A stretch of DNA of 64,000 bases from Pelotomaculum thermopropionicum SI (lineage in GTDB: Bacteria > Bacillota > Desulfotomaculia > Desulfotomaculales > Pelotomaculaceae), in assembly GCA_000010565.1 (NCBI GenBank), contig AP009389.1, positions 1,984,001-2,048,000 on the forward strand. The letters run 5' to 3'. Under the pieces are notes generated by a model. It was not told the origin of the DNA and ran no database searches. It saw nothing but the letters and a program-made list of their open reading frames with translations. Each line of letters opens with the position of its first letter. Position 1 is the first letter of the stretch. Made by a program: the position numbers and the translations under genes. Positions 1 through 64,000 of the stretch are shown here, piece by piece.

Positions 1-194
1 ATTTGAGTAAGTTTCTTTTCGGCTGGAGCTTGTGGATGAGTATTAGAAGGAGCTTGAATTTGTTGAGAAATTTGTGAAGTTGTCTGCAGGGGAACACTCA
101 AGTTTTCAGCCTTGTTCTTGCTATTTATTGCACAAGCAGGAATAGTAATAGTAAAAATAGGTATAATTACATATAATAACCACCTCTTCCTCAC
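1..194 (-). CDS. Lipoprotein, N-terminal part (runs off the window)
   Basis: Reading leftward from a GTG at 194, the frame is open to the window edge. It begins V/M-R-K-R-W-L-L-Y-V-I-I-P-I-F and reaches a lipobox-like I-P-A-C around residues 18-21. This gives positive residues, a hydrophobic core and a cysteine, which is a lipoprotein signal peptide. After the cysteine the chain is rich in Gln, Ser, Pro and Thr, as expected for an extracytoplasmic linker. A good ribosome binding site (AGGGAGG on the minus strand) lies about 8 nt upstream of the GTG. The function is not recognisable because only about 64 residues are present. The gene lies beyond the leader-distal end of the CRISPR array and need not be related to it. 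Confidence 0.55.
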   Translation of the reverse strand, partial: MRKRWLLYVIIPIFTITIPACAINSKNKAENLSVPLQTTSQISQQIQAPSNTHPQAPAEKKLTQ

Positions 195-249
195 TGGCAA
201 AACCTCCCTTAAGAATTTTTTCTGTAAAAAATACAGACGCACAAACCGG

Positions 250-414
250 CTATTTCGTTCCGCTGCTCGCAGAAAAATCTTCAACAACTCTACCAGAGGC
301 ATCAGCCTCTACGATGCTGTCACCTGGCAAGATTATTTCTTTATAATCCGGCCAACCGTCTAGTAGCCGTTTAACAGAGTTTCCTTCCTTGCCTTCTAAA
401 GTAGTTACCACCAT
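250..414 (-). CDS. Small hypothetical ORF (54 aa)
   Basis: A minus-strand ATG frame of 54 residues, acidic and without a signal peptide (M-V-V-T-T-L-E-G-K-E-G...S-S-G-T-K, stop at 250-252). It ends 55 bp before the lipoprotein start and reads the same way, so the two could be co-transcribed. No convincing ribosome binding site precedes the ATG, and an in-frame stop sits five codons upstream of it. It may therefore be the tail of a frameshifted larger gene rather than an intact small protein. I do not recognise the family. Confidence 0.3.
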   Translation of the reverse strand: MVVTTLEGKEGNSVKRLLDGWPDYKEIILPGDSIVEADASGRVVEDFSASSGTK

Positions 415-469
415 AGTAATCTCATACTCTTAAACTAATCTAAAACACTTATTGTGCCGAAATACGTCT

Positions 470-643
470 CTACACCCTTCCAATCGGGAGGAGCAGGAAC
501 TCCTTTGGATATTGAATAGGATAATTTAATACCCAATAATCGAGGTCATGCAACACCTGATGAGCATACCACAGATTTTTGATGTCGTGGTTCTTCACGG
601 CTTCGTCTATCAGTTCTTGAACTTTGTACTGGCCCCCGATTAT
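470..643 (-). pseudogene. C-terminal gene fragment cut off by the IS3-family element
   Basis: The minus-strand frame enters from the IS boundary at about 643 and runs about 57 codons to a TAG at 470-472. It reads K-V-Q-E-L-I-D-E-A-V-K-N-H-D-I-K-N-L-W-Y and ends F-L-L-L-P-I-G-R-V. The helical, charged character and absence of stops suggest real coding sequence. Its 5' part is missing because the insertion sequence at 644 interrupts it. I do not recognise the parent protein. Another open frame over part of the same stretch (ending near 432) is a weaker alternative. Confidence 0.4.
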
Positions 644-649
644 TTGGAC

Positions 650-750
650 TTAAACGACTAATACTCCCCGACTTGCATTATTTCTTAAAAATTCTTCGTA
701 AAATTTGCTTGGCGTCATATATCCCAGCGTTTGATGGGGCCTTAAAGTAT
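650..750 (-). pseudogene. IS3 OrfB transposase, C-terminal remnant
   Basis: The minus strand encodes N-T-L-R-P-H-Q-T-L-G-Y-M-T-P-S-K-F-Y-E-E and about 13 further residues before TAA at 650-652. 'R-P-H-Q-T-L-G-Y-M-T-P' is the hallmark C-terminal end of IS3/IS481-type rve integrases. The catalytic core is absent: the sequence switches abruptly to the transposon end at 751. The N-terminal part of the same gene lies beyond that transposon at 4313-4780. Confidence 0.7.
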
Positions 751-965
751 TGTGTAAATTCTCATTTTCATTTTAGTTCAGTCCAGGCATATATTATCAG
801 ATTGAACAATATGCAACCGGTTTTAATACCATAGCAATCTGCAAATTTTTCTCATTTTCTTTTAGTAATGTCCGTCCGTCCTCTCCCATATGTTAGCATA
901 CCCACCTGTGTACCCCTTCAAATTCCAATGCGAAAAAGGTAGAATATTTGGCGGTGTTAATTACC

Positions 966-1550
966 ATGCAGCAGATATTCTACACTTCCGTCTCACCCGA
1001 AGAATATTACCGTCTGGGCAAAGATTTCCCTTTTCCCGTACCCGATTCCTGCCCGAATCCTGGCTGCCTGGTCAAGATAGCCCCGCAAAAGCATGGTTTT
1101 TACCGCCGGAACGTCGTCACCCCGGATTTCAGCGCCCGGATTTTGATCCGCCGGTACCATTGTAAATATTGCGGCAAGACCATCTCGTACCTGCCTTCCT
1201 TCTGCCTGCCTTACTTCCAGTACACCGTGGAGGTAATCTATACCGTTCTTCGGTACATCCTGGTGTTTTGCTACTCCCTTCGGGCCTCTTTGCAGTTGCT
1301 CAAGCGGTTATTCTGGACCCCCGCCCACCTGCAGTTTTACGCCCGGCGCTTTTTTGCCAACCTATACCACATCAAACTGGGCCTTCGCCAGCTCCTCCCC
1401 CGGGTAGAGCTACCCGGGGAGAACCTGGATAAAAGGGAAGGAGCCAAAAAGGTACTGCACATTGTGGCTGCTGGATTCGCCCACATCCAGACCTTCTCCA
1501 CCAGGTTTTACGCCCAATGTGGGTACTCTTTCCTGGCTCCTCGCACATAA
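966..1550 (+). CDS. Transposon-encoded zinc-ribbon protein (DUF6431-like), copy 1
   Basis: About 194 residues. An N-terminal C-P-N-P-G-C pair and a later C-K-Y-C-G-K form a zinc ribbon, followed by a helical C-terminal half rich in aromatic and basic residues. I recognise it only as the DUF6431-type protein that accompanies this transposase/ATPase pair. Its biochemical role is unknown; DNA or end binding is a guess. The ATG at 966 (M-Q-Q-I-F-Y-T-S) is preferred over the in-frame TTG at 948 because GGCGGTG lies about 9 nt upstream of it. The gene is separate from the downstream transposase gene, with a palindrome and hairpin in between. The second copy (30881-31465) differs by very few residues, e.g. 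V to A in T-V-L-R-Y. Confidence 0.6.
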   Translation: MQQIFYTSVSPEEYYRLGKDFPFPVPDSCPNPGCLVKIAPQKHGFYRRNVVTPDFSARILIRRYHCKYCGKTISYLPSFCLPYFQYTVEVIYTVLRYILVFCYSLRASLQLLKRLFWTPAHLQFYARRFFANLYHIKLGLRQLLPRVELPGENLDKREGAKKVLHIVAAGFAHIQTFSTRFYAQCGYSFLAPRT

Positions 1551-1667
1551 TTTTAGCATCTAAAAGAGCCTTTTGGGTACCCCTTTGGAAGGGCAAAAGC
1601 CGCCAACAAACCTTTTGTCTTTTTGTTTGGCCGGGGAAATGTTACGATTACGGCGGCGCCGAAAAAA

Positions 1668-1701
1668 GGCTTTAAGCGCTTAAAGCCTCCTAAACAGGAG
1701 G
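1668..1701 (+). promoter_or_regulatory. Palindrome and Shine-Dalgarno-sequestering hairpin before the transposase gene (copy 1)
   Basis: GGCTTTAAGCGCTTAAAGCC (1668-1687) is a perfect 20-bp palindrome. It runs directly into a second hairpin in which CCTCCT (1686-1691) pairs with AGGAGG (1696-1701) across the tetraloop AAAC. AGGAGG is the ribosome binding site of the transposase ATG at 1710, so the RNA hairpin would hide it. The palindrome could be a protein operator or a competing stem. Low transposase translation is the expected effect, by analogy with other transposons. The same structure is in copy 2. Confidence 0.65.
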
Positions 1702-1709
1702 TTTTGGTT

Positions 1710-3074
1710 ATGCTTGATGCCAAAGAAAGGGAAAACATCGCCTTAAAAAAGTTTTCTTTAATTGCGCCGGTGTTGAACGAAGAAAAATTGAACCAGCAGG
1801 AATACTTTCGAAAGCTCTCGGACCAGCTTATCGACATGCCCCACTACGGACCGCGGCGCTATGCCGTGAAGTCCTTTCAGTGGTGGCTCTACCTTTACCG
1901 TCGCTATGGCCTGGAGGGGTTAAAACCGGGCTATCGCTCCGACCGTGGAAAAAGCCGCCGGGTGACTGCGGAAATCGCCGCAAAAATCCGGCAGAAAAGG
2001 GCGGAAAAGCCCGGTTTAAAAGGTATCCTCCTCTATGAGGAACTGGTCAAAGAGGGGGTGTTTACCCCGGACAGGCTCTCTTTGGCCACCTTTTACCGCT
2101 TTTTGGCCCAGAACCCGGACCTGGCCTCCGGTAAAGATCCCGATGAAGAAGAAAAGGATGTCCGGCGCTTTTCCCACCAGCGGGTAAACGAGCTCTGGCA
2201 GACGGACATCATGTACGGCCCATGCTTAAGGGTGGGCCGGTCCAAAAAACAAACTTACCTCCTTGCCTTCATTGATGACGCCTCCCGACTGGTTACGGCC
2301 GCCCGGTTCTGCTGGGAGCAGAATTTTACCGCGGTCAGGGCCGTTTTCAAAGAAGCAATTTTAAAACGGGGGGTCCCGAAGATGATCTATACCGACAACG
2401 GCAAGGTTTACCGCTGCAACCAGCTGGCCGTGGTTTGCGCCAGCTTGGGGTGCACGCTTTTGCATGCGGAACCATTTTCTCCCAGCTCGAAAGGGAAGGT
2501 GGAACGGTTCTTTAGGACCGTCCGGATGCGCTTTTTAAGCCGCCTGGAGATGGACAGGGTAAAGTCTTTGGAAGAATTAAACCTGCTTTTCTGGCAGTGG
2601 CTGGAGGCGGATTACCAGCGCAAAATCCACAGCGCTCTGGGCATGAGCCCCCTCGATTATTTTTTATCCCAGGCGCAAGCGGTAAAGATGTTTTCCGACC
2701 CGACCCTTTTGGACGAGTATTTCCTTTTGCGGACAACCCGCAAAGTTAACCACGACGCCACCTTTTCTTTGGAAAACATCCTCTACGAAACAGACCAGAA
2801 GTTTGCCGGCAGCAGGGTGGAGGTCAGGTACGAGCCCGAATGGTTGAAGTCCCCCGCCCGGCCGGTGTTCCTTTACCAGGACGGCTTGAAAGTGGGCGAG
2901 GCTAGGCAGGTGGACTTCTTTGCCAACGCCTGGGTGAAAAGAAAGGGGCGCGGCCGCCCGGCGCATCAAAATGATGAGCCGGAGGAACTTTCCCCCGCCC
3001 GGGGCGGTGGGGAGACCACGGCGCCGGTCATCTCTTTTACCCGCCTGCTCGAAAATGAAGGTGAAGAAAAATGA
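1710..3074 (+). CDS. DD35E transposase, TniA/TnsB-like (rve integrase), copy 1
   Basis: 454 residues from the ATG at 1710, preceded by a textbook AGGAGG; an in-frame ATG at 1623 would add 29 unlikely residues. An N-terminal helix-turn-helix region (about residues 30-130) precedes an rve/RNase H-fold core with catalytic D166 (L-W-Q-T-D), D229 (Y-T-D-N-G) and E265 (K-G-K-V-E-R-F-F). The last two are 35 residues apart, the DD(35)E spacing of TniA, TnsB, MuA and IS481-type enzymes. A Mu-type C-terminal beta-barrel and a basic tail follow. It should cut and join transposon ends, assisted by the ATPase whose start overlaps its stop by 4 bp (ATGA). The catalytic triad is intact in this copy. Confidence 0.85.
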   Translation: MLDAKERENIALKKFSLIAPVLNEEKLNQQEYFRKLSDQLIDMPHYGPRRYAVKSFQWWLYLYRRYGLEGLKPGYRSDRGKSRRVTAEIAAKIRQKRAEKPGLKGILLYEELVKEGVFTPDRLSLATFYRFLAQNPDLASGKDPDEEEKDVRRFSHQRVNELWQTDIMYGPCLRVGRSKKQTYLLAFIDDASRLVTAARFCWEQNFTAVRAVFKEAILKRGVPKMIYTDNGKVYRCNQLAVVCASLGCTLLHAEPFSPSSKGKVERFFRTVRMRFLSRLEMDRVKSLEELNLLFWQWLEADYQRKIHSALGMSPLDYFLSQAQAVKMFSDPTLLDEYFLLRTTRKVNHDATFSLENILYETDQKFAGSRVEVRYEPEWLKSPARPVFLYQDGLKVGEARQVDFFANAWVKRKGRGRPAHQNDEPEELSPARGGGETTAPVISFTRLLENEGEEK

Positions 3075-3901
3075 TGTTCACCCAGTTCTACGGCCTAAAG
3101 TTCAACCCTTTTTCCAAAGAGGTGCCCTTTGACCAGTTGTTTGCCAGTTGGGACCTTCAGGAGCTGACCTCCCGTTTAAAATATTTGCAGCAGGTACGGG
3201 GGATCGGCCTGGTTACCGGGGAGCCGGGGTGCGGGAAAACCAGCGCTTTGCGCAAGTACGTCAGCGAACTGAACCCCGCCCACTACAAGACGTGTTACTT
3301 TGCCCTGTCCACGGTAACCGTGCTGGAATTCTACCAGGGCCTGGCTCTGGCCTTGGGGGAAGAACCGAAGCACAAGAAGGTGAGCATCTTCCACCAGATT
3401 CAGGGGGCCATTGCCAGTCTTTATTACGAACGGCGGATTACCCCGGTGATTGTCCTGGACGAAATTCACCTGGCGGGCAACAAGATTTTGGAGGACTTAA
3501 GGCTTCTATTTAACTTTCAGATGGACTCGCAAAACCCCTTTATTCTAATTTTGGCCGGACAGACCTTAATCCGGAGCAAGCTTGCCCTCAATGTGAACAA
3601 CCCTTTACGGCAGCGGCTGACCGTCAAATATTCCATGCGGGGCTTAAAAGCCGAGGAGATCAGGGAGTATTGCGTCAGCCGGTTGAAGTATGCCGGCCTG
3701 CACGAGGAGATTTTTACCCCCGCAGCCTTTGAGGCAATCTATGCCGTCACCAACGGACTCCCCCGGCTGGTCAACAACCTGGTCACCACCTGTTTGATCT
3801 GCGCCTGCAGTAAGAAGCAAAGGGAGATCGATCCCGAGGTGGTCTACCAAGCCCAGCAGGAACTGGAAATTTGGGGGGTTGGTTTGCTATGCGCAGCCTG
3901 A
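3071..3901 (+). CDS. TniB/ExeA-like AAA+ transposition ATPase, copy 1 (read-through stop)
   Basis: 276 residues. The Walker A motif is G-E-P-G-C-G-K-T-S near residue 53 and Walker B is V-I-V-L-D-E-I-H. Sensor and arginine-finger regions follow (P-L-R-Q-R-L-T-V). This family (TniB, TnsC, MuB) chooses target DNA and activates the transposase. It is translationally coupled to the transposase (ATGA overlap). Compared with copy 2, which ends ...Q-Q-E-L-E-I at a TAG, here the TAG has become TGG. The protein therefore gains nine residues (W-G-V-G-L-L-C-A-A) and runs into the start of the next ORF. Confidence 0.8.
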   Translation: MMFTQFYGLKFNPFSKEVPFDQLFASWDLQELTSRLKYLQQVRGIGLVTGEPGCGKTSALRKYVSELNPAHYKTCYFALSTVTVLEFYQGLALALGEEPKHKKVSIFHQIQGAIASLYYERRITPVIVLDEIHLAGNKILEDLRLLFNFQMDSQNPFILILAGQTLIRSKLALNVNNPLRQRLTVKYSMRGLKAEEIREYCVSRLKYAGLHEEIFTPAAFEAIYAVTNGLPRLVNNLVTTCLICACSKKQREIDPEVVYQAQQELEIWGVGLLCAA

Positions 3902-4137
3902 AAGATTACTTTCTATTCACCGGCTTTTCGGATTTGCTGCCCGTAGCGGTCAAGATGGCCCAGGAATTAAACTACACCAAAGAAGAAATGATCGAAGCGA
4001 TTTGCTAGGTAGCTGATAAAGCCAGAGTCTATCCACCGACCAGGAACCGGACGGGTTGGTTTGCCACCGTGTTCCGCGAAAAACTACAAGAAGCGCGGGC
4101 GGAAATACTGGCCTTCCGGAATAGGTACCGGGATTAG
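3889..4137 (+). pseudogene. Small transposon accessory ORF, broken by a stop (copy 1)
   Basis: This corresponds to the intact 82-aa ORF at 33804-34052. An AAG codon has become TAG at 4006-4008, truncating the product to 39 residues. The rest of the frame is intact to 4137. Together with the lost stop of the upstream ATPase gene, this suggests copy 1 is the decaying copy. Confidence 0.7.
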
Positions 4138-4312
4138 CTATTCTTGAATCTGGGCTGTCTAATCAGGGCAGCCCGGATCTTTTTCTAATGCTAATGAAAT
4201 TTGCAAATGTTTATTGAAGGTACCGGTTTAATTTGCGAATTTCGCTTGTTTTTGGACTGGATTGACCCAATTTAATGTGAGAATCGTTATTGGATTAATT
4301 TGAGAATCTACA

Positions 4313-4780
4313 CTGCATCCCTGGCTTCGCATGCCAGCCCTACTGGTTGGGACCTGTGATAACCCGGTTACGTGCCAGCCTTCTGGGGTGTCTGGTTTTT
4401 ATCCTCCTCTGCGGCCGTAGCACCTGAAGTTCTTTACATAAGCGAAATACTTTCTTTTTGTTGATGATCAGGTTGAAATTTTTCCGCAGGCAGTAAGTGA
4501 GCTTTAAATAGCCGTAAGCAAAACCCTCTTCCTGGATCAATTCGCAGATCCATTCCTTAACCTGCTCATTGCTGACAATATTGCCGTCCCTGGTTAAAGT
4601 GTAGTGAGAGTTGGGCCGGCCGCCTACCCGGATACGCTCTTTATTGCTGTGGCACAGGTTATGGTAATAAGTGGAACGATTTATTCCGAGAATTTTTAAA
4701 ACAAGCGATACCTTATATCCTCTGGATATCCACTTTTTTGCAATTTCTATTTTATCGGCAAGTGTGGGTTCGTTTTTTTT
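4313..4780 (-). pseudogene. IS3 OrfB transposase, N-terminal part
   Basis: Minus-strand frame entered from orfA by a -1 shift at the A8 run (complement of 4773-4780), continuing N-E-P-T-L-A-D-K-I-E-I-A-K-K-W. This slippery A-string is the classic IS3 programmed frameshift site. The frame includes the OrfB N-terminal helix-turn-helix (G-F-A-Y-G-Y-L-K-L-T) and the conserved P-R-R-L-A-R-N-R-V-I-T-G-P-N-Q. A premature TAG follows at 4340-4342, just before the expected L-W-E and the integrase core. The core is lost at the transposon border (4312). Confidence 0.7.
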
Positions 4781-5079
4781 AACAAATCCCTGAGTATTTC
4801 AATTTCCAGTTCTTTTTCGCCGAGGAGCTTTTTAAGCTTTTCGTTTTCAGAAATCATTTTCTTGTGTTCTTCAATGGTAACAGGGCATTTATTGTGGGTT
4901 TTCCGCTGTTTTTCTCCCTGAGGAACACCAGTTCCCTCTCTTTTGTATTGTCTAACCCATTTACTAACCAGACTGGTGGAGATATCGTGTCTTCTGGCGA
5001 CAATGGAGGCATTGCCGGTTTCAAGGGCTTCTTTGATAATTTGTAATTTTTGTTCTGGTGAGTACTGTTTTCTGGTCAA
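4747..5079 (-). CDS. IS3-family OrfA (HTH protein)
   Basis: 110 residues, complete. The N-terminal HTH_Tnp_1-type helix-turn-helix covers about residues 5-50 (S-P-E-Q-K-L-Q-I-I-K-E...S-L-V-S-K-W-V-R-Q-Y). A leucine-zipper-like coiled coil follows at about residues 70-100 (E-N-E-K-L-K-K-L-L-G-E-K-E-L-E-I-E-I-L). OrfA alone binds the IS ends; fusion to OrfB by frameshifting would give the transposase. OrfB is destroyed here, so the element is not autonomous. Confidence 0.8.
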   Translation of the reverse strand: MTRKQYSPEQKLQIIKEALETGNASIVARRHDISTSLVSKWVRQYKREGTGVPQGEKQRKTHNKCPVTIEEHKKMISENEKLKKLLGEKELEIEILRDLLKKTNPHLPIK

Positions 5080-5141
5080 TTTTATCCCCCCGCTTGAATT
5101 TATCAGATTTAAGACTACTTGTCCAATCTGATTAGGGGGCT

Positions 5142-8100
5142 AAAGAGATTCCTCATAGGCAGGCTAAAAACGGTTGTTATATTCCCGGCTCAATTCGCTG
5201 GCCCTCTGTTTCAATTCCTCATAGGCAGGCTAAAAACGGCCCCGCCAGAAATTCGCTGGCCCGGCGCAAGGAGGTGGTTTCAATTCCTCATAGGCAGGCT
5301 AAAAACTCAGTAGGGACGATGGCTATTATATTGACCGCAGGTAGTTTCAATTCCTCATAGGCAGGCTAAAAACGCCAGAAGCATGATTTGGGGAGGGAAA
5401 AGAATTGCCGGGTTTCAATTCCTCATAGGCAGGCTAAAAACCTATCACAAAAAAGTAGCATTCTGCGAGGATTGTGGGTTTCAATTCCTCATAGGCAGGC
5501 TAAAAACGCAGCCATGCCTCTTCGTCCGGATTGCTGATGAAGCCGGTTTCAATTCCTCATAGGCAGGCTAAAAACTCAACGACAGCAAAATAACCTCACC
5601 TGGGGAGGCCGTTTCAATTCCTCATAGGCAGGCTAAAAACGGCTACTGCATATTACATCGGTGAATCCAGGGATGGTTTCAATTCCTCATAGGCAGGCTA
5701 AAAACTAGGCCTCGTCGAAGTCAATACCTGTGGTGGGCTCAGTTTCAATTCCTCATAGGCAGGCTAAAAACCCCACTGCCGGACATAACGATATGGTGAG
5801 GTGTGAGTTTCAATTCCTCATAGGCAGGCTAAAAACGCTAGAAGACATGCAGTTCCTTGAGCTGCGGAAGTTGTTTCAATTCCTCATAGGCAGGCTAAAA
5901 ACTAAAAAAACCTCGATCATGTGCTCGCGCCAGACGCGTTTCAATTCCTCATAGGCAGGCTAAAAACGTTCTTTTCACAGAGTAGGAAGTTTGGTTATGA
6001 TAGTTTCAATTCCTCATAGGCAGGCTAAAAACTAAAGGAGTTAAATCTAATCCCTCTGATACTATATTACGTTTCAATTCCTCATAGGCAGGCTAAAAAC
6101 CATCTATGCATATATCCTCATATTCAGCAGACTGAGTTTCAATTCCTCATAGGCAGGCTAAAAACTTCTTTTACCGCCCTTTCCACAACTTCTGATATCG
6201 AAGGTTTCAATTCCTCATAGGCAGGCTAAAAACCAGAACATTTATGGGGTGTGTTGGTGAGACAGGCAAGTTTCAATTCCTCATAGGCAGGCTAAAAACC
6301 GCCGGGGGGCAGCGCCTGCTGGTCCGCCGCCGGGAGGTTTCAATTCCTCATAGGCAGGCTAAAAACATCTCGTCCAGAAGTAGCTTCAGGTCCCCGGCAC
6401 GCAGTTTCAATTCCTCATAGGCAGGCTAAAAACCTCCAACTAATGCTACAACCGGAACTCACTATTTTGTTTCAATTCCTCATAGGCAGGCTAAAAACGC
6501 GCTGATCCGCTTCGACTGCAAGCAGTGGGATGCTGGTTTCAATTCCTCATAGGCAGGCTAAAAACTTTCGTCGTCAGATTCAAGGAGATTGAAGATATTA
6601 TGTTTCAATTCCTCATAGGCAGGCTAAAAACCGAGCATCGGAACTGTGTCACGCCGGAAATCTCCGCGTTTCAATTCCTCATAGGCAGGCTAAAAACGAC
6701 GGCCAAGGGGCGCATATCTACCATCACCGATTTTGGTTTCAATTCCTCATAGGCAGGCTAAAAACATACACAGAGAAGCAAACATCCTGTGTCTTTATGC
6801 TGGGTTTCAATTCCTCATAGGCAGGCTAAAAACTGCCCCAGCCGCTCGGCCTTTTCACGGTTGAAGTCGGGTTTCAATTCCTCATAGGCAGGCTAAAAAC
6901 GCGTTTTTCGGCGATTTCGCCGCCGCTCTCGATGCGGGGTTTCAATTCCTCATAGGCAGGCTAAAAACCCACCTCTACGACGAGGGGACCGACGATGACG
7001 AGGTCAGTTTCAATTCCTCATAGGCAGGCTAAAAACCTGAGGAAGAACTGGGCTACCGGGTGGGGGACGCGATGTTTCAATTCCTCATAGGCAGGCTAAA
7101 AACGAACTTGGAAAGGCAGCTGCGGTTATAGATATTTTGGTTTCAATTCCTCATAGGCAGGCTAAAAACTTGGTACCGGAGTCAGTGCATGGGTTGCTCC
7201 ATGAGCGTTTCAATTCCTCATAGGCAGGCTAAAAACCGTCACTATTCAGAAACAGGATACCAAGCTAAAACTTTGTTTCAATTCCTCATAGGCAGGCTAA
7301 AAACGCGCGATGGGGAAGCAGATCGCCTGCTCCCCTACCTGGTTTCAATTCCTCATAGGCAGGCTAAAAACGGCATGTCGCTTTGTGCCGACGGACTTAT
7401 CTTGATGGCGTGGTTTCAATTCCTCATAGGCAGGCTAAAAACGGCTAGTCTTAAGGAGTGGAAGGAAGCCACTGGATTCGTTTCAATTCCTCATAGGCAG
7501 GCTAAAAACTCCCGTGCAGCGCCCCGTCGATAACCTCCGGCTTCACGCGTTTCAATTCCTCATAGGCAGGCTAAAAACTGCCTTAAATCTTGCGACTGCT
7601 GGAGATTTGGATCTGGCGTTTCAATTCCTCATAGGCAGGCTAAAAACCTCCACCTGATCATTCCCGTGCAGCGCCCCGTCGAGTTTCAATTCCTCATAGG
7701 CAGGCTAAAAACCCAGAGAGTTCATTCCGCGCAGGACCTTGACCATCCGTCCGTTTCAATTCCTCATAGGCAGGCTAAAAACCCCTTGGGCTACTTCTAC
7801 GTTACCGAGATTGAGCGGTTTCAATTCCTCATAGGCAGGCTAAAAACCCACAACCACATCTCAAAATACAAGAACTGCAAAAGGTTTCAATTCCTCATAG
7901 GCAGGCTAAAAACACTCCTGGGTATTTGATGAAGAGGGTGGCGTTAAGGGTTTCAATTCCTCATAGGCAGGCTAAAAACACCCGCTTGCCGTCGCGGAGC
8001 ATTCCCAGATCACAGTCGTTTCAATTCCTCATAGGCAGGCTAAAAACACGAAATTAGAGAAGAATTCTTTCGCCGTACCCTGGAAGTTTCAATTCCTCAT

Positions 8101-11100
8101 AGGCAGGCTAAAAACTCACTTTTTAATTTTTATCAGTAAGTTTCGGCTCAGAGTTTCAATTCCTCATAGGCAGGCTAAAAACGGAATGACGGGCTTTTTC
8201 TTTCTTTTTTTTTCTGAGTTTCAATTCCTCATAGGCAGGCTAAAAACAAACGGCAGGCCGCTTGTATTCGCCGCAAGCGTTGAAGAGTTTCAATTCCTCA
8301 TAGGCAGGCTAAAAACGCCCCTCCTTAACGAGGCAAAATGCGGTTTGCGCCAAGTTTCAATTCCTCATAGGCAGGCTAAAAACTTAAAGACCATGAAGCG
8401 TTAGACAAGTGGTTGTCATTGTTTCAATTCCTCATAGGCAGGCTAAAAACTTTCACTGTTAGCGGTTTATAATCGGTTTGCCCGAGTTTCAATTCCTCAT
8501 AGGCAGGCTAAAAACTCACTGAACGAAGTAGGTTAATTAACTTACGGAAGTGCTGTTTCAATTCCTCATAGGCAGGCTAAAAACGGTAAAACAGTGTCGA
8601 CGGCCCATCATACTCCCTGAGTTTCAATTCCTCATAGGCAGGCTAAAAACAGGCATGGAAGAAGACGTGGTTATCCACGCCGTCCAGTTTCAATTCCTCA
8701 TAGGCAGGCTAAAAACGTCTCTCTGAGGCTGGCTTGCCCTTGTTCCAAGGAACGTTTCAATTCCTCATAGGCAGGCTAAAAACACCCGTCCAGATGACTA
8801 TCCTGCTCCGCCGGTAGCCGGTTTCAATTCCTCATAGGCAGGCTAAAAACTCGGCTCCGGGATGATGCCCAGGGCACGGGCCTGTTTGTTTCAATTCCTC
8901 ATAGGCAGGCTAAAAACAAAAACAGCCGCCGCACGCAAAGGTACGAAGAAATGATGTTTCAATTCCTCATAGGCAGGCTAAAAACGTTGTATTTCATACA
9001 TGGATTTTAAAAAGTGCTATTTGTTTCAATTCCTCATAGGCAGGCTAAAAACATGCACTACGAAACTAGGGACGCCAGGACGTTCACGGGGTTTCAATTC
9101 CTCATAGGCAGGCTAAAAACTCAGAACAAGATGTATACTCTAGGAAAGTTTTCTGAAGTTTCAATTCCTCATAGGCAGGCTAAAAACAAAATTGGAGCAA
9201 ATTGCACAAAAGCAATAGAATATATTGTTTCAATTCCTCATAGGCAGGCTAAAAACAACAAATTGACATTAAGTAAACATACTCTTAAAAGATGTTTCAA
9301 TTCCTCATAGGCAGGCTAAAAACTTAAAAAAGGAGTGATTTAAATGGCAAGATTAACAAAGTTTCAATTCCTCATAGGCAGGCTAAAAACATATTCATGT
9401 TTCTCTGCCATTCCTTCAGGTCATCGGAGTTTCAATTCCTCATAGGCAGGCTAAAAACGAAAATACTCTGCTCCAGCGGCTTCCCCAGATACTGTTGTTT
9501 CAATTCCTCATAGGCAGGCTAAAAACTGTCCTCGATAATTTTGTCATACATTGCTGGACACCCCGTTTCAATTCCTCATAGGCAGGCTAAAAACGAATCA
9601 TATACTATAAAATATGTGCATGAATTCGTAAAAGTTTCAATTCCTCATAGGCAGGCTAAAAACGGAAGGCTTCGCAATAACCCAAGTCAAATGGTGCAAG
9701 TTTCAATTCCTCATAGGCAGGCTAAAAACTCAAAAGCGAAAGCAACGGGTTTTCCATCCGTTGCTCGTTTCAATTCCTCATAGGCAGGCTAAAAACTGTG
9801 CGTGAAGCCCTCCGCCGAGCCGTACTTAACGGGTTTCAATTCCTCATAGGCAGGCTAAAAACGGTTAGGAAATTGGAGGTGCCCTGCGATGGCTGAATGT
9901 TTCAATTCCTCATAGGCAGGCTAAAAACAGACTTACCGGGACGCAGCCTGGGACTGGTACAGAGGTTTCAATTCCTCATAGGCAGGCTAAAAACAACTGG
10001 GTAATTTGCGGGTCAGAGGCTGGTCCTGGTGGTTTCAATTCCTCATAGGCAGGCTAAAAACAAAGATATCCAAAAATAACTATCACATAGACCATAGTTT
10101 CAATTCCTCATAGGCAGGCTAAAAACCTATAAGCATAGCCATTGGAACATGCATCTGCATTGGTTTCAATTCCTCATAGGCAGGCTAAAAACGTGTTCTG
10201 CCTGTTAGGGCCGAAGAGGCGCAAGAGAGTTTCAATTCCTCATAGGCAGGCTAAAAACTCCCGCCGTCCTGCGAGACGCCGGAAGGGGAGGTGATAGTTT
10301 CAATTCCTCATAGGCAGGCTAAAAACATAGCCGATGCTTCAATTACATCCGCAAAAATAGCGTTTCAATTCCTCATAGGCAGGCTAAAAACGGCGGTACT
10401 AGCTAAGGGTATTGCCAGCGTGTTTATGTTTCAATTCCTCATAGGCAGGCTAAAAACTGGTTGCCGGGTTGGTAGTAAATCGGCCAGGTACTGAGTTTCA
10501 ATTCCTCATAGGCAGGCTAAAAACTCCTCATAACAGGCTAAAAACTGATAAACAATAAAAGTTTCAATTCCTCATAGGCAGGCTAAAAACGTACTCACGA
10601 GGCAATTATAAGCGACAGAGTATTTAGGTTTCAATTCCTCATAGGCAGGCTAAAAACACATACGCCGCCAACGAGGCGGCCTGCTATAGGCTTTGGTTTC
10701 AATTCCTCATAGGCAGGCTAAAAACGGAAATGCCAACGGCCGACACCGTACACACTTCCGCGTTTCAATTCCTCATAGGCAGGCTAAAAACATAGTGAAA
10801 TGCTGGAAAAGGTAGACCGCTCTTTGAAGTTTCAATTCCTCATAGGCAGGCTAAAAACGAACTGTCCTCTCTCAGTGTGCGTTTCCACCACCTCGTTTCA
10901 ATTCCTCATAGGCAGGCTAAAAACGGTGGACGCCGTTTCCCTTCATGACGATAGCTCCCGGTTTCAATTCCTCATAGGCAGGCTAAAAACTCGAAACCGA
11001 CCTGGTAACATTCACAGGCGACGGCGGTTTCAATTCCTCATAGGCAGGCTAAAAACCATATACAATCACCCGCCGGGCCAGGGTGCCTGCCGGTTTCAAT

Positions 11101-12925
11101 TCCTCATAGGCAGGCTAAAAACGGGGGCAAGGTGCCGGAGAAAAGAGGTAAAATGAAATAGTTTCAATTCCTCATAGGCAGGCTAAAAACGTTCCGATTT
11201 CCCGGCGAATCTCTTCTTGCGTGAATCGTTTCAATTCCTCATAGGCAGGCTAAAAACACCCGTTGAAAGCCATGGCCCAGGTTACTTTGCTGGTGTTTCA
11301 ATTCCTCATAGGCAGGCTAAAAACACGGCCGCGGTTGGAGAGTTCCTCTCTGCAGTCGAGTTTCAATTCCTCATAGGCAGGCTAAAAACTAACAACCTCC
11401 CCACCAGAAAATTAAACGAAAGGGGTAAGTTTCAATTCCTCATAGGCAGGCTAAAAACGGGTGCACTGAAGGAGCACATTCAACCGCAACAGGATGGTTT
11501 CAATTCCTCATAGGCAGGCTAAAAACGTAGTTGTTGCTGAGCCATTGCTGCCTGCTGGAGAGTTTCAATTCCTCATAGGCAGGCTAAAAACCGTCATAAC
11601 CGTGCTGGACGTCACTGAGTTGCCGTAGTTTCAATTCCTCATAGGCAGGCTAAAAACGCAAACTGAGGCGCTTTTCACTGTCGGTCATGGCCTTCGTTTC
11701 AATTCCTCATAGGCAGGCTAAAAACGGACGATTGATCCAATCGACTGGAAGGAAAGATATTTGTTTCAATTCCTCATAGGCAGGCTAAAAACTTGTATTA
11801 AGGAATAATTACTATTCTTTTACACTTTGTTTCAATTCCTCATAGGCAGGCTAAAAACCGTCATAACCGTGCTGGACGTCACTGAGTTGCCGTAGTTTCA
11901 ATTCCTCATAGGCAGGCTAAAAACGCAAACTGAGGCGCTTTTCACTGTCGGTCATGGCCTTCGTTTCAATTCCTCATAGGCAGGCTAAAAACGGACGATT
12001 GATCCAATCGACTGGAAGGAAAGATATTTGTTTCAATTCCTCATAGGCAGGCTAAAAACTTGTGTGCAATTTCAGGGTGATCAAGGAAGTTGATGTTTCA
12101 ATTCCTCATAGGCAGGCTAAAAACCGGCCGGTTCCGGAGCTGGCCGGGGATATGCCCCTCCTGTTTCAATTCCTCATAGGCAGGCTAAAAACGCAAGCAA
12201 TGCTGGCCAGCACTTGGCTTGGTTAGACGCGTTTCAATTCCTCATAGGCAGGCTAAAAACGTAATGAAAATGTCGGAAAGAGGACTTATTCCTGCGAAGT
12301 TTCAATTCCTCATAGGCAGGCTAAAAACTTCAAAATGTCGATGTCTGATTTCCCTTGTTCTTTGTTTCAATTCCTCATAGGCAGGCTAAAAACCGTGCCT
12401 GCTTCCGTCATCACGCCCTGCTGGACGTAGGTTTCAATTCCTCATAGGCAGGCTAAAAACTCCAACGAGAGTTTCTTCCTCTTTTTTCCCAAAATCGTTT
12501 CAATTCCTCATAGGCAGGCTAAAAACCTGCCGACCAAGGCGGAAGAATTCGGTTTGGTGCTGTTTCAATTCCTCATAGGCAGGCTAAAAACGCGTGCCTC
12601 ATCTTTGACTTCTGAAAGGGGGCTTTCGTTTCAATTCCTCATAGGCAGGCTAAAAACTTGCGATTACCACTACACGTTCCCCCCTTTCGGTTTTGTTTCA
12701 ATTCCTCATAGGCAGGCTAAAAACTGAATCCCGACGGCACGCGTACCGTCGTCGTAGTGCCGTTTCAATTCCTCATAGGCAGGCTAAAAACTTCCACGCG
12801 GCAGGGTCACTACCTGCGAATTCTTCGGTTTCAATTCCTCATAGGCAGGCTAAAAACAATGGAAACCAGGTCGGCTACCGCCGAAGTCTTAGCCGGTTTC
12901 AATTCCTCATAGGCAGGCTAAAAAC
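5142..12925 (-). CRISPR. CRISPR array block A (leader-distal; ~117 repeats)
   Basis: Direct repeats of 30 nt with spacers of about 34-39 nt. On the minus strand, the transcribed direction inferred from the 3' handle ATTGAAAC, the repeat starts GTTTTTAGCCTGCC and contains the stem CCT-ATG-AGG. Repeats are almost invariant. The exception is the first (5142-5171), whose six outer bases on the left are changed, which is typical of a terminal, leader-distal repeat. The count of ~117 comes from span and period. The block holds the oldest spacers. It includes a four-unit segmental duplication (11592-12029) and a spacer that contains a piece of repeat (10525-10560). An IS4-like element at 12946 separates it from block B. 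Confidence 0.97.
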
Positions 12926-12945
12926 CAAAATAAAATAAAAATAAT

Positions 12946-14575
12946 AGGCGCTTGCAAAACTAAAGTTCTTTAAAAAATAAAAAGAGCCTTTATGACAGGT
13001 CGAAGCCTTTTAACTGGCACATAATGGATTAAGATGCCTGTTGCACCAAGTATCAAAGAAAAAATAATCAAAAAGCGCGGTTTTATTGATAAAACAGGGA
13101 AGCAAACTCAGCCCTAAGCAACAAGCCAACGTAGAGACCTTACCTTATCGTTGAGTTTGGCCCTCAAAGCGATTAGAGCAACAAGGTTTTGAGCGATGGC
13201 TGCCAGAACGAGATCACAATAAGCGGTATTGAAATCCATTGCAGTTAATCGGCCGAGCATCAAGGGGAGCTTCAGCCGGGAGATGGCCTGCTCCACGGCA
13301 ATGCGCAAAAGGTAGATTTTCTTCCATAGTTTAGAGTTCCTGGGGATAGGAGTATTTTTACGGTAATTATCCCGGGGATAAGTATAAACCATCCGGCCGC
13401 TTTTAGAGGGGGTACACGGTACTTGACAGGCGCAAGTATAGCCGCTTTTCCCCTGTTTACTTAAGGGGCAGAGCCATTTAATCCGGTTTCTTGATTTACA
13501 AAAGCCTGCGTATTTAAACTTTAGGGATGGATTTTTGGGGCACACCGGCACGCCATCGGGAGCGAGTCCAGGCTCAGGCAACCCTTTGGCATTCCGGGGA
13601 TTGAGATTAATAACCGGCTTAAGGCAGCAATCTTGCGCCAGGTAACGGAAGTTTTCCGTGCTGTCAAACCCGGCGTCACCGACAAAAAACTCATAACGGG
13701 AGAGGTCATGATGCTGCCGGAAATCTTCCATGACTGGTTTTAACACAAGCGAATCTTTTTGACCTTCAAAAAGCAGCACATTCCGGACGAGGCCGAAGCC
13801 GTCAGTCAGAACAGCAGCGGTGTAGGCATAGGCGAAGTGGCCGTTAGTGTAAATGAGTTTGGCTTTTGGGGCAGCCTTGGCAGATTTGGGCATTTTAGCG
13901 ATGGTCATAGCATAAATCTCGTTTTCAGGTTTTTCAGGGACTCCCTTCTCGACCTGATTTTTCAAGGAATAAAAGAACTTCGGATTATTTTCTCTTACCG
14001 GCACTTCTAAGCCGGTTGTATCCAGGACGAGAAGGGAAGCCGCAAAAGGGTCGAGCTCTTTCAAGTAGGGCTCAGTCAGTTCCACCAGGCGGTCTAAGAT
14101 TTTTTTGAGCTCCGTGGGCCCGATCTTGTCTTTGAACCTGGAGAAAGTAGCGGGGTCAGGCACACTTTCACCAAAGCCGCAAAAATCCCTCAGGGGCTCT
14201 GATAGTTCAAGGAAAGTAACCAAAAGCTCAACTGTGGGAATGGATAAGATCTTCTGGATAATTAAGGCGGATAACATAGACGCCAAAGAATAAGGGGGGC
14301 GACCAGTGGATTTGTAGTAAGTCAGTTTAACCTCTAATGGGATGATTTCTTCGATGTCTACGTAATCTGTGAGCATTTTCAGTTTGTTCTTGCTTGACGC
14401 TTGTTCAAATTCTTCGTAGAGATCGGAGAAGGTAATTTGCTTGTGTTTTGGCAACAGGGTTCACCTCCGGAGGAATTTCTCTTAAGTATTACGATGAAAG
14501 TTGGAGGAAACCCTGCTATAAGAGTCTGCAAAATCCCTTATTTCTCAAGACTTCTGGGGTTTTGCAGGAGGCTAA
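12946..14575 (-). mobile_element. IS4/IS5-superfamily insertion sequence inside a spacer
   Basis: About 1.63 kb between two CRISPR repeats (ending 12925, resuming 14604). Terminal inverted repeats share TGCAAAAC (12953-12960 and complement of 14559-14566). The right end also carries a hairpin in which CTGCAAAATCCC (14525-14536) nearly pairs with GGGGTTTTGCAG (14556-14567). A/T-rich sequence with AAAATAAAAATAATA occurs on both outer flanks, so the target spacer contained it and it may be a duplication. Removing the element restores a spacer of about 32-35 nt. Exact ends are uncertain by a few bases because the flanks are repetitive. Confidence 0.75.
13114..14454 (-). CDS. DDE transposase (IS4/IS5 superfamily, DUF772-type N-terminus)
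   Basis: 446 residues. The start is a TTG at 14454 preceded by GGAGGT eight bases upstream. The N-terminal 'R-P-P-Y-S-L-A-S-M-L-S-A-L-I-I-Q-K' region resembles the DUF772 domain of IS5/IS1182 transposases. Catalytic acidic residues appear in L-V-L-D-T-T-G, F-V-G-D-A-G-F-D and L-R-I-A-V-E-Q-A-I-S-R. A cysteine-rich insertion (C-P-L-S...C-A-C-Q-V-P-C) precedes the last motif. It is the only gene in the element and looks intact. It is transcribed in the same direction as the CRISPR array. Exact IS family is unresolved. Confidence 0.8.
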   Translation of the reverse strand: MPKHKQITFSDLYEEFEQASSKNKLKMLTDYVDIEEIIPLEVKLTYYKSTGRPPYSLASMLSALIIQKILSIPTVELLVTFLELSEPLRDFCGFGESVPDPATFSRFKDKIGPTELKKILDRLVELTEPYLKELDPFAASLLVLDTTGLEVPVRENNPKFFYSLKNQVEKGVPEKPENEIYAMTIAKMPKSAKAAPKAKLIYTNGHFAYAYTAAVLTDGFGLVRNVLLFEGQKDSLVLKPVMEDFRQHHDLSRYEFFVGDAGFDSTENFRYLAQDCCLKPVINLNPRNAKGLPEPGLAPDGVPVCPKNPSLKFKYAGFCKSRNRIKWLCPLSKQGKSGYTCACQVPCTPSKSGRMVYTYPRDNYRKNTPIPRNSKLWKKIYLLRIAVEQAISRLKLPLMLGRLTAMDFNTAYCDLVLAAIAQNLVALIALRAKLNDKVRSLRWLVA

Positions 14576-14603
14576 AAATAAAAATAATAATAGGAGGTAT
14601 GTA

Positions 14604-17600
14604 GTTTCAATTCCTCATAGGCAGGCTAAAAACCCAGGCCGCGGCAGTACTTCATCAACTGCTCATCGCGGGTTTCAATTCCTCATAGGCAGGCTAAAAA
14701 CGAAGAAACTTTTCTTTTTCTCCCTCTTTCTCTCTGCGGTTTCAATTCCTCATAGGCAGGCTAAAAACGTAAAAGAAATATTTAATTCTTTTGCCCTTTT
14801 ATCAAAAGTTTCAATTCCTCATAGGCAGGCTAAAAACGTTCGTTCTAGTGCAGAAATTGCACCAGAACGAGAACGTTTCAATTCCTCATAGGCAGGCTAA
14901 AAACGGATCGCTGAAACCCTTGATTTTACTGAGGCGACCAAGTTTCAATTCCTCATAGGCAGGCTAAAAACTTTCCATGTAATATAACCCTCTGTTTGTC
15001 TTTTAGTGGTTTCAATTCCTCATAGGCAGGCTAAAAACGGGTGACCAGGTTAACCGCCATCTGGCCGCTGGACAGTTTCAATTCCTCATAGGCAGGCTAA
15101 AAACGATATCGTCCATGTAGCGAATGTAATATTTCAGCCTGTTTCAATTCCTCATAGGCAGGCTAAAAACAGTAGTTTGGCAACATCTTCCTGGGTGAGT
15201 ACCCGCGGGTTTCAATTCCTCATAGGCAGGCTAAAAACCTTCATCCAGGCTTGGCGTTACAACACGGAACTTTTGTTTCAATTCCTCATAGGCAGGCTAA
15301 AAACTTTATAACTCCAGCGGTTTGGCGAAATGTCGGTAAAATGTTTCAATTCCTCATAGGCAGGCTAAAAACGTCTGCTTGCAGGCAGGTCAGGTTTTCC
15401 AGTCCCAGGGGTTTCAATTCCTCATAGGCAGGCTAAAAACTTAAATGTAAGTATGAAAGGTTATTATCTGAGCCGAAACTGTTTCAATTCCTCATAGGCA
15501 GGCTAAAAACCGTGCCGGCCGCCAACATGGACAAGGCAGCAGCCCCTTGTTTCAATTCCTCATAGGCAGGCTAAAAACTCTGGAATGCATCGTCATGTAT
15601 ATGTTCACAAAGTAAGTTTCAATTCCTCATAGGCAGGCTAAAAACAGTCAAAAGAAAGGGTGGAATGGATAAAGTTTTTTAGTGTTTCAATTCCTCATAG
15701 GCAGGCTAAAAACTAACACAAGGTTAAGGGGAACAGTAGATATGTTTGTAGTAGTTTCAATTCCTCATAGGCAGGCTAAAAACTTCCTGCTACAGGAATA
15801 AAGTAATTCAAATATCCTAGTTTCAATTCCTCATAGGCAGGCTAAAAACACGGCAACAAAAGAAGGATATGAGACAAAAACGGTAAGTTTCAATTCCTCA
15901 TAGGCAGGCTAAAAACCGAAGTGCGCCGGCTGGCGCATCGGAAATTGATGTTCGTTTCAATTCCTCATAGGCAGGCTAAAAACCCGGGGTTGTTGTAACC
16001 CCAGCGAACCGGTTCGAGTTTCAATTCCTCATAGGCAGGCTAAAAACGGCCCACGAAAGCCGCCACGCTTTCAACTGATCGTCAGGTTTCAATTCCTCAT
16101 AGGCAGGCTAAAAACCTTTCTATCGCCAGCACGTTTTGAGGAAGGTTCTCACGTTTCAATTCCTCATAGGCAGGCTAAAAACTATCCGAAACCTGGATTC
16201 AAGAATGAGGCAACTGAGTTTCAATTCCTCATAGGCAGGCTAAAAACGTTACAGGAACTACATATAGTGCGGAGATTTTCCATAGTTTCAATTCCTCATA
16301 GGCAGGCTAAAAACCTCCTTCGGACAGAATGCCCCGATTGACGAGGAAACGTTTCAATTCCTCATAGGCAGGCTAAAAACGAAACAGCTAGGGAGATTGC
16401 GCTGGGCGAGGAGATGTTTCAATTCCTCATAGGCAGGCTAAAAACTTCTGCCGGTGGCCTCAATTGCTTCCTTTATCAACTGTTTCAATTCCTCATAGGC
16501 AGGCTAAAAACCTGCCGGAAAAACCGAGTAATTGAGAAAAAGTGTTGAGTTTCAATTCCTCATAGGCAGGCTAAAAACCTGTTAGAATCCAGATAAAAGC
16601 TATCATGATAATAGGTTTCAATTCCTCATAGGCAGGCTAAAAACGATTTACCGACACTGTTCACCCCTCCTTAGCCTCGCAGGTTTCAATTCCTCATAGG
16701 CAGGCTAAAAACCAACGATTTCCTGGTGACGTACAGCACCCGCCGCGCACGTTTCAATTCCTCATAGGCAGGCTAAAAACCGAGGTGCAGCGGCTCGTTC
16801 CCGTCGCCGGCTAGGTTTCAATTCCTCATAGGCAGGCTAAAAACCATACTCAATTCCCAAGTATCAAGAGCGTTCAACAGGTTTCAATTCCTCATAGGCA
16901 GGCTAAAAACTGTGCTTATATAGGCAGATCCATATTTCGCCCACAGGCACGTTTCAATTCCTCATAGGCAGGCTAAAAACGGTCTCATTTTTTTGTTTCT
17001 TCTTCTAGGATAGGCTGTGTTTCAATTCCTCATAGGCAGGCTAAAAACCAATAAACAACTACCCTCTTTTCCAAAAAACTTTTTCTGTTTCAATTCCTCA
17101 TAGGCAGGCTAAAAACTAAGGTGGGTGTTGAGATTTATTAGATATATAGGTGTTTCAATTCCTCATAGGCAGGCTAAAAACCCCAGCCTAGCCTAGCCTA
17201 GCCAACCCAGGCCGCCTGTGTTTCAATTCCTCATAGGCAGGCTAAAAACAAAGTGTCAAGCTGATCGACTTGACACCAAAGTGTGTTTCAATTCCTCATA
17301 GGCAGGCTAAAAACTGTCGGTTGGGCGTGATGTCCTCCGGGGCGCGATAGCGTTTCAATTCCTCATAGGCAGGCTAAAAACTATGCGGTGACGATACTTG
17401 CAGAAATAAGTCGGGGTGTTTCAATTCCTCATAGGCAGGCTAAAAACTGGGTCCTTCCCCAAAAGTGAGGGTCGGTTTGAACGGGTTTCAATTCCTCATA
17501 GGCAGGCTAAAAACTCGTCGGCTACTACGGGGCGCTGGACCCTAGCCTGGGTGTTTCAATTCCTCATAGGCAGGCTAAAAACTTACCGTTACCGTTGCGT

Positions 17601-20600
17601 CGTTTCCGCGACGGTACGGGTTTCAATTCCTCATAGGCAGGCTAAAAACGCCAGAATGTAGACTGTCACCTGCCAGTTTAGTTGGTTTCAATTCCTCATA
17701 GGCAGGCTAAAAACTTAGCCTGACAGTTAGAACCGCGACGGGGCAGTTAGGTTTCAATTCCTCATAGGCAGGCTAAAAACCCAAGCGAAGGACCGCGAGC
17801 AAGAGTTGAAGACCGCGGTGTTTCAATTCCTCATAGGCAGGCTAAAAACTACCCAGCCTGACCCCCAGGGTACCCCGCCAGGCAGTTTCAATTCCTCATA
17901 GGCAGGCTAAAAACTCCGCTGTGCTTGCCCCGCCATGCTCCTTGTTATGAGTTTCAATTCCTCATAGGCAGGCTAAAAACCCGACGCCAAGACGGCGCCA
18001 AAATCCGGCTCGACAGGTTTCAATTCCTCATAGGCAGGCTAAAAACCAAATGGGATAGAGGGTGTAGGGTATCATCCTGTAAGGTTTCAATTCCTCATAG
18101 GCAGGCTAAAAACTCGTTCGACTATGCTTGTGCCAGCATACCTATCGCGTTTCAATTCCTCATAGGCAGGCTAAAAACTTTCTCCCCAGGCCGGGACAAG
18201 CCCTATTCCAGCCGGGGTTTCAATTCCTCATAGGCAGGCTAAAAACTGTGTGGACATATGCGTATGCGTGTGGTATGATGTAGGTTTCAATTCCTCATAG
18301 GCAGGCTAAAAACCCCAGCCTAGCCTAGCCTAGCCAACCCAGGCCGCCTGTGTTTCAATTCCTCATAGGCAGGCTAAAAACGCGAGTCAACCAGCCAACC
18401 CAGTCGCCGACAGCCGCGTTTCAATTCCTCATAGGCAGGCTAAAAACCGTGCGCGAACGTACCCTGCCCAGCGGTGACACGGTGTTTCAATTCCTCATAG
18501 GCAGGCTAAAAACTACCGCCGGCTGCTCGACGCAGCCCGGCGGTTCCTCCAGGTTTCAATTCCTCATAGGCAGGCTAAAAACGGGAAGTGCTTGAAACGT
18601 ATATAGGCGAAGGAGGTACGTTTCAATTCCTCATAGGCAGGCTAAAAACCTATGTCTGAAGTGCTAGAAGCCCCGAACGCGGCGGAAGTTTCAATTCCTC
18701 ATAGGCAGGCTAAAAACGTAAAAGCAACCAAATAAACACACCGCCTTTTTATGTTTCAATTCCTCATAGGCAGGCTAAAAACCGCCTTTGTCAGTGTGGC
18801 CCAGGCGGTAGCTGCGCTGTTTCAATTCCTCATAGGCAGGCTAAAAACATGGATCGGACGCCGGAACAGTAAACAATTTTTCTGGTTTCAATTCCTCATA
18901 GGCAGGCTAAAAACCTGGTCTACCACGTCCGCACCTCCCACACCGCTTGTTTCAATTCCTCATAGGCAGGCTAAAAACCGATAGGGTGTATCCCGTATTG
19001 GGCGATATTCCTATCTGTTTCAATTCCTCATAGGCAGGCTAAAAACACCCGGGGCGGCAGGTGCAGGATATCTTCTATCACCGGTTTCAATTCCTCATAG
19101 GCAGGCTAAAAACGGACTATGAAGCTGTCCTTCCAGGTACCCGACCACCGGTTTCAATTCCTCATAGGCAGGCTAAAAACGGCTAAAAAAGATTCTGTAT
19201 TAACAATTGATGTCCCGTTTCAATTCCTCATAGGCAGGCTAAAAACCCCCACAATCCAAAAACGTGATTTTCGCCGTTCGGTTTCAATTCCTCATAGGCA
19301 GGCTAAAAACACTGCCTCGAAAAAGCATTCCGGGCTGCCGGCATTCCGTTTCAATTCCTCATAGGCAGGCTAAAAACACCCTAGACTAGCCTAGACTAGC
19401 CAGGCCGCCTGTGTTTCAATTCCTCATAGGCAGGCTAAAAACTTTTCCATCAACGTCACCTCCGCAGATTAGTCTTATGTTTCAATTCCTCATAGGCAGG
19501 CTAAAAACGCCGTGGCCGGCCAACTCGGCGGCTATAACCTGCCGGGCGTTTCAATTCCTCATAGGCAGGCTAAAAACGTTACCGTTACCGTCGCGTCGTT
19601 TCCGCGACGGTACGGGTTTCAATTCCTCATAGGCAGGCTAAAAACGTAACCTGCCGCCACCCGCTCCAGGGGTTGTACTCAGGTTTCAATTCCTCATAGG
19701 CAGGCTAAAAACCTGATCGACTTGACACCAAAGGGTACCCCGCCAGGCAGTTTCAATTCCTCATAGGCAGGCTAAAAACTAAGATATAGCGCTGCGGTTT
19801 GCCATCCTCTATGCTGTTTCAATTCCTCATAGGCAGGCTAAAAACTCCGTGTGGGCCAGGGGAGAGCTGCAGGAGCACATGTTTCAATTCCTCATAGGCA
19901 GGCTAAAAACTGAGGAAATGCTTGGAGTGCAGAGGTTGGAGGAACCGCGTTTCAATTCCTCATAGGCAGGCTAAAAACTCCTGCCTCGAAGAGTGCCCAT
20001 TCTGCCGGGAGTTCGTTTCAATTCCTCATAGGCAGGCTAAAAACTTCCTGGATGCTGAAGCCGTCCTCAATAAGTTCCGTGTTTCAATTCCTCATAGGCA
20101 GGCTAAAAACGGAGTTCTGGCAGGAACTTTCCAAGCGGGAGGATCTTGTTTCAATTCCTCATAGGCAGGCTAAAAACTAAACATCGGTGATCCCAGCCTC
20201 GCTGGTGATCTCCAGTTTCAATTCCTCATAGGCAGGCTAAAAACTCACCACCAGCAAATAAAGACGGGTCATACTCACTGTTTCAATTCCTCATAGGCAG
20301 GCTAAAAACTACCCGAAGGACGCAGAGCTTTTCGGGCAGAGCTTCCGGTTTCAATTCCTCATAGGCAGGCTAAAAACCTCTTCTCGGGGGTACTTCGGCG
20401 CTGATTGTTGCACCAGTTTCAATTCCTCATAGGCAGGCTAAAAACCCTGTAATTTCTCAAAAGAATACTCATTTGCAGCAGTGTTTCAATTCCTCATAGG
20501 CAGGCTAAAAACGGAAATTATGAAATTTTTCGAGAAAAATAATTCTAGTTTCAATTCCTCATAGGCAGGCTAAAAACGAATCACTAAATTTATATGCTTG

Positions 20601-23600
20601 AACAGTACCTTGTTGGTTTCAATTCCTCATAGGCAGGCTAAAAACGCCTGGAGAGGTTGACGATGCTAACCAATGTATCTAAGTTTCAATTCCTCATAGG
20701 CAGGCTAAAAACTAACCGGGCTAGGCCTGAGCTGGTTTACAAAAAGAGGTGCGTTTCAATTCCTCATAGGCAGGCTAAAAACATGGCCGAAACAGGACGC
20801 CGCAATGGAATTTATTTCAGTTTCAATTCCTCATAGGCAGGCTAAAAACGCAAAATGCGGTTTGCGCCAACAATTACCCAATGGTTTCAATTCCTCATAG
20901 GCAGGCTAAAAACCCTCCACAGAGCCAGCACTGATTATCTGGCACGTCTAGTTTCAATTCCTCATAGGCAGGCTAAAAACGTTATAGCTGATGGCATGTA
21001 TGGGTTACGTGGCCGCGTTTCAATTCCTCATAGGCAGGCTAAAAACCGCACCTCCTTAGTCGGCAGATTGGCCACTCGTTCTTGTTTCAATTCCTCATAG
21101 GCAGGCTAAAAACGTGTTATTGGCCGCCGTCCATGTGCCGCGATACGGGTTTCAATTCCTCATAGGCAGGCTAAAAACTGCTTACTCGCTTGCAAAAGAA
21201 CTTAGAGAACAAGGCTAGTTTCAATTCCTCATAGGCAGGCTAAAAACTTCTTGCTCTGCCGATGTCAAGTTTGTTTTCTCGGGTTTCAATTCCTCATAGG
21301 CAGGCTAAAAACTTTCACCTGGCTTGGAAATATACTATCTTCTATATTGTTTCAATTCCTCATAGGCAGGCTAAAAACGATTGAACGGGCTGTGAAAAGC
21401 GCATCCAAGCGCGGTTTCAATTCCTCATAGGCAGGCTAAAAACCCTATCCCCTTCGCCTTTGCCTTCGCCTTTGCTTTGCGTTTCAATTCCTCATAGGCA
21501 GGCTAAAAACTTTACTGGATCAGTGGATGTATGGGGCAGGAGTAGGTTTCAATTCCTCATAGGCAGGCTAAAAACATAGCTCCATCAATCGGGAAAACAT
21601 AATTTAATACCCGTTTCAATTCCTCATAGGCAGGCTAAAAACATCATATTTAGCTATATATGCTCTAACTCCTTTACTGTTTCAATTCCTCATAGGCAGG
21701 CTAAAAACTGTCTATCCGGGAATGTCCCAAGAGTGCGGCCACTGGTTTCAATTCCTCATAGGCAGGCTAAAAACTCCCATTCCTGGCGCACCTCAGTTGT
21801 CTGTAATTTTGGTTTCAATTCCTCATAGGCAGGCTAAAAACTTATCGCCGCACAGCATGTAGAGGCCCACTCCTGAGTTTCAATTCCTCATAGGCAGGCT
21901 AAAAACGTTGAAAACGCTGAGTGTCGGTACTACTACGGCACCCAGGTTTCAATTCCTCATAGGCAGGCTAAAAACGTTTTCCGGTACAGAAAATCCAGGA
22001 CCTGCCGGTGATGTTTCAATTCCTCATAGGCAGGCTAAAAACCTCATAAGATACGAGCGAGCACTTGAGATAGTGAAGGTTTCAATTCCTCATAGGCAGG
22101 CTAAAAACATAATCAAACCAAAGGGGTGAGTAAGATGATCGGAAGTTTCAATTCCTCATAGGCAGGCTAAAAACCAAGGTTAAATCTGCCAATTAGACAT
22201 GCAAAATCCGCAGTTTCAATTCCTCATAGGCAGGCTAAAAACGCAGGGTCGTTTCCTGCGAATTCTTCGCAGGCCGCCGTTTCAATTCCTCATAGGCAGG
22301 CTAAAAACGCTAGCCTGAAGGAGTGGAAAGAGGAGGTAGGATTCGTTTCAATTCCTCATAGGCAGGCTAAAAACGTGGAAGAAGAGGAGGACGAAAGTCC
22401 TTCCTCCTCCGTTTCAATTCCTCATAGGCAGGCTAAAAACCGAACTTCTGGTACTCGTCTAGGCCGTCACCGTATCTGTTTCAATTCCTCATAGGCAGGC
22501 TAAAAACATAAAGCTGGCGTCCTCTTCATCTGTGAAGATGAGGTTTCAATTCCTCATAGGCAGGCTAAAAACCCCGACGGGACGCGCACCGTTACCGTAC
22601 CGTCGCGGGTTTCAATTCCTCATAGGCAGGCTAAAAACTACGCCGCCAACGAGGTGGCCTGCTATAGGCTTTGGTTTCAATTCCTCATAGGCAGGCTAAA
22701 AACTCTAAAGCAGATGCAAGATACATAGAGGAATTGTTAGTTTCAATTCCTCATAGGCAGGCTAAAAACGCGGCCCGGTGCGGTGCGTATCGGGCCAGTA
22801 CCTCGGTTTCAATTCCTCATAGGCAGGCTAAAAACGCACTTCAGACATAGTGCACATCCTCCTTTTTTCGGTTTGTTTCAATTCCTCATAGGCAGGCTAA
22901 AAACTTCCTCCTCCTAACCACCAGCGGAACAGGCAGGCTGGTTTCAATTCCTCATAGGCAGGCTAAAAACTGAAGGACGTTTCCGGGGCGCACGAGGCGT
23001 GGTCCGGGGTTTCAATTCCTCATAGGCAGGCTAAAAACCCCAGGCCCTGCCCATGACGCAGGCACAGAAGGATAGTTTCAATTCCTCATAGGCAGGCTAA
23101 AAACCCTGATGCAGGTTTATGCCCCGTTGATGGATGTGGGTTTCAATTCCTCATAGGCAGGCTAAAAACGTTTGCCAGTTGGTTCTAGCCAACTGGCGAT
23201 CCGCCGAGTTTCAATTCCTCATAGGCAGGCTAAAAACTGATATACGGGCTATTGGAAGCATTCACGGCGTCAACGTTTCAATTCCTCATAGGCAGGCTAA
23301 AAACCTGGCAGGGGTATACTCTTAGGAATTCGTACTACTACGGTTTCAATTCCTCATAGGCAGGCTAAAAACTGTCTTTGATTTCGTCTATTTCCCGGGC
23401 CATTAGCTTTGTTTCAATTCCTCATAGGCAGGCTAAAAACTTAAAATTCTTCTTCAGGGTATAGGAGCCATAATCAGTTTCAATTCCTCATAGGCAGGCT
23501 AAAAACTATGAGCCTTGCGACGCCTATGGTTGCACTGAACGAGTTTCAATTCCTCATAGGCAGGCTAAAAACGAATAAATGAAACTTCTCATTCCCGAGA

Positions 23601-26600
23601 CCAAGGTCAAAAGTTTCAATTCCTCATAGGCAGGCTAAAAACGGTTTATCAGTGTTTATGTATACCTCGCTGCTATTGAGGTTTCAATTCCTCATAGGCA
23701 GGCTAAAAACTCGGAAATGGACGAAAATCCGTGATACATACCTCGAAGTTTCAATTCCTCATAGGCAGGCTAAAAACCCATGAATCAAAACATTCGCCGC
23801 ATCCACTAGTGCAGGTTTCAATTCCTCATAGGCAGGCTAAAAACCATAGAACGCAAACCAGATTAATGATTCACTGTCCGGTTTCAATTCCTCATAGGCA
23901 GGCTAAAAACATGAAACCCTTGTGTCGGCTATCCTGGAGAAGGTCTAGTTTCAATTCCTCATAGGCAGGCTAAAAACGCGCGCTGCCCAAGCTGACCAGG
24001 CAGGTTTACAGGGTTTCAATTCCTCATAGGCAGGCTAAAAACTCATAAAATATATTTCGTGTCAATTTAATCTCTAAAGAGTTTCAATTCCTCATAGGCA
24101 GGCTAAAAACATTGTGTCGTACCTATCCGCAATTCTCTTCTTAACGAGTTTCAATTCCTCATAGGCAGGCTAAAAACCTTGCTACCCAAATTATCGACCT
24201 CACTTTCTGACAATTGTTTCAATTCCTCATAGGCAGGCTAAAAACTGTCAGCAGCAATGAGAGAGGCAGGGCTGGATCCGGGTTTCAATTCCTCATAGGC
24301 AGGCTAAAAACTTATGATTCCCCGACGGTAATGTGGGAATGGGATGGTGTGTTTCAATTCCTCATAGGCAGGCTAAAAACAATGTTGAATATCCTCATTG
24401 TGTCGTACCTATCCGCGTTTCAATTCCTCATAGGCAGGCTAAAAACTATGCCAGCACCAAGCCCTGATTATTTATACCATCAGAGTTTCAATTCCTCATA
24501 GGCAGGCTAAAAACCCGAGGCCGAGGGCAGAAAACAACTACGTGCGCTTCGGGTTTCAATTCCTCATAGGCAGGCTAAAAACTCATCGCCGCGGCAGCAG
24601 TGAGAGAGTTCATGGTCGTTTCAATTCCTCATAGGCAGGCTAAAAACAAGGTGGGCAAAGTGCATTAAGGGAACTCGCAGAAAGTTTCAATTCCTCATAG
24701 GCAGGCTAAAAACCAGTTTTGGGTTATGAACAAAAAATAGATGTACGAATGTTTCAATTCCTCATAGGCAGGCTAAAAACGGAGTTCTAATATTACAGGA
24801 TTAAATATTTCATGTTGTTTCAATTCCTCATAGGCAGGCTAAAAACTTTTATAGGCGCTGAAGTGAGGTTTTACATCAAAACCGTGTTTCAATTCCTCAT
24901 AGGCAGGCTAAAAACATTGATGAAAAAATGCGGCAGGTAATATATGAAATAGTTTCAATTCCTCATAGGCAGGCTAAAAACCATGTCTTCAACCCAGGCC
25001 CGGGAATTCCAGGAATCGGTTTCAATTCCTCATAGGCAGGCTAAAAACTCGGAATAAGGGAGTACCACTTGCTGCCCAGACCCGTTTCAATTCCTCATAG
25101 GCAGGCTAAAAACACAACGGGCTTTTGATGTCATTGCTGCGGGATTTCAGTTTCAATTCCTCATAGGCAGGCTAAAAACACCAGGAAACCAAGCCTTTTG
25201 TCCTGCGTGGTGAAGTTTCAATTCCTCATAGGCAGGCTAAAAACCCGGCTCGAGATACTTATCTGTGATTACCTGGCCGGCGTTTCAATTCCTCATAGGC
25301 AGGCTAAAAACGGAGTACAAATATATTAGTAGTTTTCCTTCTTACAAGTTTCAATTCCTCATAGGCAGGCTAAAAACGTAAAGAGTTAAAAAGAAAATTG
25401 GATTTTATTTATGAGTTTCAATTCCTCATAGGCAGGCTAAAAACTTTATGAGGAGTTGGCAAAACCAGAGTGGCAACCAGTTTCAATTCCTCATAGGCAG
25501 GCTAAAAACTTATAAAAGGAACAGGTGTTCTTACTATTGTAGATGGGGTTTCAATTCCTCATAGGCAGGCTAAAAACTAACCTTGCTACACGATTTCCTT
25601 GTCTTTCTAATTCTTGTTTCAATTCCTCATAGGCAGGCTAAAAACACAAGGTAATTGTATATTATTTTTACTTTGTTATTGTGTTTCAATTCCTCATAGG
25701 CAGGCTAAAAACTTCTTTGTTGTCATAGAGTGTTAACGAGGTTTTAAAATGTTTCAATTCCTCATAGGCAGGCTAAAAACTTAGTTTGTTATTGTGAAAT
25801 AAGCTGTCCAGTAACCTCGTTTCAATTCCTCATAGGCAGGCTAAAAACTAAATAAAAAAATAGGAGGTTGTTTAAATGAAAGAAGTTTCAATTCCTCATA
25901 GGCAGGCTAAAAACTGAAATGATGGCAGAAATATTAGAGAAAAAACTTAAGTTTCAATTCCTCATAGGCAGGCTAAAAACTTCAAAAAGTGCTAGGGGAC
26001 TAGCACTATTCTTCAATAGTTTCAATTCCTCATAGGCAGGCTAAAAACTTAACACAAATAGTATAATAACAATAAAAGAGGTGAGTTTCAATTCCTCATA
26101 GGCAGGCTAAAAACTTAACACAAATAGTATAATAACAATAAAAGAGGTGAGTTTCAATTCCTCATAGGCAGGCTAAAAACCTATCATTCTTTCAGCTTAT
26201 GAATGTCTTTCAGAAGGACGTTTCAATTCCTCATAGGCAGGCTAAAAACGCCTTTTGTGTCAAGTAAAATTACTTGACACCCTCGTCGTTTCAATTCCTC
26301 ATAGGCAGGCTAAAAACAAGCCACAGAAGAAAAAGTTAAAATATTTTTAGAAAGTTTCAATTCCTCATAGGCAGGCTAAAAACCCTGTTGCACAAAATAC
26401 TTATGGCATATGCTTAGACGGTTTCAATTCCTCATAGGCAGGCTAAAAACCTGGTACAGCCGAATATAACTTAACCAATGGCACATAGTTTCAATTCCTC
26501 ATAGGCAGGCTAAAAACTACCTGAGAAAATATTAGATAAACTAACAAAAGAAGTTTCAATTCCTCATAGGCAGGCTAAAAACCTGGCCGGGTATTCTCAG

Positions 26601-29600
26601 CATACCCTGCGGGCGTAGTTTCAATTCCTCATAGGCAGGCTAAAAACCGGCGCAGGGAGTGGCGGAATTGATGTGTATGGTACGAGTTTCAATTCCTCAT
26701 AGGCAGGCTAAAAACTCCGTTACCTCCGGATCGCAGTCCTTCGGTTCGAAGGTTTCAATTCCTCATAGGCAGGCTAAAAACGTGGGGTAGAACTGACAAA
26801 TGGAAACGGTTTCCTCGAAGTTTCAATTCCTCATAGGCAGGCTAAAAACGCTTTACTTCCCATGCTTGTTATTGCATTTTTGGGAGTTTCAATTCCTCAT
26901 AGGCAGGCTAAAAACTTAGCAGATAATGCACCTGGCCCATACATATCCTGAGTTTCAATTCCTCATAGGCAGGCTAAAAACGGATGTTCCCGGGAGTTAC
27001 ACCGGCGCGCAGGGCCTGTTTCAATTCCTCATAGGCAGGCTAAAAACGCAGATTGTCTACTTCGCCCCCCTCGAGCCAGGTCAGTTTCAATTCCTCATAG
27101 GCAGGCTAAAAACTTCCCTTCATCCATCAGGGAACGAATGGTTTCTACGTTTCAATTCCTCATAGGCAGGCTAAAAACGTGGTGATTGGATGCCTTTACC
27201 GTGCTGCGGTTTTTGGTTTCAATTCCTCATAGGCAGGCTAAAAACAGAGTATCCAGGATTGTCTTAATGGCAGCATTCTCAGTGTTTCAATTCCTCATAG
27301 GCAGGCTAAAAACCCCATGGCCTATCCTCCTTCCAAAATTGGGAATTTCAGTTTCAATTCCTCATAGGCAGGCTAAAAACGAACGGCGCCGACAAGCTGC
27401 ACGAGGCCCTGGCGTATTTTGTTTCAATTCCTCATAGGCAGGCTAAAAACTCATCAATTAACCAGGTTTCAGTTTTTCTATACGGGTTTCAATTCCTCAT
27501 AGGCAGGCTAAAAACTTTGGATCTTGTCGAGGTCTACCTCTTCCCCGCCCTCGTTTCAATTCCTCATAGGCAGGCTAAAAACAAACCCTTGCTTGCATTC
27601 CTCCCATGTTTTACGCACGTTTCAATTCCTCATAGGCAGGCTAAAAACGGAGGAGCAAAAAGAGCTTCTTGAGGTGATGCAGGCGTTTCAATTCCTCATA
27701 GGCAGGCTAAAAACCTATGCCAGCGCTGAGCCGACCTTCGGCTACGTTGACATGTTTCAATTCCTCATAGGCAGGCTAAAAACCGATCCTGCTTTTAAGG
27801 GAGTCTCTGGATTTGATGCGTTTCAATTCCTCATAGGCAGGCTAAAAACACGAAACGAAGCATATAGCATACGTCATCGGCGGTTGTTTCAATTCCTCAT
27901 AGGCAGGCTAAAAACGGACGCCAGGGATATTACCAACGACCCCGGCACGCTGAGTTTCAATTCCTCATAGGCAGGCTAAAAACTGCGCTGCGCCCCCATC
28001 CGACTGAAGCTCGCCCAGGGTTTCAATTCCTCATAGGCAGGCTAAAAACACAAAACGGTCACGGTTAGCCTTGATGTCGCTTTCCTGTTTCAATTCCTCA
28101 TAGGCAGGCTAAAAACCCAAGCACAAGGTTCCCTATTACGGCGCACTCTCCAGGGCGTTTCAATTCCTCATAGGCAGGCTAAAAACTTGGCCAGCCGGTC
28201 CGCGTCCGGGTTATCGTACCCAGTTTCAATTCCTCATAGGCAGGCTAAAAACGTTGCACCCCGGTTTATATATCTAGGGTTTTTAGGCATGTTTCAATTC
28301 CTCATAGGCAGGCTAAAAACCCCCTGGCTCTCCCGTCGCGTGCGGCGCAGTAGGAGCTGTTTCAATTCCTCATAGGCAGGCTAAAAACATTTTTTCATAT
28401 TTTTCACCTACCCTTTATGGAATGTTTCAATTCCTCATAGGCAGGCTAAAAACATAAATTTGCAAAAATGTAAATACGTTATAAAAGTAAAGTTTCAATT
28501 CCTCATAGGCAGGCTAAAAACCCCTTAACAATTCTGCCATTTGTGCTGGTGTTTCTGGTTTCAATTCCTCATAGGCAGGCTAAAAACTTCCACATCCGCT
28601 TTAGTTTCTCCTACTTGAACGGGTTTCAATTCCTCATAGGCAGGCTAAAAACCACAGTTTCATAATAAGTTTCTTCTTTTGGTTTTTTGTTTCAATTCCT
28701 CATAGGCAGGCTAAAAACGTAAATTTGGGAGGGGTGATGGACTTTATCATGAGAGTTTCAATTCCTCATAGGCAGGCTAAAAACCCGGGCTTAATCCGGA
28801 AATTGCCGGCGATTATGGTCGTTTCAATTCCTCATAGGCAGGCTAAAAACCCTGTTGTAATAACTTACCATACATCGAATTGAGTAGTTTCAATTCCTCA
28901 TAGGCAGGCTAAAAACTTTTAAAAAATAAAAAAATCCGGATTTTAGCCCGGATGTTTCAATTCCTCATAGGCAGGCTAAAAACCTTTGCATTTGAAGTCC
29001 GAGATAAAAGCGAAGATGGGTTTCAATTCCTCATAGGCAGGCTAAAAACCACCCTATCAGGCCTTTGTAGTCCTCAAGATTATTGAGGTTTCAATTCCTC
29101 ATAGGCAGGCTAAAAACCGGCTGCTTGAATATCACCCGGAAGCCGGCTTCAGGGTGTTTCAATTCCTCATAGGCAGGCTAAAAACTTAACTTCGTTTCCG
29201 TTTTCGTCGAAGTATGTCCCGTGTTTCAATTCCTCATAGGCAGGCTAAAAACTTAAACATTGAGAATTATTTATTCCAAAATGTTTGGTTTCAATTCCTC
29301 ATAGGCAGGCTAAAAACGCATTGCCGCCCTGGATGCCAAGGCTGATTATATTGAGCTGTTTCAATTCCTCATAGGCAGGCTAAAAACGGCGGGACAGTCT
29401 TCGAACTGGTTTTCTCTCGGTCAGTTTCAATTCCTCATAGGCAGGCTAAAAACGTATTTTCCCGCCCTCCTGATACCAATCAATTTTCCCGTTTCAATTC
29501 CTCATAGGCAGGCTAAAAACTGGATGAAGGTGACGACGTCCACGACCCGGCGAACTGGAGTTTCAATTCCTCATAGGCAGGCTAAAAACACGAGATAGGA

Positions 29601-30655
29601 AATCCTATTGAGACAATAACCGAGCGGTTTCAATTCCTCATAGGCAGGCTAAAAACGCGCGACGGCATCATGAGAGTCCGGAACGGGCGGAAAGTTTCAA
29701 TTCCTCATAGGCAGGCTAAAAACTCTTGTAATAACCGATAGTCTTCGGCCTCGACGTAGTTTCAATTCCTCATAGGCAGGCTAAAAACAGGAATATATGA
29801 AAAATTTTGTGATTCCTGCGTTTGAGTTTCAATTCCTCATAGGCAGGCTAAAAACCTGGTCAAGTACTTCCCATCTAAAAGGACTTTCGGGGTTTCAATT
29901 CCTCATAGGCAGGCTAAAAACAGAGTGATTGAATAAGGGCGAGAATGGGAAATGATGTTTCAATTCCTCATAGGCAGGCTAAAAACTCAACAATGCAACT
30001 CAATTTAAGTTGGAGTTATGGTGGTTTCAATTCCTCATAGGCAGGCTAAAAACTCAGTTATCCTTTCTGAAGGTTGAATTATTACTACTTCGTTTCAATT
30101 CCTCATAGGCAGGCTAAAAACGCAATTCAGCCATTGCCGGGCACCTCCATACTCCTAACGTTTCAATTCCTCATAGGCAGGCTAAAAACCCGCACCAATA
30201 AACCACAATGTCGTATTCGTCACGGTTTCAATTCCTCATAGGCAGGCTAAAAACTTTTCCCCTTTTAATTTAAATTCATTTATCATTTCTTGTTTCAATT
30301 CCTCATAGGCAGGCTAAAAACTTTCCGGCATCATTACCGTTTTCCATCGGCTCTGCAGTTTCAATTCCTCATAGGCAGGCTAAAAACATATTATGGGGAG
30401 GTAGTTTTCGAATGAGGAAAAGGGTGTTTCAATTCCTCATAGGCAGGCTAAAAACAAATTTGTGCTTTACCTGTCAAAGAACTGGCAGAAGAGTTTCAAT
30501 TCCTCATAGGCAGGCTAAAAACAATCACATCCTGCACCATTTCTGAAGTACCATCAGGGTTTCAATTCCTCATAGGCAGGCTAAAAACGTCATAGAATGG
30601 GAGTGACATATTATTGGTTGTCAGAGTTTCAATTCCTCATAGGCAGGCTAAAAAC
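14604..30655 (-). CRISPR. CRISPR array block B (~241 repeats)
   Basis: The largest block, about 16 kb of uninterrupted repeat-spacer units with the same 30-nt repeat and a period of about 66-67 bp (count estimated from length). It contains exact spacer duplicates (17182-17219 = 18314-18351; adjacent 26049-26084 = 26115-26150), pairs of overlapping protospacers, and spacers carrying long inverted repeats. It ends in the spacer interrupted by the transposon at 30667. Translated frames such as F-Q-F-L-I-G-R-L-K-T are artefacts of the repeat, not proteins. Confidence 0.97.
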
Positions 30656-30880
30656 AATACTTATTTTGTGTAAATTCTCATTTTCATTTAGTTCAGTCCA
30701 GGCATATATTATCAGATTGAACAATATGCAACCGGTTTTAATACCATAGCAATCTGCAAATTTTTCTCATTTTCTTTTAGTAATGTCCGTCCGTCCTCTC
30801 CCATATGTTAGCATACCCACCTGTGTACCCCTTCAAATTCCAATGCGAAAAAGGTAGAATATTTGGCGGTGTTAATTACC

Positions 30881-31465
30881 ATGCAGCAGATATTCTACAC
30901 TTCCGTCTCGCCCGAAGAATATTACCGTCTGGGCAAAGATTTCCCTTTTCCTGTACCCGATTCCTGCCCGAATCCTGGCTGCCTGGTCAAGATAGCCCCG
31001 CAAAAGCATGGTTTTTACCGCCGGAACGTCGTCACCCCGGATTTCAGCGCCCGGATTTTGATCCGCCGGTACCATTGTAAATATTGCGGCAAGACCATCT
31101 CGTACCTGCCTTCCTTCTGCCTGCCTTACTTCCAGTACACCGTGGAGGTAATCTATACCGCTCTTCGGTACATCCTGGTGTTTTGCTACTCCCTTCGGGC
31201 CTCTTTGCAGTTGCTCAAGCGGTTATTCTGGACCCCCGCCCACCTGCAGTTTTACGCCCGGCGCTTTTTTGCCAACCTATACCACATCAAACTGGGCCTT
31301 CGTCAGCTCCTCCCCCGGGTAGAACTACCCGGGGAGAACCTGGATAAAAGGGAAGGAGCCAAAAAGGTACTGCACATTGTGGCTGCTGGATTCGCCCACA
31401 TCCAGACCTTCTCCACCAGGTTTTACGCCCAATGTGGGTACTCTTTCCTGGCTCCTCGCACATAA
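30881..31465 (+). CDS. Transposon-encoded zinc-ribbon protein (DUF6431-like), copy 2
   Basis: Same protein as the gene at 966-1550, with C-P-N-P-G-C and C-K-Y-C-G-K zinc-ligand pairs. Only scattered substitutions distinguish the copies (T-A-L-R-Y here). The ATG at 30881 is preferred over the in-frame TTG at 30863. The role in transposition is unknown; its constant position first in the element suggests an end-binding or regulatory job, which is inference. Confidence 0.6.
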   Translation: MQQIFYTSVSPEEYYRLGKDFPFPVPDSCPNPGCLVKIAPQKHGFYRRNVVTPDFSARILIRRYHCKYCGKTISYLPSFCLPYFQYTVEVIYTALRYILVFCYSLRASLQLLKRLFWTPAHLQFYARRFFANLYHIKLGLRQLLPRVELPGENLDKREGAKKVLHIVAAGFAHIQTFSTRFYAQCGYSFLAPRT

Positions 31466-31582
31466 TTTTAGCATCTAAAAGAGCCTTTTGGGTACCCCTT
31501 TGGAAGGGCAAAAGCCGCCAACAAACCTTTTGTCTTTTTGTTTGGCCGGGGAAATGTTACGATTACGGCGGCGCCGAAAAAA

Positions 31583-31616
31583 GGCTTTAAGCGCTTAAAG
31601 CCTCCTAAACAGGAGG
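31583..31616 (+). promoter_or_regulatory. Palindrome and Shine-Dalgarno-sequestering hairpin (copy 2)
   Basis: Identical to 1668-1701: a perfect 20-bp palindrome at 31583-31602, then CCTCCT (31601-31606), loop AAAC, and AGGAGG (31611-31616), which is the ribosome binding site of the ATG at 31625. Conservation between copies is uninformative because they are recent duplicates. Confidence 0.65.
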
Positions 31617-31624
31617 TTTTGGTT

Positions 31625-32989
31625 ATGCTTGATGCCAAAGAAAGGGAAAACATCGCCTTAAAAAAGTTTTCTTTAATTGCGCCGGTGTTGAACGAAGAAA
31701 AATTGAACCAGCAGGAATACTTTCGAAAGCTCTCGGACCAGCTTATCGACATGCCCCACTACGGACCGCGGCGCTATGCCGTGAAGTCCTTTCAGTGGTG
31801 GCTCTACCTTTACCGTCGCTATGGCCTGGAGGGGTTAAAACCGGGCTATCGCTCCGACCGTGGAAAAAGCCGCCGGGTGACTGCGGAAATCGCCGCAAAA
31901 ATCCGGCAGAAAAGGGCGGAAAAGCCCGGTTTAAAAGGTATCCTCCTCTATGAGGAACTGGTCAAAGAGGGGGTGTTTACCCCGGACAGGCTCTCTTTGG
32001 CCACCTTTTACCGCTTTTTAGCCCAGAACCCGGACCTGGCCTCCGGTAAAGATCCCGATGAAGAAGAAAAGGATGTCCGGCGCTTTTCCCACCAGCGGGT
32101 AAACGAGCTCTGGCAGACGGACATCATGTACGGCCCATGCTTAAGGGTGGGCCGGTCCAAAAAACAAACTTACCTCCTTGCCTTCATTGATGACGCCTCC
32201 CGACTGGTTACGGCCGCCCGGTTCTGCTGGGAGCAGAATTTTACCGCGGTCAGGGCCGTTTTCAAAGAAGCAATTTTAAAACGGGGGGTCCCGAAGATGA
32301 TCTATACCGACAACGGCAAGGTTTACCGCTGCAACCAGCTGGCCGTGGTTTGCGCCAGCTTGGGGTGCACGCTTTTGCATGCGGAACCATTTTCTCCCAG
32401 TTCGAAAGGGAAGGTGGAACGGTTCTTTAGGACCGTCCGGATGCGCTTTTTAAGCCGCCTGGAGATGGACAGGGTAAAGTCTTTGGAAGAATTAAACCTG
32501 CTTTTCTGGCAGTGGCTGGAGGCGGATTACCAGCGCAAAATCCACAGCGCTCTGGGCATGAGCCCCCTCGATTATTTTTTATCCCAGGCGCAAGCGGTAA
32601 AGATGTTTTCCGACCCGACCCTTTTGGACGAGTATTTCCTTTTGCGGACAACCCGCAAAGTTAACCACGACGCCACCTTTTCTTTGGAAAACATCCTCTA
32701 CGAAACAGACCAGAAGTTTGCCGGCAGCAGGGTGGAGGTCAGGTACGAGCCCGAATGGTTGAAGTCCCCCGCCCGGCCGGTGTTCCTTTACCAGGACGGC
32801 TTGAAAGTGGGCGAGGCTAGGCAGGTGGACTTCTTTGCCAACGCCTGGGTGAAAAGAAAGGGGCGCGGCCGCCCGGCGCATCAAAATGATGAGCCGGAGG
32901 AACTTTCCCCCGCCCGGGGCGGTGGGGAGACCACGGCGCCGGTCATCTCTTTTACCCGCCTGCTCGAAAATGAAGGTGAAGAAAAATGA
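31625..32989 (+). CDS. DD35E transposase, TniA/TnsB-like, copy 2
   Basis: 454 residues with the same translation as copy 1 (the ORFs read identically), including D166, D229 and E265. It is coupled by a 4-bp overlap to the ATPase gene. Because its partner ATPase and accessory ORF are also intact, this copy could supply transposase for both elements in the window. Confidence 0.85.
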   Translation: MLDAKERENIALKKFSLIAPVLNEEKLNQQEYFRKLSDQLIDMPHYGPRRYAVKSFQWWLYLYRRYGLEGLKPGYRSDRGKSRRVTAEIAAKIRQKRAEKPGLKGILLYEELVKEGVFTPDRLSLATFYRFLAQNPDLASGKDPDEEEKDVRRFSHQRVNELWQTDIMYGPCLRVGRSKKQTYLLAFIDDASRLVTAARFCWEQNFTAVRAVFKEAILKRGVPKMIYTDNGKVYRCNQLAVVCASLGCTLLHAEPFSPSSKGKVERFFRTVRMRFLSRLEMDRVKSLEELNLLFWQWLEADYQRKIHSALGMSPLDYFLSQAQAVKMFSDPTLLDEYFLLRTTRKVNHDATFSLENILYETDQKFAGSRVEVRYEPEWLKSPARPVFLYQDGLKVGEARQVDFFANAWVKRKGRGRPAHQNDEPEELSPARGGGETTAPVISFTRLLENEGEEK

Positions 32990-33789
32990 TGTTCACCCAG
33001 TTCTACGGCCTAAAGTTCAACCCTTTTTCCAAAGAGGTGCCCTTTGACCAGTTGTTTGCCAGTTGGGACCTTCAGGAGCTGACCTCCCGTTTAAAATATT
33101 TGCAGCAGGTACGGGGGATCGGCCTGGTTACCGGGGAGCCGGGGTGCGGGAAAACCAGCGCTTTGCGCAAGTACGTCAGCGAACTGAACCCCGCCCACTA
33201 CAAGACGTGTTACTTTGCCCTGTCCACGGTAACCGTGCTGGAATTCTACCAGGGTCTGGCTCTGGCCTTGGGGGAAGAACCGAAGCACAAGAAGGTGAGC
33301 ATCTTCCACCAGATTCAGGGGGCCATTGCCAGTCTTTATTACGAACGGCGGATTACCCCGGTGATTGTCCTGGACGAAATTCACCTGGCGGGCAACAAGA
33401 TTTTGGAGGACTTAAGGCTTCTATTTAACTTTCAGATGGACTCGCAAAACCCCTTTATTCTAATTTTGGCCGGACAGACCTTAATCCGGAGCAAGCTTGC
33501 CCTCAATGTGAACAACCCTTTACGGCAGCGGCTGACCGTCAAATATTCCATGCGGGGCTTAAAAGCCGAGGAGATCAGGGAGTATTGCGTCAGCCGGTTG
33601 AAGTATGCCGGCCTGCACGAGGAGATTTTTACCCCCGCAGCCTTTGAGGCAATCTATGCCGTCACCAACGGACTCCCCCGGCTGGTCAACAACCTGGTCA
33701 CCACCTGTTTGATCTGCGCCTGCAGTAAGAAGCAAAGGGAGATCGATCCCGAGGTGGTCTACCAAGCCCAGCAGGAACTGGAAATTTAG
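32986..33789 (+). CDS. TniB/ExeA-like AAA+ transposition ATPase, copy 2
   Basis: 267 residues ending ...Q-Q-E-L-E-I at TAG, the native length judged against copy 1. Walker A G-E-P-G-C-G-K-T-S and Walker B V-L-D-E-I-H are intact. Target-selection ATPase of the TniB/TnsC/MuB type, expected to bind DNA and hand target sites to the transposase. No TniQ or other site-selection protein is encoded, so targeting is probably loose. Confidence 0.8.
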   Translation: MMFTQFYGLKFNPFSKEVPFDQLFASWDLQELTSRLKYLQQVRGIGLVTGEPGCGKTSALRKYVSELNPAHYKTCYFALSTVTVLEFYQGLALALGEEPKHKKVSIFHQIQGAIASLYYERRITPVIVLDEIHLAGNKILEDLRLLFNFQMDSQNPFILILAGQTLIRSKLALNVNNPLRQRLTVKYSMRGLKAEEIREYCVSRLKYAGLHEEIFTPAAFEAIYAVTNGLPRLVNNLVTTCLICACSKKQREIDPEVVYQAQQELEI

Positions 33790-33803
33790 GGGGTTGGTTT
33801 GCT

Positions 33804-34052
33804 ATGCGCAGCCTGAAAGATTACTTTCTATTCACCGGCTTTTCGGATTTGCTGCCCGTAGCGGTCAAGATGACCCAGGAATTAAACTACACCAAAGAAG
33901 AAATGATCGAAGCGATTTGCAAGGTAGCTGATAAAGCCAGAGTCTATCCACCGACCAGGAACCGGACGGGTTGGTTTGCCACCGTGTTCCGCGAAAAACT
34001 ACAAGAAGCGCGGGCGGAAATACTGGCCTTCCGGAATAGGTACCGGGATTAG
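33804..34052 (+). CDS. Small transposon accessory protein (82 aa)
   Basis: 82 residues, starting M-R-S-L-K-D-Y-F-L-F-T-G-F-S-D, helical and charged with a basic C-terminus (R-F/R-N-R-Y-R-D). It lies 14 bp after the ATPase gene and reads the same way. No family recognised. Its truncated counterpart in copy 1 shows it may be dispensable there. A short inverted repeat (GGGCTGTC.../...GGGCAGCCC region near 34068-34092) and the transposon right end follow it. Confidence 0.5.
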   Translation: MRSLKDYFLFTGFSDLLPVAVKMTQELNYTKEEMIEAICKVADKARVYPPTRNRTGWFATVFREKLQEARAEILAFRNRYRD

Positions 34053-34257
34053 CTATTCTTGAATCTGGGCTGTCTAATCAGGGCAGCCCGGATCTTTTTC
34101 TAATGCTAATGAAATTTGCAAATGTTTATTGAAGGTACCGGTTTAATTTGCGAATTTCGCTTGTTTTTGGACTGGATTGACCCAATTTAATGTGAGAATC
34201 GTTATTGGATTAATTTGAGAATCTACAATTTTGCTACTACTTATTTTGCTACTTGAT

Positions 34258-36352
34258 GTTTCAATTCCTCATAGGCAGGCTAAAAACGGTGATGAAGTGG
34301 CCGAAAAACGCAGCCTTTTCCAGGTTTCAATTCCTCATAGGCAGGCTAAAAACCCTGCCGCTCACGTTTCCGGTCGCATAGCACCTAGATAGTTTCAATT
34401 CCTCATAGGCAGGCTAAAAACAATGTATTGTTTTGCACATGGTAACGTTCAGGCTGTGTTTCAATTCCTCATAGGCAGGCTAAAAACACAAAGTTGCTTT
34501 AGTTTTATCCTGCGAATAAATGGTTTCAATTCCTCATAGGCAGGCTAAAAACCCTCGGGGAGCAGGTCAAAGAGCTGCTTGCACACTGGTTTCAATTCCT
34601 CATAGGCAGGCTAAAAACCTATTGATTTCATGGCGCACCCCCGTAGACCTTTTCGTTTCAATTCCTCATAGGCAGGCTAAAAACAAATACCCTTTTAGAG
34701 GAGGATAGCGATGGGAGTTTAGTTTCAATTCCTCATAGGCAGGCTAAAAACAGTATGCGTTCATTATAAAACAACCCCCAATCTCCTGTTTCAATTCCTC
34801 ATAGGCAGGCTAAAAACACCAAAGGGGTTTCCGCCCAGGTTCCGTGGGACCTGGTTTCAATTCCTCATAGGCAGGCTAAAAACGGGTGAATCTAAATTGA
34901 GAATAATACCGGAGGAAATGTTTCAATTCCTCATAGGCAGGCTAAAAACCAGACAATCCCATGATTGTCATGCCCAATTTTGAGCCGTTTCAATTCCTCA
35001 TAGGCAGGCTAAAAACAAGCGCATGACGGCCAGAGTGCAGATATTCAGCACGTGGTTTCAATTCCTCATAGGCAGGCTAAAAACCTCTATCGCGGCAATA
35101 AAAGGTTTTTCTGATGGTAGTTTCAATTCCTCATAGGCAGGCTAAAAACTGGTTGAAATACTTTCTGGCTTTATCAGCTGCTTTTTTGTTTCAATTCCTC
35201 ATAGGCAGGCTAAAAACAGCCATACATACCGCTAACGAGGGACTGGCGCAGGCTGGTTTCAATTCCTCATAGGCAGGCTAAAAACACAAGGGAAGTTGCG
35301 CAGAAATCAAACACTTAAGGGGAGTTTCAATTCCTCATAGGCAGGCTAAAAACCGGCGCGCTGCCCAAGCTGGCCAGGCAGGTTTACAGGGTTTCAATTC
35401 CTCATAGGCAGGCTAAAAACCACCGGGCGCCGGGCGGGGCTTGGAGGACGTCCGGAGGGGTTTCAATTCCTCATAGGCAGGCTAAAAACAGGACAAGATA
35501 CCTGTGCCTTTCCAGGAAAACTGGGTTTCAATTCCTCATAGGCAGGCTAAAAACAGGCCAGCCAGCCGATTGAGTTCATTGAGACTTTTTGGTTTCAATT
35601 CCTCATAGGCAGGCTAAAAACGGCGGCGGAGGCTGCCCTATTGCGGAAGCGGCTTATAGGTTTCAATTCCTCATAGGCAGGCTAAAAACCAAACTGCATA
35701 TCTCTGTTTTTCGTCTGGATATTCATGTTTCAATTCCTCATAGGCAGGCTAAAAACTATTCCGAAGTGCTCCACTTGCGCCGACATTTCTAGTTTCAATT
35801 CCTCATAGGCAGGCTAAAAACAACTAACGGGTGGCGCTAGTTCGATAAGAAATGAAAAGTTTCAATTCCTCATAGGCAGGCTAAAAACGGCTTTTGCCGG
35901 ACGTATAGACAATGCTACTAGTAGTTTCAATTCCTCATAGGCAGGCTAAAAACGACAACATCGGCAACCAAATCGAAGCGCCGGCCGAGCGGTTTCAATT
36001 CCTCATAGGCAGGCTAAAAACCTTAAGGATTTTTGAAGGATTTAAGCTGAGCCAGAATAGTTTCAATTCCTCATAGGCAGGCTAAAAACTAAATCAGAAC
36101 ACTAAACTTGCCGGTAAGTGTAGGGTTTCAATTCCTCATAGGCAGGCTAAAAACGGCTATCCGCTCAAAATCCTTTGCCTCATCTTTCGTGTTTCAATTC
36201 CTCATAGGCAGGCTAAAAACTTCTTGGCTCTTTCCACATTGGCCGCCAGCTCGTCAGTTTCAATTCCTCATAGGCAGGCTAAAAACCTCGTAGTTCACTG
36301 CCAGCACCACCCCCGCCAATGAGTTTCAATTCCTCATAGGCAGGCTAAAAAC
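34258..36352 (-). CRISPR. CRISPR array block C (~32 repeats)
   Basis: Same 30-nt repeat and spacer sizes; count from length and period. It is bounded on the left by the TniA/TniB transposon and on the right by the Tn554-like element starting in the spacer after 36352. The spacer at 35354-35390 recurs exactly in block D (42293-42329) and, two bases shorter with one substitution, in block B (23978-24012). Confidence 0.97.
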
Positions 36353-36511
36353 AAAACCCCGTGCAAATTATATATACCTAAAAAGAAAAAACCCTGTAAA
36401 CACAAGGTTCTCACTTTCTGTATATATCCACAACGTATATTTTTGTGTTTAAAATATTAAGCGTACTCCAAAACCAGACTCGCAACATGGGGAACCTCTA
36501 ATCCTGCTTTA

Positions 36512-36689
36512 GGCCTGTGGATATGCCGCTCGTGTGGACTTGTGGACAGGCACAAGGGTTCATCTCACCAATCGGGGTTATCTAACCGAACCCTGAATTT
36601 CCAGGCAGTTCATTGGTTTGCTTCCCGCCTGTCCACAGGGTTCACACTCGCTTGGACAACGCTTCGCGTTGCCCACATATCCACAGGCC
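36512..36689. repeat. Nested inverted repeats at the tnpC end of the Tn554-like element
   Basis: GGCCTGTGGATATG (36512-36525) is a perfect inverted partner of CATATCCACAGGCC (36676-36689). Inside it, TGTGGACAGGC (36541-36551) pairs perfectly with GCCTGTCCACA (36627-36637). A small hairpin CAACGC-TTC-GCGTTG lies at 36658-36672. The whole 36353-36748 stretch has no gene I can support. The arms share the word TGTGGA, so they could be multiple recombinase or accessory-protein sites, or one large stem in an RNA. Confidence 0.6.
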
Positions 36690-36748
36690 CGGCTGCGGCA
36701 ATAATAAGCATAACCATTTTAAGAATGATTACGTTCGTAAAATTAATC

Positions 36749-37138
36749 CTACTCCAATGATTCGTAAAGCTTTCCCCGCAGCATTTTAAGTTCCTCTTTC
36801 AACCGTTTGTTTTCGGCTTCCAGTTCCTTGATACGTTTGTTTTTTGCAGCAATAATAATATCCTTGCTGGCATCGGTCATTTCCCGTTTTATCTGCTTCG
36901 GAGAAGGCGCGGCCGCCTGCTGCTTACGGAGGTTCTCGATGCACTCCTTAATCTCCTGGTGGGTGTAGAGATAAGACTTACTCACCCTGGCCTCCAGAGA
37001 AACGCTGTTGAAGTTGATTTTCTCCCCAGCCTTGATTAGCCTCTGGATGGCCTCGTCAACCTTTTTCACGGTTTCCTCGCTCTTGTGCCGGGCGTGTTTT
37101 TTCATTCCTCCCGTGTTACGCTGGTGTTTGCCGGACAT
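36749..37138 (-). CDS. tnpC: TnpC-like transposition protein (Tn554 family)
   Basis: 129 residues. An N-terminal part with a TetR/TnpC-like helix-turn-helix (I-N-F-N-S-V-S-L-E-A-R-V-S-K-S-Y-L-Y) is followed by a C-terminal coiled coil (I-K-E-L-E-A-E-N-K-R-L-K-E-E-L). Length and layout match Tn554 TnpC (about 125 aa), which influences the rate and orientation of insertion. Its start overlaps the end of tnpB by 23 bp, so it is the last gene of the operon. Confidence 0.7.
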   Translation of the reverse strand: MSGKHQRNTGGMKKHARHKSEETVKKVDEAIQRLIKAGEKINFNSVSLEARVSKSYLYTHQEIKECIENLRKQQAAAPSPKQIKREMTDASKDIIIAAKNKRIKELEAENKRLKEELKMLRGKLYESLE

Positions 37139-39086
37139 TTAAACGTTCCTCCCCCACGTACTCTCGCCCTTTTTTCCCTGCCAGGTGATGGGTATGGCCT
37201 TCCTTTAGAACAGTCAGAATCGCTTCGTAACGCTCCAGAAGGGTCTCGTTTTTCTCCACCCAGATGGTCCGGCCCTGGGCCTTGCCGCGCTCGATGACAG
37301 CCTTTACCTCCCTGATTTCCGCCTCGAACTGCGGGATAAAATCAGGGGTGGTGCATAAATTGCGGCAGGTCAGGCAGGGGTTTAACTGGTGCTTGCACTC
37401 CACCTTGTGGGGCTTAAGGCAGTACCCTAAGGGCGTCCTCACCGCATCCAGGTTGTGGCGGATATACTCCCACTCAATTAAATCTTCGTTCTCGATTTCG
37501 GAAGGGTCGATCCTTACGGGCTTCCCTGTAGGGTCAATCCGGAAAAGGCCGTTTTTCGTGGCCTCTTCCCAGGACTTCCGCATGGTGGTGTCCAGGATCT
37601 TTGCGTAACGCAGGGTCATTTCCGGGGAAGCGTGGGCCATCCACTTTTGGACGTGAAGAATGTTCATCCCGTTGTTAATTAACTCCACGCCTTTAGTGTG
37701 GCGGAAAGCATGGTTACCAAAATGAAATACCCGGCCCTGATCGTCTACGATGTTGCATTTTTGGGCCAAGCGAATGAGAGCCTGTTGAATGAGCAACCCC
37801 ATTGGTGGGCGGCCCCTGCGTTTTCCTTCCAGTCGCACGAACAGCAATTTATGAGGGTTGTTTTCCGGCGTGCTTTTTTCTTTGATCTCATCAACTACTG
37901 CCTGAACCACTGTAGCCACCTCGTCGGTAATGGGAACGCGGTGGTTCAGCACCTGCGTTTTCAGAATATCCCCGCAGAGCCACCACCCTTGGGCAGTACG
38001 GTCCAGGCAGTTATCGTAACGAAGGTTCAGGATGTCGGAGATGCGCCAGCCCGTAGCACGAAGAAGAACGACTACAGGGATGTACTCCGGGGGCGTAAGC
38101 TGATCCAGATTTTCTTCCAGTTGCCTTAGAACCCCTTCAGGGATAAATTTAATATCTTCTTCCGACCGCTTAGCCAGCCTAGGGAAATCTTCCTTGAACA
38201 ACAGCAAAAAATGAGGCTTTTCCGGCGCCTCCGGGTACCCGGCCCGCTGTATGTAATCTAAAAAGCTCCGCAGGCTGACTAAATATTCATAATGCTGTTT
38301 TCGCCAACCTTCTGTGTACGACCGGTACCATGCCAGGTAATTCTCTATATCCTTACGAGATAAACTCTTAAGGTCTTTCCAGTGAGGATATTGCTTGTGA
38401 ATGAAACACAGAAACAAACGCAGAGCCATCAAGTCTGTTGCACATTGGGTATATGACCGAATGCCTACCCGTACCTTCAGGTATCTTTTAGCCAGGGGCC
38501 GGAAGGGAAGGGGAATGCCCTCAAAGGAAAGCAGGTAAAGAGCTTTGTTTTGGGTATATTTCGCTCCTGGTATTTTCCGCACATCCCAGACGTTCTTTTC
38601 AAACTCCTCCCGCTCGTCGTAGAAGTTGACCATAAACTGATATACCTGCTGTAACAGAGTTTCGTATTCATTACTGGACAAGCGGCTATCTTTATTAATC
38701 TTAAACCCCTGCTCAATTAGGTAAGAACGCCACCTAATCATGGCCTTTTCTATTTCCAAGTCCGTAAAACTTTTAATCCTGGGATAAGCCCGTTCTAGAA
38801 ATTCAGCCAGGCGGGCAAAGCAAACTCCGTAAACGACCGCCGTTTTTAATCGCAAGGTGTGTTCCTGGAGGCGGTGAACAAAGAAAAACTTGACCTCTCC
38901 CTTAATACCTGGTTGTAGGCGGGAAAAGTCAATAGTTTTGTTGGTTAAAGTCCACCTTTCAGGCCGAAACTCGTCAAAGATGGGGTCAGTAATTACCCAC
39001 CTGTCCTTTTCCCAGTAGCCTGACAAGGTTTCCTCGATCTCTTGTAATTTTGCTAGCGTCGGGACCGGCCGGTAAACCGTACTCAC
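37116..39086 (-). CDS. tnpB: TnpB-like tyrosine recombinase (Tn554 family)
   Basis: 656 residues, close to Tn554 TnpB (about 630). A long N-terminal SAM-like/core-binding region precedes a phage-integrase catalytic domain. The catalytic Arg is in L-L-R-A-T-G-W-R-I-S-D, H-x-x-R in H-A-F-R-H-T-K, the second His in W-M-A-H-A-S-P and the nucleophile Tyr in M-T-L-R-Y-A-K. A C-terminal cysteine cluster (C-K-H-Q-L-N-P-C-L-T-C-R-N-L-C) looks like a zinc site, usual in this family. The ATG overlaps the tnpA stop by 4 bp. All catalytic residues are present. Confidence 0.85.
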   Translation of the reverse strand: MSTVYRPVPTLAKLQEIEETLSGYWEKDRWVITDPIFDEFRPERWTLTNKTIDFSRLQPGIKGEVKFFFVHRLQEHTLRLKTAVVYGVCFARLAEFLERAYPRIKSFTDLEIEKAMIRWRSYLIEQGFKINKDSRLSSNEYETLLQQVYQFMVNFYDEREEFEKNVWDVRKIPGAKYTQNKALYLLSFEGIPLPFRPLAKRYLKVRVGIRSYTQCATDLMALRLFLCFIHKQYPHWKDLKSLSRKDIENYLAWYRSYTEGWRKQHYEYLVSLRSFLDYIQRAGYPEAPEKPHFLLLFKEDFPRLAKRSEEDIKFIPEGVLRQLEENLDQLTPPEYIPVVVLLRATGWRISDILNLRYDNCLDRTAQGWWLCGDILKTQVLNHRVPITDEVATVVQAVVDEIKEKSTPENNPHKLLFVRLEGKRRGRPPMGLLIQQALIRLAQKCNIVDDQGRVFHFGNHAFRHTKGVELINNGMNILHVQKWMAHASPEMTLRYAKILDTTMRKSWEEATKNGLFRIDPTGKPVRIDPSEIENEDLIEWEYIRHNLDAVRTPLGYCLKPHKVECKHQLNPCLTCRNLCTTPDFIPQFEAEIREVKAVIERGKAQGRTIWVEKNETLLERYEAILTVLKEGHTHHLAGKKGREYVGEERLNVRQTPA

Positions 39087-40213
39087 TGTTCAGAGCCCTC
39101 CTTTTGCTGCCGTTTAAGGCGCATTTTTTCCTCTGCCTTCTCCCAGTCCTTGCGCATGTCTTCATCGCTCGGGTGCAAGTAAATTTGCGTGGTGGTCTGG
39201 ACATGGGCATGTCCGGCCCGTTTTCGCAAGTGTTCCGGCTTCCAGCCGGCCCGGCGCAGTTCGGTTAAGGAGCTGTGCCGGAGGATGTGGGGGCTGACGC
39301 CAATTCCCGTTTTGGCCTTCAGCCTGCGGAAAAGAGAGGCGACGTCCTGGTATTCCATGGGTTGATACCTATTTTCACCGGACAGTTTAATAAAAACGTG
39401 GTTTGTGTCCACTTCGTCCGTGTGGAATTCAGCCACATAGTCGAAAAACAGGTTGATTAAATCCGGGGAAACGTCCACCGTCCGGGGGCTGCAGATAGTT
39501 TTAATTTCGGCGAGGTTGGGAAGTTCCCCCCTGTCCCGGATGTGGATCTTTTGCCCGTCGGGCTCAAAGTCCTCCAGCCACAGGGCCAGGGCCTCGCCGA
39601 TACGAATGGAGCTTTCCCATAAAAGCTGGATTAAAAACTTATTCCTTAAGTTTGAGCAGGCGTCAATCAACTTGCCCACCTGCTCTTTAGAAATGGTCTT
39701 GGGCCGGGAACGGCGGACCTTGACCTTTAAAATCTTGGCCGGGTACTCCTTGTCCTTGTTGACGTGGTAGAGAAAGTCTTTAAAGCCCCTCCTGCTCCCG
39801 GGGATGGTCTTTTTAAGCCTTTCGGAGAGCTGGACGCTATAGTCCTCATGGCGCATGAGGTAGTCGTAGAAATTGAGGACCGTGGAGATGACGGTGTTCA
39901 CGGTGGCCGGTCCGCGGGGGGACGTTACGGGCGTCACTGGGATTACTTTCAGGTTCCCGTAGGGGTTCTGAAGCCAGCGCATGAAAGCAGCCATGTCGTC
40001 GATGCTGATTTTACGATAATCCAGCCCCTCCTGCTCAATGAACTCGAAAAAAAGTTTCAGGTGCTGGCAGTAGGAACGGAGGCTGTTCCGTGCGGCTCCG
40101 CTGTTATCCTTGAACTTGATGAACCGCATGACGGGAAGGACGGGTTCACTGTCTGAGTCAACCAGCATATATCGGATTTTTCCATCGGAAGTTCTAATCG
40201 TTTCCACCCTCAT
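39083..40213 (-). CDS. tnpA: TnpA-like tyrosine recombinase (Tn554 family)
   Basis: About 376 residues from the ATG at 40213 (GGTGG upstream); a TTG two codons earlier is an alternative. Phage-integrase fold with catalytic Arg in W-E-S-S-I-R-I-G-E-A-L, H-x-x-R in P-H-I-L-R-H-S-S, second His in A-G-H-A-H-V-Q and Tyr in I-Y-L-H-P-S. It is the first gene of the operon, so the promoter should lie in 40214-40395, an A/T-rich stretch with the palindromic core ACTAGT near 40257. Works with TnpB in site-specific integration. Confidence 0.8.
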   Translation of the reverse strand: MRVETIRTSDGKIRYMLVDSDSEPVLPVMRFIKFKDNSGAARNSLRSYCQHLKLFFEFIEQEGLDYRKISIDDMAAFMRWLQNPYGNLKVIPVTPVTSPRGPATVNTVISTVLNFYDYLMRHEDYSVQLSERLKKTIPGSRRGFKDFLYHVNKDKEYPAKILKVKVRRSRPKTISKEQVGKLIDACSNLRNKFLIQLLWESSIRIGEALALWLEDFEPDGQKIHIRDRGELPNLAEIKTICSPRTVDVSPDLINLFFDYVAEFHTDEVDTNHVFIKLSGENRYQPMEYQDVASLFRRLKAKTGIGVSPHILRHSSLTELRRAGWKPEHLRKRAGHAHVQTTTQIYLHPSDEDMRKDWEKAEEKMRLKRQQKEGSEQ

Positions 40214-40309
40214 TGGCAAACACCACCATTAAATGAAATATTTTCTATATTGTACTACTAGTACTATATTAAAACAATATATTTAACTAATTTTATAGGA
40301 ATAAAAATA

Positions 40310-40348
40310 GGGATAAACCCTTTCTTAGAATACTATAAGGTCTATCCC
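40310..40348. repeat. Inverted repeat at the tnpA end of the Tn554-like element
   Basis: GGGATAAACC (40310-40319) and GGTCTATCCC (40339-40348) pair at 9 of 10 positions across 19 bases. They sit about 50-85 bp from the CRISPR repeat that marks the outer limit of the element. The arms are plausible recombinase-binding arms around a core site, or a terminator facing the array. No coding sequence is visible between 40214 and 40395. Confidence 0.45.
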
Positions 40349-40395
40349 ATACCTCGGTATATTTAAGTTTTTCCGGGGTTGGTTTTTCTTCTACT

Positions 40396-42557
40396 GTTTC
40401 AATTCCTCATAGGCAGGCTAAAAACTCCGCCCATTTCTCCGGTAGTTTCTCCAGGAGAAAGTTTCAATTCCTCATAGGCAGGCTAAAAACTGTGCTAGAT
40501 TATTATTCTAGCACACTATAGAGGGAAGTTTCAATTCCTCATAGGCAGGCTAAAAACTATGTATATGTGTTTCAAAAAGTGCTATGATAGCACGTTTCAA
40601 TTCCTCATAGGCAGGCTAAAAACCCCTTTAGATATCTCCGTCAGGGGGGGTAGTTATTGGTTTCAATTCCTCATAGGCAGGCTAAAAACCGCAAAAACAA
40701 TCCTCTTTTACCGCCCTTCAACGAGGTTTCAATTCCTCATAGGCAGGCTAAAAACAAATACTCCCGACAAGGACACCCCAAAGTGTCTTTATAGTTTCAA
40801 TTCCTCATAGGCAGGCTAAAAACGAAAAAGTACAACATAAAGTGAAAAATATTTATAAACGTTTCAATTCCTCATAGGCAGGCTAAAAACGGATATAGTT
40901 GGGCAGACTCATTTCCTCACCTTTTTCAGTTTCAATTCCTCATAGGCAGGCTAAAAACGCGCAGCGGTTACCAATATCCGGTTGACGCTAGGAGAGTTTC
41001 AATTCCTCATAGGCAGGCTAAAAACAGGGAAGTTTTTTCGTATACTGACTTCATACCCACTGGAGTTTCAATTCCTCATAGGCAGGCTAAAAACGGTATT
41101 GGCAACAAGGAGATTGATGGGAGGTGATGTTGTTTCAATTCCTCATAGGCAGGCTAAAAACTTTTTTGCACTGTATCAGACGATATATGTTGGTCCGGGT
41201 TTCAATTCCTCATAGGCAGGCTAAAAACGGATATTCCCAGGAACAAGTTGCCCGCCTCCTGGGAAGTTTCAATTCCTCATAGGCAGGCTAAAAACTTCAG
41301 GTATTGAACTTATCTTGCTCAGACCTGCACAGTTTCAATTCCTCATAGGCAGGCTAAAAACGGTCGTACCATTCGGCGTATTTGGAAACGGGAATATGTT
41401 TCAATTCCTCATAGGCAGGCTAAAAACTGCAAAAATGGATATTAAGTCTTGTAATTGGTGGTTGTTTCAATTCCTCATAGGCAGGCTAAAAACATAATTT
41501 CCAAGAAAAAAAGTTAATACCTTTTTCAGTTTCAATTCCTCATAGGCAGGCTAAAAACAAATCCTGCTATTTGGAAAGAGTGGTTAAAGGACCCGGGTTT
41601 CAATTCCTCATAGGCAGGCTAAAAACTGTATTACGAATTGTAAACAAAGCCGCCAATAGCGTTTCAATTCCTCATAGGCAGGCTAAAAACTTTTCTGCGA
41701 ACGCTCCCCTTTGTCACCCAGAACCGGGTTTCAATTCCTCATAGGCAGGCTAAAAACAAGTCTATAGCAAATTGTATTAAATTCTGATACAATGTTTCAA
41801 TTCCTCATAGGCAGGCTAAAAACGGTTAGAGGATTGGTGGGAGAGATAGCAGAGAAAGCAGTTTCAATTCCTCATAGGCAGGCTAAAAACACCTTTAGTT
41901 ATTTGTTTCCATGCCCTTTTTATCCAGGTTTCAATTCCTCATAGGCAGGCTAAAAACAAATTTTCTATTTATCATTTTTTCACTCTTTTTACGTTTCAAT
42001 TCCTCATAGGCAGGCTAAAAACTGAAAACTTACCCACCTCTTTACCAAATTTCCACCACTGGTTTCAATTCCTCATAGGCAGGCTAAAAACGTTATCCCC
42101 ATTTTCCCCAGGGTTATCTCCATGTTCTTGTTTCAATTCCTCATAGGCAGGCTAAAAACATAACATCCTCGGCAACTAAAATTGGACACCTACCGGTTTC
42201 AATTCCTCATAGGCAGGCTAAAAACCCGGCATCTTCTCCGACGCGGCTACCGCGATTGACCCGTTTCAATTCCTCATAGGCAGGCTAAAAACCGGCGCGC
42301 TGCCCAAGCTGGCCAGGCAGGTTTACAGGGTTTCAATTCCTCATAGGCAGGCTAAAAACCGCTCCGCAGGGGTCAGGTAAATCCCTTTTTTAGCGTTTCA
42401 ATTCCTCATAGGCAGGCTAAAAACATATCCGGCATGCGCCTTACGAACCGGGTGAGAACGCGTTTCAATTCCTCATAGGCAGGCTAAAAACCCAGTCAAA
42501 CCAGACATCATCGAGTGTTTGCCCGGTGTTTCAATTCCTCATAGGCAGGCTAAAAAC
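40396..42557 (-). CRISPR. CRISPR array block D (leader-proximal; ~33 repeats)
   Basis: Same 30-nt repeat and a period of about 66 bp. The right-most repeat (42528-42557) abuts the leader, so this block holds the newest spacers and is the only block directly connected to the leader promoter. Adjacent spacers 40491-40527 and 40558-40593 both carry GTGCTA...TAGCAC inverted repeats. Confidence 0.97.
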
Positions 42558-42732
42558 CCATCTTGTAGCCCAAAAAATAAGGCCCTTTTGCTTGGGTACA
42601 TATATAATTTTAGATGTTTACTTCCCCGACGATCCCGTTGCCGCAAGGTTTCTAATATCCCGAAGCTGTCGTCGCTCCCCCGGCATTTCTGCGCTACCGG
42701 TATTCGACGACAATTCTCATTCGGCTTACATA
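42558..42732 (-). promoter_or_regulatory. CRISPR leader
   Basis: 175 bp without a gene, between the cas2 stop and the first repeat. It is placed on the leader side because crRNA handle orientation, the degenerate repeat at the far end and cas1-cas2 adjacency all agree. An A/T-rich segment around 42598-42620 (ATATATAATTTTA on the plus strand) could hold the array promoter. An inverted repeat CCCAA (42569-42573)/TTGGG (42592-42596), with A- and T-runs inside, lies 11-39 bp from the repeat, where leader-anchoring motifs for Cas1-Cas2 integration are found in other systems. The promoter position is inference. Confidence 0.75.
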
Positions 42733-42996
42733 TCAAATTATATTTTCATCCCCGCCTTTCTTCAAGCCTATTATTTCACGGGAAGAATATTTCGTCGTAC
42801 GAAGATGATAAAAAATAACCGAGTCCTCATCTTTCCTAATAATTCTCTCCAGTTCCATCTTCAACTTCTTTAAATTAGCTTCGGAAATCTCCCCTTCGAG
42901 TACAGAGTTCTGGACCCAATTAAGGTACTGGCGGCACTTTTTCAGGACCCTGGCCACCCTTTTTTGGTTGACATCGTAAACCAGGATAACAAACAA
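42733..42996 (-). CDS. cas2: Cas2
   Basis: 87 residues from a TTG at 42996 (reading M-F-V-I-L-V-Y-D-V-N-Q-K-R), the standard Cas2 start, with GGTGA just upstream. The ATG at 43056 would add 20 residues unlike the family. Ferredoxin-like fold with the conserved Asp in Y-D-V-N, then R-V-A-R-V-L-K-K-C-R-Q-Y-L and the typical N-S-V-L-E-G. Structural partner of Cas1 in spacer integration. Last gene of the I-B operon, followed directly by the leader. Confidence 0.9.
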   Translation of the reverse strand: MFVILVYDVNQKRVARVLKKCRQYLNWVQNSVLEGEISEANLKKLKMELERIIRKDEDSVIFYHLRTTKYSSREIIGLKKGGDENII

Positions 42997-43073
42997 GGTA
43001 GGGTCACCAGCCTTATTTATAAAAGCAATAACATGCCAACTGACTATCCCATCCAAGCCGGCGTATTATTACT

Positions 43074-44066
43074 TTACCACCTGGCCACAAAGGCCTGGTA
43101 CTCCTTTTCACCCATCAGGTGTTTTTCCAGTTTGTACAGCTCCAACCGGATCAACCTGCGGTAAGAGACCGGCCGTCCTATTTCCCTGTGATTGATGGTT
43201 GTCTTCAGTTTCTCGTCAAGATTCTCCACAAAACATTTTCTAGCCTTTTCTTTCATCATTATACCTTCCGTACCCCGGTCGAAGTCTTCCTTTGTAATCA
43301 TTTTCTTTCCCAGTAGAGTAAAAATCAGCCTGTCCACTATTATCGGCTTAAATATTTCGGCTATGTCCAGGTTCAGCGTAAAACGGCGGAAGTTGGTGGC
43401 GTGCAGGTAGCCAATGCGGGGGTCCAGGTGGGTTTTGTAGATTTCGCTAAGGCAGATGGTGTAAATGAGGGAATTGCCGAAACTGATCAGGGTGTTCAAA
43501 TAATTTTTGGGCGGGCGGCGGCTGCGCTCCTGAAACGCGAAGTCGGGGTTGTCCACTATTTCGTCGAAAGCCCGGTAGTAATGGTCGCGGATGTTTCCCT
43601 CCAGCGCCATCAGAGACGACGTGTCCCGGCATTCTTCTATGGGAGCCATTAAATTTTCTATTGCATTTAACTTGCCTCCCACGTCCTTTTCCCTGCCATA
43701 GTAGTATTTCAGTACCTGTCTGATGTTTTTGGCCGCGCCACGCACAATTTCCTTCGCTATGACCAGGCGCTTTTCTTCGTCCAGGTAGTGCTCCGCCTGT
43801 TTTAAAGTCATGTAGCCGGAGTTCAAATGCTCGCGCGGGTAGAAGGATCCCATGTAATATCCGTGGTAATTGAAAAAGTGCAGGGTGATCTCTTTTACGG
43901 AAAGAAATTCCAGGAGCTTCTTGTTTACGTCCACTTCGCCGAAAATCATTATCTCACCGGTATCCTCGACCGGGATGAAGCGCCTGCCTTCCTCCGTTTC
44001 AAAGTAAAGAGTGTTGTCTTTGCGGGAAAGCTCGCCATTGGAGAAGATGTAAAGGGTTTTTTTCAT
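43074..44066 (-). CDS. cas1: Cas1 integrase
   Basis: 330 residues from the ATG at 44066 (M-K-K-T-L-Y-I-F-S-N-G), which has GGGGGTGG six bases upstream; the frame extends further but that would overlap cas4. The metal-binding triad is visible: E156 (A-L-E-G-N-I-R-D), H222 (Y-L-H-A-T-N-F) and D234 or E237 (L-D-I-A-E-I-F-K-P). This is the I-B (Cas1b) type. Forms the spacer-integrating complex with Cas2, with Cas4 supplying PAM-dependent trimming. It may also serve the Cmr system, which has no adaptation genes of its own here. Confidence 0.95.
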   Translation of the reverse strand: MKKTLYIFSNGELSRKDNTLYFETEEGRRFIPVEDTGEIMIFGEVDVNKKLLEFLSVKEITLHFFNYHGYYMGSFYPREHLNSGYMTLKQAEHYLDEEKRLVIAKEIVRGAAKNIRQVLKYYYGREKDVGGKLNAIENLMAPIEECRDTSSLMALEGNIRDHYYRAFDEIVDNPDFAFQERSRRPPKNYLNTLISFGNSLIYTICLSEIYKTHLDPRIGYLHATNFRRFTLNLDIAEIFKPIIVDRLIFTLLGKKMITKEDFDRGTEGIMMKEKARKCFVENLDEKLKTTINHREIGRPVSYRRLIRLELYKLEKHLMGEKEYQAFVARW

Positions 44067-44095
44067 ATAGAACCACCCCCGCCCGTTTATAAAGA

Positions 44096-44599
44096 TCAGG
44101 ACCAGCAAAATTCAGCGTAAGCGCACTTCTTACAAAAGTTTATTTTCACCGGCGCCGGCGGTGCGGGCAGGTAAAGGATGCGCAGGATCTCCCGGCGCAC
44201 CCTGTCCAGTTCCAGCTCCGTTTGTTCATCCAGCACCACTTCTTCTCTGCGCTTTTCCCTGGGGAAACGCAATTCTCCCCTGGCCACGATGCCGCGCTGC
44301 TTTAATTCGCTCAGGTAGAACGCCAGCTGCATGCGGGCGCTGTTGCGGTACTTGGAGCTTTTTTTGACTTCCCCGATGACCAGGCCTTCATCGCTGGCAC
44401 GAAAAACATCCATTTTGCTGTGACCCACCAGCAATTCTTTGCGCTCGCGCGGGTAAGAGTAATCCTGAATGAAGCGTCCCAGGCTCACATTGGCGTCATC
44501 TTCGTCCGGGTTGATCTGGTGGCCTATCAGCCATACCTCCCTGGGGCATATGTAATAGTACCAAACCAGAGTGCCGCTGACGTTGATTTCCTGGTCCAT
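44096..44599 (-). CDS. cas4: Cas4 exonuclease
   Basis: About 167 residues from the ATG at 44599 (M-D-Q-E-I-N-V-S-G-T-L), preceded by a G-run ribosome binding site; an upstream ATG at 44650 is less likely. RecB-type nuclease: H-S-K-M-D-V-F and G-E-V-K-K-S-S-K supply the acidic/Lys motif. Iron-sulfur cysteines are one near the N-terminus (Y-I-C-P-R-E) and three at the C-terminus (F-C-K-K-C-A-Y-A-E-F-C). Trims prespacers and selects the PAM end. Lies between the small ORF at 44604 and cas1. Confidence 0.92.
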   Translation of the reverse strand: MDQEINVSGTLVWYYYICPREVWLIGHQINPDEDDANVSLGRFIQDYSYPRERKELLVGHSKMDVFRASDEGLVIGEVKKSSKYRNSARMQLAFYLSELKQRGIVARGELRFPREKRREEVVLDEQTELELDRVRREILRILYLPAPPAPVKINFCKKCAYAEFCWS

Positions 44600-44603
44600 C
44601 ACT

Positions 44604-44711
44604 TTATTTACCCCCCACAGGTATTGCGGCACCTTTATGTATTTTTGCAACCTCCGGCCATGAGTAGAACACCGCGACTCCTATCCCGGCAAGCAGATAT
44701 GAGGTGTGCAT
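44604..44711 (-). CDS. Small hydrophobic ORF (35 aa) between cas3 and cas4
   Basis: Begins with ATG at 44711, seven bases after a strong GGAGG, and ends with TAA four bases before the cas4 ATG. Its last codons carry the G-run that acts as the cas4 ribosome binding site, so translation of the two is probably coupled. Sequence M-H-T-S-Y-L-L-A-G-I-G-V-A-V-F-Y-S-W-P-E then a basic tail suggests one short membrane-associated helix. No known cas family. It could be a leader peptide that controls cas4 translation rather than a functional protein. Confidence 0.4.
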   Translation of the reverse strand: MHTSYLLAGIGVAVFYSWPEVAKIHKGAAIPVGGK

Positions 44712-44822
44712 GTAAAATCCTCCATATTGCGCCTCTCTGCGTTTCCCTGAGCGATGCCGGCTCAACGCAAAAGTCTCGCATAATGAATAATCTTCATAGT
44801 GACAGTCTTTCTTTAAACGTAA

Positions 44823-47240
44823 CTAAATGAACCAGATCTCTTTTTCATCATCTGTAGCAACATAGGAAAGGCCTGTTTCCCTGGAGTAAAGCGACTCTCC
44901 CTTAATGCGCAAAATGGCTCTCTTTTCCACCGGCTCTCCCACTTCCCTGGCCGTTTCCTCCGGTAACTGGACGATAAAGTGCTGCATCAACCCCATGAAC
45001 TGCTTTTTATCCGTATATTCCAGGGAAGACAAAAACCCTTTGGCGGCATATCTGTCCCAGATCTCGTCCGGGTTATGGCAGCCGAATCTTTTCATGGCCA
45101 GGTCCACTTCTGGAGGCAATTCGCCAAAAACGAGAGGAACAAAGATACCGTACTGGGGCACCTGCCGGCCAAAAGGGCTCAGTCCCGCCGGTGCGGTGTA
45201 ATAACCCCGGGCGCCTTCCAGGATTTTTTCCAGCGGTGTCTGGCGGGTGTTGCGCTGAAAGCACATCTGGTAATACCGGTGGACCAGTCGGCCGGCTGTA
45301 GCTTCGTCAAACACCCTGTTTTCGGCCAGGCAGATGTCGGTGACCTCCCGCTGCTCCCCGCCCCTGTAGACATAAGGTCTGGTTTTCTTTTCCCCGCCGC
45401 GCAAAAACTCAAAGATAAAAAGTTTACCTTTCTCCCCTTCACCATGCCGGTTTACGCGTCCTGCCGCCTGCACCAGCGATGGGATCACCGGCAGAGCCCG
45501 GAATAACTCTCTGAAACTTAAGTCCACCCCGGCTTCTAAAACCTGGGTGCACACAACCAGGGCACCCCGGCCGTTTTTTAAAGAGGATTTGATGGCGGCG
45601 ATTTTCTCTTTTTTATGCAGAGGCGTCATTCGCCCGGAGAGAAAGTATAATTCGCCTTCATGAACCTCGCCGCACAACCGCCGGTAAACTTCAGCAGCAT
45701 CCCGTACAGTGTTTAAAATGGCCGCCGTGGAACCGCAAGTGTTGTAGGACTTAAGCACTTTTTCGGCCAGGGAATTTTCATCCTCAGTATCACCGACTTC
45801 CACCTGGTAGCGATTTGAAACAGGTTCAGCCCGGCCCAGGGAAACCACCCGGCCAAAAACTCCACCGTCGGTGCGGGGCATGGTGGCGGTGACAAACAAA
45901 AATTTCGAGCCAAGTTCGGCAGTAGCAGCTTCAGCCAACGCCAGAAAAAGGTTCCAGGCGTCAGCGTTGATGATCTGAGGTTCGTCTACAATTACAAAGG
46001 CATTCCTCAGGCCGACCAGCCGCAGGGTATTTTGGGCACGGTAAGGAAAGAGGGCCAGGAAGAGCTGGTTGAAGGTGGTGGCCACCACCGGCGCCTGCCA
46101 GGTTTCCAGGAGCAGGTCTTCCGCCAGTTCATGCTCCACCAGACCCTGCAGGACGGAGAGGTGGTGGTGGGTGAGCACGGGAAGCCCGCTGGCCCTTTTT
46201 ATTTCCAGTGCTGCCTGGGATAAAATGGAGAGATAAGGCGCTACGTAGATAATCCTCCTGCACAGGCCCCTCGCGACGGCCCGGAGGGCTACGGAGAGGG
46301 CGGCCATGGTCTTGCCGTAACCCGTGGGCAGTTCCAGGGTGAACATTTTCTCCCGCTCTTCTTTCAGAAAACTCTCCACCGCAATCTGGCGCCATTTTTC
46401 CCTGACCTCCAGAATTGACCGGTCGGCCTGCCCGGTCATTTCACTCCTGCGTCCGCTGCAATACCGCTGGATGCTGTCCAAGGCCGAGACGGCCCGGGCC
46501 GGAGTCAGGAAATTATTATCGTCAGCGAGGAAATCGCCGGCGTGCAGGCGGTCTGCAGTGATCAGGCGGGAATTCTCTTGCTGGAGACAGAGGCGCGCAC
46601 CTATCTCGTAAGGATTTCCCTCCTTTAACAATTTTTCCACCCAGGTGGCCATCTCAGTGGCCCACCTGGGCCAGCAATCTGGGCCGGCTATGGAGGATAT
46701 TTTTTCCACCAAAGACTGTGGCTTCTTATTGTACATTTGCAACCTGTCATCAATTTCCGGAAAGTAAAGTGCCACCAGATTCAGCAAACCCGGAACGTCC
46801 ACCTCCATAATCTCGGTGGGTGCAATGATTCCGGTCCATGGCGGAAAATCTCCGTTTACATCCTCGATCCTGCCGTGGTGGTTGTACAGGAATTGGGTCA
46901 GGTTGACGGCCAGGTGGCACAGTCTCTTTCTCTCCTGCCTGGCAGGCTGCCAGACTTCCAGAAGGTCGGCAAAAAGAGCGGCAAAGAGCATGGCCCCCGC
47001 AAAGGCGTGGGGCATGCCTTTTTTGGTCTTCCCCTGAATATAGTTCTGCCAGGGTCTGCTGCTTTTCCCCGCGTCGTGCAACAGCCCTGCCAAAAACCTG
47101 AGCCGCTCTGGGCGGTCTCCGGCCGTGCTGCCACAGGCCTCAGCCACGGCCAACAGGTGCTCCTTTAGAGGGTATGTTTTGCCACCATCGGCCGGTCGGG
47201 CGATACATTCTTCCAGCGGGAAGCCTTTTACCACAGGCAT
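44823..47240 (-). CDS. cas3: Cas3 nuclease-helicase (type I-B)
   Basis: 805 residues. The N-terminal HD nuclease has its metal-binding pair at H55-D56 (G-L-L-H-D-A-G-K), a further His in P-H-A-F-A-G and H-H-G-R near residue 121. The SF2 helicase follows: Walker A L-P-T-G-Y-G-K-T at about 304-311, DExH-type motif V-D-E-P-Q at 418-422, motif III T-A-T-M-P, motif V E-A-G-V-D-L-S and motif VI Q-A-A-G-R-V-N-R-H. Degrades DNA bound by Cascade. Its start overlaps the cas5 stop by 13 bp. Confidence 0.95.
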   Translation of the reverse strand: MPVVKGFPLEECIARPADGGKTYPLKEHLLAVAEACGSTAGDRPERLRFLAGLLHDAGKSSRPWQNYIQGKTKKGMPHAFAGAMLFAALFADLLEVWQPARQERKRLCHLAVNLTQFLYNHHGRIEDVNGDFPPWTGIIAPTEIMEVDVPGLLNLVALYFPEIDDRLQMYNKKPQSLVEKISSIAGPDCWPRWATEMATWVEKLLKEGNPYEIGARLCLQQENSRLITADRLHAGDFLADDNNFLTPARAVSALDSIQRYCSGRRSEMTGQADRSILEVREKWRQIAVESFLKEEREKMFTLELPTGYGKTMAALSVALRAVARGLCRRIIYVAPYLSILSQAALEIKRASGLPVLTHHHLSVLQGLVEHELAEDLLLETWQAPVVATTFNQLFLALFPYRAQNTLRLVGLRNAFVIVDEPQIINADAWNLFLALAEAATAELGSKFLFVTATMPRTDGGVFGRVVSLGRAEPVSNRYQVEVGDTEDENSLAEKVLKSYNTCGSTAAILNTVRDAAEVYRRLCGEVHEGELYFLSGRMTPLHKKEKIAAIKSSLKNGRGALVVCTQVLEAGVDLSFRELFRALPVIPSLVQAAGRVNRHGEGEKGKLFIFEFLRGGEKKTRPYVYRGGEQREVTDICLAENRVFDEATAGRLVHRYYQMCFQRNTRQTPLEKILEGARGYYTAPAGLSPFGRQVPQYGIFVPLVFGELPPEVDLAMKRFGCHNPDEIWDRYAAKGFLSSLEYTDKKQFMGLMQHFIVQLPEETAREVGEPVEKRAILRIKGESLYSRETGLSYVATDDEKEIWFI

Positions 47241-47956
47241 ACCACCTTGCCCTCAGGCAATTTCAAAAATTTACAGGCGATTTCCGGTACCTTTCGGACT
47301 TTTACTTTAAGAGGCTTGCCATTTACTTCGTAAATGACATTCAACGTCCGTTCAAAAAACCGGCCGCCGACGTGGCGGTAGGGAAGGGCCCTGGCCACGG
47401 CGTAATTACCTCCCGGCTCAACTAAAATTTCTTGAATAACCCCCTGAGGCACCACAGATGAACAGGGCAAAGGCTCCTCTTCACCAGGAGCTACCTCCAG
47501 CAGCGGATAAAGGCCGTGAAAAACCGGGAAGGTAAGGCAGTAGGCCGACCCCAGGTAAGTATGGTAAACGCTTTGTCCCGTCCGGATCCGCTCTGCAAGT
47601 TCACCCAGCCTGCTGCCGGTGTAATATACCAGGTAGTGGGGCGACACCACCAGTTCAATAGTAGTCAGCCTGTTAAAAGAATCTCCCCCACCCCCGGTGA
47701 AGCCCTTCCCGTGCATGGACATCTGGGCACATACTGTACGCACCGGCTTCAACAGGGAAAGACCCACAAAGTGTTCTTCATGCAAAAAGGCCGCTCCTGC
47801 TTCGTCATCAAAGTCCAGACCCAGCACCGAAGCCAGCAGGCCGTGGATTGTGGGCCTGGGGGGGAAAGGGTAGGTAGCATGGGTAGCGGTAGTATCGGGT
47901 TGACGAAAATGAGCCAGGGAGCCTTTAATGCTAAAAACCAGTACTTGGTCATACAT
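47228..47956 (-). CDS. cas5: Cas5 (type I-B, Cas5h-like)
   Basis: 242 residues from the ATG at 47956. M-Y-D-Q-V-L-V-F-S-I-K-G-S-L-A-H-F-R matches the usual Cas5 opening, and AAGGAGG lies upstream at 47969-47975. The ATG at 47986 immediately after the cas7 stop is the alternative. RAMP fold; binds the 5' handle of the crRNA and caps Cascade. The C-terminal part (R-T-L-N-V-I-Y-E-V-N-G-K-P-L-K-V-K-V-R) is family-like. Confidence 0.9.
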   Translation of the reverse strand: MYDQVLVFSIKGSLAHFRQPDTTATHATYPFPPRPTIHGLLASVLGLDFDDEAGAAFLHEEHFVGLSLLKPVRTVCAQMSMHGKGFTGGGGDSFNRLTTIELVVSPHYLVYYTGSRLGELAERIRTGQSVYHTYLGSAYCLTFPVFHGLYPLLEVAPGEEEPLPCSSVVPQGVIQEILVEPGGNYAVARALPYRHVGGRFFERTLNVIYEVNGKPLKVKVRKVPEIACKFLKLPEGKVVCLW

Positions 47957-47986
47957 GCCTTCTGTCAACCTCCTTACGCGAGGCAC

Positions 47987-48955
47987 CTACCACATTTTCA
48001 ACTCTTCCCCCGGCAATTCACCTTTTGTCTTTAAGCCTGGAGTTTTTATCCAGCGCACCCTGGCAATCTTGTCGCAGTGAGGGCTGTTACTGCCGATGAG
48101 GCCGGCTAATTTTGAAATATCCAGGGTCACTTCCTCCAGGGATGTGGGCGGCTGTCCACCAAGCCAGGCCTCTCGCCCCGGCTCCAGGTTGAGGTATTCC
48201 TCCAGGTAACCGATGCGGAAAAACCTGTCTTTATATTCCACGTGAATTAACAAGAGAGGCTGCTGAATGCCCCGGCCGCGGGCCTGCCTGTGCAATGTGC
48301 CCTTCCAGAGTCCCTCCAGCAGCAGCTCCAGGTCGTCCTCGCTCATTTTAGTCTCTTCCGCTATGGAGGCATTGATCACTCCCGGCATGGCAAAGACGGC
48401 AAAGGGCAGAGTGTAAGTGGTCCAGATGGTACCCTGTTCTTTCCCTTCATCTTCACCGGCATCACTAACGTCACGACTAGGCATGACCACCGTTCCCTGG
48501 ACATACCTGGTTTCCACCGGGTGCAGGGAATGTGCCCAGCCAAACTGAACCGGGCCGGTCTTATGAAAACTCTTTTTGGACACACTGAAAACGGCACCAA
48601 AAACCCGCATATCGAAGGCAGACTCCAGTAAGGCAGCAGGCTTGTCCGGGTGATCCTTGCGGCCCGCCCTTTCCAAAATGGCCTCCGCCAGCCGGTCCCG
48701 CCCCAGCAGCTTGCCATCGGGCGTTCTCTCTTCCCGGCAGAAAACGTAGTAGCTGCCGCCCTTACCGCCCCCGTCCGGGTATTTGGCCAATACATAGTCC
48801 CGCACGTCCCTTTTAATGCTGACGTCGGAAAGGGATATCCTGCCGTCGTCCTCACCGAAAATGCGCCTGGCGTCGGAGTCATTCAAGGGGTCCCGGTTTG
48901 GTATCCCGTCCTTCACAGCCTTGACAAACAAAATTTCCCCACTGTTAACTGCCAT
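47987..48955 (-). CDS. cas7: Cas7 (type I-B, Csh2 family)
   Basis: 322 residues. Characteristic N-terminus G-I-P-N-R-D-P-L-N-D and S-D-V-S-I-K-R-D-V-R-D-Y, then A-F-D-M-R-V-F-G-A-V-F and G-P-V-Q-F-G-W-A-H-S, all Csh2/Cas7b signatures. It forms the Cascade backbone, one copy about every six nucleotides of the guide, which is relevant to the period-6 mismatches of the candidate regulatory RNA at 51525. AAGGGGG precedes the ATG. Confidence 0.95.
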   Translation of the reverse strand: MAVNSGEILFVKAVKDGIPNRDPLNDSDARRIFGEDDGRISLSDVSIKRDVRDYVLAKYPDGGGKGGSYYVFCREERTPDGKLLGRDRLAEAILERAGRKDHPDKPAALLESAFDMRVFGAVFSVSKKSFHKTGPVQFGWAHSLHPVETRYVQGTVVMPSRDVSDAGEDEGKEQGTIWTTYTLPFAVFAMPGVINASIAEETKMSEDDLELLLEGLWKGTLHRQARGRGIQQPLLLIHVEYKDRFFRIGYLEEYLNLEPGREAWLGGQPPTSLEEVTLDISKLAGLIGSNSPHCDKIARVRWIKTPGLKTKGELPGEELKMW

Positions 48956-49065
48956 TTAAATAGTCCCCCTTTTTAATTTAGTGTTAATTTTGCAAACCTA
49001 TTCAGCAGACAATAGTGATTGGTCATCTAATAAGAATAATAAGAAGCGATGTTACTTTAACTTCC

Positions 49066-51159
49066 CTATTTATCGGCCTCGGGGGCCAGCATATAGCCGC
49101 TCCAAAAGGCACCCATAAACTCATCCCGGTTTCTTTCCACCTGCTGGCGTAGACGTCTGAATTCGCTCTCCACCACCCCGGCGCGGCGTCGAAAATCATC
49201 AGGCATATTGATGTCCAGCTTAAAGGCATATTCCTGAAAGCGGCTTAGGGCCTTGCGCCAGACCATGTCCGGAGTTAGCCTGGAACCAAAAGTCATTACC
49301 CGGTGTTTGATAAAATCCTTTCCCTCTGGCTTTTTTTCCTTACCCCCACCGGTATTATAATAATACCAGCGCCCAAAACGGTTGGTGAGGTACCCAGCAG
49401 CAAAGCCCAGTTCTTCCACACTACTGAAAGTTAATTGGTCAGGTGCTGTTTTGGTGATCTTGTCCAGCATTTGACGCCAGTCTGGCACAGCGGAACCCTC
49501 CTTTAAAATCTCTTTGCTATAGAAGTTCAAAAATCTCCTGAAAGCCAGGTAAAAAGCCACCTCTTCCCTTAAACTCCAGAAAGAACTGTCGTCAGACCGG
49601 CCGGCATAACCGTTCATACGCAGAGCAGCCCCCCGCATAAACCTTTCCCTGCTCAACGGCCGCCGGTTTAAAACAGACTGCAGGGTGTGCCACAGGTAGC
49701 CGCCGCCATAGGCCCTAATTAAGATATATACTAAGGAGCGGTAATTGTCCGCCGTGAAGTCGGCTTCTGTAACGGCTATCTTTCGCTTGACTTCCGCCGC
49801 CTCGTCGGCCACCTGGGGCATATAGTCGGCCAGAATTCTCACCGTGGAAGGCAGCACATCCTCGATCACCGCCCGCAGCTGAACATCGGCCTGGGATGCC
49901 TGGTAGTAAACGATGGTCAGGCGGTAATCGTCGCTGTTGAAGTCACCGGGTAAAACAGCTTCAAAACCGGTGATAGCGGCAAGGGCCAGGTCGTTTTTAT
50001 CCTTGCGCATGTTTTTGCTGCGAAAGGCATCCAGAGCCTCCTTCAGCATCTCCCCGCTCTCAGCAACGTCTATTCCTCTCCGGAAGGGTAAAATGAGGGC
50101 GCAGCCGTAGATGGCTGGAGGTCTGGCTTTGGACTTTTTGGCTGCATCCCTGCCGGCTGCCGAGGCCACCGGGAGAAAAAGCTCTTTTGTGAGATAATAA
50201 GGTAAAGGAGATGAAATCTCACTGAATATACCTGCTCCCATGATCAAGGAGGAATAGCACGACCGGCACAAGGCTCCCACTGCTCCGGCCAGATCCGGCT
50301 CGTCACCCCGGAATTTCTCCGAAAGGGGTGCGTCCCAGGTATAACTCAGCCAGTTCCAGGCTTTACAATAAGGTGAAACCGCCTCTTCCTGCCTGCCGCA
50401 GATAGAGCATTTTTCCCGCCGTCCCTTCTCCATCCCCTCGGCCATCTTGGACTCCCAAAAGTACTTCTCTAACCTGGCAATGTCGGCGACGATATATTTA
50501 CCCGGAAAGAGTATACTTTCACCTACCAGGATGTACTGGCGGTCGCCCTTTACCGGCGCTCTATTAACATAAAGATAAGGACCGCCGCTATCAGGAAATA
50601 TCAGGGCAATCAGGGCGTACCCCTGATTCTCCTTAGTTATCACTTTTTCGTTCACTTTTTCTATCAAGCCGCTAACCTGTCTGGCAATGGCATCTAGATC
50701 ACTACCAGCTATGTCTACAGGCAAGTTGAGGGTTTTATCCAGCCTCTTGCGGAGAAACCTGGCTACCTCGTCTGAGATCGTCATTTTGGATACACTATTG
50801 GGGTAAGCCGGGTATACGGCTACTCCGTAGCGCCCCTGGGGCACGGTGGGATTGCCTCCGGAAGCCAGGGCATAGGGCAGGGCTAGGCCGCGAGCGGTAT
50901 CCGCTACGAATGCCGCCTTTTTTTTCTTGCCGCCTTTCTTTTTTCCCCCACCCTCTACTTCATCATATCCTCCCCAGGTCATGAGGGGCAAGATAGCGTA
51001 CTTCAGCCGTTCTTCCTCGCGAGCTAACTCAACAACGATGACATTTTCGAGAAACCTTCCGTCAGTAGAGACATCCGTAACCTGGTGGAGTGTCTCGGCA
51101 GCTGTCATGCCGTGAGCCAGGAAAGGTCCACCGATAGAAACCAATTTCTCTAGAAACAC
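49066..51159 (-). CDS. cas8b: Cas8b large subunit (Csh1/TM1802-like)
   Basis: 697 residues from the GTG at 51159, eight bases after AGGTGG; the frame can also start at the GTG at 51171. Two cysteine pairs (C-S-I-C-G-R-Q-E and L-C-R-S-C-Y-S-S) form the zinc finger typical of Csh1-type Cas8b. The C-terminus is helical. Recognises the PAM and recruits Cas3. First gene of the I-B operon. The 106 bp between it and cas7 hold no gene. No cas6 is present in this operon, so processing must come from the cas6 genes at 52498-54099. Confidence 0.88.
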   Translation of the reverse strand: MFLEKLVSIGGPFLAHGMTAAETLHQVTDVSTDGRFLENVIVVELAREEERLKYAILPLMTWGGYDEVEGGGKKKGGKKKKAAFVADTARGLALPYALASGGNPTVPQGRYGVAVYPAYPNSVSKMTISDEVARFLRKRLDKTLNLPVDIAGSDLDAIARQVSGLIEKVNEKVITKENQGYALIALIFPDSGGPYLYVNRAPVKGDRQYILVGESILFPGKYIVADIARLEKYFWESKMAEGMEKGRREKCSICGRQEEAVSPYCKAWNWLSYTWDAPLSEKFRGDEPDLAGAVGALCRSCYSSLIMGAGIFSEISSPLPYYLTKELFLPVASAAGRDAAKKSKARPPAIYGCALILPFRRGIDVAESGEMLKEALDAFRSKNMRKDKNDLALAAITGFEAVLPGDFNSDDYRLTIVYYQASQADVQLRAVIEDVLPSTVRILADYMPQVADEAAEVKRKIAVTEADFTADNYRSLVYILIRAYGGGYLWHTLQSVLNRRPLSRERFMRGAALRMNGYAGRSDDSSFWSLREEVAFYLAFRRFLNFYSKEILKEGSAVPDWRQMLDKITKTAPDQLTFSSVEELGFAAGYLTNRFGRWYYYNTGGGKEKKPEGKDFIKHRVMTFGSRLTPDMVWRKALSRFQEYAFKLDINMPDDFRRRAGVVESEFRRLRQQVERNRDEFMGAFWSGYMLAPEADK

Positions 51160-51327
51160 CCATTTCACCACCTTTTAAATAAAGTTAGCTGGCAAAAAGC
51201 CTTTACTGCTCCTTACAGTTATAAACAACATCCTGCCTTGCGGCCCGATTTTGTCTACCGCACAGGCCAACATATTTGTATAACCAATTTCTTTCCAGTT
51301 AACGACCTTATCACTGAAAAACTCTCA

Positions 51328-51358
51328 TATAATAAATTTTTAAATTGTTTCTGTTGTT
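51328..51358 (+). promoter_or_regulatory. Perfect -10 box and candidate target site of the crRNA-like RNA
   Basis: TATAAT at 51328-51333 on the plus strand would start a rightward transcript near 51340. Directly downstream, 51343-51358 reads AATTGTTTCTGTTGTT, the site matched by the pseudo-spacer at 51525-51540, with TTA (51340-51342) in the PAM position. On the other strand the same site lies just upstream of a TATTAT/TTATAT sequence (51327-51334) that could be the -10 box of the cas8b operon. Binding here could therefore block either a rightward (creT-like) or a leftward (cas) promoter. No good -35 box was found for either. The rest of 51160-51327 contains no gene I can support. Confidence 0.55.
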
Positions 51359-51473
51359 AAGGATCTGCTTTACTTCAAGATTATTTTTGTAGTAAAATAT
51401 TGTCAAGTCCCAATTTTTCTTTATCTTAATAAATGTGCCATGTGGCTAGAACAATCTAAATTATAATCTTACG

Positions 51474-51572
51474 GCTCTTCAGCTAACTACATTGTTAATA
51501 GCCTACCTTCTAAGGGATTGAAACAATTGCTTCTGCTGTTGCTGTATAGCCTACCTATAAGGATTAAATAAA
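51474..51572 (+). ncRNA. Candidate CreA/CreR-like crRNA-like regulatory RNA (pseudo-repeat, pseudo-spacer, pseudo-repeat)
   Basis: First pseudo-repeat 51494-51524: GTTAATAGCCTACC... ending GGGATTGAAAC. It keeps the TAGCCT block, a CCT/AGG stem and the complete ATTGAAAC handle of the array repeat. Second pseudo-repeat about 51542-51571: TAGCCTACCTATAAGGATTA. It keeps the stem region but has lost the handle. Between them lie 17 nt starting AATTGCTTCTGCTGTTG. TATAAT at 51462-51467 could drive it, giving a transcript of about 100 nt starting near 51474. It is transcribed rightward, opposite to the array. Cas6 would release a mini-crRNA with a normal 5' handle and a spacer too short for full interference. 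It lies in the 5' region of the nucleotidyltransferase gene. Confidence 0.6.
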
Positions 51573-51596
51573 AAATTTCAAAGGAGAAGTTTTCAG

Positions 51597-52496
51597 ATGC
51601 TAGACAAAACCCGCCGAAAAGCCCTTTTCTGGAGCGTGCCTGAAGATGTTTTAGAAAACCCGGATTTTGCCACGTGGCGGACTAAAACAATCCTTTGCGA
51701 GGGACTGGCAGGCGACATCAGCCTGCTTGACAAACAGCATATCGAACAGGCTCTCGCCCAAAGATTTCTTCCTGTTCGTATCAAAAAACTCTGGTCCGAG
51801 TATTTTGAATCCGAAGCGGAAAGAAAGGAATCCGATATGAAACTTACCGCGCTTCAGAAAAAAACTCTCAAAATTTTTTCCAGGGTTAACAAACATGGTG
51901 ATTTTTACTTCACCGGAGGTACTGCTCTCGCCGTTTGTTACCTCCGCCACCGGGAGTCGGATGACCTGGATTTCTTTACCGGTGAACCCACTTCTCTCAA
52001 CCCAACAGCGCGGGATTTCGAAAAAACTTTGCGTTCAGCGGGGCTGAATGTACAGATTGAAAGACGGCAGGCCACCTTCGTCAGGTTCTTGATCGAACAA
52101 GAGCTAAAAGTAGACATGGCCCTGGATGCCCCCTTCCGGCTCAAGCCGCCGGTACAATCAAACATCGAAGGAATCAAGGTGCCCGTGGACGACCTGGAAG
52201 ATATTGCGGCCAATAAAATGCTGGCACTCTTCGGCCGGGCCGAGCCCCGTGATTTTGTCGACGTTTATTTTTTGGCAAAAGAATACTTCGACTTCATGGA
52301 GATGGTACAAATGGCGGCGAAAAAAGACACCGGCTTTGATTTGTACTGGCTTGCCGCGGCCATGCAGGAGGCGGAGAAAATAAGCCTGCTGCCGGTTAAA
52401 ATGCACAAACCGTTCGACCTCTCAGACATGAAAAATTTCTTCAAAGAACAGCGACTCAAGTTACTCAGGCGTATCGTTGAACAAAAGAACAATTAA
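51597..52496 (+). CDS. AbiEii/AbiGii-like nucleotidyltransferase (toxin-type) with an antitoxin-like N-terminal extension
   Basis: 299 residues, strong AAAGGAG upstream. From about residue 80 the chain reads like an AbiEii-family nucleotidyltransferase: F-T-G-G-T-A-L-A-V-C-Y-L-R-H-R-E-S-D-D-L-D-F-F contains the G-G-T-A-L and D-D-L-D-F-F motifs. A later E-D-I-A-A-N-K-M-L-A and R-D-F-V-D-V-Y-F-L complete it. Residues 1-79 (F-W-S-V-P-E-D-V-L...I-K-K-L-W-S-E-Y-F) resemble the small antitoxin-like proteins (DUF6922 type) usually encoded separately just before such genes. This would make it a fusion; that is inference. It is the only plus-strand gene in the cas region and is tail-to-tail with cas6 (1 bp apart). 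Confidence 0.75.
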   Translation: MLDKTRRKALFWSVPEDVLENPDFATWRTKTILCEGLAGDISLLDKQHIEQALAQRFLPVRIKKLWSEYFESEAERKESDMKLTALQKKTLKIFSRVNKHGDFYFTGGTALAVCYLRHRESDDLDFFTGEPTSLNPTARDFEKTLRSAGLNVQIERRQATFVRFLIEQELKVDMALDAPFRLKPPVQSNIEGIKVPVDDLEDIAANKMLALFGRAEPRDFVDVYFLAKEYFDFMEMVQMAAKKDTGFDLYWLAAAMQEAEKISLLPVKMHKPFDLSDMKNFFKEQRLKLLRRIVEQKNN

Positions 52497-52497
52497 A

Positions 52498-53253
52498 CTA
52501 CTGGCTCCCCTTCCGTCCCACCACCTTCTCCACGCACCCGTACCCCTGGCTCCCCTTGCCCCCAAGGCCGGCGTCCAGGGCCATCTGCAGCAGTTCCCGG
52601 GGACCGTTGAGCTTCAGGCGGCAGGTGTAGCCCTTCACCACGGTGCCCTTGTACGTAGTCACGTGCAGGCGGGGCCGGTCCAGGGGGCGCGCCCGGACGT
52701 TTCCTTCCGGCGGCCGGCTACGGTAGAAGGCCTCGTATTTTTTGGCCAGGTTGGCTGTGATCAATTTGTCGAACTCCCCCTCTCCCGGCTGGTAATAACA
52801 GGTGTACTTGCCGCCTTCCGGACGCAGGAGGGTGCTGTAGGCCACCACCGGGGAAAGGGTGCGCACGGTCAAAACCTCGCCGTCCGCCACCTGCTCGTCA
52901 AAACGGATTTCGTCAATCAACAGCAGCGATTGCCCGACCTGAATTTGACCCCTGGTGAGCAAATTATTGATCAGAGCCAGGAAAAATCCCATATCCGGGG
53001 AAGTAATCACGAAAGATATTTCTTCGGGAAAACTAATTGTTCCCGCCGTTTTATCCAGGATAAACCGGCCCATCAGCCTCGAAAAAGAAAACATTTTAAA
53101 GCTGCGTTTGCCGGCGGCAAAACCCTCATTATGAAGACGTGCGGCCATTTCTTCCGGCAGCACGGCATAAATGGCGGCCTGGATTAGATAATTGTAATGA
53201 ATGGGTATGGCCGGCGAAGACGGATCCATTCTCATTTTCAGGTATGCATGCAA
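52498..53253 (-). CDS. cas6: Cas6 endoribonuclease (paralogue 1)
   Basis: About 251 residues from a TTG at 53253, which has GGGAGG seven bases upstream; the ATG at 53268 overlaps that site and is less likely. Ferredoxin-like RAMP: I-P-I-H-Y-N-Y-L-I-Q near the N-terminus holds the probable catalytic His. S-F-S-R-L-M-G-R is the central family block, and the C-terminal glycine-rich loop is G-L-G-G-K-G-S-Q-G-Y-G-C-V-E. Cuts the repeat to leave the ATTGAAAC handle. Last gene of the Cmr-side operon, 99 bp after its paralogue. Confidence 0.92.
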   Translation of the reverse strand: MHAYLKMRMDPSSPAIPIHYNYLIQAAIYAVLPEEMAARLHNEGFAAGKRSFKMFSFSRLMGRFILDKTAGTISFPEEISFVITSPDMGFFLALINNLLTRGQIQVGQSLLLIDEIRFDEQVADGEVLTVRTLSPVVAYSTLLRPEGGKYTCYYQPGEGEFDKLITANLAKKYEAFYRSRPPEGNVRARPLDRPRLHVTTYKGTVVKGYTCRLKLNGPRELLQMALDAGLGGKGSQGYGCVEKVVGRKGSQ

Positions 53254-53352
53254 GACTTTGCCTCCCATATCGTCCTGTTATTAGAAAAAGTATAGCCTGC
53301 TGTGACAGCGCTGCCGAGAGCGGCGGATAACATTTTTACTGGTAGCGGGTTA

Positions 53353-54099
53353 CTATATGACCAGCTCACAGCAGCCGTAGCCCTGGGAATTTTTTGCCCC
53401 CAGGCCGGCATCCAGGGCCACCTGCAGCAGTTCCGGGTCCCCGTTCAAGTAGTACTCGCCCAGCCACCCCTTGACGATGGTGTCCTTGTAGCGGGTTATC
53501 TTGAAGTCTTTTTCCCTGACCTCCGCCGGCCTTATATCGAAGCCGTCTGCTTCCGCCCGGCGCCCGTGAATCAGCAGGTGCTTTTTTGCCAGGTTGGCAC
53601 CGATGAGTTCCGCAAAGCGCGGCTCGAAGGGGGAATAGTAGTAAGTATAGGAACGCCCGTTTTCCGCTCCGGCCGTGCTGTACATGACCACCGGAGAAAG
53701 CATTCTCACCCGGATGGAGCTGGAGCTCACCCGGGGGCTGGCCGCGGCCATCTCCTTCACCTCCAGCCTGGCATCGCCAAGGCGGACCTGCCCCTGCTGC
53801 AGGAAGCCGTTGCCCAGTTCCTGCAGGATAAAGGAAATGGGAGAGCAAATGACCAGCTGCAGGGGCGGTACAAAAACTATTGAGCCACCGGCCCGGTCGA
53901 AGCGGGCCGACCTGCCCATCAGGCGGGAAAAAGTGAACAGCTTAAAGCGCCGTTTTTCCAGGGGAAAGCCATGCTCGTGCAGGTAGCGGCGCAGGGCAGG
54001 GTTTTGCATCTGCCGGTAGATCAAACCCTGCAGCAGGACGCCGTAGTGTACCGGAACGGCCACCTCGGACGGGGCGTGGAAGGTAACGGTGAGTTGCAA
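53353..54099 (-). CDS. cas6: Cas6 endoribonuclease (paralogue 2)
   Basis: 248 residues. The same landmarks as the neighbour: V-P-V-H-Y-G-V-L-L-Q, T-F-S-R-L-M-G-R, the R-x-L-S-P-V-V-x-Y-S-T block, and the glycine loop G-L-G-A-K-N-S-Q-G-Y-G-C-C-E. It begins 37 bp after cmr6. Because only one repeat type is seen in the window, the second Cas6 is either redundant, specialised for one effector complex, or matched to another array elsewhere in the genome. Confidence 0.92.
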   Translation of the reverse strand: MQLTVTFHAPSEVAVPVHYGVLLQGLIYRQMQNPALRRYLHEHGFPLEKRRFKLFTFSRLMGRSARFDRAGGSIVFVPPLQLVICSPISFILQELGNGFLQQGQVRLGDARLEVKEMAAASPRVSSSSIRVRMLSPVVMYSTAGAENGRSYTYYYSPFEPRFAELIGANLAKKHLLIHGRRAEADGFDIRPAEVREKDFKITRYKDTIVKGWLGEYYLNGDPELLQVALDAGLGAKNSQGYGCCELVI

Positions 54100-54136
54100 A
54101 GGTGATTCCCCTCATTTCCGTTAAATTACTCTCAAA

Positions 54137-55117
54137 TCAGTCAACAAGACTCGCCAGCAAATCTTTATACCAGGACTTTTCTCTTGACTGTTTTTCCCGG
54201 CCGGCCTCTTTCACTTTGGCTATAATAGCTTCTGCTATGCGGCGCTTTTGCTCCGCATTTATCTCAATACTTTTCCACTGCTCGTAAAATGCATGGATCC
54301 GCCCGGCAACCTCCGGATTCTTTAACGCCTTGATCTGGCCAATTAATTGATCAGCTTTCTCTTGATCTTTATCCGTGACAATAGGAGCTGGTTTCAACTT
54401 TAACCGTCCGTAACCGCTGGATGTTTTTGCTCCTACCCCCAGCTCAAGAAAGGCATATTGCAGAATTTCAAATACTGCGTTTGTCCAGGCAGCAGGGCCC
54501 GCTACCGCCACCAGGTATTTGCCCGTGGCCGAAAGAAACGGAACCGGGTTAGGACTGTCCCAGTCAGCCGGCGGCAGGTTGCCCTTTTTGTAATAATCCT
54601 TGTGATGGACAGTGATCACGTCAGGATACGAATGACCGGTCCCCGGCAAGGGCAGCGCGTCGAAAAAAATGATATAGCCGGCATTGTCTGTGTCGCCAAA
54701 AACCGTTTTATACGCGGGATTATCCACTTGCCAGTCATCTCCCAGGTATTGACGGGCAAAACTGGCGGCCATTCCTTTGATGGCGCTGCCCGGTATATAA
54801 GGCACACCATACGTGTGGTGCAGGGCAACCGATGTTTCCAGGACGCTCTCCTCACCCAGGCCCACAGCCATACGTCCCAAAACTTCCGCCACCCGGCATT
54901 GTGCGCCATAATTAAGCAGCGTTCCCTCCCAGCGTTTGAACCAGAGCGAGTATTCATCCGGCTCTTTTATGCCAGCCACGTCGTCGACCAGCAAGCGGCG
55001 GCTCTTCTTATCGTCTTCGGCCTGATTGCGGATGAATTTGTCCAGCCAGAGCCCCGCATTGGTTGTAGATGCCTCTTTTAAGCTCAAGTTAACGAGACAG
55101 TTCCGCCTGCTGCTCAT
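54137..55117 (-). CDS. cmr6: Cmr6 (type III-B RAMP subunit)
   Basis: 326 residues with the Cmr6 hallmarks H-T-Y-G-V-P-Y-I-P-G-S-A-I-K-G, then F-G-D-T-D-N-A-G-Y-I-I-F-F-D-A and the C-terminal glycine loop G-V-G-A-K-T-S-S-G-Y-G-R-L. Caps the crRNA 3' side of the Cmr complex. The C-terminal 70 residues are helical and highly charged. The ATG overlaps the cmr5 stop by 4 bp. Confidence 0.92.
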   Translation of the reverse strand: MSSRRNCLVNLSLKEASTTNAGLWLDKFIRNQAEDDKKSRRLLVDDVAGIKEPDEYSLWFKRWEGTLLNYGAQCRVAEVLGRMAVGLGEESVLETSVALHHTYGVPYIPGSAIKGMAASFARQYLGDDWQVDNPAYKTVFGDTDNAGYIIFFDALPLPGTGHSYPDVITVHHKDYYKKGNLPPADWDSPNPVPFLSATGKYLVAVAGPAAWTNAVFEILQYAFLELGVGAKTSSGYGRLKLKPAPIVTDKDQEKADQLIGQIKALKNPEVAGRIHAFYEQWKSIEINAEQKRRIAEAIIAKVKEAGREKQSREKSWYKDLLASLVD

Positions 55118-55500
55118 TTGGTTCCGTCCTCCTCCGCCGCGCCCGACTCCACACTCAGCACCGACTGGGCAAACCGCTTGTACCAGGTCAAGGCGGCAAG
55201 AACTTTGCGTGTCAGGAGCATGTATTCAGGGAGTTCAGCCCCACGGCTGGACTCAAGTAAGGCTTCTTTTCCTTTAAAATCTAAAACAATTGCAATGTCT
55301 TCAAGCAGTTTTTTCCCGCCGGCATCACCCCTGGCTTCTACAAACGCAAGCGCCTGGGCCAGTCCCGCCGTGCGGATGAGCACCGGCAGCCTGTGCGACA
55401 TGGAGCCGTACTTTTTGCACTTGTCCTTGTCTTCTTTATCTGCCAGTTGTTTCACCTGTTGATAAATCCTGGCGGCATACTCCTGGTTGCGGGTCAGCAC
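55114..55500 (-). CDS. cmr5: Cmr5 (small subunit)
   Basis: 128 residues from the GTG at 55500, eight bases after GGAGGT; a GTG four codons earlier has no room for its own ribosome binding site. All-helical with the family-typical Y-G-S-M-S-H-R-L-P-V-L-I-R-T-A-G-L-A-Q-A. Lines the target-RNA groove opposite Cmr4. Its first 65 bp are inside the 3' end of cmr4 in another frame. Confidence 0.9.
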   Translation of the reverse strand: MLTRNQEYAARIYQQVKQLADKEDKDKCKKYGSMSHRLPVLIRTAGLAQALAFVEARGDAGGKKLLEDIAIVLDFKGKEALLESSRGAELPEYMLLTRKVLAALTWYKRFAQSVLSVESGAAEEDGTK

Positions 55501-56371
55501 AGCTAATTCCACCTCCTGCCATCTGCAGGCGGCACAGGCCGCGCCCGACCGTCGCCTTGCCGCCCAACTGCAGCGGTTTTTTCATTAATCCTTCAAGGGT
55601 ATTAAATACTTCCCCCGGTCCTGCCTTCACCGTGGTTGCGAAAACCAGCCCTGAAAGAATTGTCTCTGCCGGCAGGGCTTCCTCATACCAGAGGGCGTTG
55701 TTTTCCACCGTTTTGGCATCTTCGCGCAATCTTATGCGGGCAAAGACTTCAGTTGCGGTTTCAAGCAGGAAGCCCATCACATCGTCATGCACGACACAAA
55801 AACGCGCGGCCAGCATCTTCTGCCAGTCAGTGTCACCCGGGAAAATTCGCTTGCCAATCCATTCAGCCCACGCACGCACATTTTCATCTGGCACGGCGGT
55901 AAAATCCAGGTCCTCAAAAATGACCTTCTGATCATCCAGCGTAATCGTGCACTCATCATTAGTTACATGGCAGTTGCCTATAGAACCGGGAAGAGAAATT
56001 TCCGGTATTTTATCAAAACCAATAACATTTTCTGCATCCCGAAGACAGCGGCGCAAAATGTAAGGCGAGGTGACCCACGCAAACGTTCCCTTAAGGCTCC
56101 GGACTGGCAGCAGGAGCAACCGCTGGTCCGAAAACTGGACCGAGCCGGCATGTTCGTGGGCGCTGTCTTTGTCAGGACCAAAAACTTTTTTCCGTGTCTC
56201 GCTGTTCTTGCATTCGTCGCGCAGCACTCCTTTCAGAGAAGAGCCGGGAAGATAAGGCAGGCCTGTAGCCTTTTCGCGGGCCACCGGGAGATCGATCGCC
56301 CCGGCGCCCTGCCCGGTTCCCGCGTGCAGGGGGGAAAGCGCTAGTAAGAAAAGCATGCGTGCTTCCATCAA
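55436..56371 (-). CDS. cmr4: Cmr4 (backbone, target-RNA cleaving RAMP)
   Basis: 311 residues. L-S-P-L-H-A-G-T-G-Q-G is the signature N-terminus, followed by L-P-Y-L-P-G-S-S-L-K-G-V-L-R-D. The active-site Asp is expected in the Cmr4 loop after it (candidates D-K-D-S-A-H). The C-terminal glycine loop is G-G-K-A-T-V-G-R-G-L-C-R. The normal fold ends there; the last 25 residues or so (after L-Q-M-A-G-G-G) are unusual and overlap cmr5. They could be a frameshifted tail or a lineage-specific extension. Confidence 0.92.
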   Translation of the reverse strand: MMEARMLFLLALSPLHAGTGQGAGAIDLPVAREKATGLPYLPGSSLKGVLRDECKNSETRKKVFGPDKDSAHEHAGSVQFSDQRLLLLPVRSLKGTFAWVTSPYILRRCLRDAENVIGFDKIPEISLPGSIGNCHVTNDECTITLDDQKVIFEDLDFTAVPDENVRAWAEWIGKRIFPGDTDWQKMLAARFCVVHDDVMGFLLETATEVFARIRLREDAKTVENNALWYEEALPAETILSGLVFATTVKAGPGEVFNTLEGLMKKPLQLGGKATVGRGLCRLQMAGGGISCADPQPGVCRQDLSTGETTGR

Positions 56372-56384
56372 GTTGACCTCCTCA

Positions 56385-57731
56385 TCAGATTCTCTTTAAA
56401 AAAGCCTGTAAGACATCCCGTTCACCATTGAGCGGCGGAATATTTTGCGCCTCGTTAACATCAATCATTGCCTCAACTGGCCAGCTTTCCTCGGACCCTT
56501 CCTCCTTCTCAAGAACCAGGCCGCCTGGAACCATACCCACACCTGTCCCCTCCAGGACCATTGCCAGCCCCACTGCGCCATCCCTACAGGCAAGCGGCCT
56601 TAAAATCAGAGGGCTAGCCAGACGATCGCAGTCTTGTTCTCCACACGTTAATTTAGTATCACAAGGATCACCCGCATCCCTATCCTTGAAGTGAAACACA
56701 ACCGGCAACCCGAAGGCCGCCCGCGGGAACTTGCCAATATTAGAAAGCGGCACGGCGTGCCTGCTGCATTGACAGCCCGTAAGTCTTCTGATTTCGTCCG
56801 GTTCGGGCCACCGGCTGCGCCCAGACTGCCGTGGGGATCCTCCTGAACGGCTCTGACGAAAGTTCCTTAGATGCCTGATCAAGTAATCCCAGGCAGCTTT
56901 GGGCTCCGCGTGTCTACCCGTTATTTTCATTTGAGGCTCCAGGGAAAGATGCGGTACGCCGTCGGGCCACATCCCGCTCATAACATGCTTTTCCAGGGCC
57001 TGACGAATTTCGGCCTCAATCTGGGCGGCTCCTGGTTGGGTTATTGGCTTCCCGTCGACGCTTACCAGCTTCAAGGCCCCAAAGCCGCGCCGCGTGCGGG
57101 CGCCAACACCCCCGAAAGTTTCCCAAGCCCAGAGCGCAGCTTCCACCTCCTGCTGCTGTTTATCAGGGTAAGTAATTTTCAAAGTAAAGCTTACATTAGT
57201 ACGAACAGTTTTAGTTTTCATGCCGATGCCGCCGGCACGGATTTCTTCTTCTGAAGGCTGCAATGGAAATGCTGCATATGGTAAGGCCACAGATTCTTTT
57301 GCTTTGAGTCTGGGTTTTGGCCGACCCGTACGGTTATCCGCTACAACCTCAAACGGTTGTTCAGACTCGCCTGCGTGCCATGTTAACAATACCACATCAA
57401 CCTGGGACGGCAATGCTTTCTTCTCCGTACTGGTCGCTCCCCAGAGTTTGTCCTCCGCCTCTCTCATCTCCGCCAGGTTGCCGTTGAAGCGGCCGCCCCG
57501 GCAGGCGCGCCACCAAAAACGCAGCTGCCCCCGGATTTCCGTACCGCGGACCACTGTAATGGGGTCAGCCTCACCGGGATTAACGCCGCCACCAAACAAT
57601 GGGGTAATCAACTCGTAACAGCGTACCTGGGTTATCATCTTTATCTCTTCATCGCCTCTTTTAAGACGGTCAAGCCGGGGCTTGACCGGGGGCGGCAATT
57701 CCTTCGGCAGTTCTCTCATGTTTACTATCAC
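56385..57731 (-). CDS. cmr1: Cmr1 (RAMP subunit)
   Basis: 448 residues. After a 31-residue N-terminal extension (L-P-P-P-V-K-P-R-L-D-R-L-K-R-G) comes the family start Y-E-L-I-T-P-L-F-G-G-G-V-N-P-G-E, then R-G-T-E-I-R-G-Q-L-R-F-W-W-R-A and W-E-T-F-G-G-V-G-A-R-T-R-R-G-F-G. Sits at the 3' end of the crRNA with Cmr6. The start overlaps the cmr3 stop by 4 bp. The region around residue 290-310 is rich in Ser, Arg and Gly, probably a disordered loop. Confidence 0.92.
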   Translation of the reverse strand: MIVNMRELPKELPPPVKPRLDRLKRGDEEIKMITQVRCYELITPLFGGGVNPGEADPITVVRGTEIRGQLRFWWRACRGGRFNGNLAEMREAEDKLWGATSTEKKALPSQVDVVLLTWHAGESEQPFEVVADNRTGRPKPRLKAKESVALPYAAFPLQPSEEEIRAGGIGMKTKTVRTNVSFTLKITYPDKQQQEVEAALWAWETFGGVGARTRRGFGALKLVSVDGKPITQPGAAQIEAEIRQALEKHVMSGMWPDGVPHLSLEPQMKITGRHAEPKAAWDYLIRHLRNFRQSRSGGSPRQSGRSRWPEPDEIRRLTGCQCSRHAVPLSNIGKFPRAAFGLPVVFHFKDRDAGDPCDTKLTCGEQDCDRLASPLILRPLACRDGAVGLAMVLEGTGVGMVPGGLVLEKEEGSEESWPVEAMIDVNEAQNIPPLNGERDVLQAFLKRI

Positions 57732-58918
57732 ACCTCCATCCGGTGTAGATTACCATCCCATACTCCGGTAACAGCCAGGCCAAACCCGTCGCGGCGATCC
57801 TGCTCCCCGTCGCTTACGCAGGTCAGCCAAATGCTGTCTACCCATCTTTTGATCGCTGCGCTGTCACCGTTAAGTTTCAGGAAATATACGGTGCCAGCCG
57901 GCGCCAAGCGGCGGGTGGGTTTGCGTCTACCTTTTCCCTCTAAATCCCAGCCTGAGACAGTCTGGTGCCTCTTGAGGGCCGCCGCCTGCAAATAAGGCCG
58001 CACACCCTCCCATTCTTCAAGAAGCCGGGATGGTTTCCAGCCTGCCCCGAAATGCGCCGGTGTAAGCAATATCAGGCGGCAGTGTCCCAGGGCGGCTATT
58101 TTTTCTTTTAAGGCTTCCGGACAGGAGGGAAGCACCTGGTTGCTTTGCCGCCAGAAGGCCAGGCGGCGCTCGCCGCCCAAAGGAGCGATCCCCGGCTTAA
58201 GGTTGGGAGCATCCGCGGCCGCCGCCAGCCCCAAGCGGCGCACCCTGGAAAGTATACCGCCATCGGCATGGTCCTCCACCGGACAAGCAAACTCCAGACC
58301 CCGCGTTTGGAAGAGAGCCCCTTTCTCTTCATCTGCCGTCTGCGTATCCGGCCGTATGCTCGCGTGCATCCGCACCTCCTGGACGGGGCCGTTATGACCC
58401 ACTTCAACAAGTTGAACATCACCATCAAAGGGATCCACAAGCCATTTTTCAAATAATTTCCAATACCAATAGGCTGGTGTTTTACTGAACGGTTTACGGG
58501 GGTCCCGATCGGGCATTCCAACAGGCGCCAAAGAATCTTCCGGCAGGTTTGTGTGTGATCCCGGCGGCAATTGTAGTGGAGTGAGTTGCCTGATTGCCGC
58601 TTTGGTAAAATCAGACGGCACAAGTTCAAAAAAAAGCGCGTCAGCGGGCGCCGGAACCAGCCACCTGTCAATGTCCCCTGTTCCGGCATCCAATTCCACC
58701 AGCAGCGGCCCCAGGACCTCTATCTTTTTCAAACGGGGAATTTCAGCTGGCTGAAAGCGACCCGAGGCATCGAGTCCGTCCCGTGTGCGGACAGCCCCGG
58801 CAATGGTCGATGGAAACGGAAAAGCCAGGGTAAAGGCCCGGGCGCCGGGCACAGGCCCAAACGGGCGCCCGTCGCGGGCAATAAGGGGATCACGGGGTTC
58901 AATGACCCATACCTTCAT
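57728..58918 (-). CDS. cmr3: Cmr3 (RAMP, 5'-handle binding)
   Basis: 396 residues. The N-terminal I-E-P-R-D-P-L-I-A-R-D-G-R-P-F-G and F-P-F-P-S-T-I-A-G-A-V-R-T-R are diagnostic of Cmr3. The C-terminus contains G-W-D-L-E-G-K-G-R-R-K-P-T-R and D-G-F-G-L-A-V-T-G-V-W. Pairs with Cas10 and holds the crRNA 5' handle. ATGA overlap with the cas10 stop, so the two are translationally coupled. Confidence 0.92.
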   Translation of the reverse strand: MKVWVIEPRDPLIARDGRPFGPVPGARAFTLAFPFPSTIAGAVRTRDGLDASGRFQPAEIPRLKKIEVLGPLLVELDAGTGDIDRWLVPAPADALFFELVPSDFTKAAIRQLTPLQLPPGSHTNLPEDSLAPVGMPDRDPRKPFSKTPAYWYWKLFEKWLVDPFDGDVQLVEVGHNGPVQEVRMHASIRPDTQTADEEKGALFQTRGLEFACPVEDHADGGILSRVRRLGLAAAADAPNLKPGIAPLGGERRLAFWRQSNQVLPSCPEALKEKIAALGHCRLILLTPAHFGAGWKPSRLLEEWEGVRPYLQAAALKRHQTVSGWDLEGKGRRKPTRRLAPAGTVYFLKLNGDSAAIKRWVDSIWLTCVSDGEQDRRDGFGLAVTGVWDGNLHRMEV

Positions 58919-60723
58919 TTTTTCACCACCTCGCCGGTTGAGACTGGGAACTGGGGCGCTCCTGCCAGTTCCATGGCAACGGCGAACTCCCTGGCAATAA
59001 TGAGGCCATCCGCCAGTTGCTTGAGTTTTTCAAAGGAAAACTTGTCGCTCTCAAGTAAGGACTCCAACCCCGCCAACACTTCCTCCGCCATGCGTTCAGT
59101 ACCGCGCCGGGCTTTTTTGCGGCGTAGAATACGTTTGGCTTCCGCGCAAGCTGCTTCTTGAAGCGTACCCTTTAACTCTTCATTTCGTGTTTCAAGCCGC
59201 CTGGCCAGATCGTACAACTCATAAGCGGCACCGTCAGGAACGTCTTCATTGCGATGTAAGTTAATAAGCCATTTTAACTGCCGATCCAGGTCCCCCCAGG
59301 TGCCTTTAACCATCCTCTCTGAACCGCTCCGCTTGCTCAATGTCACCGCCAGGGCGTTTTTGCCGGGCACGGATTTGGCCGCCTTCTCCGCACTGCGCGC
59401 CAGCTCAAGGACGTCGGAGAGAGGTTCGAGATGATGAGCAACAGCAATGCCAACCGAAAGTGTCGGTGATATTTCCTCCCCGCCGTCCTCTCCCTTAAAC
59501 CCGGCAAGCCGCTCCCGGAATGTTTTGGATAACCTACAGGCACAGTCGAGCACTTTGTGCAAAGGTACTAAAGCCAGGACGTCGTCGCCGCCGGAATATA
59601 TAAGGGATCCATTGTTCTCTTTCACTATCCGGCGCGCTTCCAGGGCAAAGCTGCTCTGGCTCCGTGAGAGCTCCCGGTGTTTTTCGGGAGTTTTCTGGGC
59701 GTCGATTACCTTGCCCATGTGATCGCCGTCAGCGCATAGAAGCGCGTAGTAAGGCAGCGGTTTTTTATCGCCGAAGGCTTTTTTCAGAAACTCACGCAGC
59801 GCTTTTTGGGCTATCTGTATCTTTTCCTTCTCCTGGAAGAAAAACTCGCGGAACCGCTCTTCGTACAATAAATGGCCGTCGTTAGGACCAAACACGGGGT
59901 GGGGTGGCCGTACCGTCTCCAGATCACCCGGCGGAATGCCGAGTTCTTTCAATTTGCCGACATACTCTTCCACAAGCGGCCGGTGCTGTCCGGTAAGCCG
60001 TTCCAGCAATGGAAGTGCTGCAACGTGGGAAGTGCTGAAAAAATACTCCTCCCTTCCCCGTTTGCCGTGACGCTTTAGCAGGCATACCCCGCACAAATAC
60101 TCGCCGCGCTGCACGCGGTAACTCTTATAAAGCTTGTCATCGTTCATCTGTTTGTAAATGGTTTCAGCAATAACCGACTCCCGGCACCCGTCAAGGGAAC
60201 ATTTGGGCTCGCTCGAACCCCAACTTACCTGGGCAAAATCGCGCGTTGCCTTCCGGGCGCTGAGGACGGCTTCAGCAAAATCGCGCGCCTGTTTGTAATT
60301 ACCATTTAAAGGATACGAAGCCCAAAAGAACTCAATAAAGTCTTTCACCTGCTGTACGGCCACTTCACGTTCAAAGCCATTGATTCCCCTGAACACATCA
60401 TTGGACAATTCATCCAAGCGCCTGTTAATAGATTCTTTGACGGCATCACCTAACTCAACAGGATTGCAGCTGACCACGGCAACCACCTTATTAGGCGCGC
60501 TAAAATCAAATGACTTCAACTGCTCCAGGCTGTCCCCTTCAGAAGCCGGAAATATAAGGCATGATGAATCACCCCCGTTATACCGGACAACTTCCAATGC
60601 GGCCGTTTTTGCCAGTTCACTCAACAGCCAAGAGCCGTACCACAGATCGTGACTGCGCCGCGCTGTGGCAATGAAATCCTGCACCGGGCCGATGTGAAAA
60701 GTGACCAGGTGTGTCCCATTCAT
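58915..60723 (-). CDS. cmr2: Cas10/Cmr2 (cyclic oligoadenylate synthase, no HD domain)
   Basis: 602 residues, AAAGGAGGAAGG upstream of the ATG. It opens at once with the palm-domain block G-P-V-Q-D-F-I-A-T-A-R-R-S-H-D-L-W-Y-G-S. There is no N-terminal HD nuclease and no HD pair upstream. Zinc ligands are C175, C180, C211 and C214. The second palm has C-A-D-G-D-H-M-G-K and the catalytic G-G-D-D at 378-381 (Y-S-G-G-D-D-V-L-A-L). It is therefore predicted to make cOA but not to cut DNA. First gene of the cmr operon. Confidence 0.93.
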   Translation of the reverse strand: MNGTHLVTFHIGPVQDFIATARRSHDLWYGSWLLSELAKTAALEVVRYNGGDSSCLIFPASEGDSLEQLKSFDFSAPNKVVAVVSCNPVELGDAVKESINRRLDELSNDVFRGINGFEREVAVQQVKDFIEFFWASYPLNGNYKQARDFAEAVLSARKATRDFAQVSWGSSEPKCSLDGCRESVIAETIYKQMNDDKLYKSYRVQRGEYLCGVCLLKRHGKRGREEYFFSTSHVAALPLLERLTGQHRPLVEEYVGKLKELGIPPGDLETVRPPHPVFGPNDGHLLYEERFREFFFQEKEKIQIAQKALREFLKKAFGDKKPLPYYALLCADGDHMGKVIDAQKTPEKHRELSRSQSSFALEARRIVKENNGSLIYSGGDDVLALVPLHKVLDCACRLSKTFRERLAGFKGEDGGEEISPTLSVGIAVAHHLEPLSDVLELARSAEKAAKSVPGKNALAVTLSKRSGSERMVKGTWGDLDRQLKWLINLHRNEDVPDGAAYELYDLARRLETRNEELKGTLQEAACAEAKRILRRKKARRGTERMAEEVLAGLESLLESDKFSFEKLKQLADGLIIAREFAVAMELAGAPQFPVSTGEVVKK

Positions 60724-60789
60724 TGGCCCATCCTTCCTCCTTTCTTTAAAAGCTCTCTGAACATCTCTTTTTCAGCATCTCGGTTTTTA

Positions 60790-61176
60790 TCAGCGCCCTT
60801 TTCTTGACTCTTCGCGCACTGCCTGGAGGTTTACTATTTCCGCCATCTCAAATTGAGGCGGTACGCTGTTTGTAACCGGACGCAGGCGTACCACCGCCGG
60901 AAAATAACCGCACCTTCCGTGCAGTTCTGCGAGAAGCGTTACGGCACTGATGCTTAGAGACGGTGGATTAACGATTAGCGGTGTTGTCTGCCACTCCTGA
61001 GGCGTAAGCCCGGTCCTATCCGCCATGGCCACGATTTGTGGGACAATGGGTTGCTGGGGATCGATCTGGGCGCTAACTTCGATGACCCGCTCTACTTTTT
61101 TCTGTACAAACTCCTCAAGTTGCCGCAACTGCTCATAGGTAAAGGGATGAGAAAAGTTAATGAGAACCAAGAACAT
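60790..61176 (-). CDS. csx15: Csx15-family protein (type III ancillary)
   Basis: 128 residues matching the Csx15 pattern as I know it: L-I-N-F-S-H-P-F-T near the start, V-E-R-V-I-E-V, P-Q-E-W-Q-T-T-P-L-I-V-N-P-P-S-L, E-L-H-G-R-C-G-Y-F-P and V-R-L-R-P-V. A small Rossmann-like, CARF-related protein linked to cyclic-oligoadenylate binding or breakdown in type III systems; the precise activity here is inference. It sits 66 bp upstream of cas10 and directly abuts the CARF nuclease gene (stop and start adjacent). Confidence 0.75.
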   Translation of the reverse strand: MFLVLINFSHPFTYEQLRQLEEFVQKKVERVIEVSAQIDPQQPIVPQIVAMADRTGLTPQEWQTTPLIVNPPSLSISAVTLLAELHGRCGYFPAVVRLRPVTNSVPPQFEMAEIVNLQAVREESRKGR

Positions 61177-62073
61177 CTAGCCTCCTAATGCTTTCTTTAC
61201 TTTATCGACCAGCTTTCTTCGATCTCCTTCCGATAATTCTCCGTCTTGTGCTGAAGGAAGCTCAATTACTGTGATCCGGTGGGCATCGGCAAGCTGCCGG
61301 TTGTTTTGCTCGTATTCCCGGTCTAAGATGAGAAACTTTTCAGTATAAGTCCCAAGAAAGCGCTGCTCGGCAGCGGCTATAATTTGCTCGATACCCTCCT
61401 TACCCCTAGCCTTTTTACCAGTTTTAACTTCAGCAATTCCCACGCAGTTGCCGCAACGAAGAACGAGATCAATTTCGAGGCCACCCAGCCGAGGCACTGG
61501 TTTCACCGAATTCTTCACTTCGTCAAGTTCTGCCTTTAACACTGCATGTACCATTTTTTCAAACTCATTCTTAAATTCATTAGTTTCAGTATAATTATCG
61601 TGATATGCTTTAATGTATAAATCAATATCTAGAACAGGAGGAATCTCGCTTTCATTCTTTAGTTCCGGACCACGCTCAGTAAACTGATAACAATAAACTA
61701 CGCTTTTCTTTCCTTCGCTCTGCACATAAAGAAAAGGACAGGAAAATTGCTCCGCCAGGCGATAGGCCACCAGTGCCATGGGCTTGGTGCCGCCTGTAAG
61801 ATTAAAAATAATTTTACTGTGTTCCCATCTTTTCTTTTTTATATATGCCTTTAATTTGCTTTCAATATCGACCATGTCATAAGGAGCAACATTTACAGGC
61901 TCGTCCTCAACTGAAACATTGCGGTCCTTAAGCACAGAACACAGGCGCCCGCTAATATTTTCAGTGCGATCAGTACAAACCCACACCGCATGCAATGGCT
62001 TCGCGTAAAGCACAGCCAGTAAATTCGGTATTGGCTGTTCGCCAACTAAAGAAATCATTATTGTCTCATTCAT
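61177..62073 (-). CDS. CARF-PD-(D/E)XK nuclease (Can2/Card1-like, DUF1887-type)
   Basis: 298 residues from the ATG at 62073, preceded by GGGTGAT; a GTG four codons earlier is possible. The N-terminal CARF domain contains I-I-F-N-L-T-G-G-T-K-P-M-A-L-V-A-Y near residue 100, the ligand-binding loop. The C-terminal nuclease shows G-L-E-I-D-L-V and G-I-A-E-V-K-T-G-K (D...E-x-K). Expected to be a cOA-activated DNase/RNase that gives an abortive or dormancy response when Cas10 is triggered. Somewhat shorter than characterised Card1 proteins. Confidence 0.8.
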   Translation of the reverse strand: MNETIMISLVGEQPIPNLLAVLYAKPLHAVWVCTDRTENISGRLCSVLKDRNVSVEDEPVNVAPYDMVDIESKLKAYIKKKRWEHSKIIFNLTGGTKPMALVAYRLAEQFSCPFLYVQSEGKKSVVYCYQFTERGPELKNESEIPPVLDIDLYIKAYHDNYTETNEFKNEFEKMVHAVLKAELDEVKNSVKPVPRLGGLEIDLVLRCGNCVGIAEVKTGKKARGKEGIEQIIAAAEQRFLGTYTEKFLILDREYEQNNRQLADAHRITVIELPSAQDGELSEGDRRKLVDKVKKALGG

Positions 62074-62142
62074 AGCTTCTATCACCCATTCTAATTTTCA
62101 GTATTTTTCTCCATTGTGTTGACCATCTAGCTCTTAACCCTA

Positions 62143-63036
62143 TTACTTCGCTTCCTCCACCAGCGTAAAATACGGTGCGAACTCGGCAATCAGCCTGTGC
62201 CGGTCCACATTGCCTTCAGGATAACCCAGCCACTCCCGGAACTTTTCGTAAACCCCCCGGAGCTGGTTGGCCACCGTTTGCTCACGCTTGTAAAGGGCCC
62301 CGGCAATGGCGGCATTATCCATTCCCTGACAGGCCAGCCGGACCACCTCCCTCTCGGCACGCGTCAGCCACCGTTCGATAAACTCACGCTGCCGTTTTAC
62401 CCGGCTGGCCCGGCTTAATTTTTCCTGCCAGGCCATCACCTCGGCAGGGTCTTTCAGCTCGGCCACGGCCTGCATCAGCATGCCTGCCTCGTTCCAGCGC
62501 AGGACGGGCACGGGCACCAGCCAGACCCCTTTATCAGGAGGAAGGTGCAGTTGCCGGCCGGCGCCGGGCTGCCAGCCCTCTGTAATCAAATGCCAGACAT
62601 AATCATCCGGCCCGAAAAGAAGCTGGGCAACCACCATGCCCATTATCCCCATGACCTTGCGGCCGCCGGACACGCAAAGATGCACAACGCGTCCGGCCTG
62701 GCGGAGATGGCGCACTTCGGTGTACAAAACGCGCAGCAGGCTTTGCAGCTCTTCATCGGTGCAAAAATCGCCTGTCATTCCTTCTGCCGAAGCAACCGCA
62801 ACGGCCCTTAGCTTAATGCCGGGATACGCTTCCCTTTTAAATTCCTCTTCAATAATTACCAGAGCTTCCTGCACTCTGGGGGTTTTAGTGTAGATTACCA
62901 CCGTTTCACCGATGGTCCAGCCGCCAGCCAGCAGCAGGTCCAGCGTAATGGTCACCACCTGCGGCTCCACGCCCAGGGTGGCCACCAGTGCCGCGGTCCG
63001 GCGGTTTCGTTTACCCGGTGGACTGGATTGACCCAT
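62143..63036 (-). CDS. CARF-HTH protein (TIGR02584-like CARF fused to a LuxR-type HTH)
   Basis: 297 residues. The N-terminal A-A-L-V-A-T-L-G-V-E-P-Q-V-V-T and central H-L-C-V-S-G-G-R-K-V-M-G-I-M-G are the two CARF landmarks of the NE0113/TIGR02584 family, some members of which are ring nucleases. The C-terminal part L-T-R-A-E-R-E-V-V-R-L-A-C-Q-G-M-D-N-A-A-I-A resembles a LuxR/GerE helix-turn-helix. A cOA-responsive transcription regulator of the cas genes is the natural reading; ring-nuclease activity is an alternative or addition. It is separated by 69 bp from the CARF nuclease gene. Confidence 0.75.
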   Translation of the reverse strand: MGQSSPPGKRNRRTAALVATLGVEPQVVTITLDLLLAGGWTIGETVVIYTKTPRVQEALVIIEEEFKREAYPGIKLRAVAVASAEGMTGDFCTDEELQSLLRVLYTEVRHLRQAGRVVHLCVSGGRKVMGIMGMVVAQLLFGPDDYVWHLITEGWQPGAGRQLHLPPDKGVWLVPVPVLRWNEAGMLMQAVAELKDPAEVMAWQEKLSRASRVKRQREFIERWLTRAEREVVRLACQGMDNAAIAGALYKREQTVANQLRGVYEKFREWLGYPEGNVDRHRLIAEFAPYFTLVEEAK

Positions 63037-63340
63037 ACAAATTCACCTTCCCGCAAATTAAAAACTGTTTCCGGCCATGCAGGCAAAATCTGCTGTAAGC
63101 TTACACCGGCGGAAAAGGTCCTGGAACAAGAATGTCTATATTCCAACCTACACCGCAGCGGCCGCCTTTACCAGTACCATAGCATACCAATTTATCTGGT
63201 AATGTTCTACTATATTCGTATTGATTATTCATTTTTAGCGTTCATTGCCAGAAACTACAAACCTCTATTTCGACAAATGACTGTATAATCCTGCCAAAAA
63301 TTATCATTTAGATGCAAATCCCGCCTCTTTTTACCGTTAT

Positions 63341-63369
63341 AAAAACAAAAACCCGCCAGTTACGGCGGG
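63341..63369 (-). terminator. Rho-independent terminator-like hairpin upstream of the CARF-HTH gene
   Basis: On the minus strand, CCCGCC-GTAACT-GGCGGG (complement of 63352-63369) is followed by TTTTTGTTTTT (complement of 63341-63351). It is oriented toward the cas genes but lies about 300 bp upstream of the first of them, with no minus-strand gene to its right inside the window. It may insulate the cas region from the neighbouring gene or act as an attenuator in a long leader. The remaining intergenic sequence 63037-63610 holds no gene I can support. 63400-63480 is very A/T-rich and could hold a promoter. Confidence 0.6.
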
Positions 63370-63610
63370 GAAGCAGGGGGAAAGGTCTAAAAAAATCCTA
63401 CCATAAATTACAGAAAATAAACAGACTTAAATTTAAAAATTGCAAAAATTTTCTTAAAAATAATTTTTTTATATTAAACCTTGAAAAAATTTATGATTGA
63501 AAGATTCAGGATAACTTATGATTCCTTTCATTAACGCCAATACCATATAAAGGGATTTTCCCCTGCGGTGTAGAATAATTGCTTTAACCAAACCTATAGA
63601 GGTGGGAACC

Positions 63611-64000
63611 GTGGCAATCGGGAACAAGCTCCGCCAGGCGCGGGAAAATCTGTCGCTTACGCTGGAAGACATCGAAAGCACAACCAAAATCCGCCGGAAA
63701 TACCTGGAGGCCTTAGAAAACGAGCAGTTCGGCATTCTCCCCGGCCGGGTTTACGCGCGCTGTTTCTTGAACACCTACGCCCGCTTTCTGGGCTTGAACA
63801 CAAAGGAAATCATACAGAAGTACGACCGCATCTTCCCGCCGGAGACAGACGGCGAAACAGAAACTGCCGGGCCAGGCCGCTTAAAGCCAAAAAAGAGCTA
63901 CACCACGCCCAAAATTGACACCTGCGACAGGCTAACGGCCAACCGTGACGCCCACCTGGTGGCCCAGATAAGAAAGGCTCTGGCAGAAAAGAAAAAACAG
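63611..64000 (+). CDS. RodZ-like helix-turn-helix protein, N-terminal part
   Basis: Open frame from a GTG at 63611 (AGAGGTGGG upstream) to the window end, 130 codons. Residues 1-70, starting M-A-I-G-N-K-L-R-Q-A-R-E-N-L-S-L-T-L-E-D-I, followed by Y-L-E-A-L-E-N-E-Q-F and Y-A-R-C-F-L-N-T-Y-A-R-F-L-G-L, are the HTH_25 domain of RodZ-like cytoskeletal/regulatory proteins. No membrane segment is reached before the sequence ends. The later residues are Lys/Thr-rich linker. A housekeeping-type gene marking the right edge of the CRISPR island. Confidence 0.7.
   Translation, partial: MAIGNKLRQARENLSLTLEDIESTTKIRRKYLEALENEQFGILPGRVYARCFLNTYARFLGLNTKEIIQKYDRIFPPETDGETETAGPGRLKPKKSYTTPKIDTCDRLTANRDAHLVAQIRKALAEKKKQ

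Follow-up and report, generated by a model that had tools for sequence, protein, structure and literature searches.

CRISPR arrays and their surroundings

The window, by which we mean the whole stretch of 64,000 nucleotides that was analyzed, corresponds to positions 1984001-2048000 of the Pelotomaculum thermopropionicum SI genome, a single contig of 3,025,375 bp. It contains four type I-B CRISPR arrays. Their repeats, 422 in total, are identical and 30 nt long, and 412 of their 418 spacers are distinct. All four arrays are on the plus strand: array 1 (5208..12925) has 116 identical repeats (GTTTCAATTCCTCATAGGCAGGCTAAAAAC), array 2 (14604..30655) has 241, array 3 (34258..36352) has 32 and array 4 (40396..42557) has 33. 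Beside array 4, the minus strand carries type I-B cas genes (43074..48955), namely cas1 (cas1b; 43074-44108), cas4 (44096-44650), cas3 (44823-47240), cas5 (47228-47986) and cas7 (47987-48955). A 701-aa gene at 49066-51171, which matches no family, may be cas8. The sequences between the repeats are recognizable as type I-B spacers, being unique, about 36 nt long and set between identical repeats with I-B cas genes adjoining.

Two similar IS21-like modules, upstream of array 1 (1623-3901) and between arrays 2 and 3 (31538-33789), each encode an rve transposase of 483 aa and an AAA ATPase of 267-276 aa. An ORF of 200 aa precedes each module, and that of the first module is a DUF6431 ORF. Between arrays 3 and 4 (37116-40219), two tyrosine recombinases of 656 and 378 aa lie next to each other. 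Within array 1, a block of three spacers is present twice (11592-11762 and 11859-12029), and one spacer is exactly common to arrays 3 and 4 (35354-35390 and 42293-42329). There are also many overlapping or near-identical spacers, e.g., 7510/7648/17515, 23978/35354, 10658/22639 and 19578/17583/22573; such sets would be expected if related elements had been sampled repeatedly or had been the source of primed acquisition.

A symmetric box in two spacers

In the first-pass annotation, six palindromes were quoted as examples of a recurring class of spacers. All six are indeed found inside array spacers at the coordinates given. When we clustered the spacers by shared 11-mers, we obtained two small palindromic families, in addition to several palindromes within clusters of homologous spacers, and these latter clusters are probably coding. 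What recurs is limited to the two small groups, GTGTCAAG-N8-CTTGACAC (spacers 17250 and 26250, plus 19713 with one half) and AAAAAGTGCTA (spacers 25981, 40558 and 8986), whereas the rest of the palindromes are mutually unrelated.

The first group rests on two plus-strand spacers, at 26250..26287 (box GTGTCAAG-TAAAATTA-CTTGACAC) and at 17250..17284 (box GTGTCAAG-CTGATCGA-CTTGACAC). Both have the architecture TGTCAAG-N8-CTTGACA, with a length of 22 bp and perfect arms, but their centers differ. The box can be described as two inverted, -35-like TTGACA half-sites that are 8 bp apart, around a variable and usually A/T-rich center. It has features of an operator in that it is a two-fold symmetric site with a conserved sequence and a fixed spacing. 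A third plus-strand spacer (19713..19749), identified by the 11-mer clustering, has in common with 17250 the sequence CTGATCGACTTGACACCAAAG, which is the right half of the box. We scored spacers by their matches to the arms: both box-bearing spacers reach 14/14, while shuffled spacers have a maximum of 11 and, among approximately 1600 spacers of relatives, one reaches 11. Spacers 17250 and 19713 can also be translated without a stop as LIDLTPK(GTPPG), and these two might conceivably be coding in origin.

Searches for protospacers

We detected no full-length protospacer in the host's own genome, in 113 genomes of the order Desulfotomaculales or in the phage records searched. The phage records were searched with 8 kb of array 2, which gave no match, and with spacer 26250; this spacer was also used to search plasmids, and no full protospacer was found there. 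The exact 24-mer of 26250 is absent from viral contigs, although a near copy (27/28) is present in one of them (L143). In GTDB genomes the 24-mer occurs on three contigs, and in the one that was read it is intergenic. Origins by self-targeting or from IS ends were considered for 32 palindromic or clustered spacers and rejected, as none has a full match outside the arrays in the host genome. By inspection, overlapping spacers revealed no consistent triplet that could serve as a PAM. We infer the source DNA of 17250 and 26250 from the similarity of their boxes to those described below.

The box in mobile elements and phages

When spacers were compared with the 113 genomes of the order, 17250 was identical at 22 of 23 bases to element copies in three relatives. 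In each, tandem boxes 42 bp apart are situated just upstream of the RBS of a gene for an HTH protein; the element in question also encodes a D5-type primase and, in one case (L063), an integrase. A search of the 113 genomes with the arms alone detected the box in seven genomes other than that of the host, and the reversed pattern in none. In the order's elements the box is mostly paired at gene starts, with pairs in L062, L063, L190 and L191. Where it is paired in phages and integrative elements, at promoters or just 5' of an RBS, the boxes are often approximately 40-66 bp apart. One prophage (L191, in genome G044) has a TTGACA-17-TACAAT promoter framed by a pair of boxes. Box 1 includes the -35 element of this promoter, and a gap of 10 bp separates the end of box 2 from the ATG of an HNH gene, which is followed by TerS, TerL and portal genes. 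Thus, as would be expected of an operator, the box is found at a promoter or just upstream of a gene start, and often in multiple copies (L191, L062, L063 and L190). One genome (G022) has two boxes with the same center (L192, position 7435, and L193, position 6580), the former upstream of a gene encoding a fusion of a ParB-like protein and a DNA methyltransferase.

In IMG/VR, the box is present in 113 stretches, versus 15 for the reversed pattern, and 84 of 117 distinct box sites are outside ORFs of at least 90 aa. The genes 3' of these viral boxes include those for HNH, small terminase and large terminase proteins, but most are unknown. Among the matches listed in a scan of all spacings from N0 to N24, N8 was not enriched (5/119), and all five N8 sites were intergenic. 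Bacillus phage BM15, which is of the Herelleviridae type, has many copies of the box in intergenic DNA of its early region, with 16 BLAST places in the whole record. Within its first 50,000 positions (L313), TGTCAAG-TAAATTTA-CTTGACA occurs at 2620, 4424, 5032, 6309 and 7506 with conserved flanks. Unlike the late-operon cases, the BM15 boxes are at variable distances from promoters. The box also occurs in phage CM1.

The box upstream of ylxM-ffh

A search of the phylum found the exact box in 43 of 398 genomes, in comparison to about 9 for the reversed pattern. Of 41 chromosomal sites, 30 are just upstream of ylxM and 11 are not at this gene. The ylxM-linked sites span about 13 families, and in 29 of the 30 the box is 16-89 bp before the first conserved codon of ylxM. 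We confirmed the identity of YlxM by Pfam in nine instances (UPF0122, with Sigma70_r4 also matching), and in the case checked the gene after ylxM is ffh (SRP54).

Within Desulfotomaculales, the exact pattern missed ylxM. However, all eight ylxM genes checked in this order, including that of the host, keep a degenerate box with 11-13 of the 14 arm positions (seven of them with 12 or 13), typically TGTAAAG-N8-CTTGATA. None of 3000 random windows reaches 12/14 arm matches. If YlxM is taken as the candidate regulator, the exact and the eight degenerate copies place the box upstream of the regulator's own gene, where an operator bound by YlxM would be expected. The host's own copy is TGTAAAG-N8-CTTGAAA, right after a TTGACA-17-TAAAAT promoter. 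Spacers 17250 and 26250 match it poorly because it has diverged from the box by two arm mismatches as well as by a different center.

The first-pass annotation proposed that the palindromes reflect repeated sampling of phage repressor operators. The idea of an operator is supported for 26250 and 17250 (together with 19713), whose box recurs at promoters and gene starts of mobile elements and at ylxM-ffh, but a sigma-region-4-like protein fits better as its binder than a repressor of the CI kind, and an operator is not supported for the remaining palindromes. Paired palindromes overlapping the -35 and start regions of prophage operons are what classical CI-type operators would look like, and BM15 does encode an XRE-family HTH protein (27835-28155). 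On the other hand, no phage repressor explains why this box also stands before ylxM-ffh at 30 of the 41 chromosomal sites. In addition, the phage sites are at late or scattered promoters, before late and packaging genes, rather than demonstrably at an immunity region, and the box is shared by a phage of the Herelleviridae type (BM15) and by CM1. We therefore regard it as unlikely that the spacers sampled CI-type operators.

A possible binder of the box

The half-site TTGACA is the -35 hexamer, which is read by region 4 of sigma-70. A sigma-region-4-like protein, i.e., YlxM or a phage equivalent, is the likely binder and fits better than a CI-type repressor. To our knowledge, no experiment shows YlxM binding DNA. 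In the mechanism that we propose, the box would serve as a DNA operator to which an HTH protein resembling sigma-70 region 4 binds as a dimer, and a YlxM dimer could read the two inverted copies of TTGACA. At ylxM-ffh, YlxM itself would bind its own operon, while phage DNA could be bound either by the YlxM of the host or by a phage protein with equal specificity. The bound dimer would cover the -35 element or the start region, and so would repress or time the operon. No YlxM-like gene was found in the phage and element loci that carry the box; the PF04297 matches in element-bearing genomes are either distant from the boxes or on separate contigs.

The possibility that the palindromes act as RNA, i.e., as intrinsic terminators or leader hairpins in transcripts instead of DNA sites, must also be considered. 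All of the palindromes fold well as RNA, the minus strand of two spacers in the second group (25981 and 40558) shows a stem and then TTTTT, and YlxM has been reported to bind SRP RNA (PMC8546722). However, the spacer copies of the TGTCAAG box are not followed by a run of T, and its center shows no extra pairing. In the ylxM boxes of the order, the arms (TGTAAAG/CTTGATA) no longer pair fully, yet the sequence of the half-sites is kept. Moreover, the -35 element of the L191 promoter is part of box 1, which is upstream of that transcript. Because of these last two observations, we consider a DNA operator more likely than an RNA hairpin for the TGTCAAG box, and an explanation of the palindromes as RNA hairpins to be quite improbable.

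Palindromic spacers without the box

The second small group confirms the remark in the first-pass annotation that two of the quoted spacers share a sequence, since 25981 and 40558 both contain TTCAAAAAGTGCTA. Read on the minus strand, the spacer at 25981..26018 has AGTGCTAG-loop-CTAGCACT and then TTTTTGAA, and that at 40558..40593 has GTGCTATCATAGCAC and TTTTTGAA. Each is a stem plus TTTTT and so is terminator-like, although a terminator scan called only the second. Clustering by 11-mers added a third minus-strand spacer (8986..9022) with half of the motif, ATAGCACTTTTT. All three share AAAAAGTGCTA, which on the opposite strand is a stem and then TTTTT, and at the level of sequence 25981 and 40558 look like intrinsic terminators. 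A potential source of this group, TTCAAAAAGTGCTA-N-TAGCAC in one viral contig (L049), was rejected as probably a chance match, as no other spacer has a convincing match in that contig. GTGCTA-N-TAGCACTTTT is absent from the 112 other genomes of the order.

Of the other quoted spacers, the one at 14838..14874 contains TCGTTCTAGTGCA-N5-TGCACCAGAACGA, and the one at 40491..40527 contains TGTGCTAGA-N7-TCTAGCACA. The latter has GTGCTAGATT in common with two mobile elements (L062, 4128-4170, and L197, 1725-1770; CTTGACAGTGCTAGATTAATATAAT), where this sequence belongs to the promoter region that directly follows the TGTCAAG box; the stretch that it shares with L197 is 11 nt long (GTGCTAGATTA). Spacer 40491 may be another late-promoter fragment. 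The pattern GTGCTAGA-N7-TCTAGCAC matched six viral contigs, half of them inside ORFs, and we set it aside as not informative.

Several further palindromes are probably coding, with frames that we read by inspection. The spacer at 19578..19615 has a near copy at 17583-17619; a single change separates the two, and it is silent in one open frame and disrupts one palindrome arm. Similar cases, seen by eye, are 22243/12792 (a palindromic spacer at 22243..22278 and its homolog at 12792-12827) and 22573/12725. The conserved pattern of these coding spacers has no match in viral contigs. Because the GTGCTA group is terminator-like, several others read through as probable coding sequence and the palindrome is not kept in one near-duplicate pair, an operator reading is not supported outside the TGTCAAG group. 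The inverted repeats without this box are a mixed and largely ordinary collection of terminator-like and probably coding sequences.

This raises the question of whether all palindromes are coincidences that arise from runs of codons, with no functional class among them. By inspection, 19578/17583/22573/12725 and 22243/12792 do read as related coding sequence, and 17250/19713 have an open frame too. However, coincidence would have to produce two independent spacers with 14/14 arms at equal spacing, when shuffles never exceed 11. It is also contradicted, for the TGTCAAG box, by the fact that this box turns up again at particular sites in genomes, including ylxM. As a complete account, chance and coding sequence are thus very doubtful.

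Frequency of palindromes

We scored each spacer by its best ungapped inverted repeat, with +1 for a match, -2 for a mismatch and a loop of at most 12, and considered a score of at least 8 as strong. Among the 412 distinct spacers, 11 are strong palindromes, nine of them in array 2. The expected numbers are 1.8 for dinucleotide shuffles, 4.1 for random fragments of the host genome (drawn from 20 sample stretches) and 3.5 for GC-matched phage fragments (from 228 viral stretches, leaving out fragments near the searched motif). The excess over the phage fragments is about 3-fold, with a Poisson P of 0.001 at the post hoc cut-off of 8. It is present at cut-offs from 6 to 10, with P=0.003-0.013 at 7, 9 and 10, all of these cut-offs having been picked post hoc. 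Arrays 2 and 4 account for most of the excess. The comparison suggested in the first-pass annotation therefore shows palindromes to be commoner than in either shuffles or phage fragments, but the difference is modest, depends on post hoc thresholds and has no counterpart in related arrays: 1595 spacers in 19 arrays of the same repeat family contain 16 palindromes, against 14.1 expected.

A preference for hairpin DNA, whereby Cas1-Cas2/Cas4 or the supply of precursors favors inverted repeats in hairpin or cruciform form at acquisition, could underlie the 3-fold excess in the host but should then be visible in the related arrays too, and since these show none and the host's own excess is confined mainly to two arrays, we find this part of the earlier proposal unsupported and most improbable. 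We did not find the term "palindromic spacer" in any paper.

Interpretation and comparison with known systems

The explanation that we favor, and consider reasonably probable, is that the type I-B machinery acquired the palindromic spacers from invading DNA in the ordinary way, without a general taste for hairpins. Two of them, 17250 and 26250, would have captured a regulatory box that recurs at ylxM and in phages and is bound by a sigma-region-4-like protein, with a half-site also in 19713. A broader hypothesis is more tentative. Firmicutes phages and integrative elements might carry the host's ylxM-ffh operator at their own promoters, such that YlxM or a phage look-alike ties phage expression to the protein-targeting machinery; the spacers would then have captured this switch, with the host's copy having diverged enough to escape self-targeting. 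We view this as a possibility worth stating rather than as the expected outcome.

A vague impression of palindromic spacers is thereby replaced by a specific and testable element, namely one box common to ylxM-ffh and phage promoters. Palindromic spacers become explicable without invoking a general hairpin preference, and they can reveal conserved regulatory DNA of phages whose genomes are not known.

The arrays resemble other type I-B arrays of Desulfotomaculales in repeat family, spacer length (34-41) and the presence of Cas1b, Cas4, Cas3, Cas5 and Cas7. They differ from them only in their modest palindrome excess and in having two box-bearing spacers. With regard to phage regulation, the ArpU and RinA types are late-operon regulators of Firmicutes phages. 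The L191 box is similarly situated, at an operon that begins with HNH and terminase genes, although no ArpU/RinA-type regulator was identified beside the boxes. For YlxM (UPF0122, PF04297), an accessory role in the SRP has been described, in which the protein binds both Ffh and the small RNA (PMC8546722, PMC4993169). The papers on YlxM that we consulted report no DNA operator, although one may be known elsewhere. For this protein with its sigma-4-like DNA-binding fold, the box offers a candidate target. The ylxM-ffh operon shares the box, which precedes it in 30 of the 41 chromosomal matches, and encodes, in YlxM, an HTH similar to that of sigma-70 region 4.
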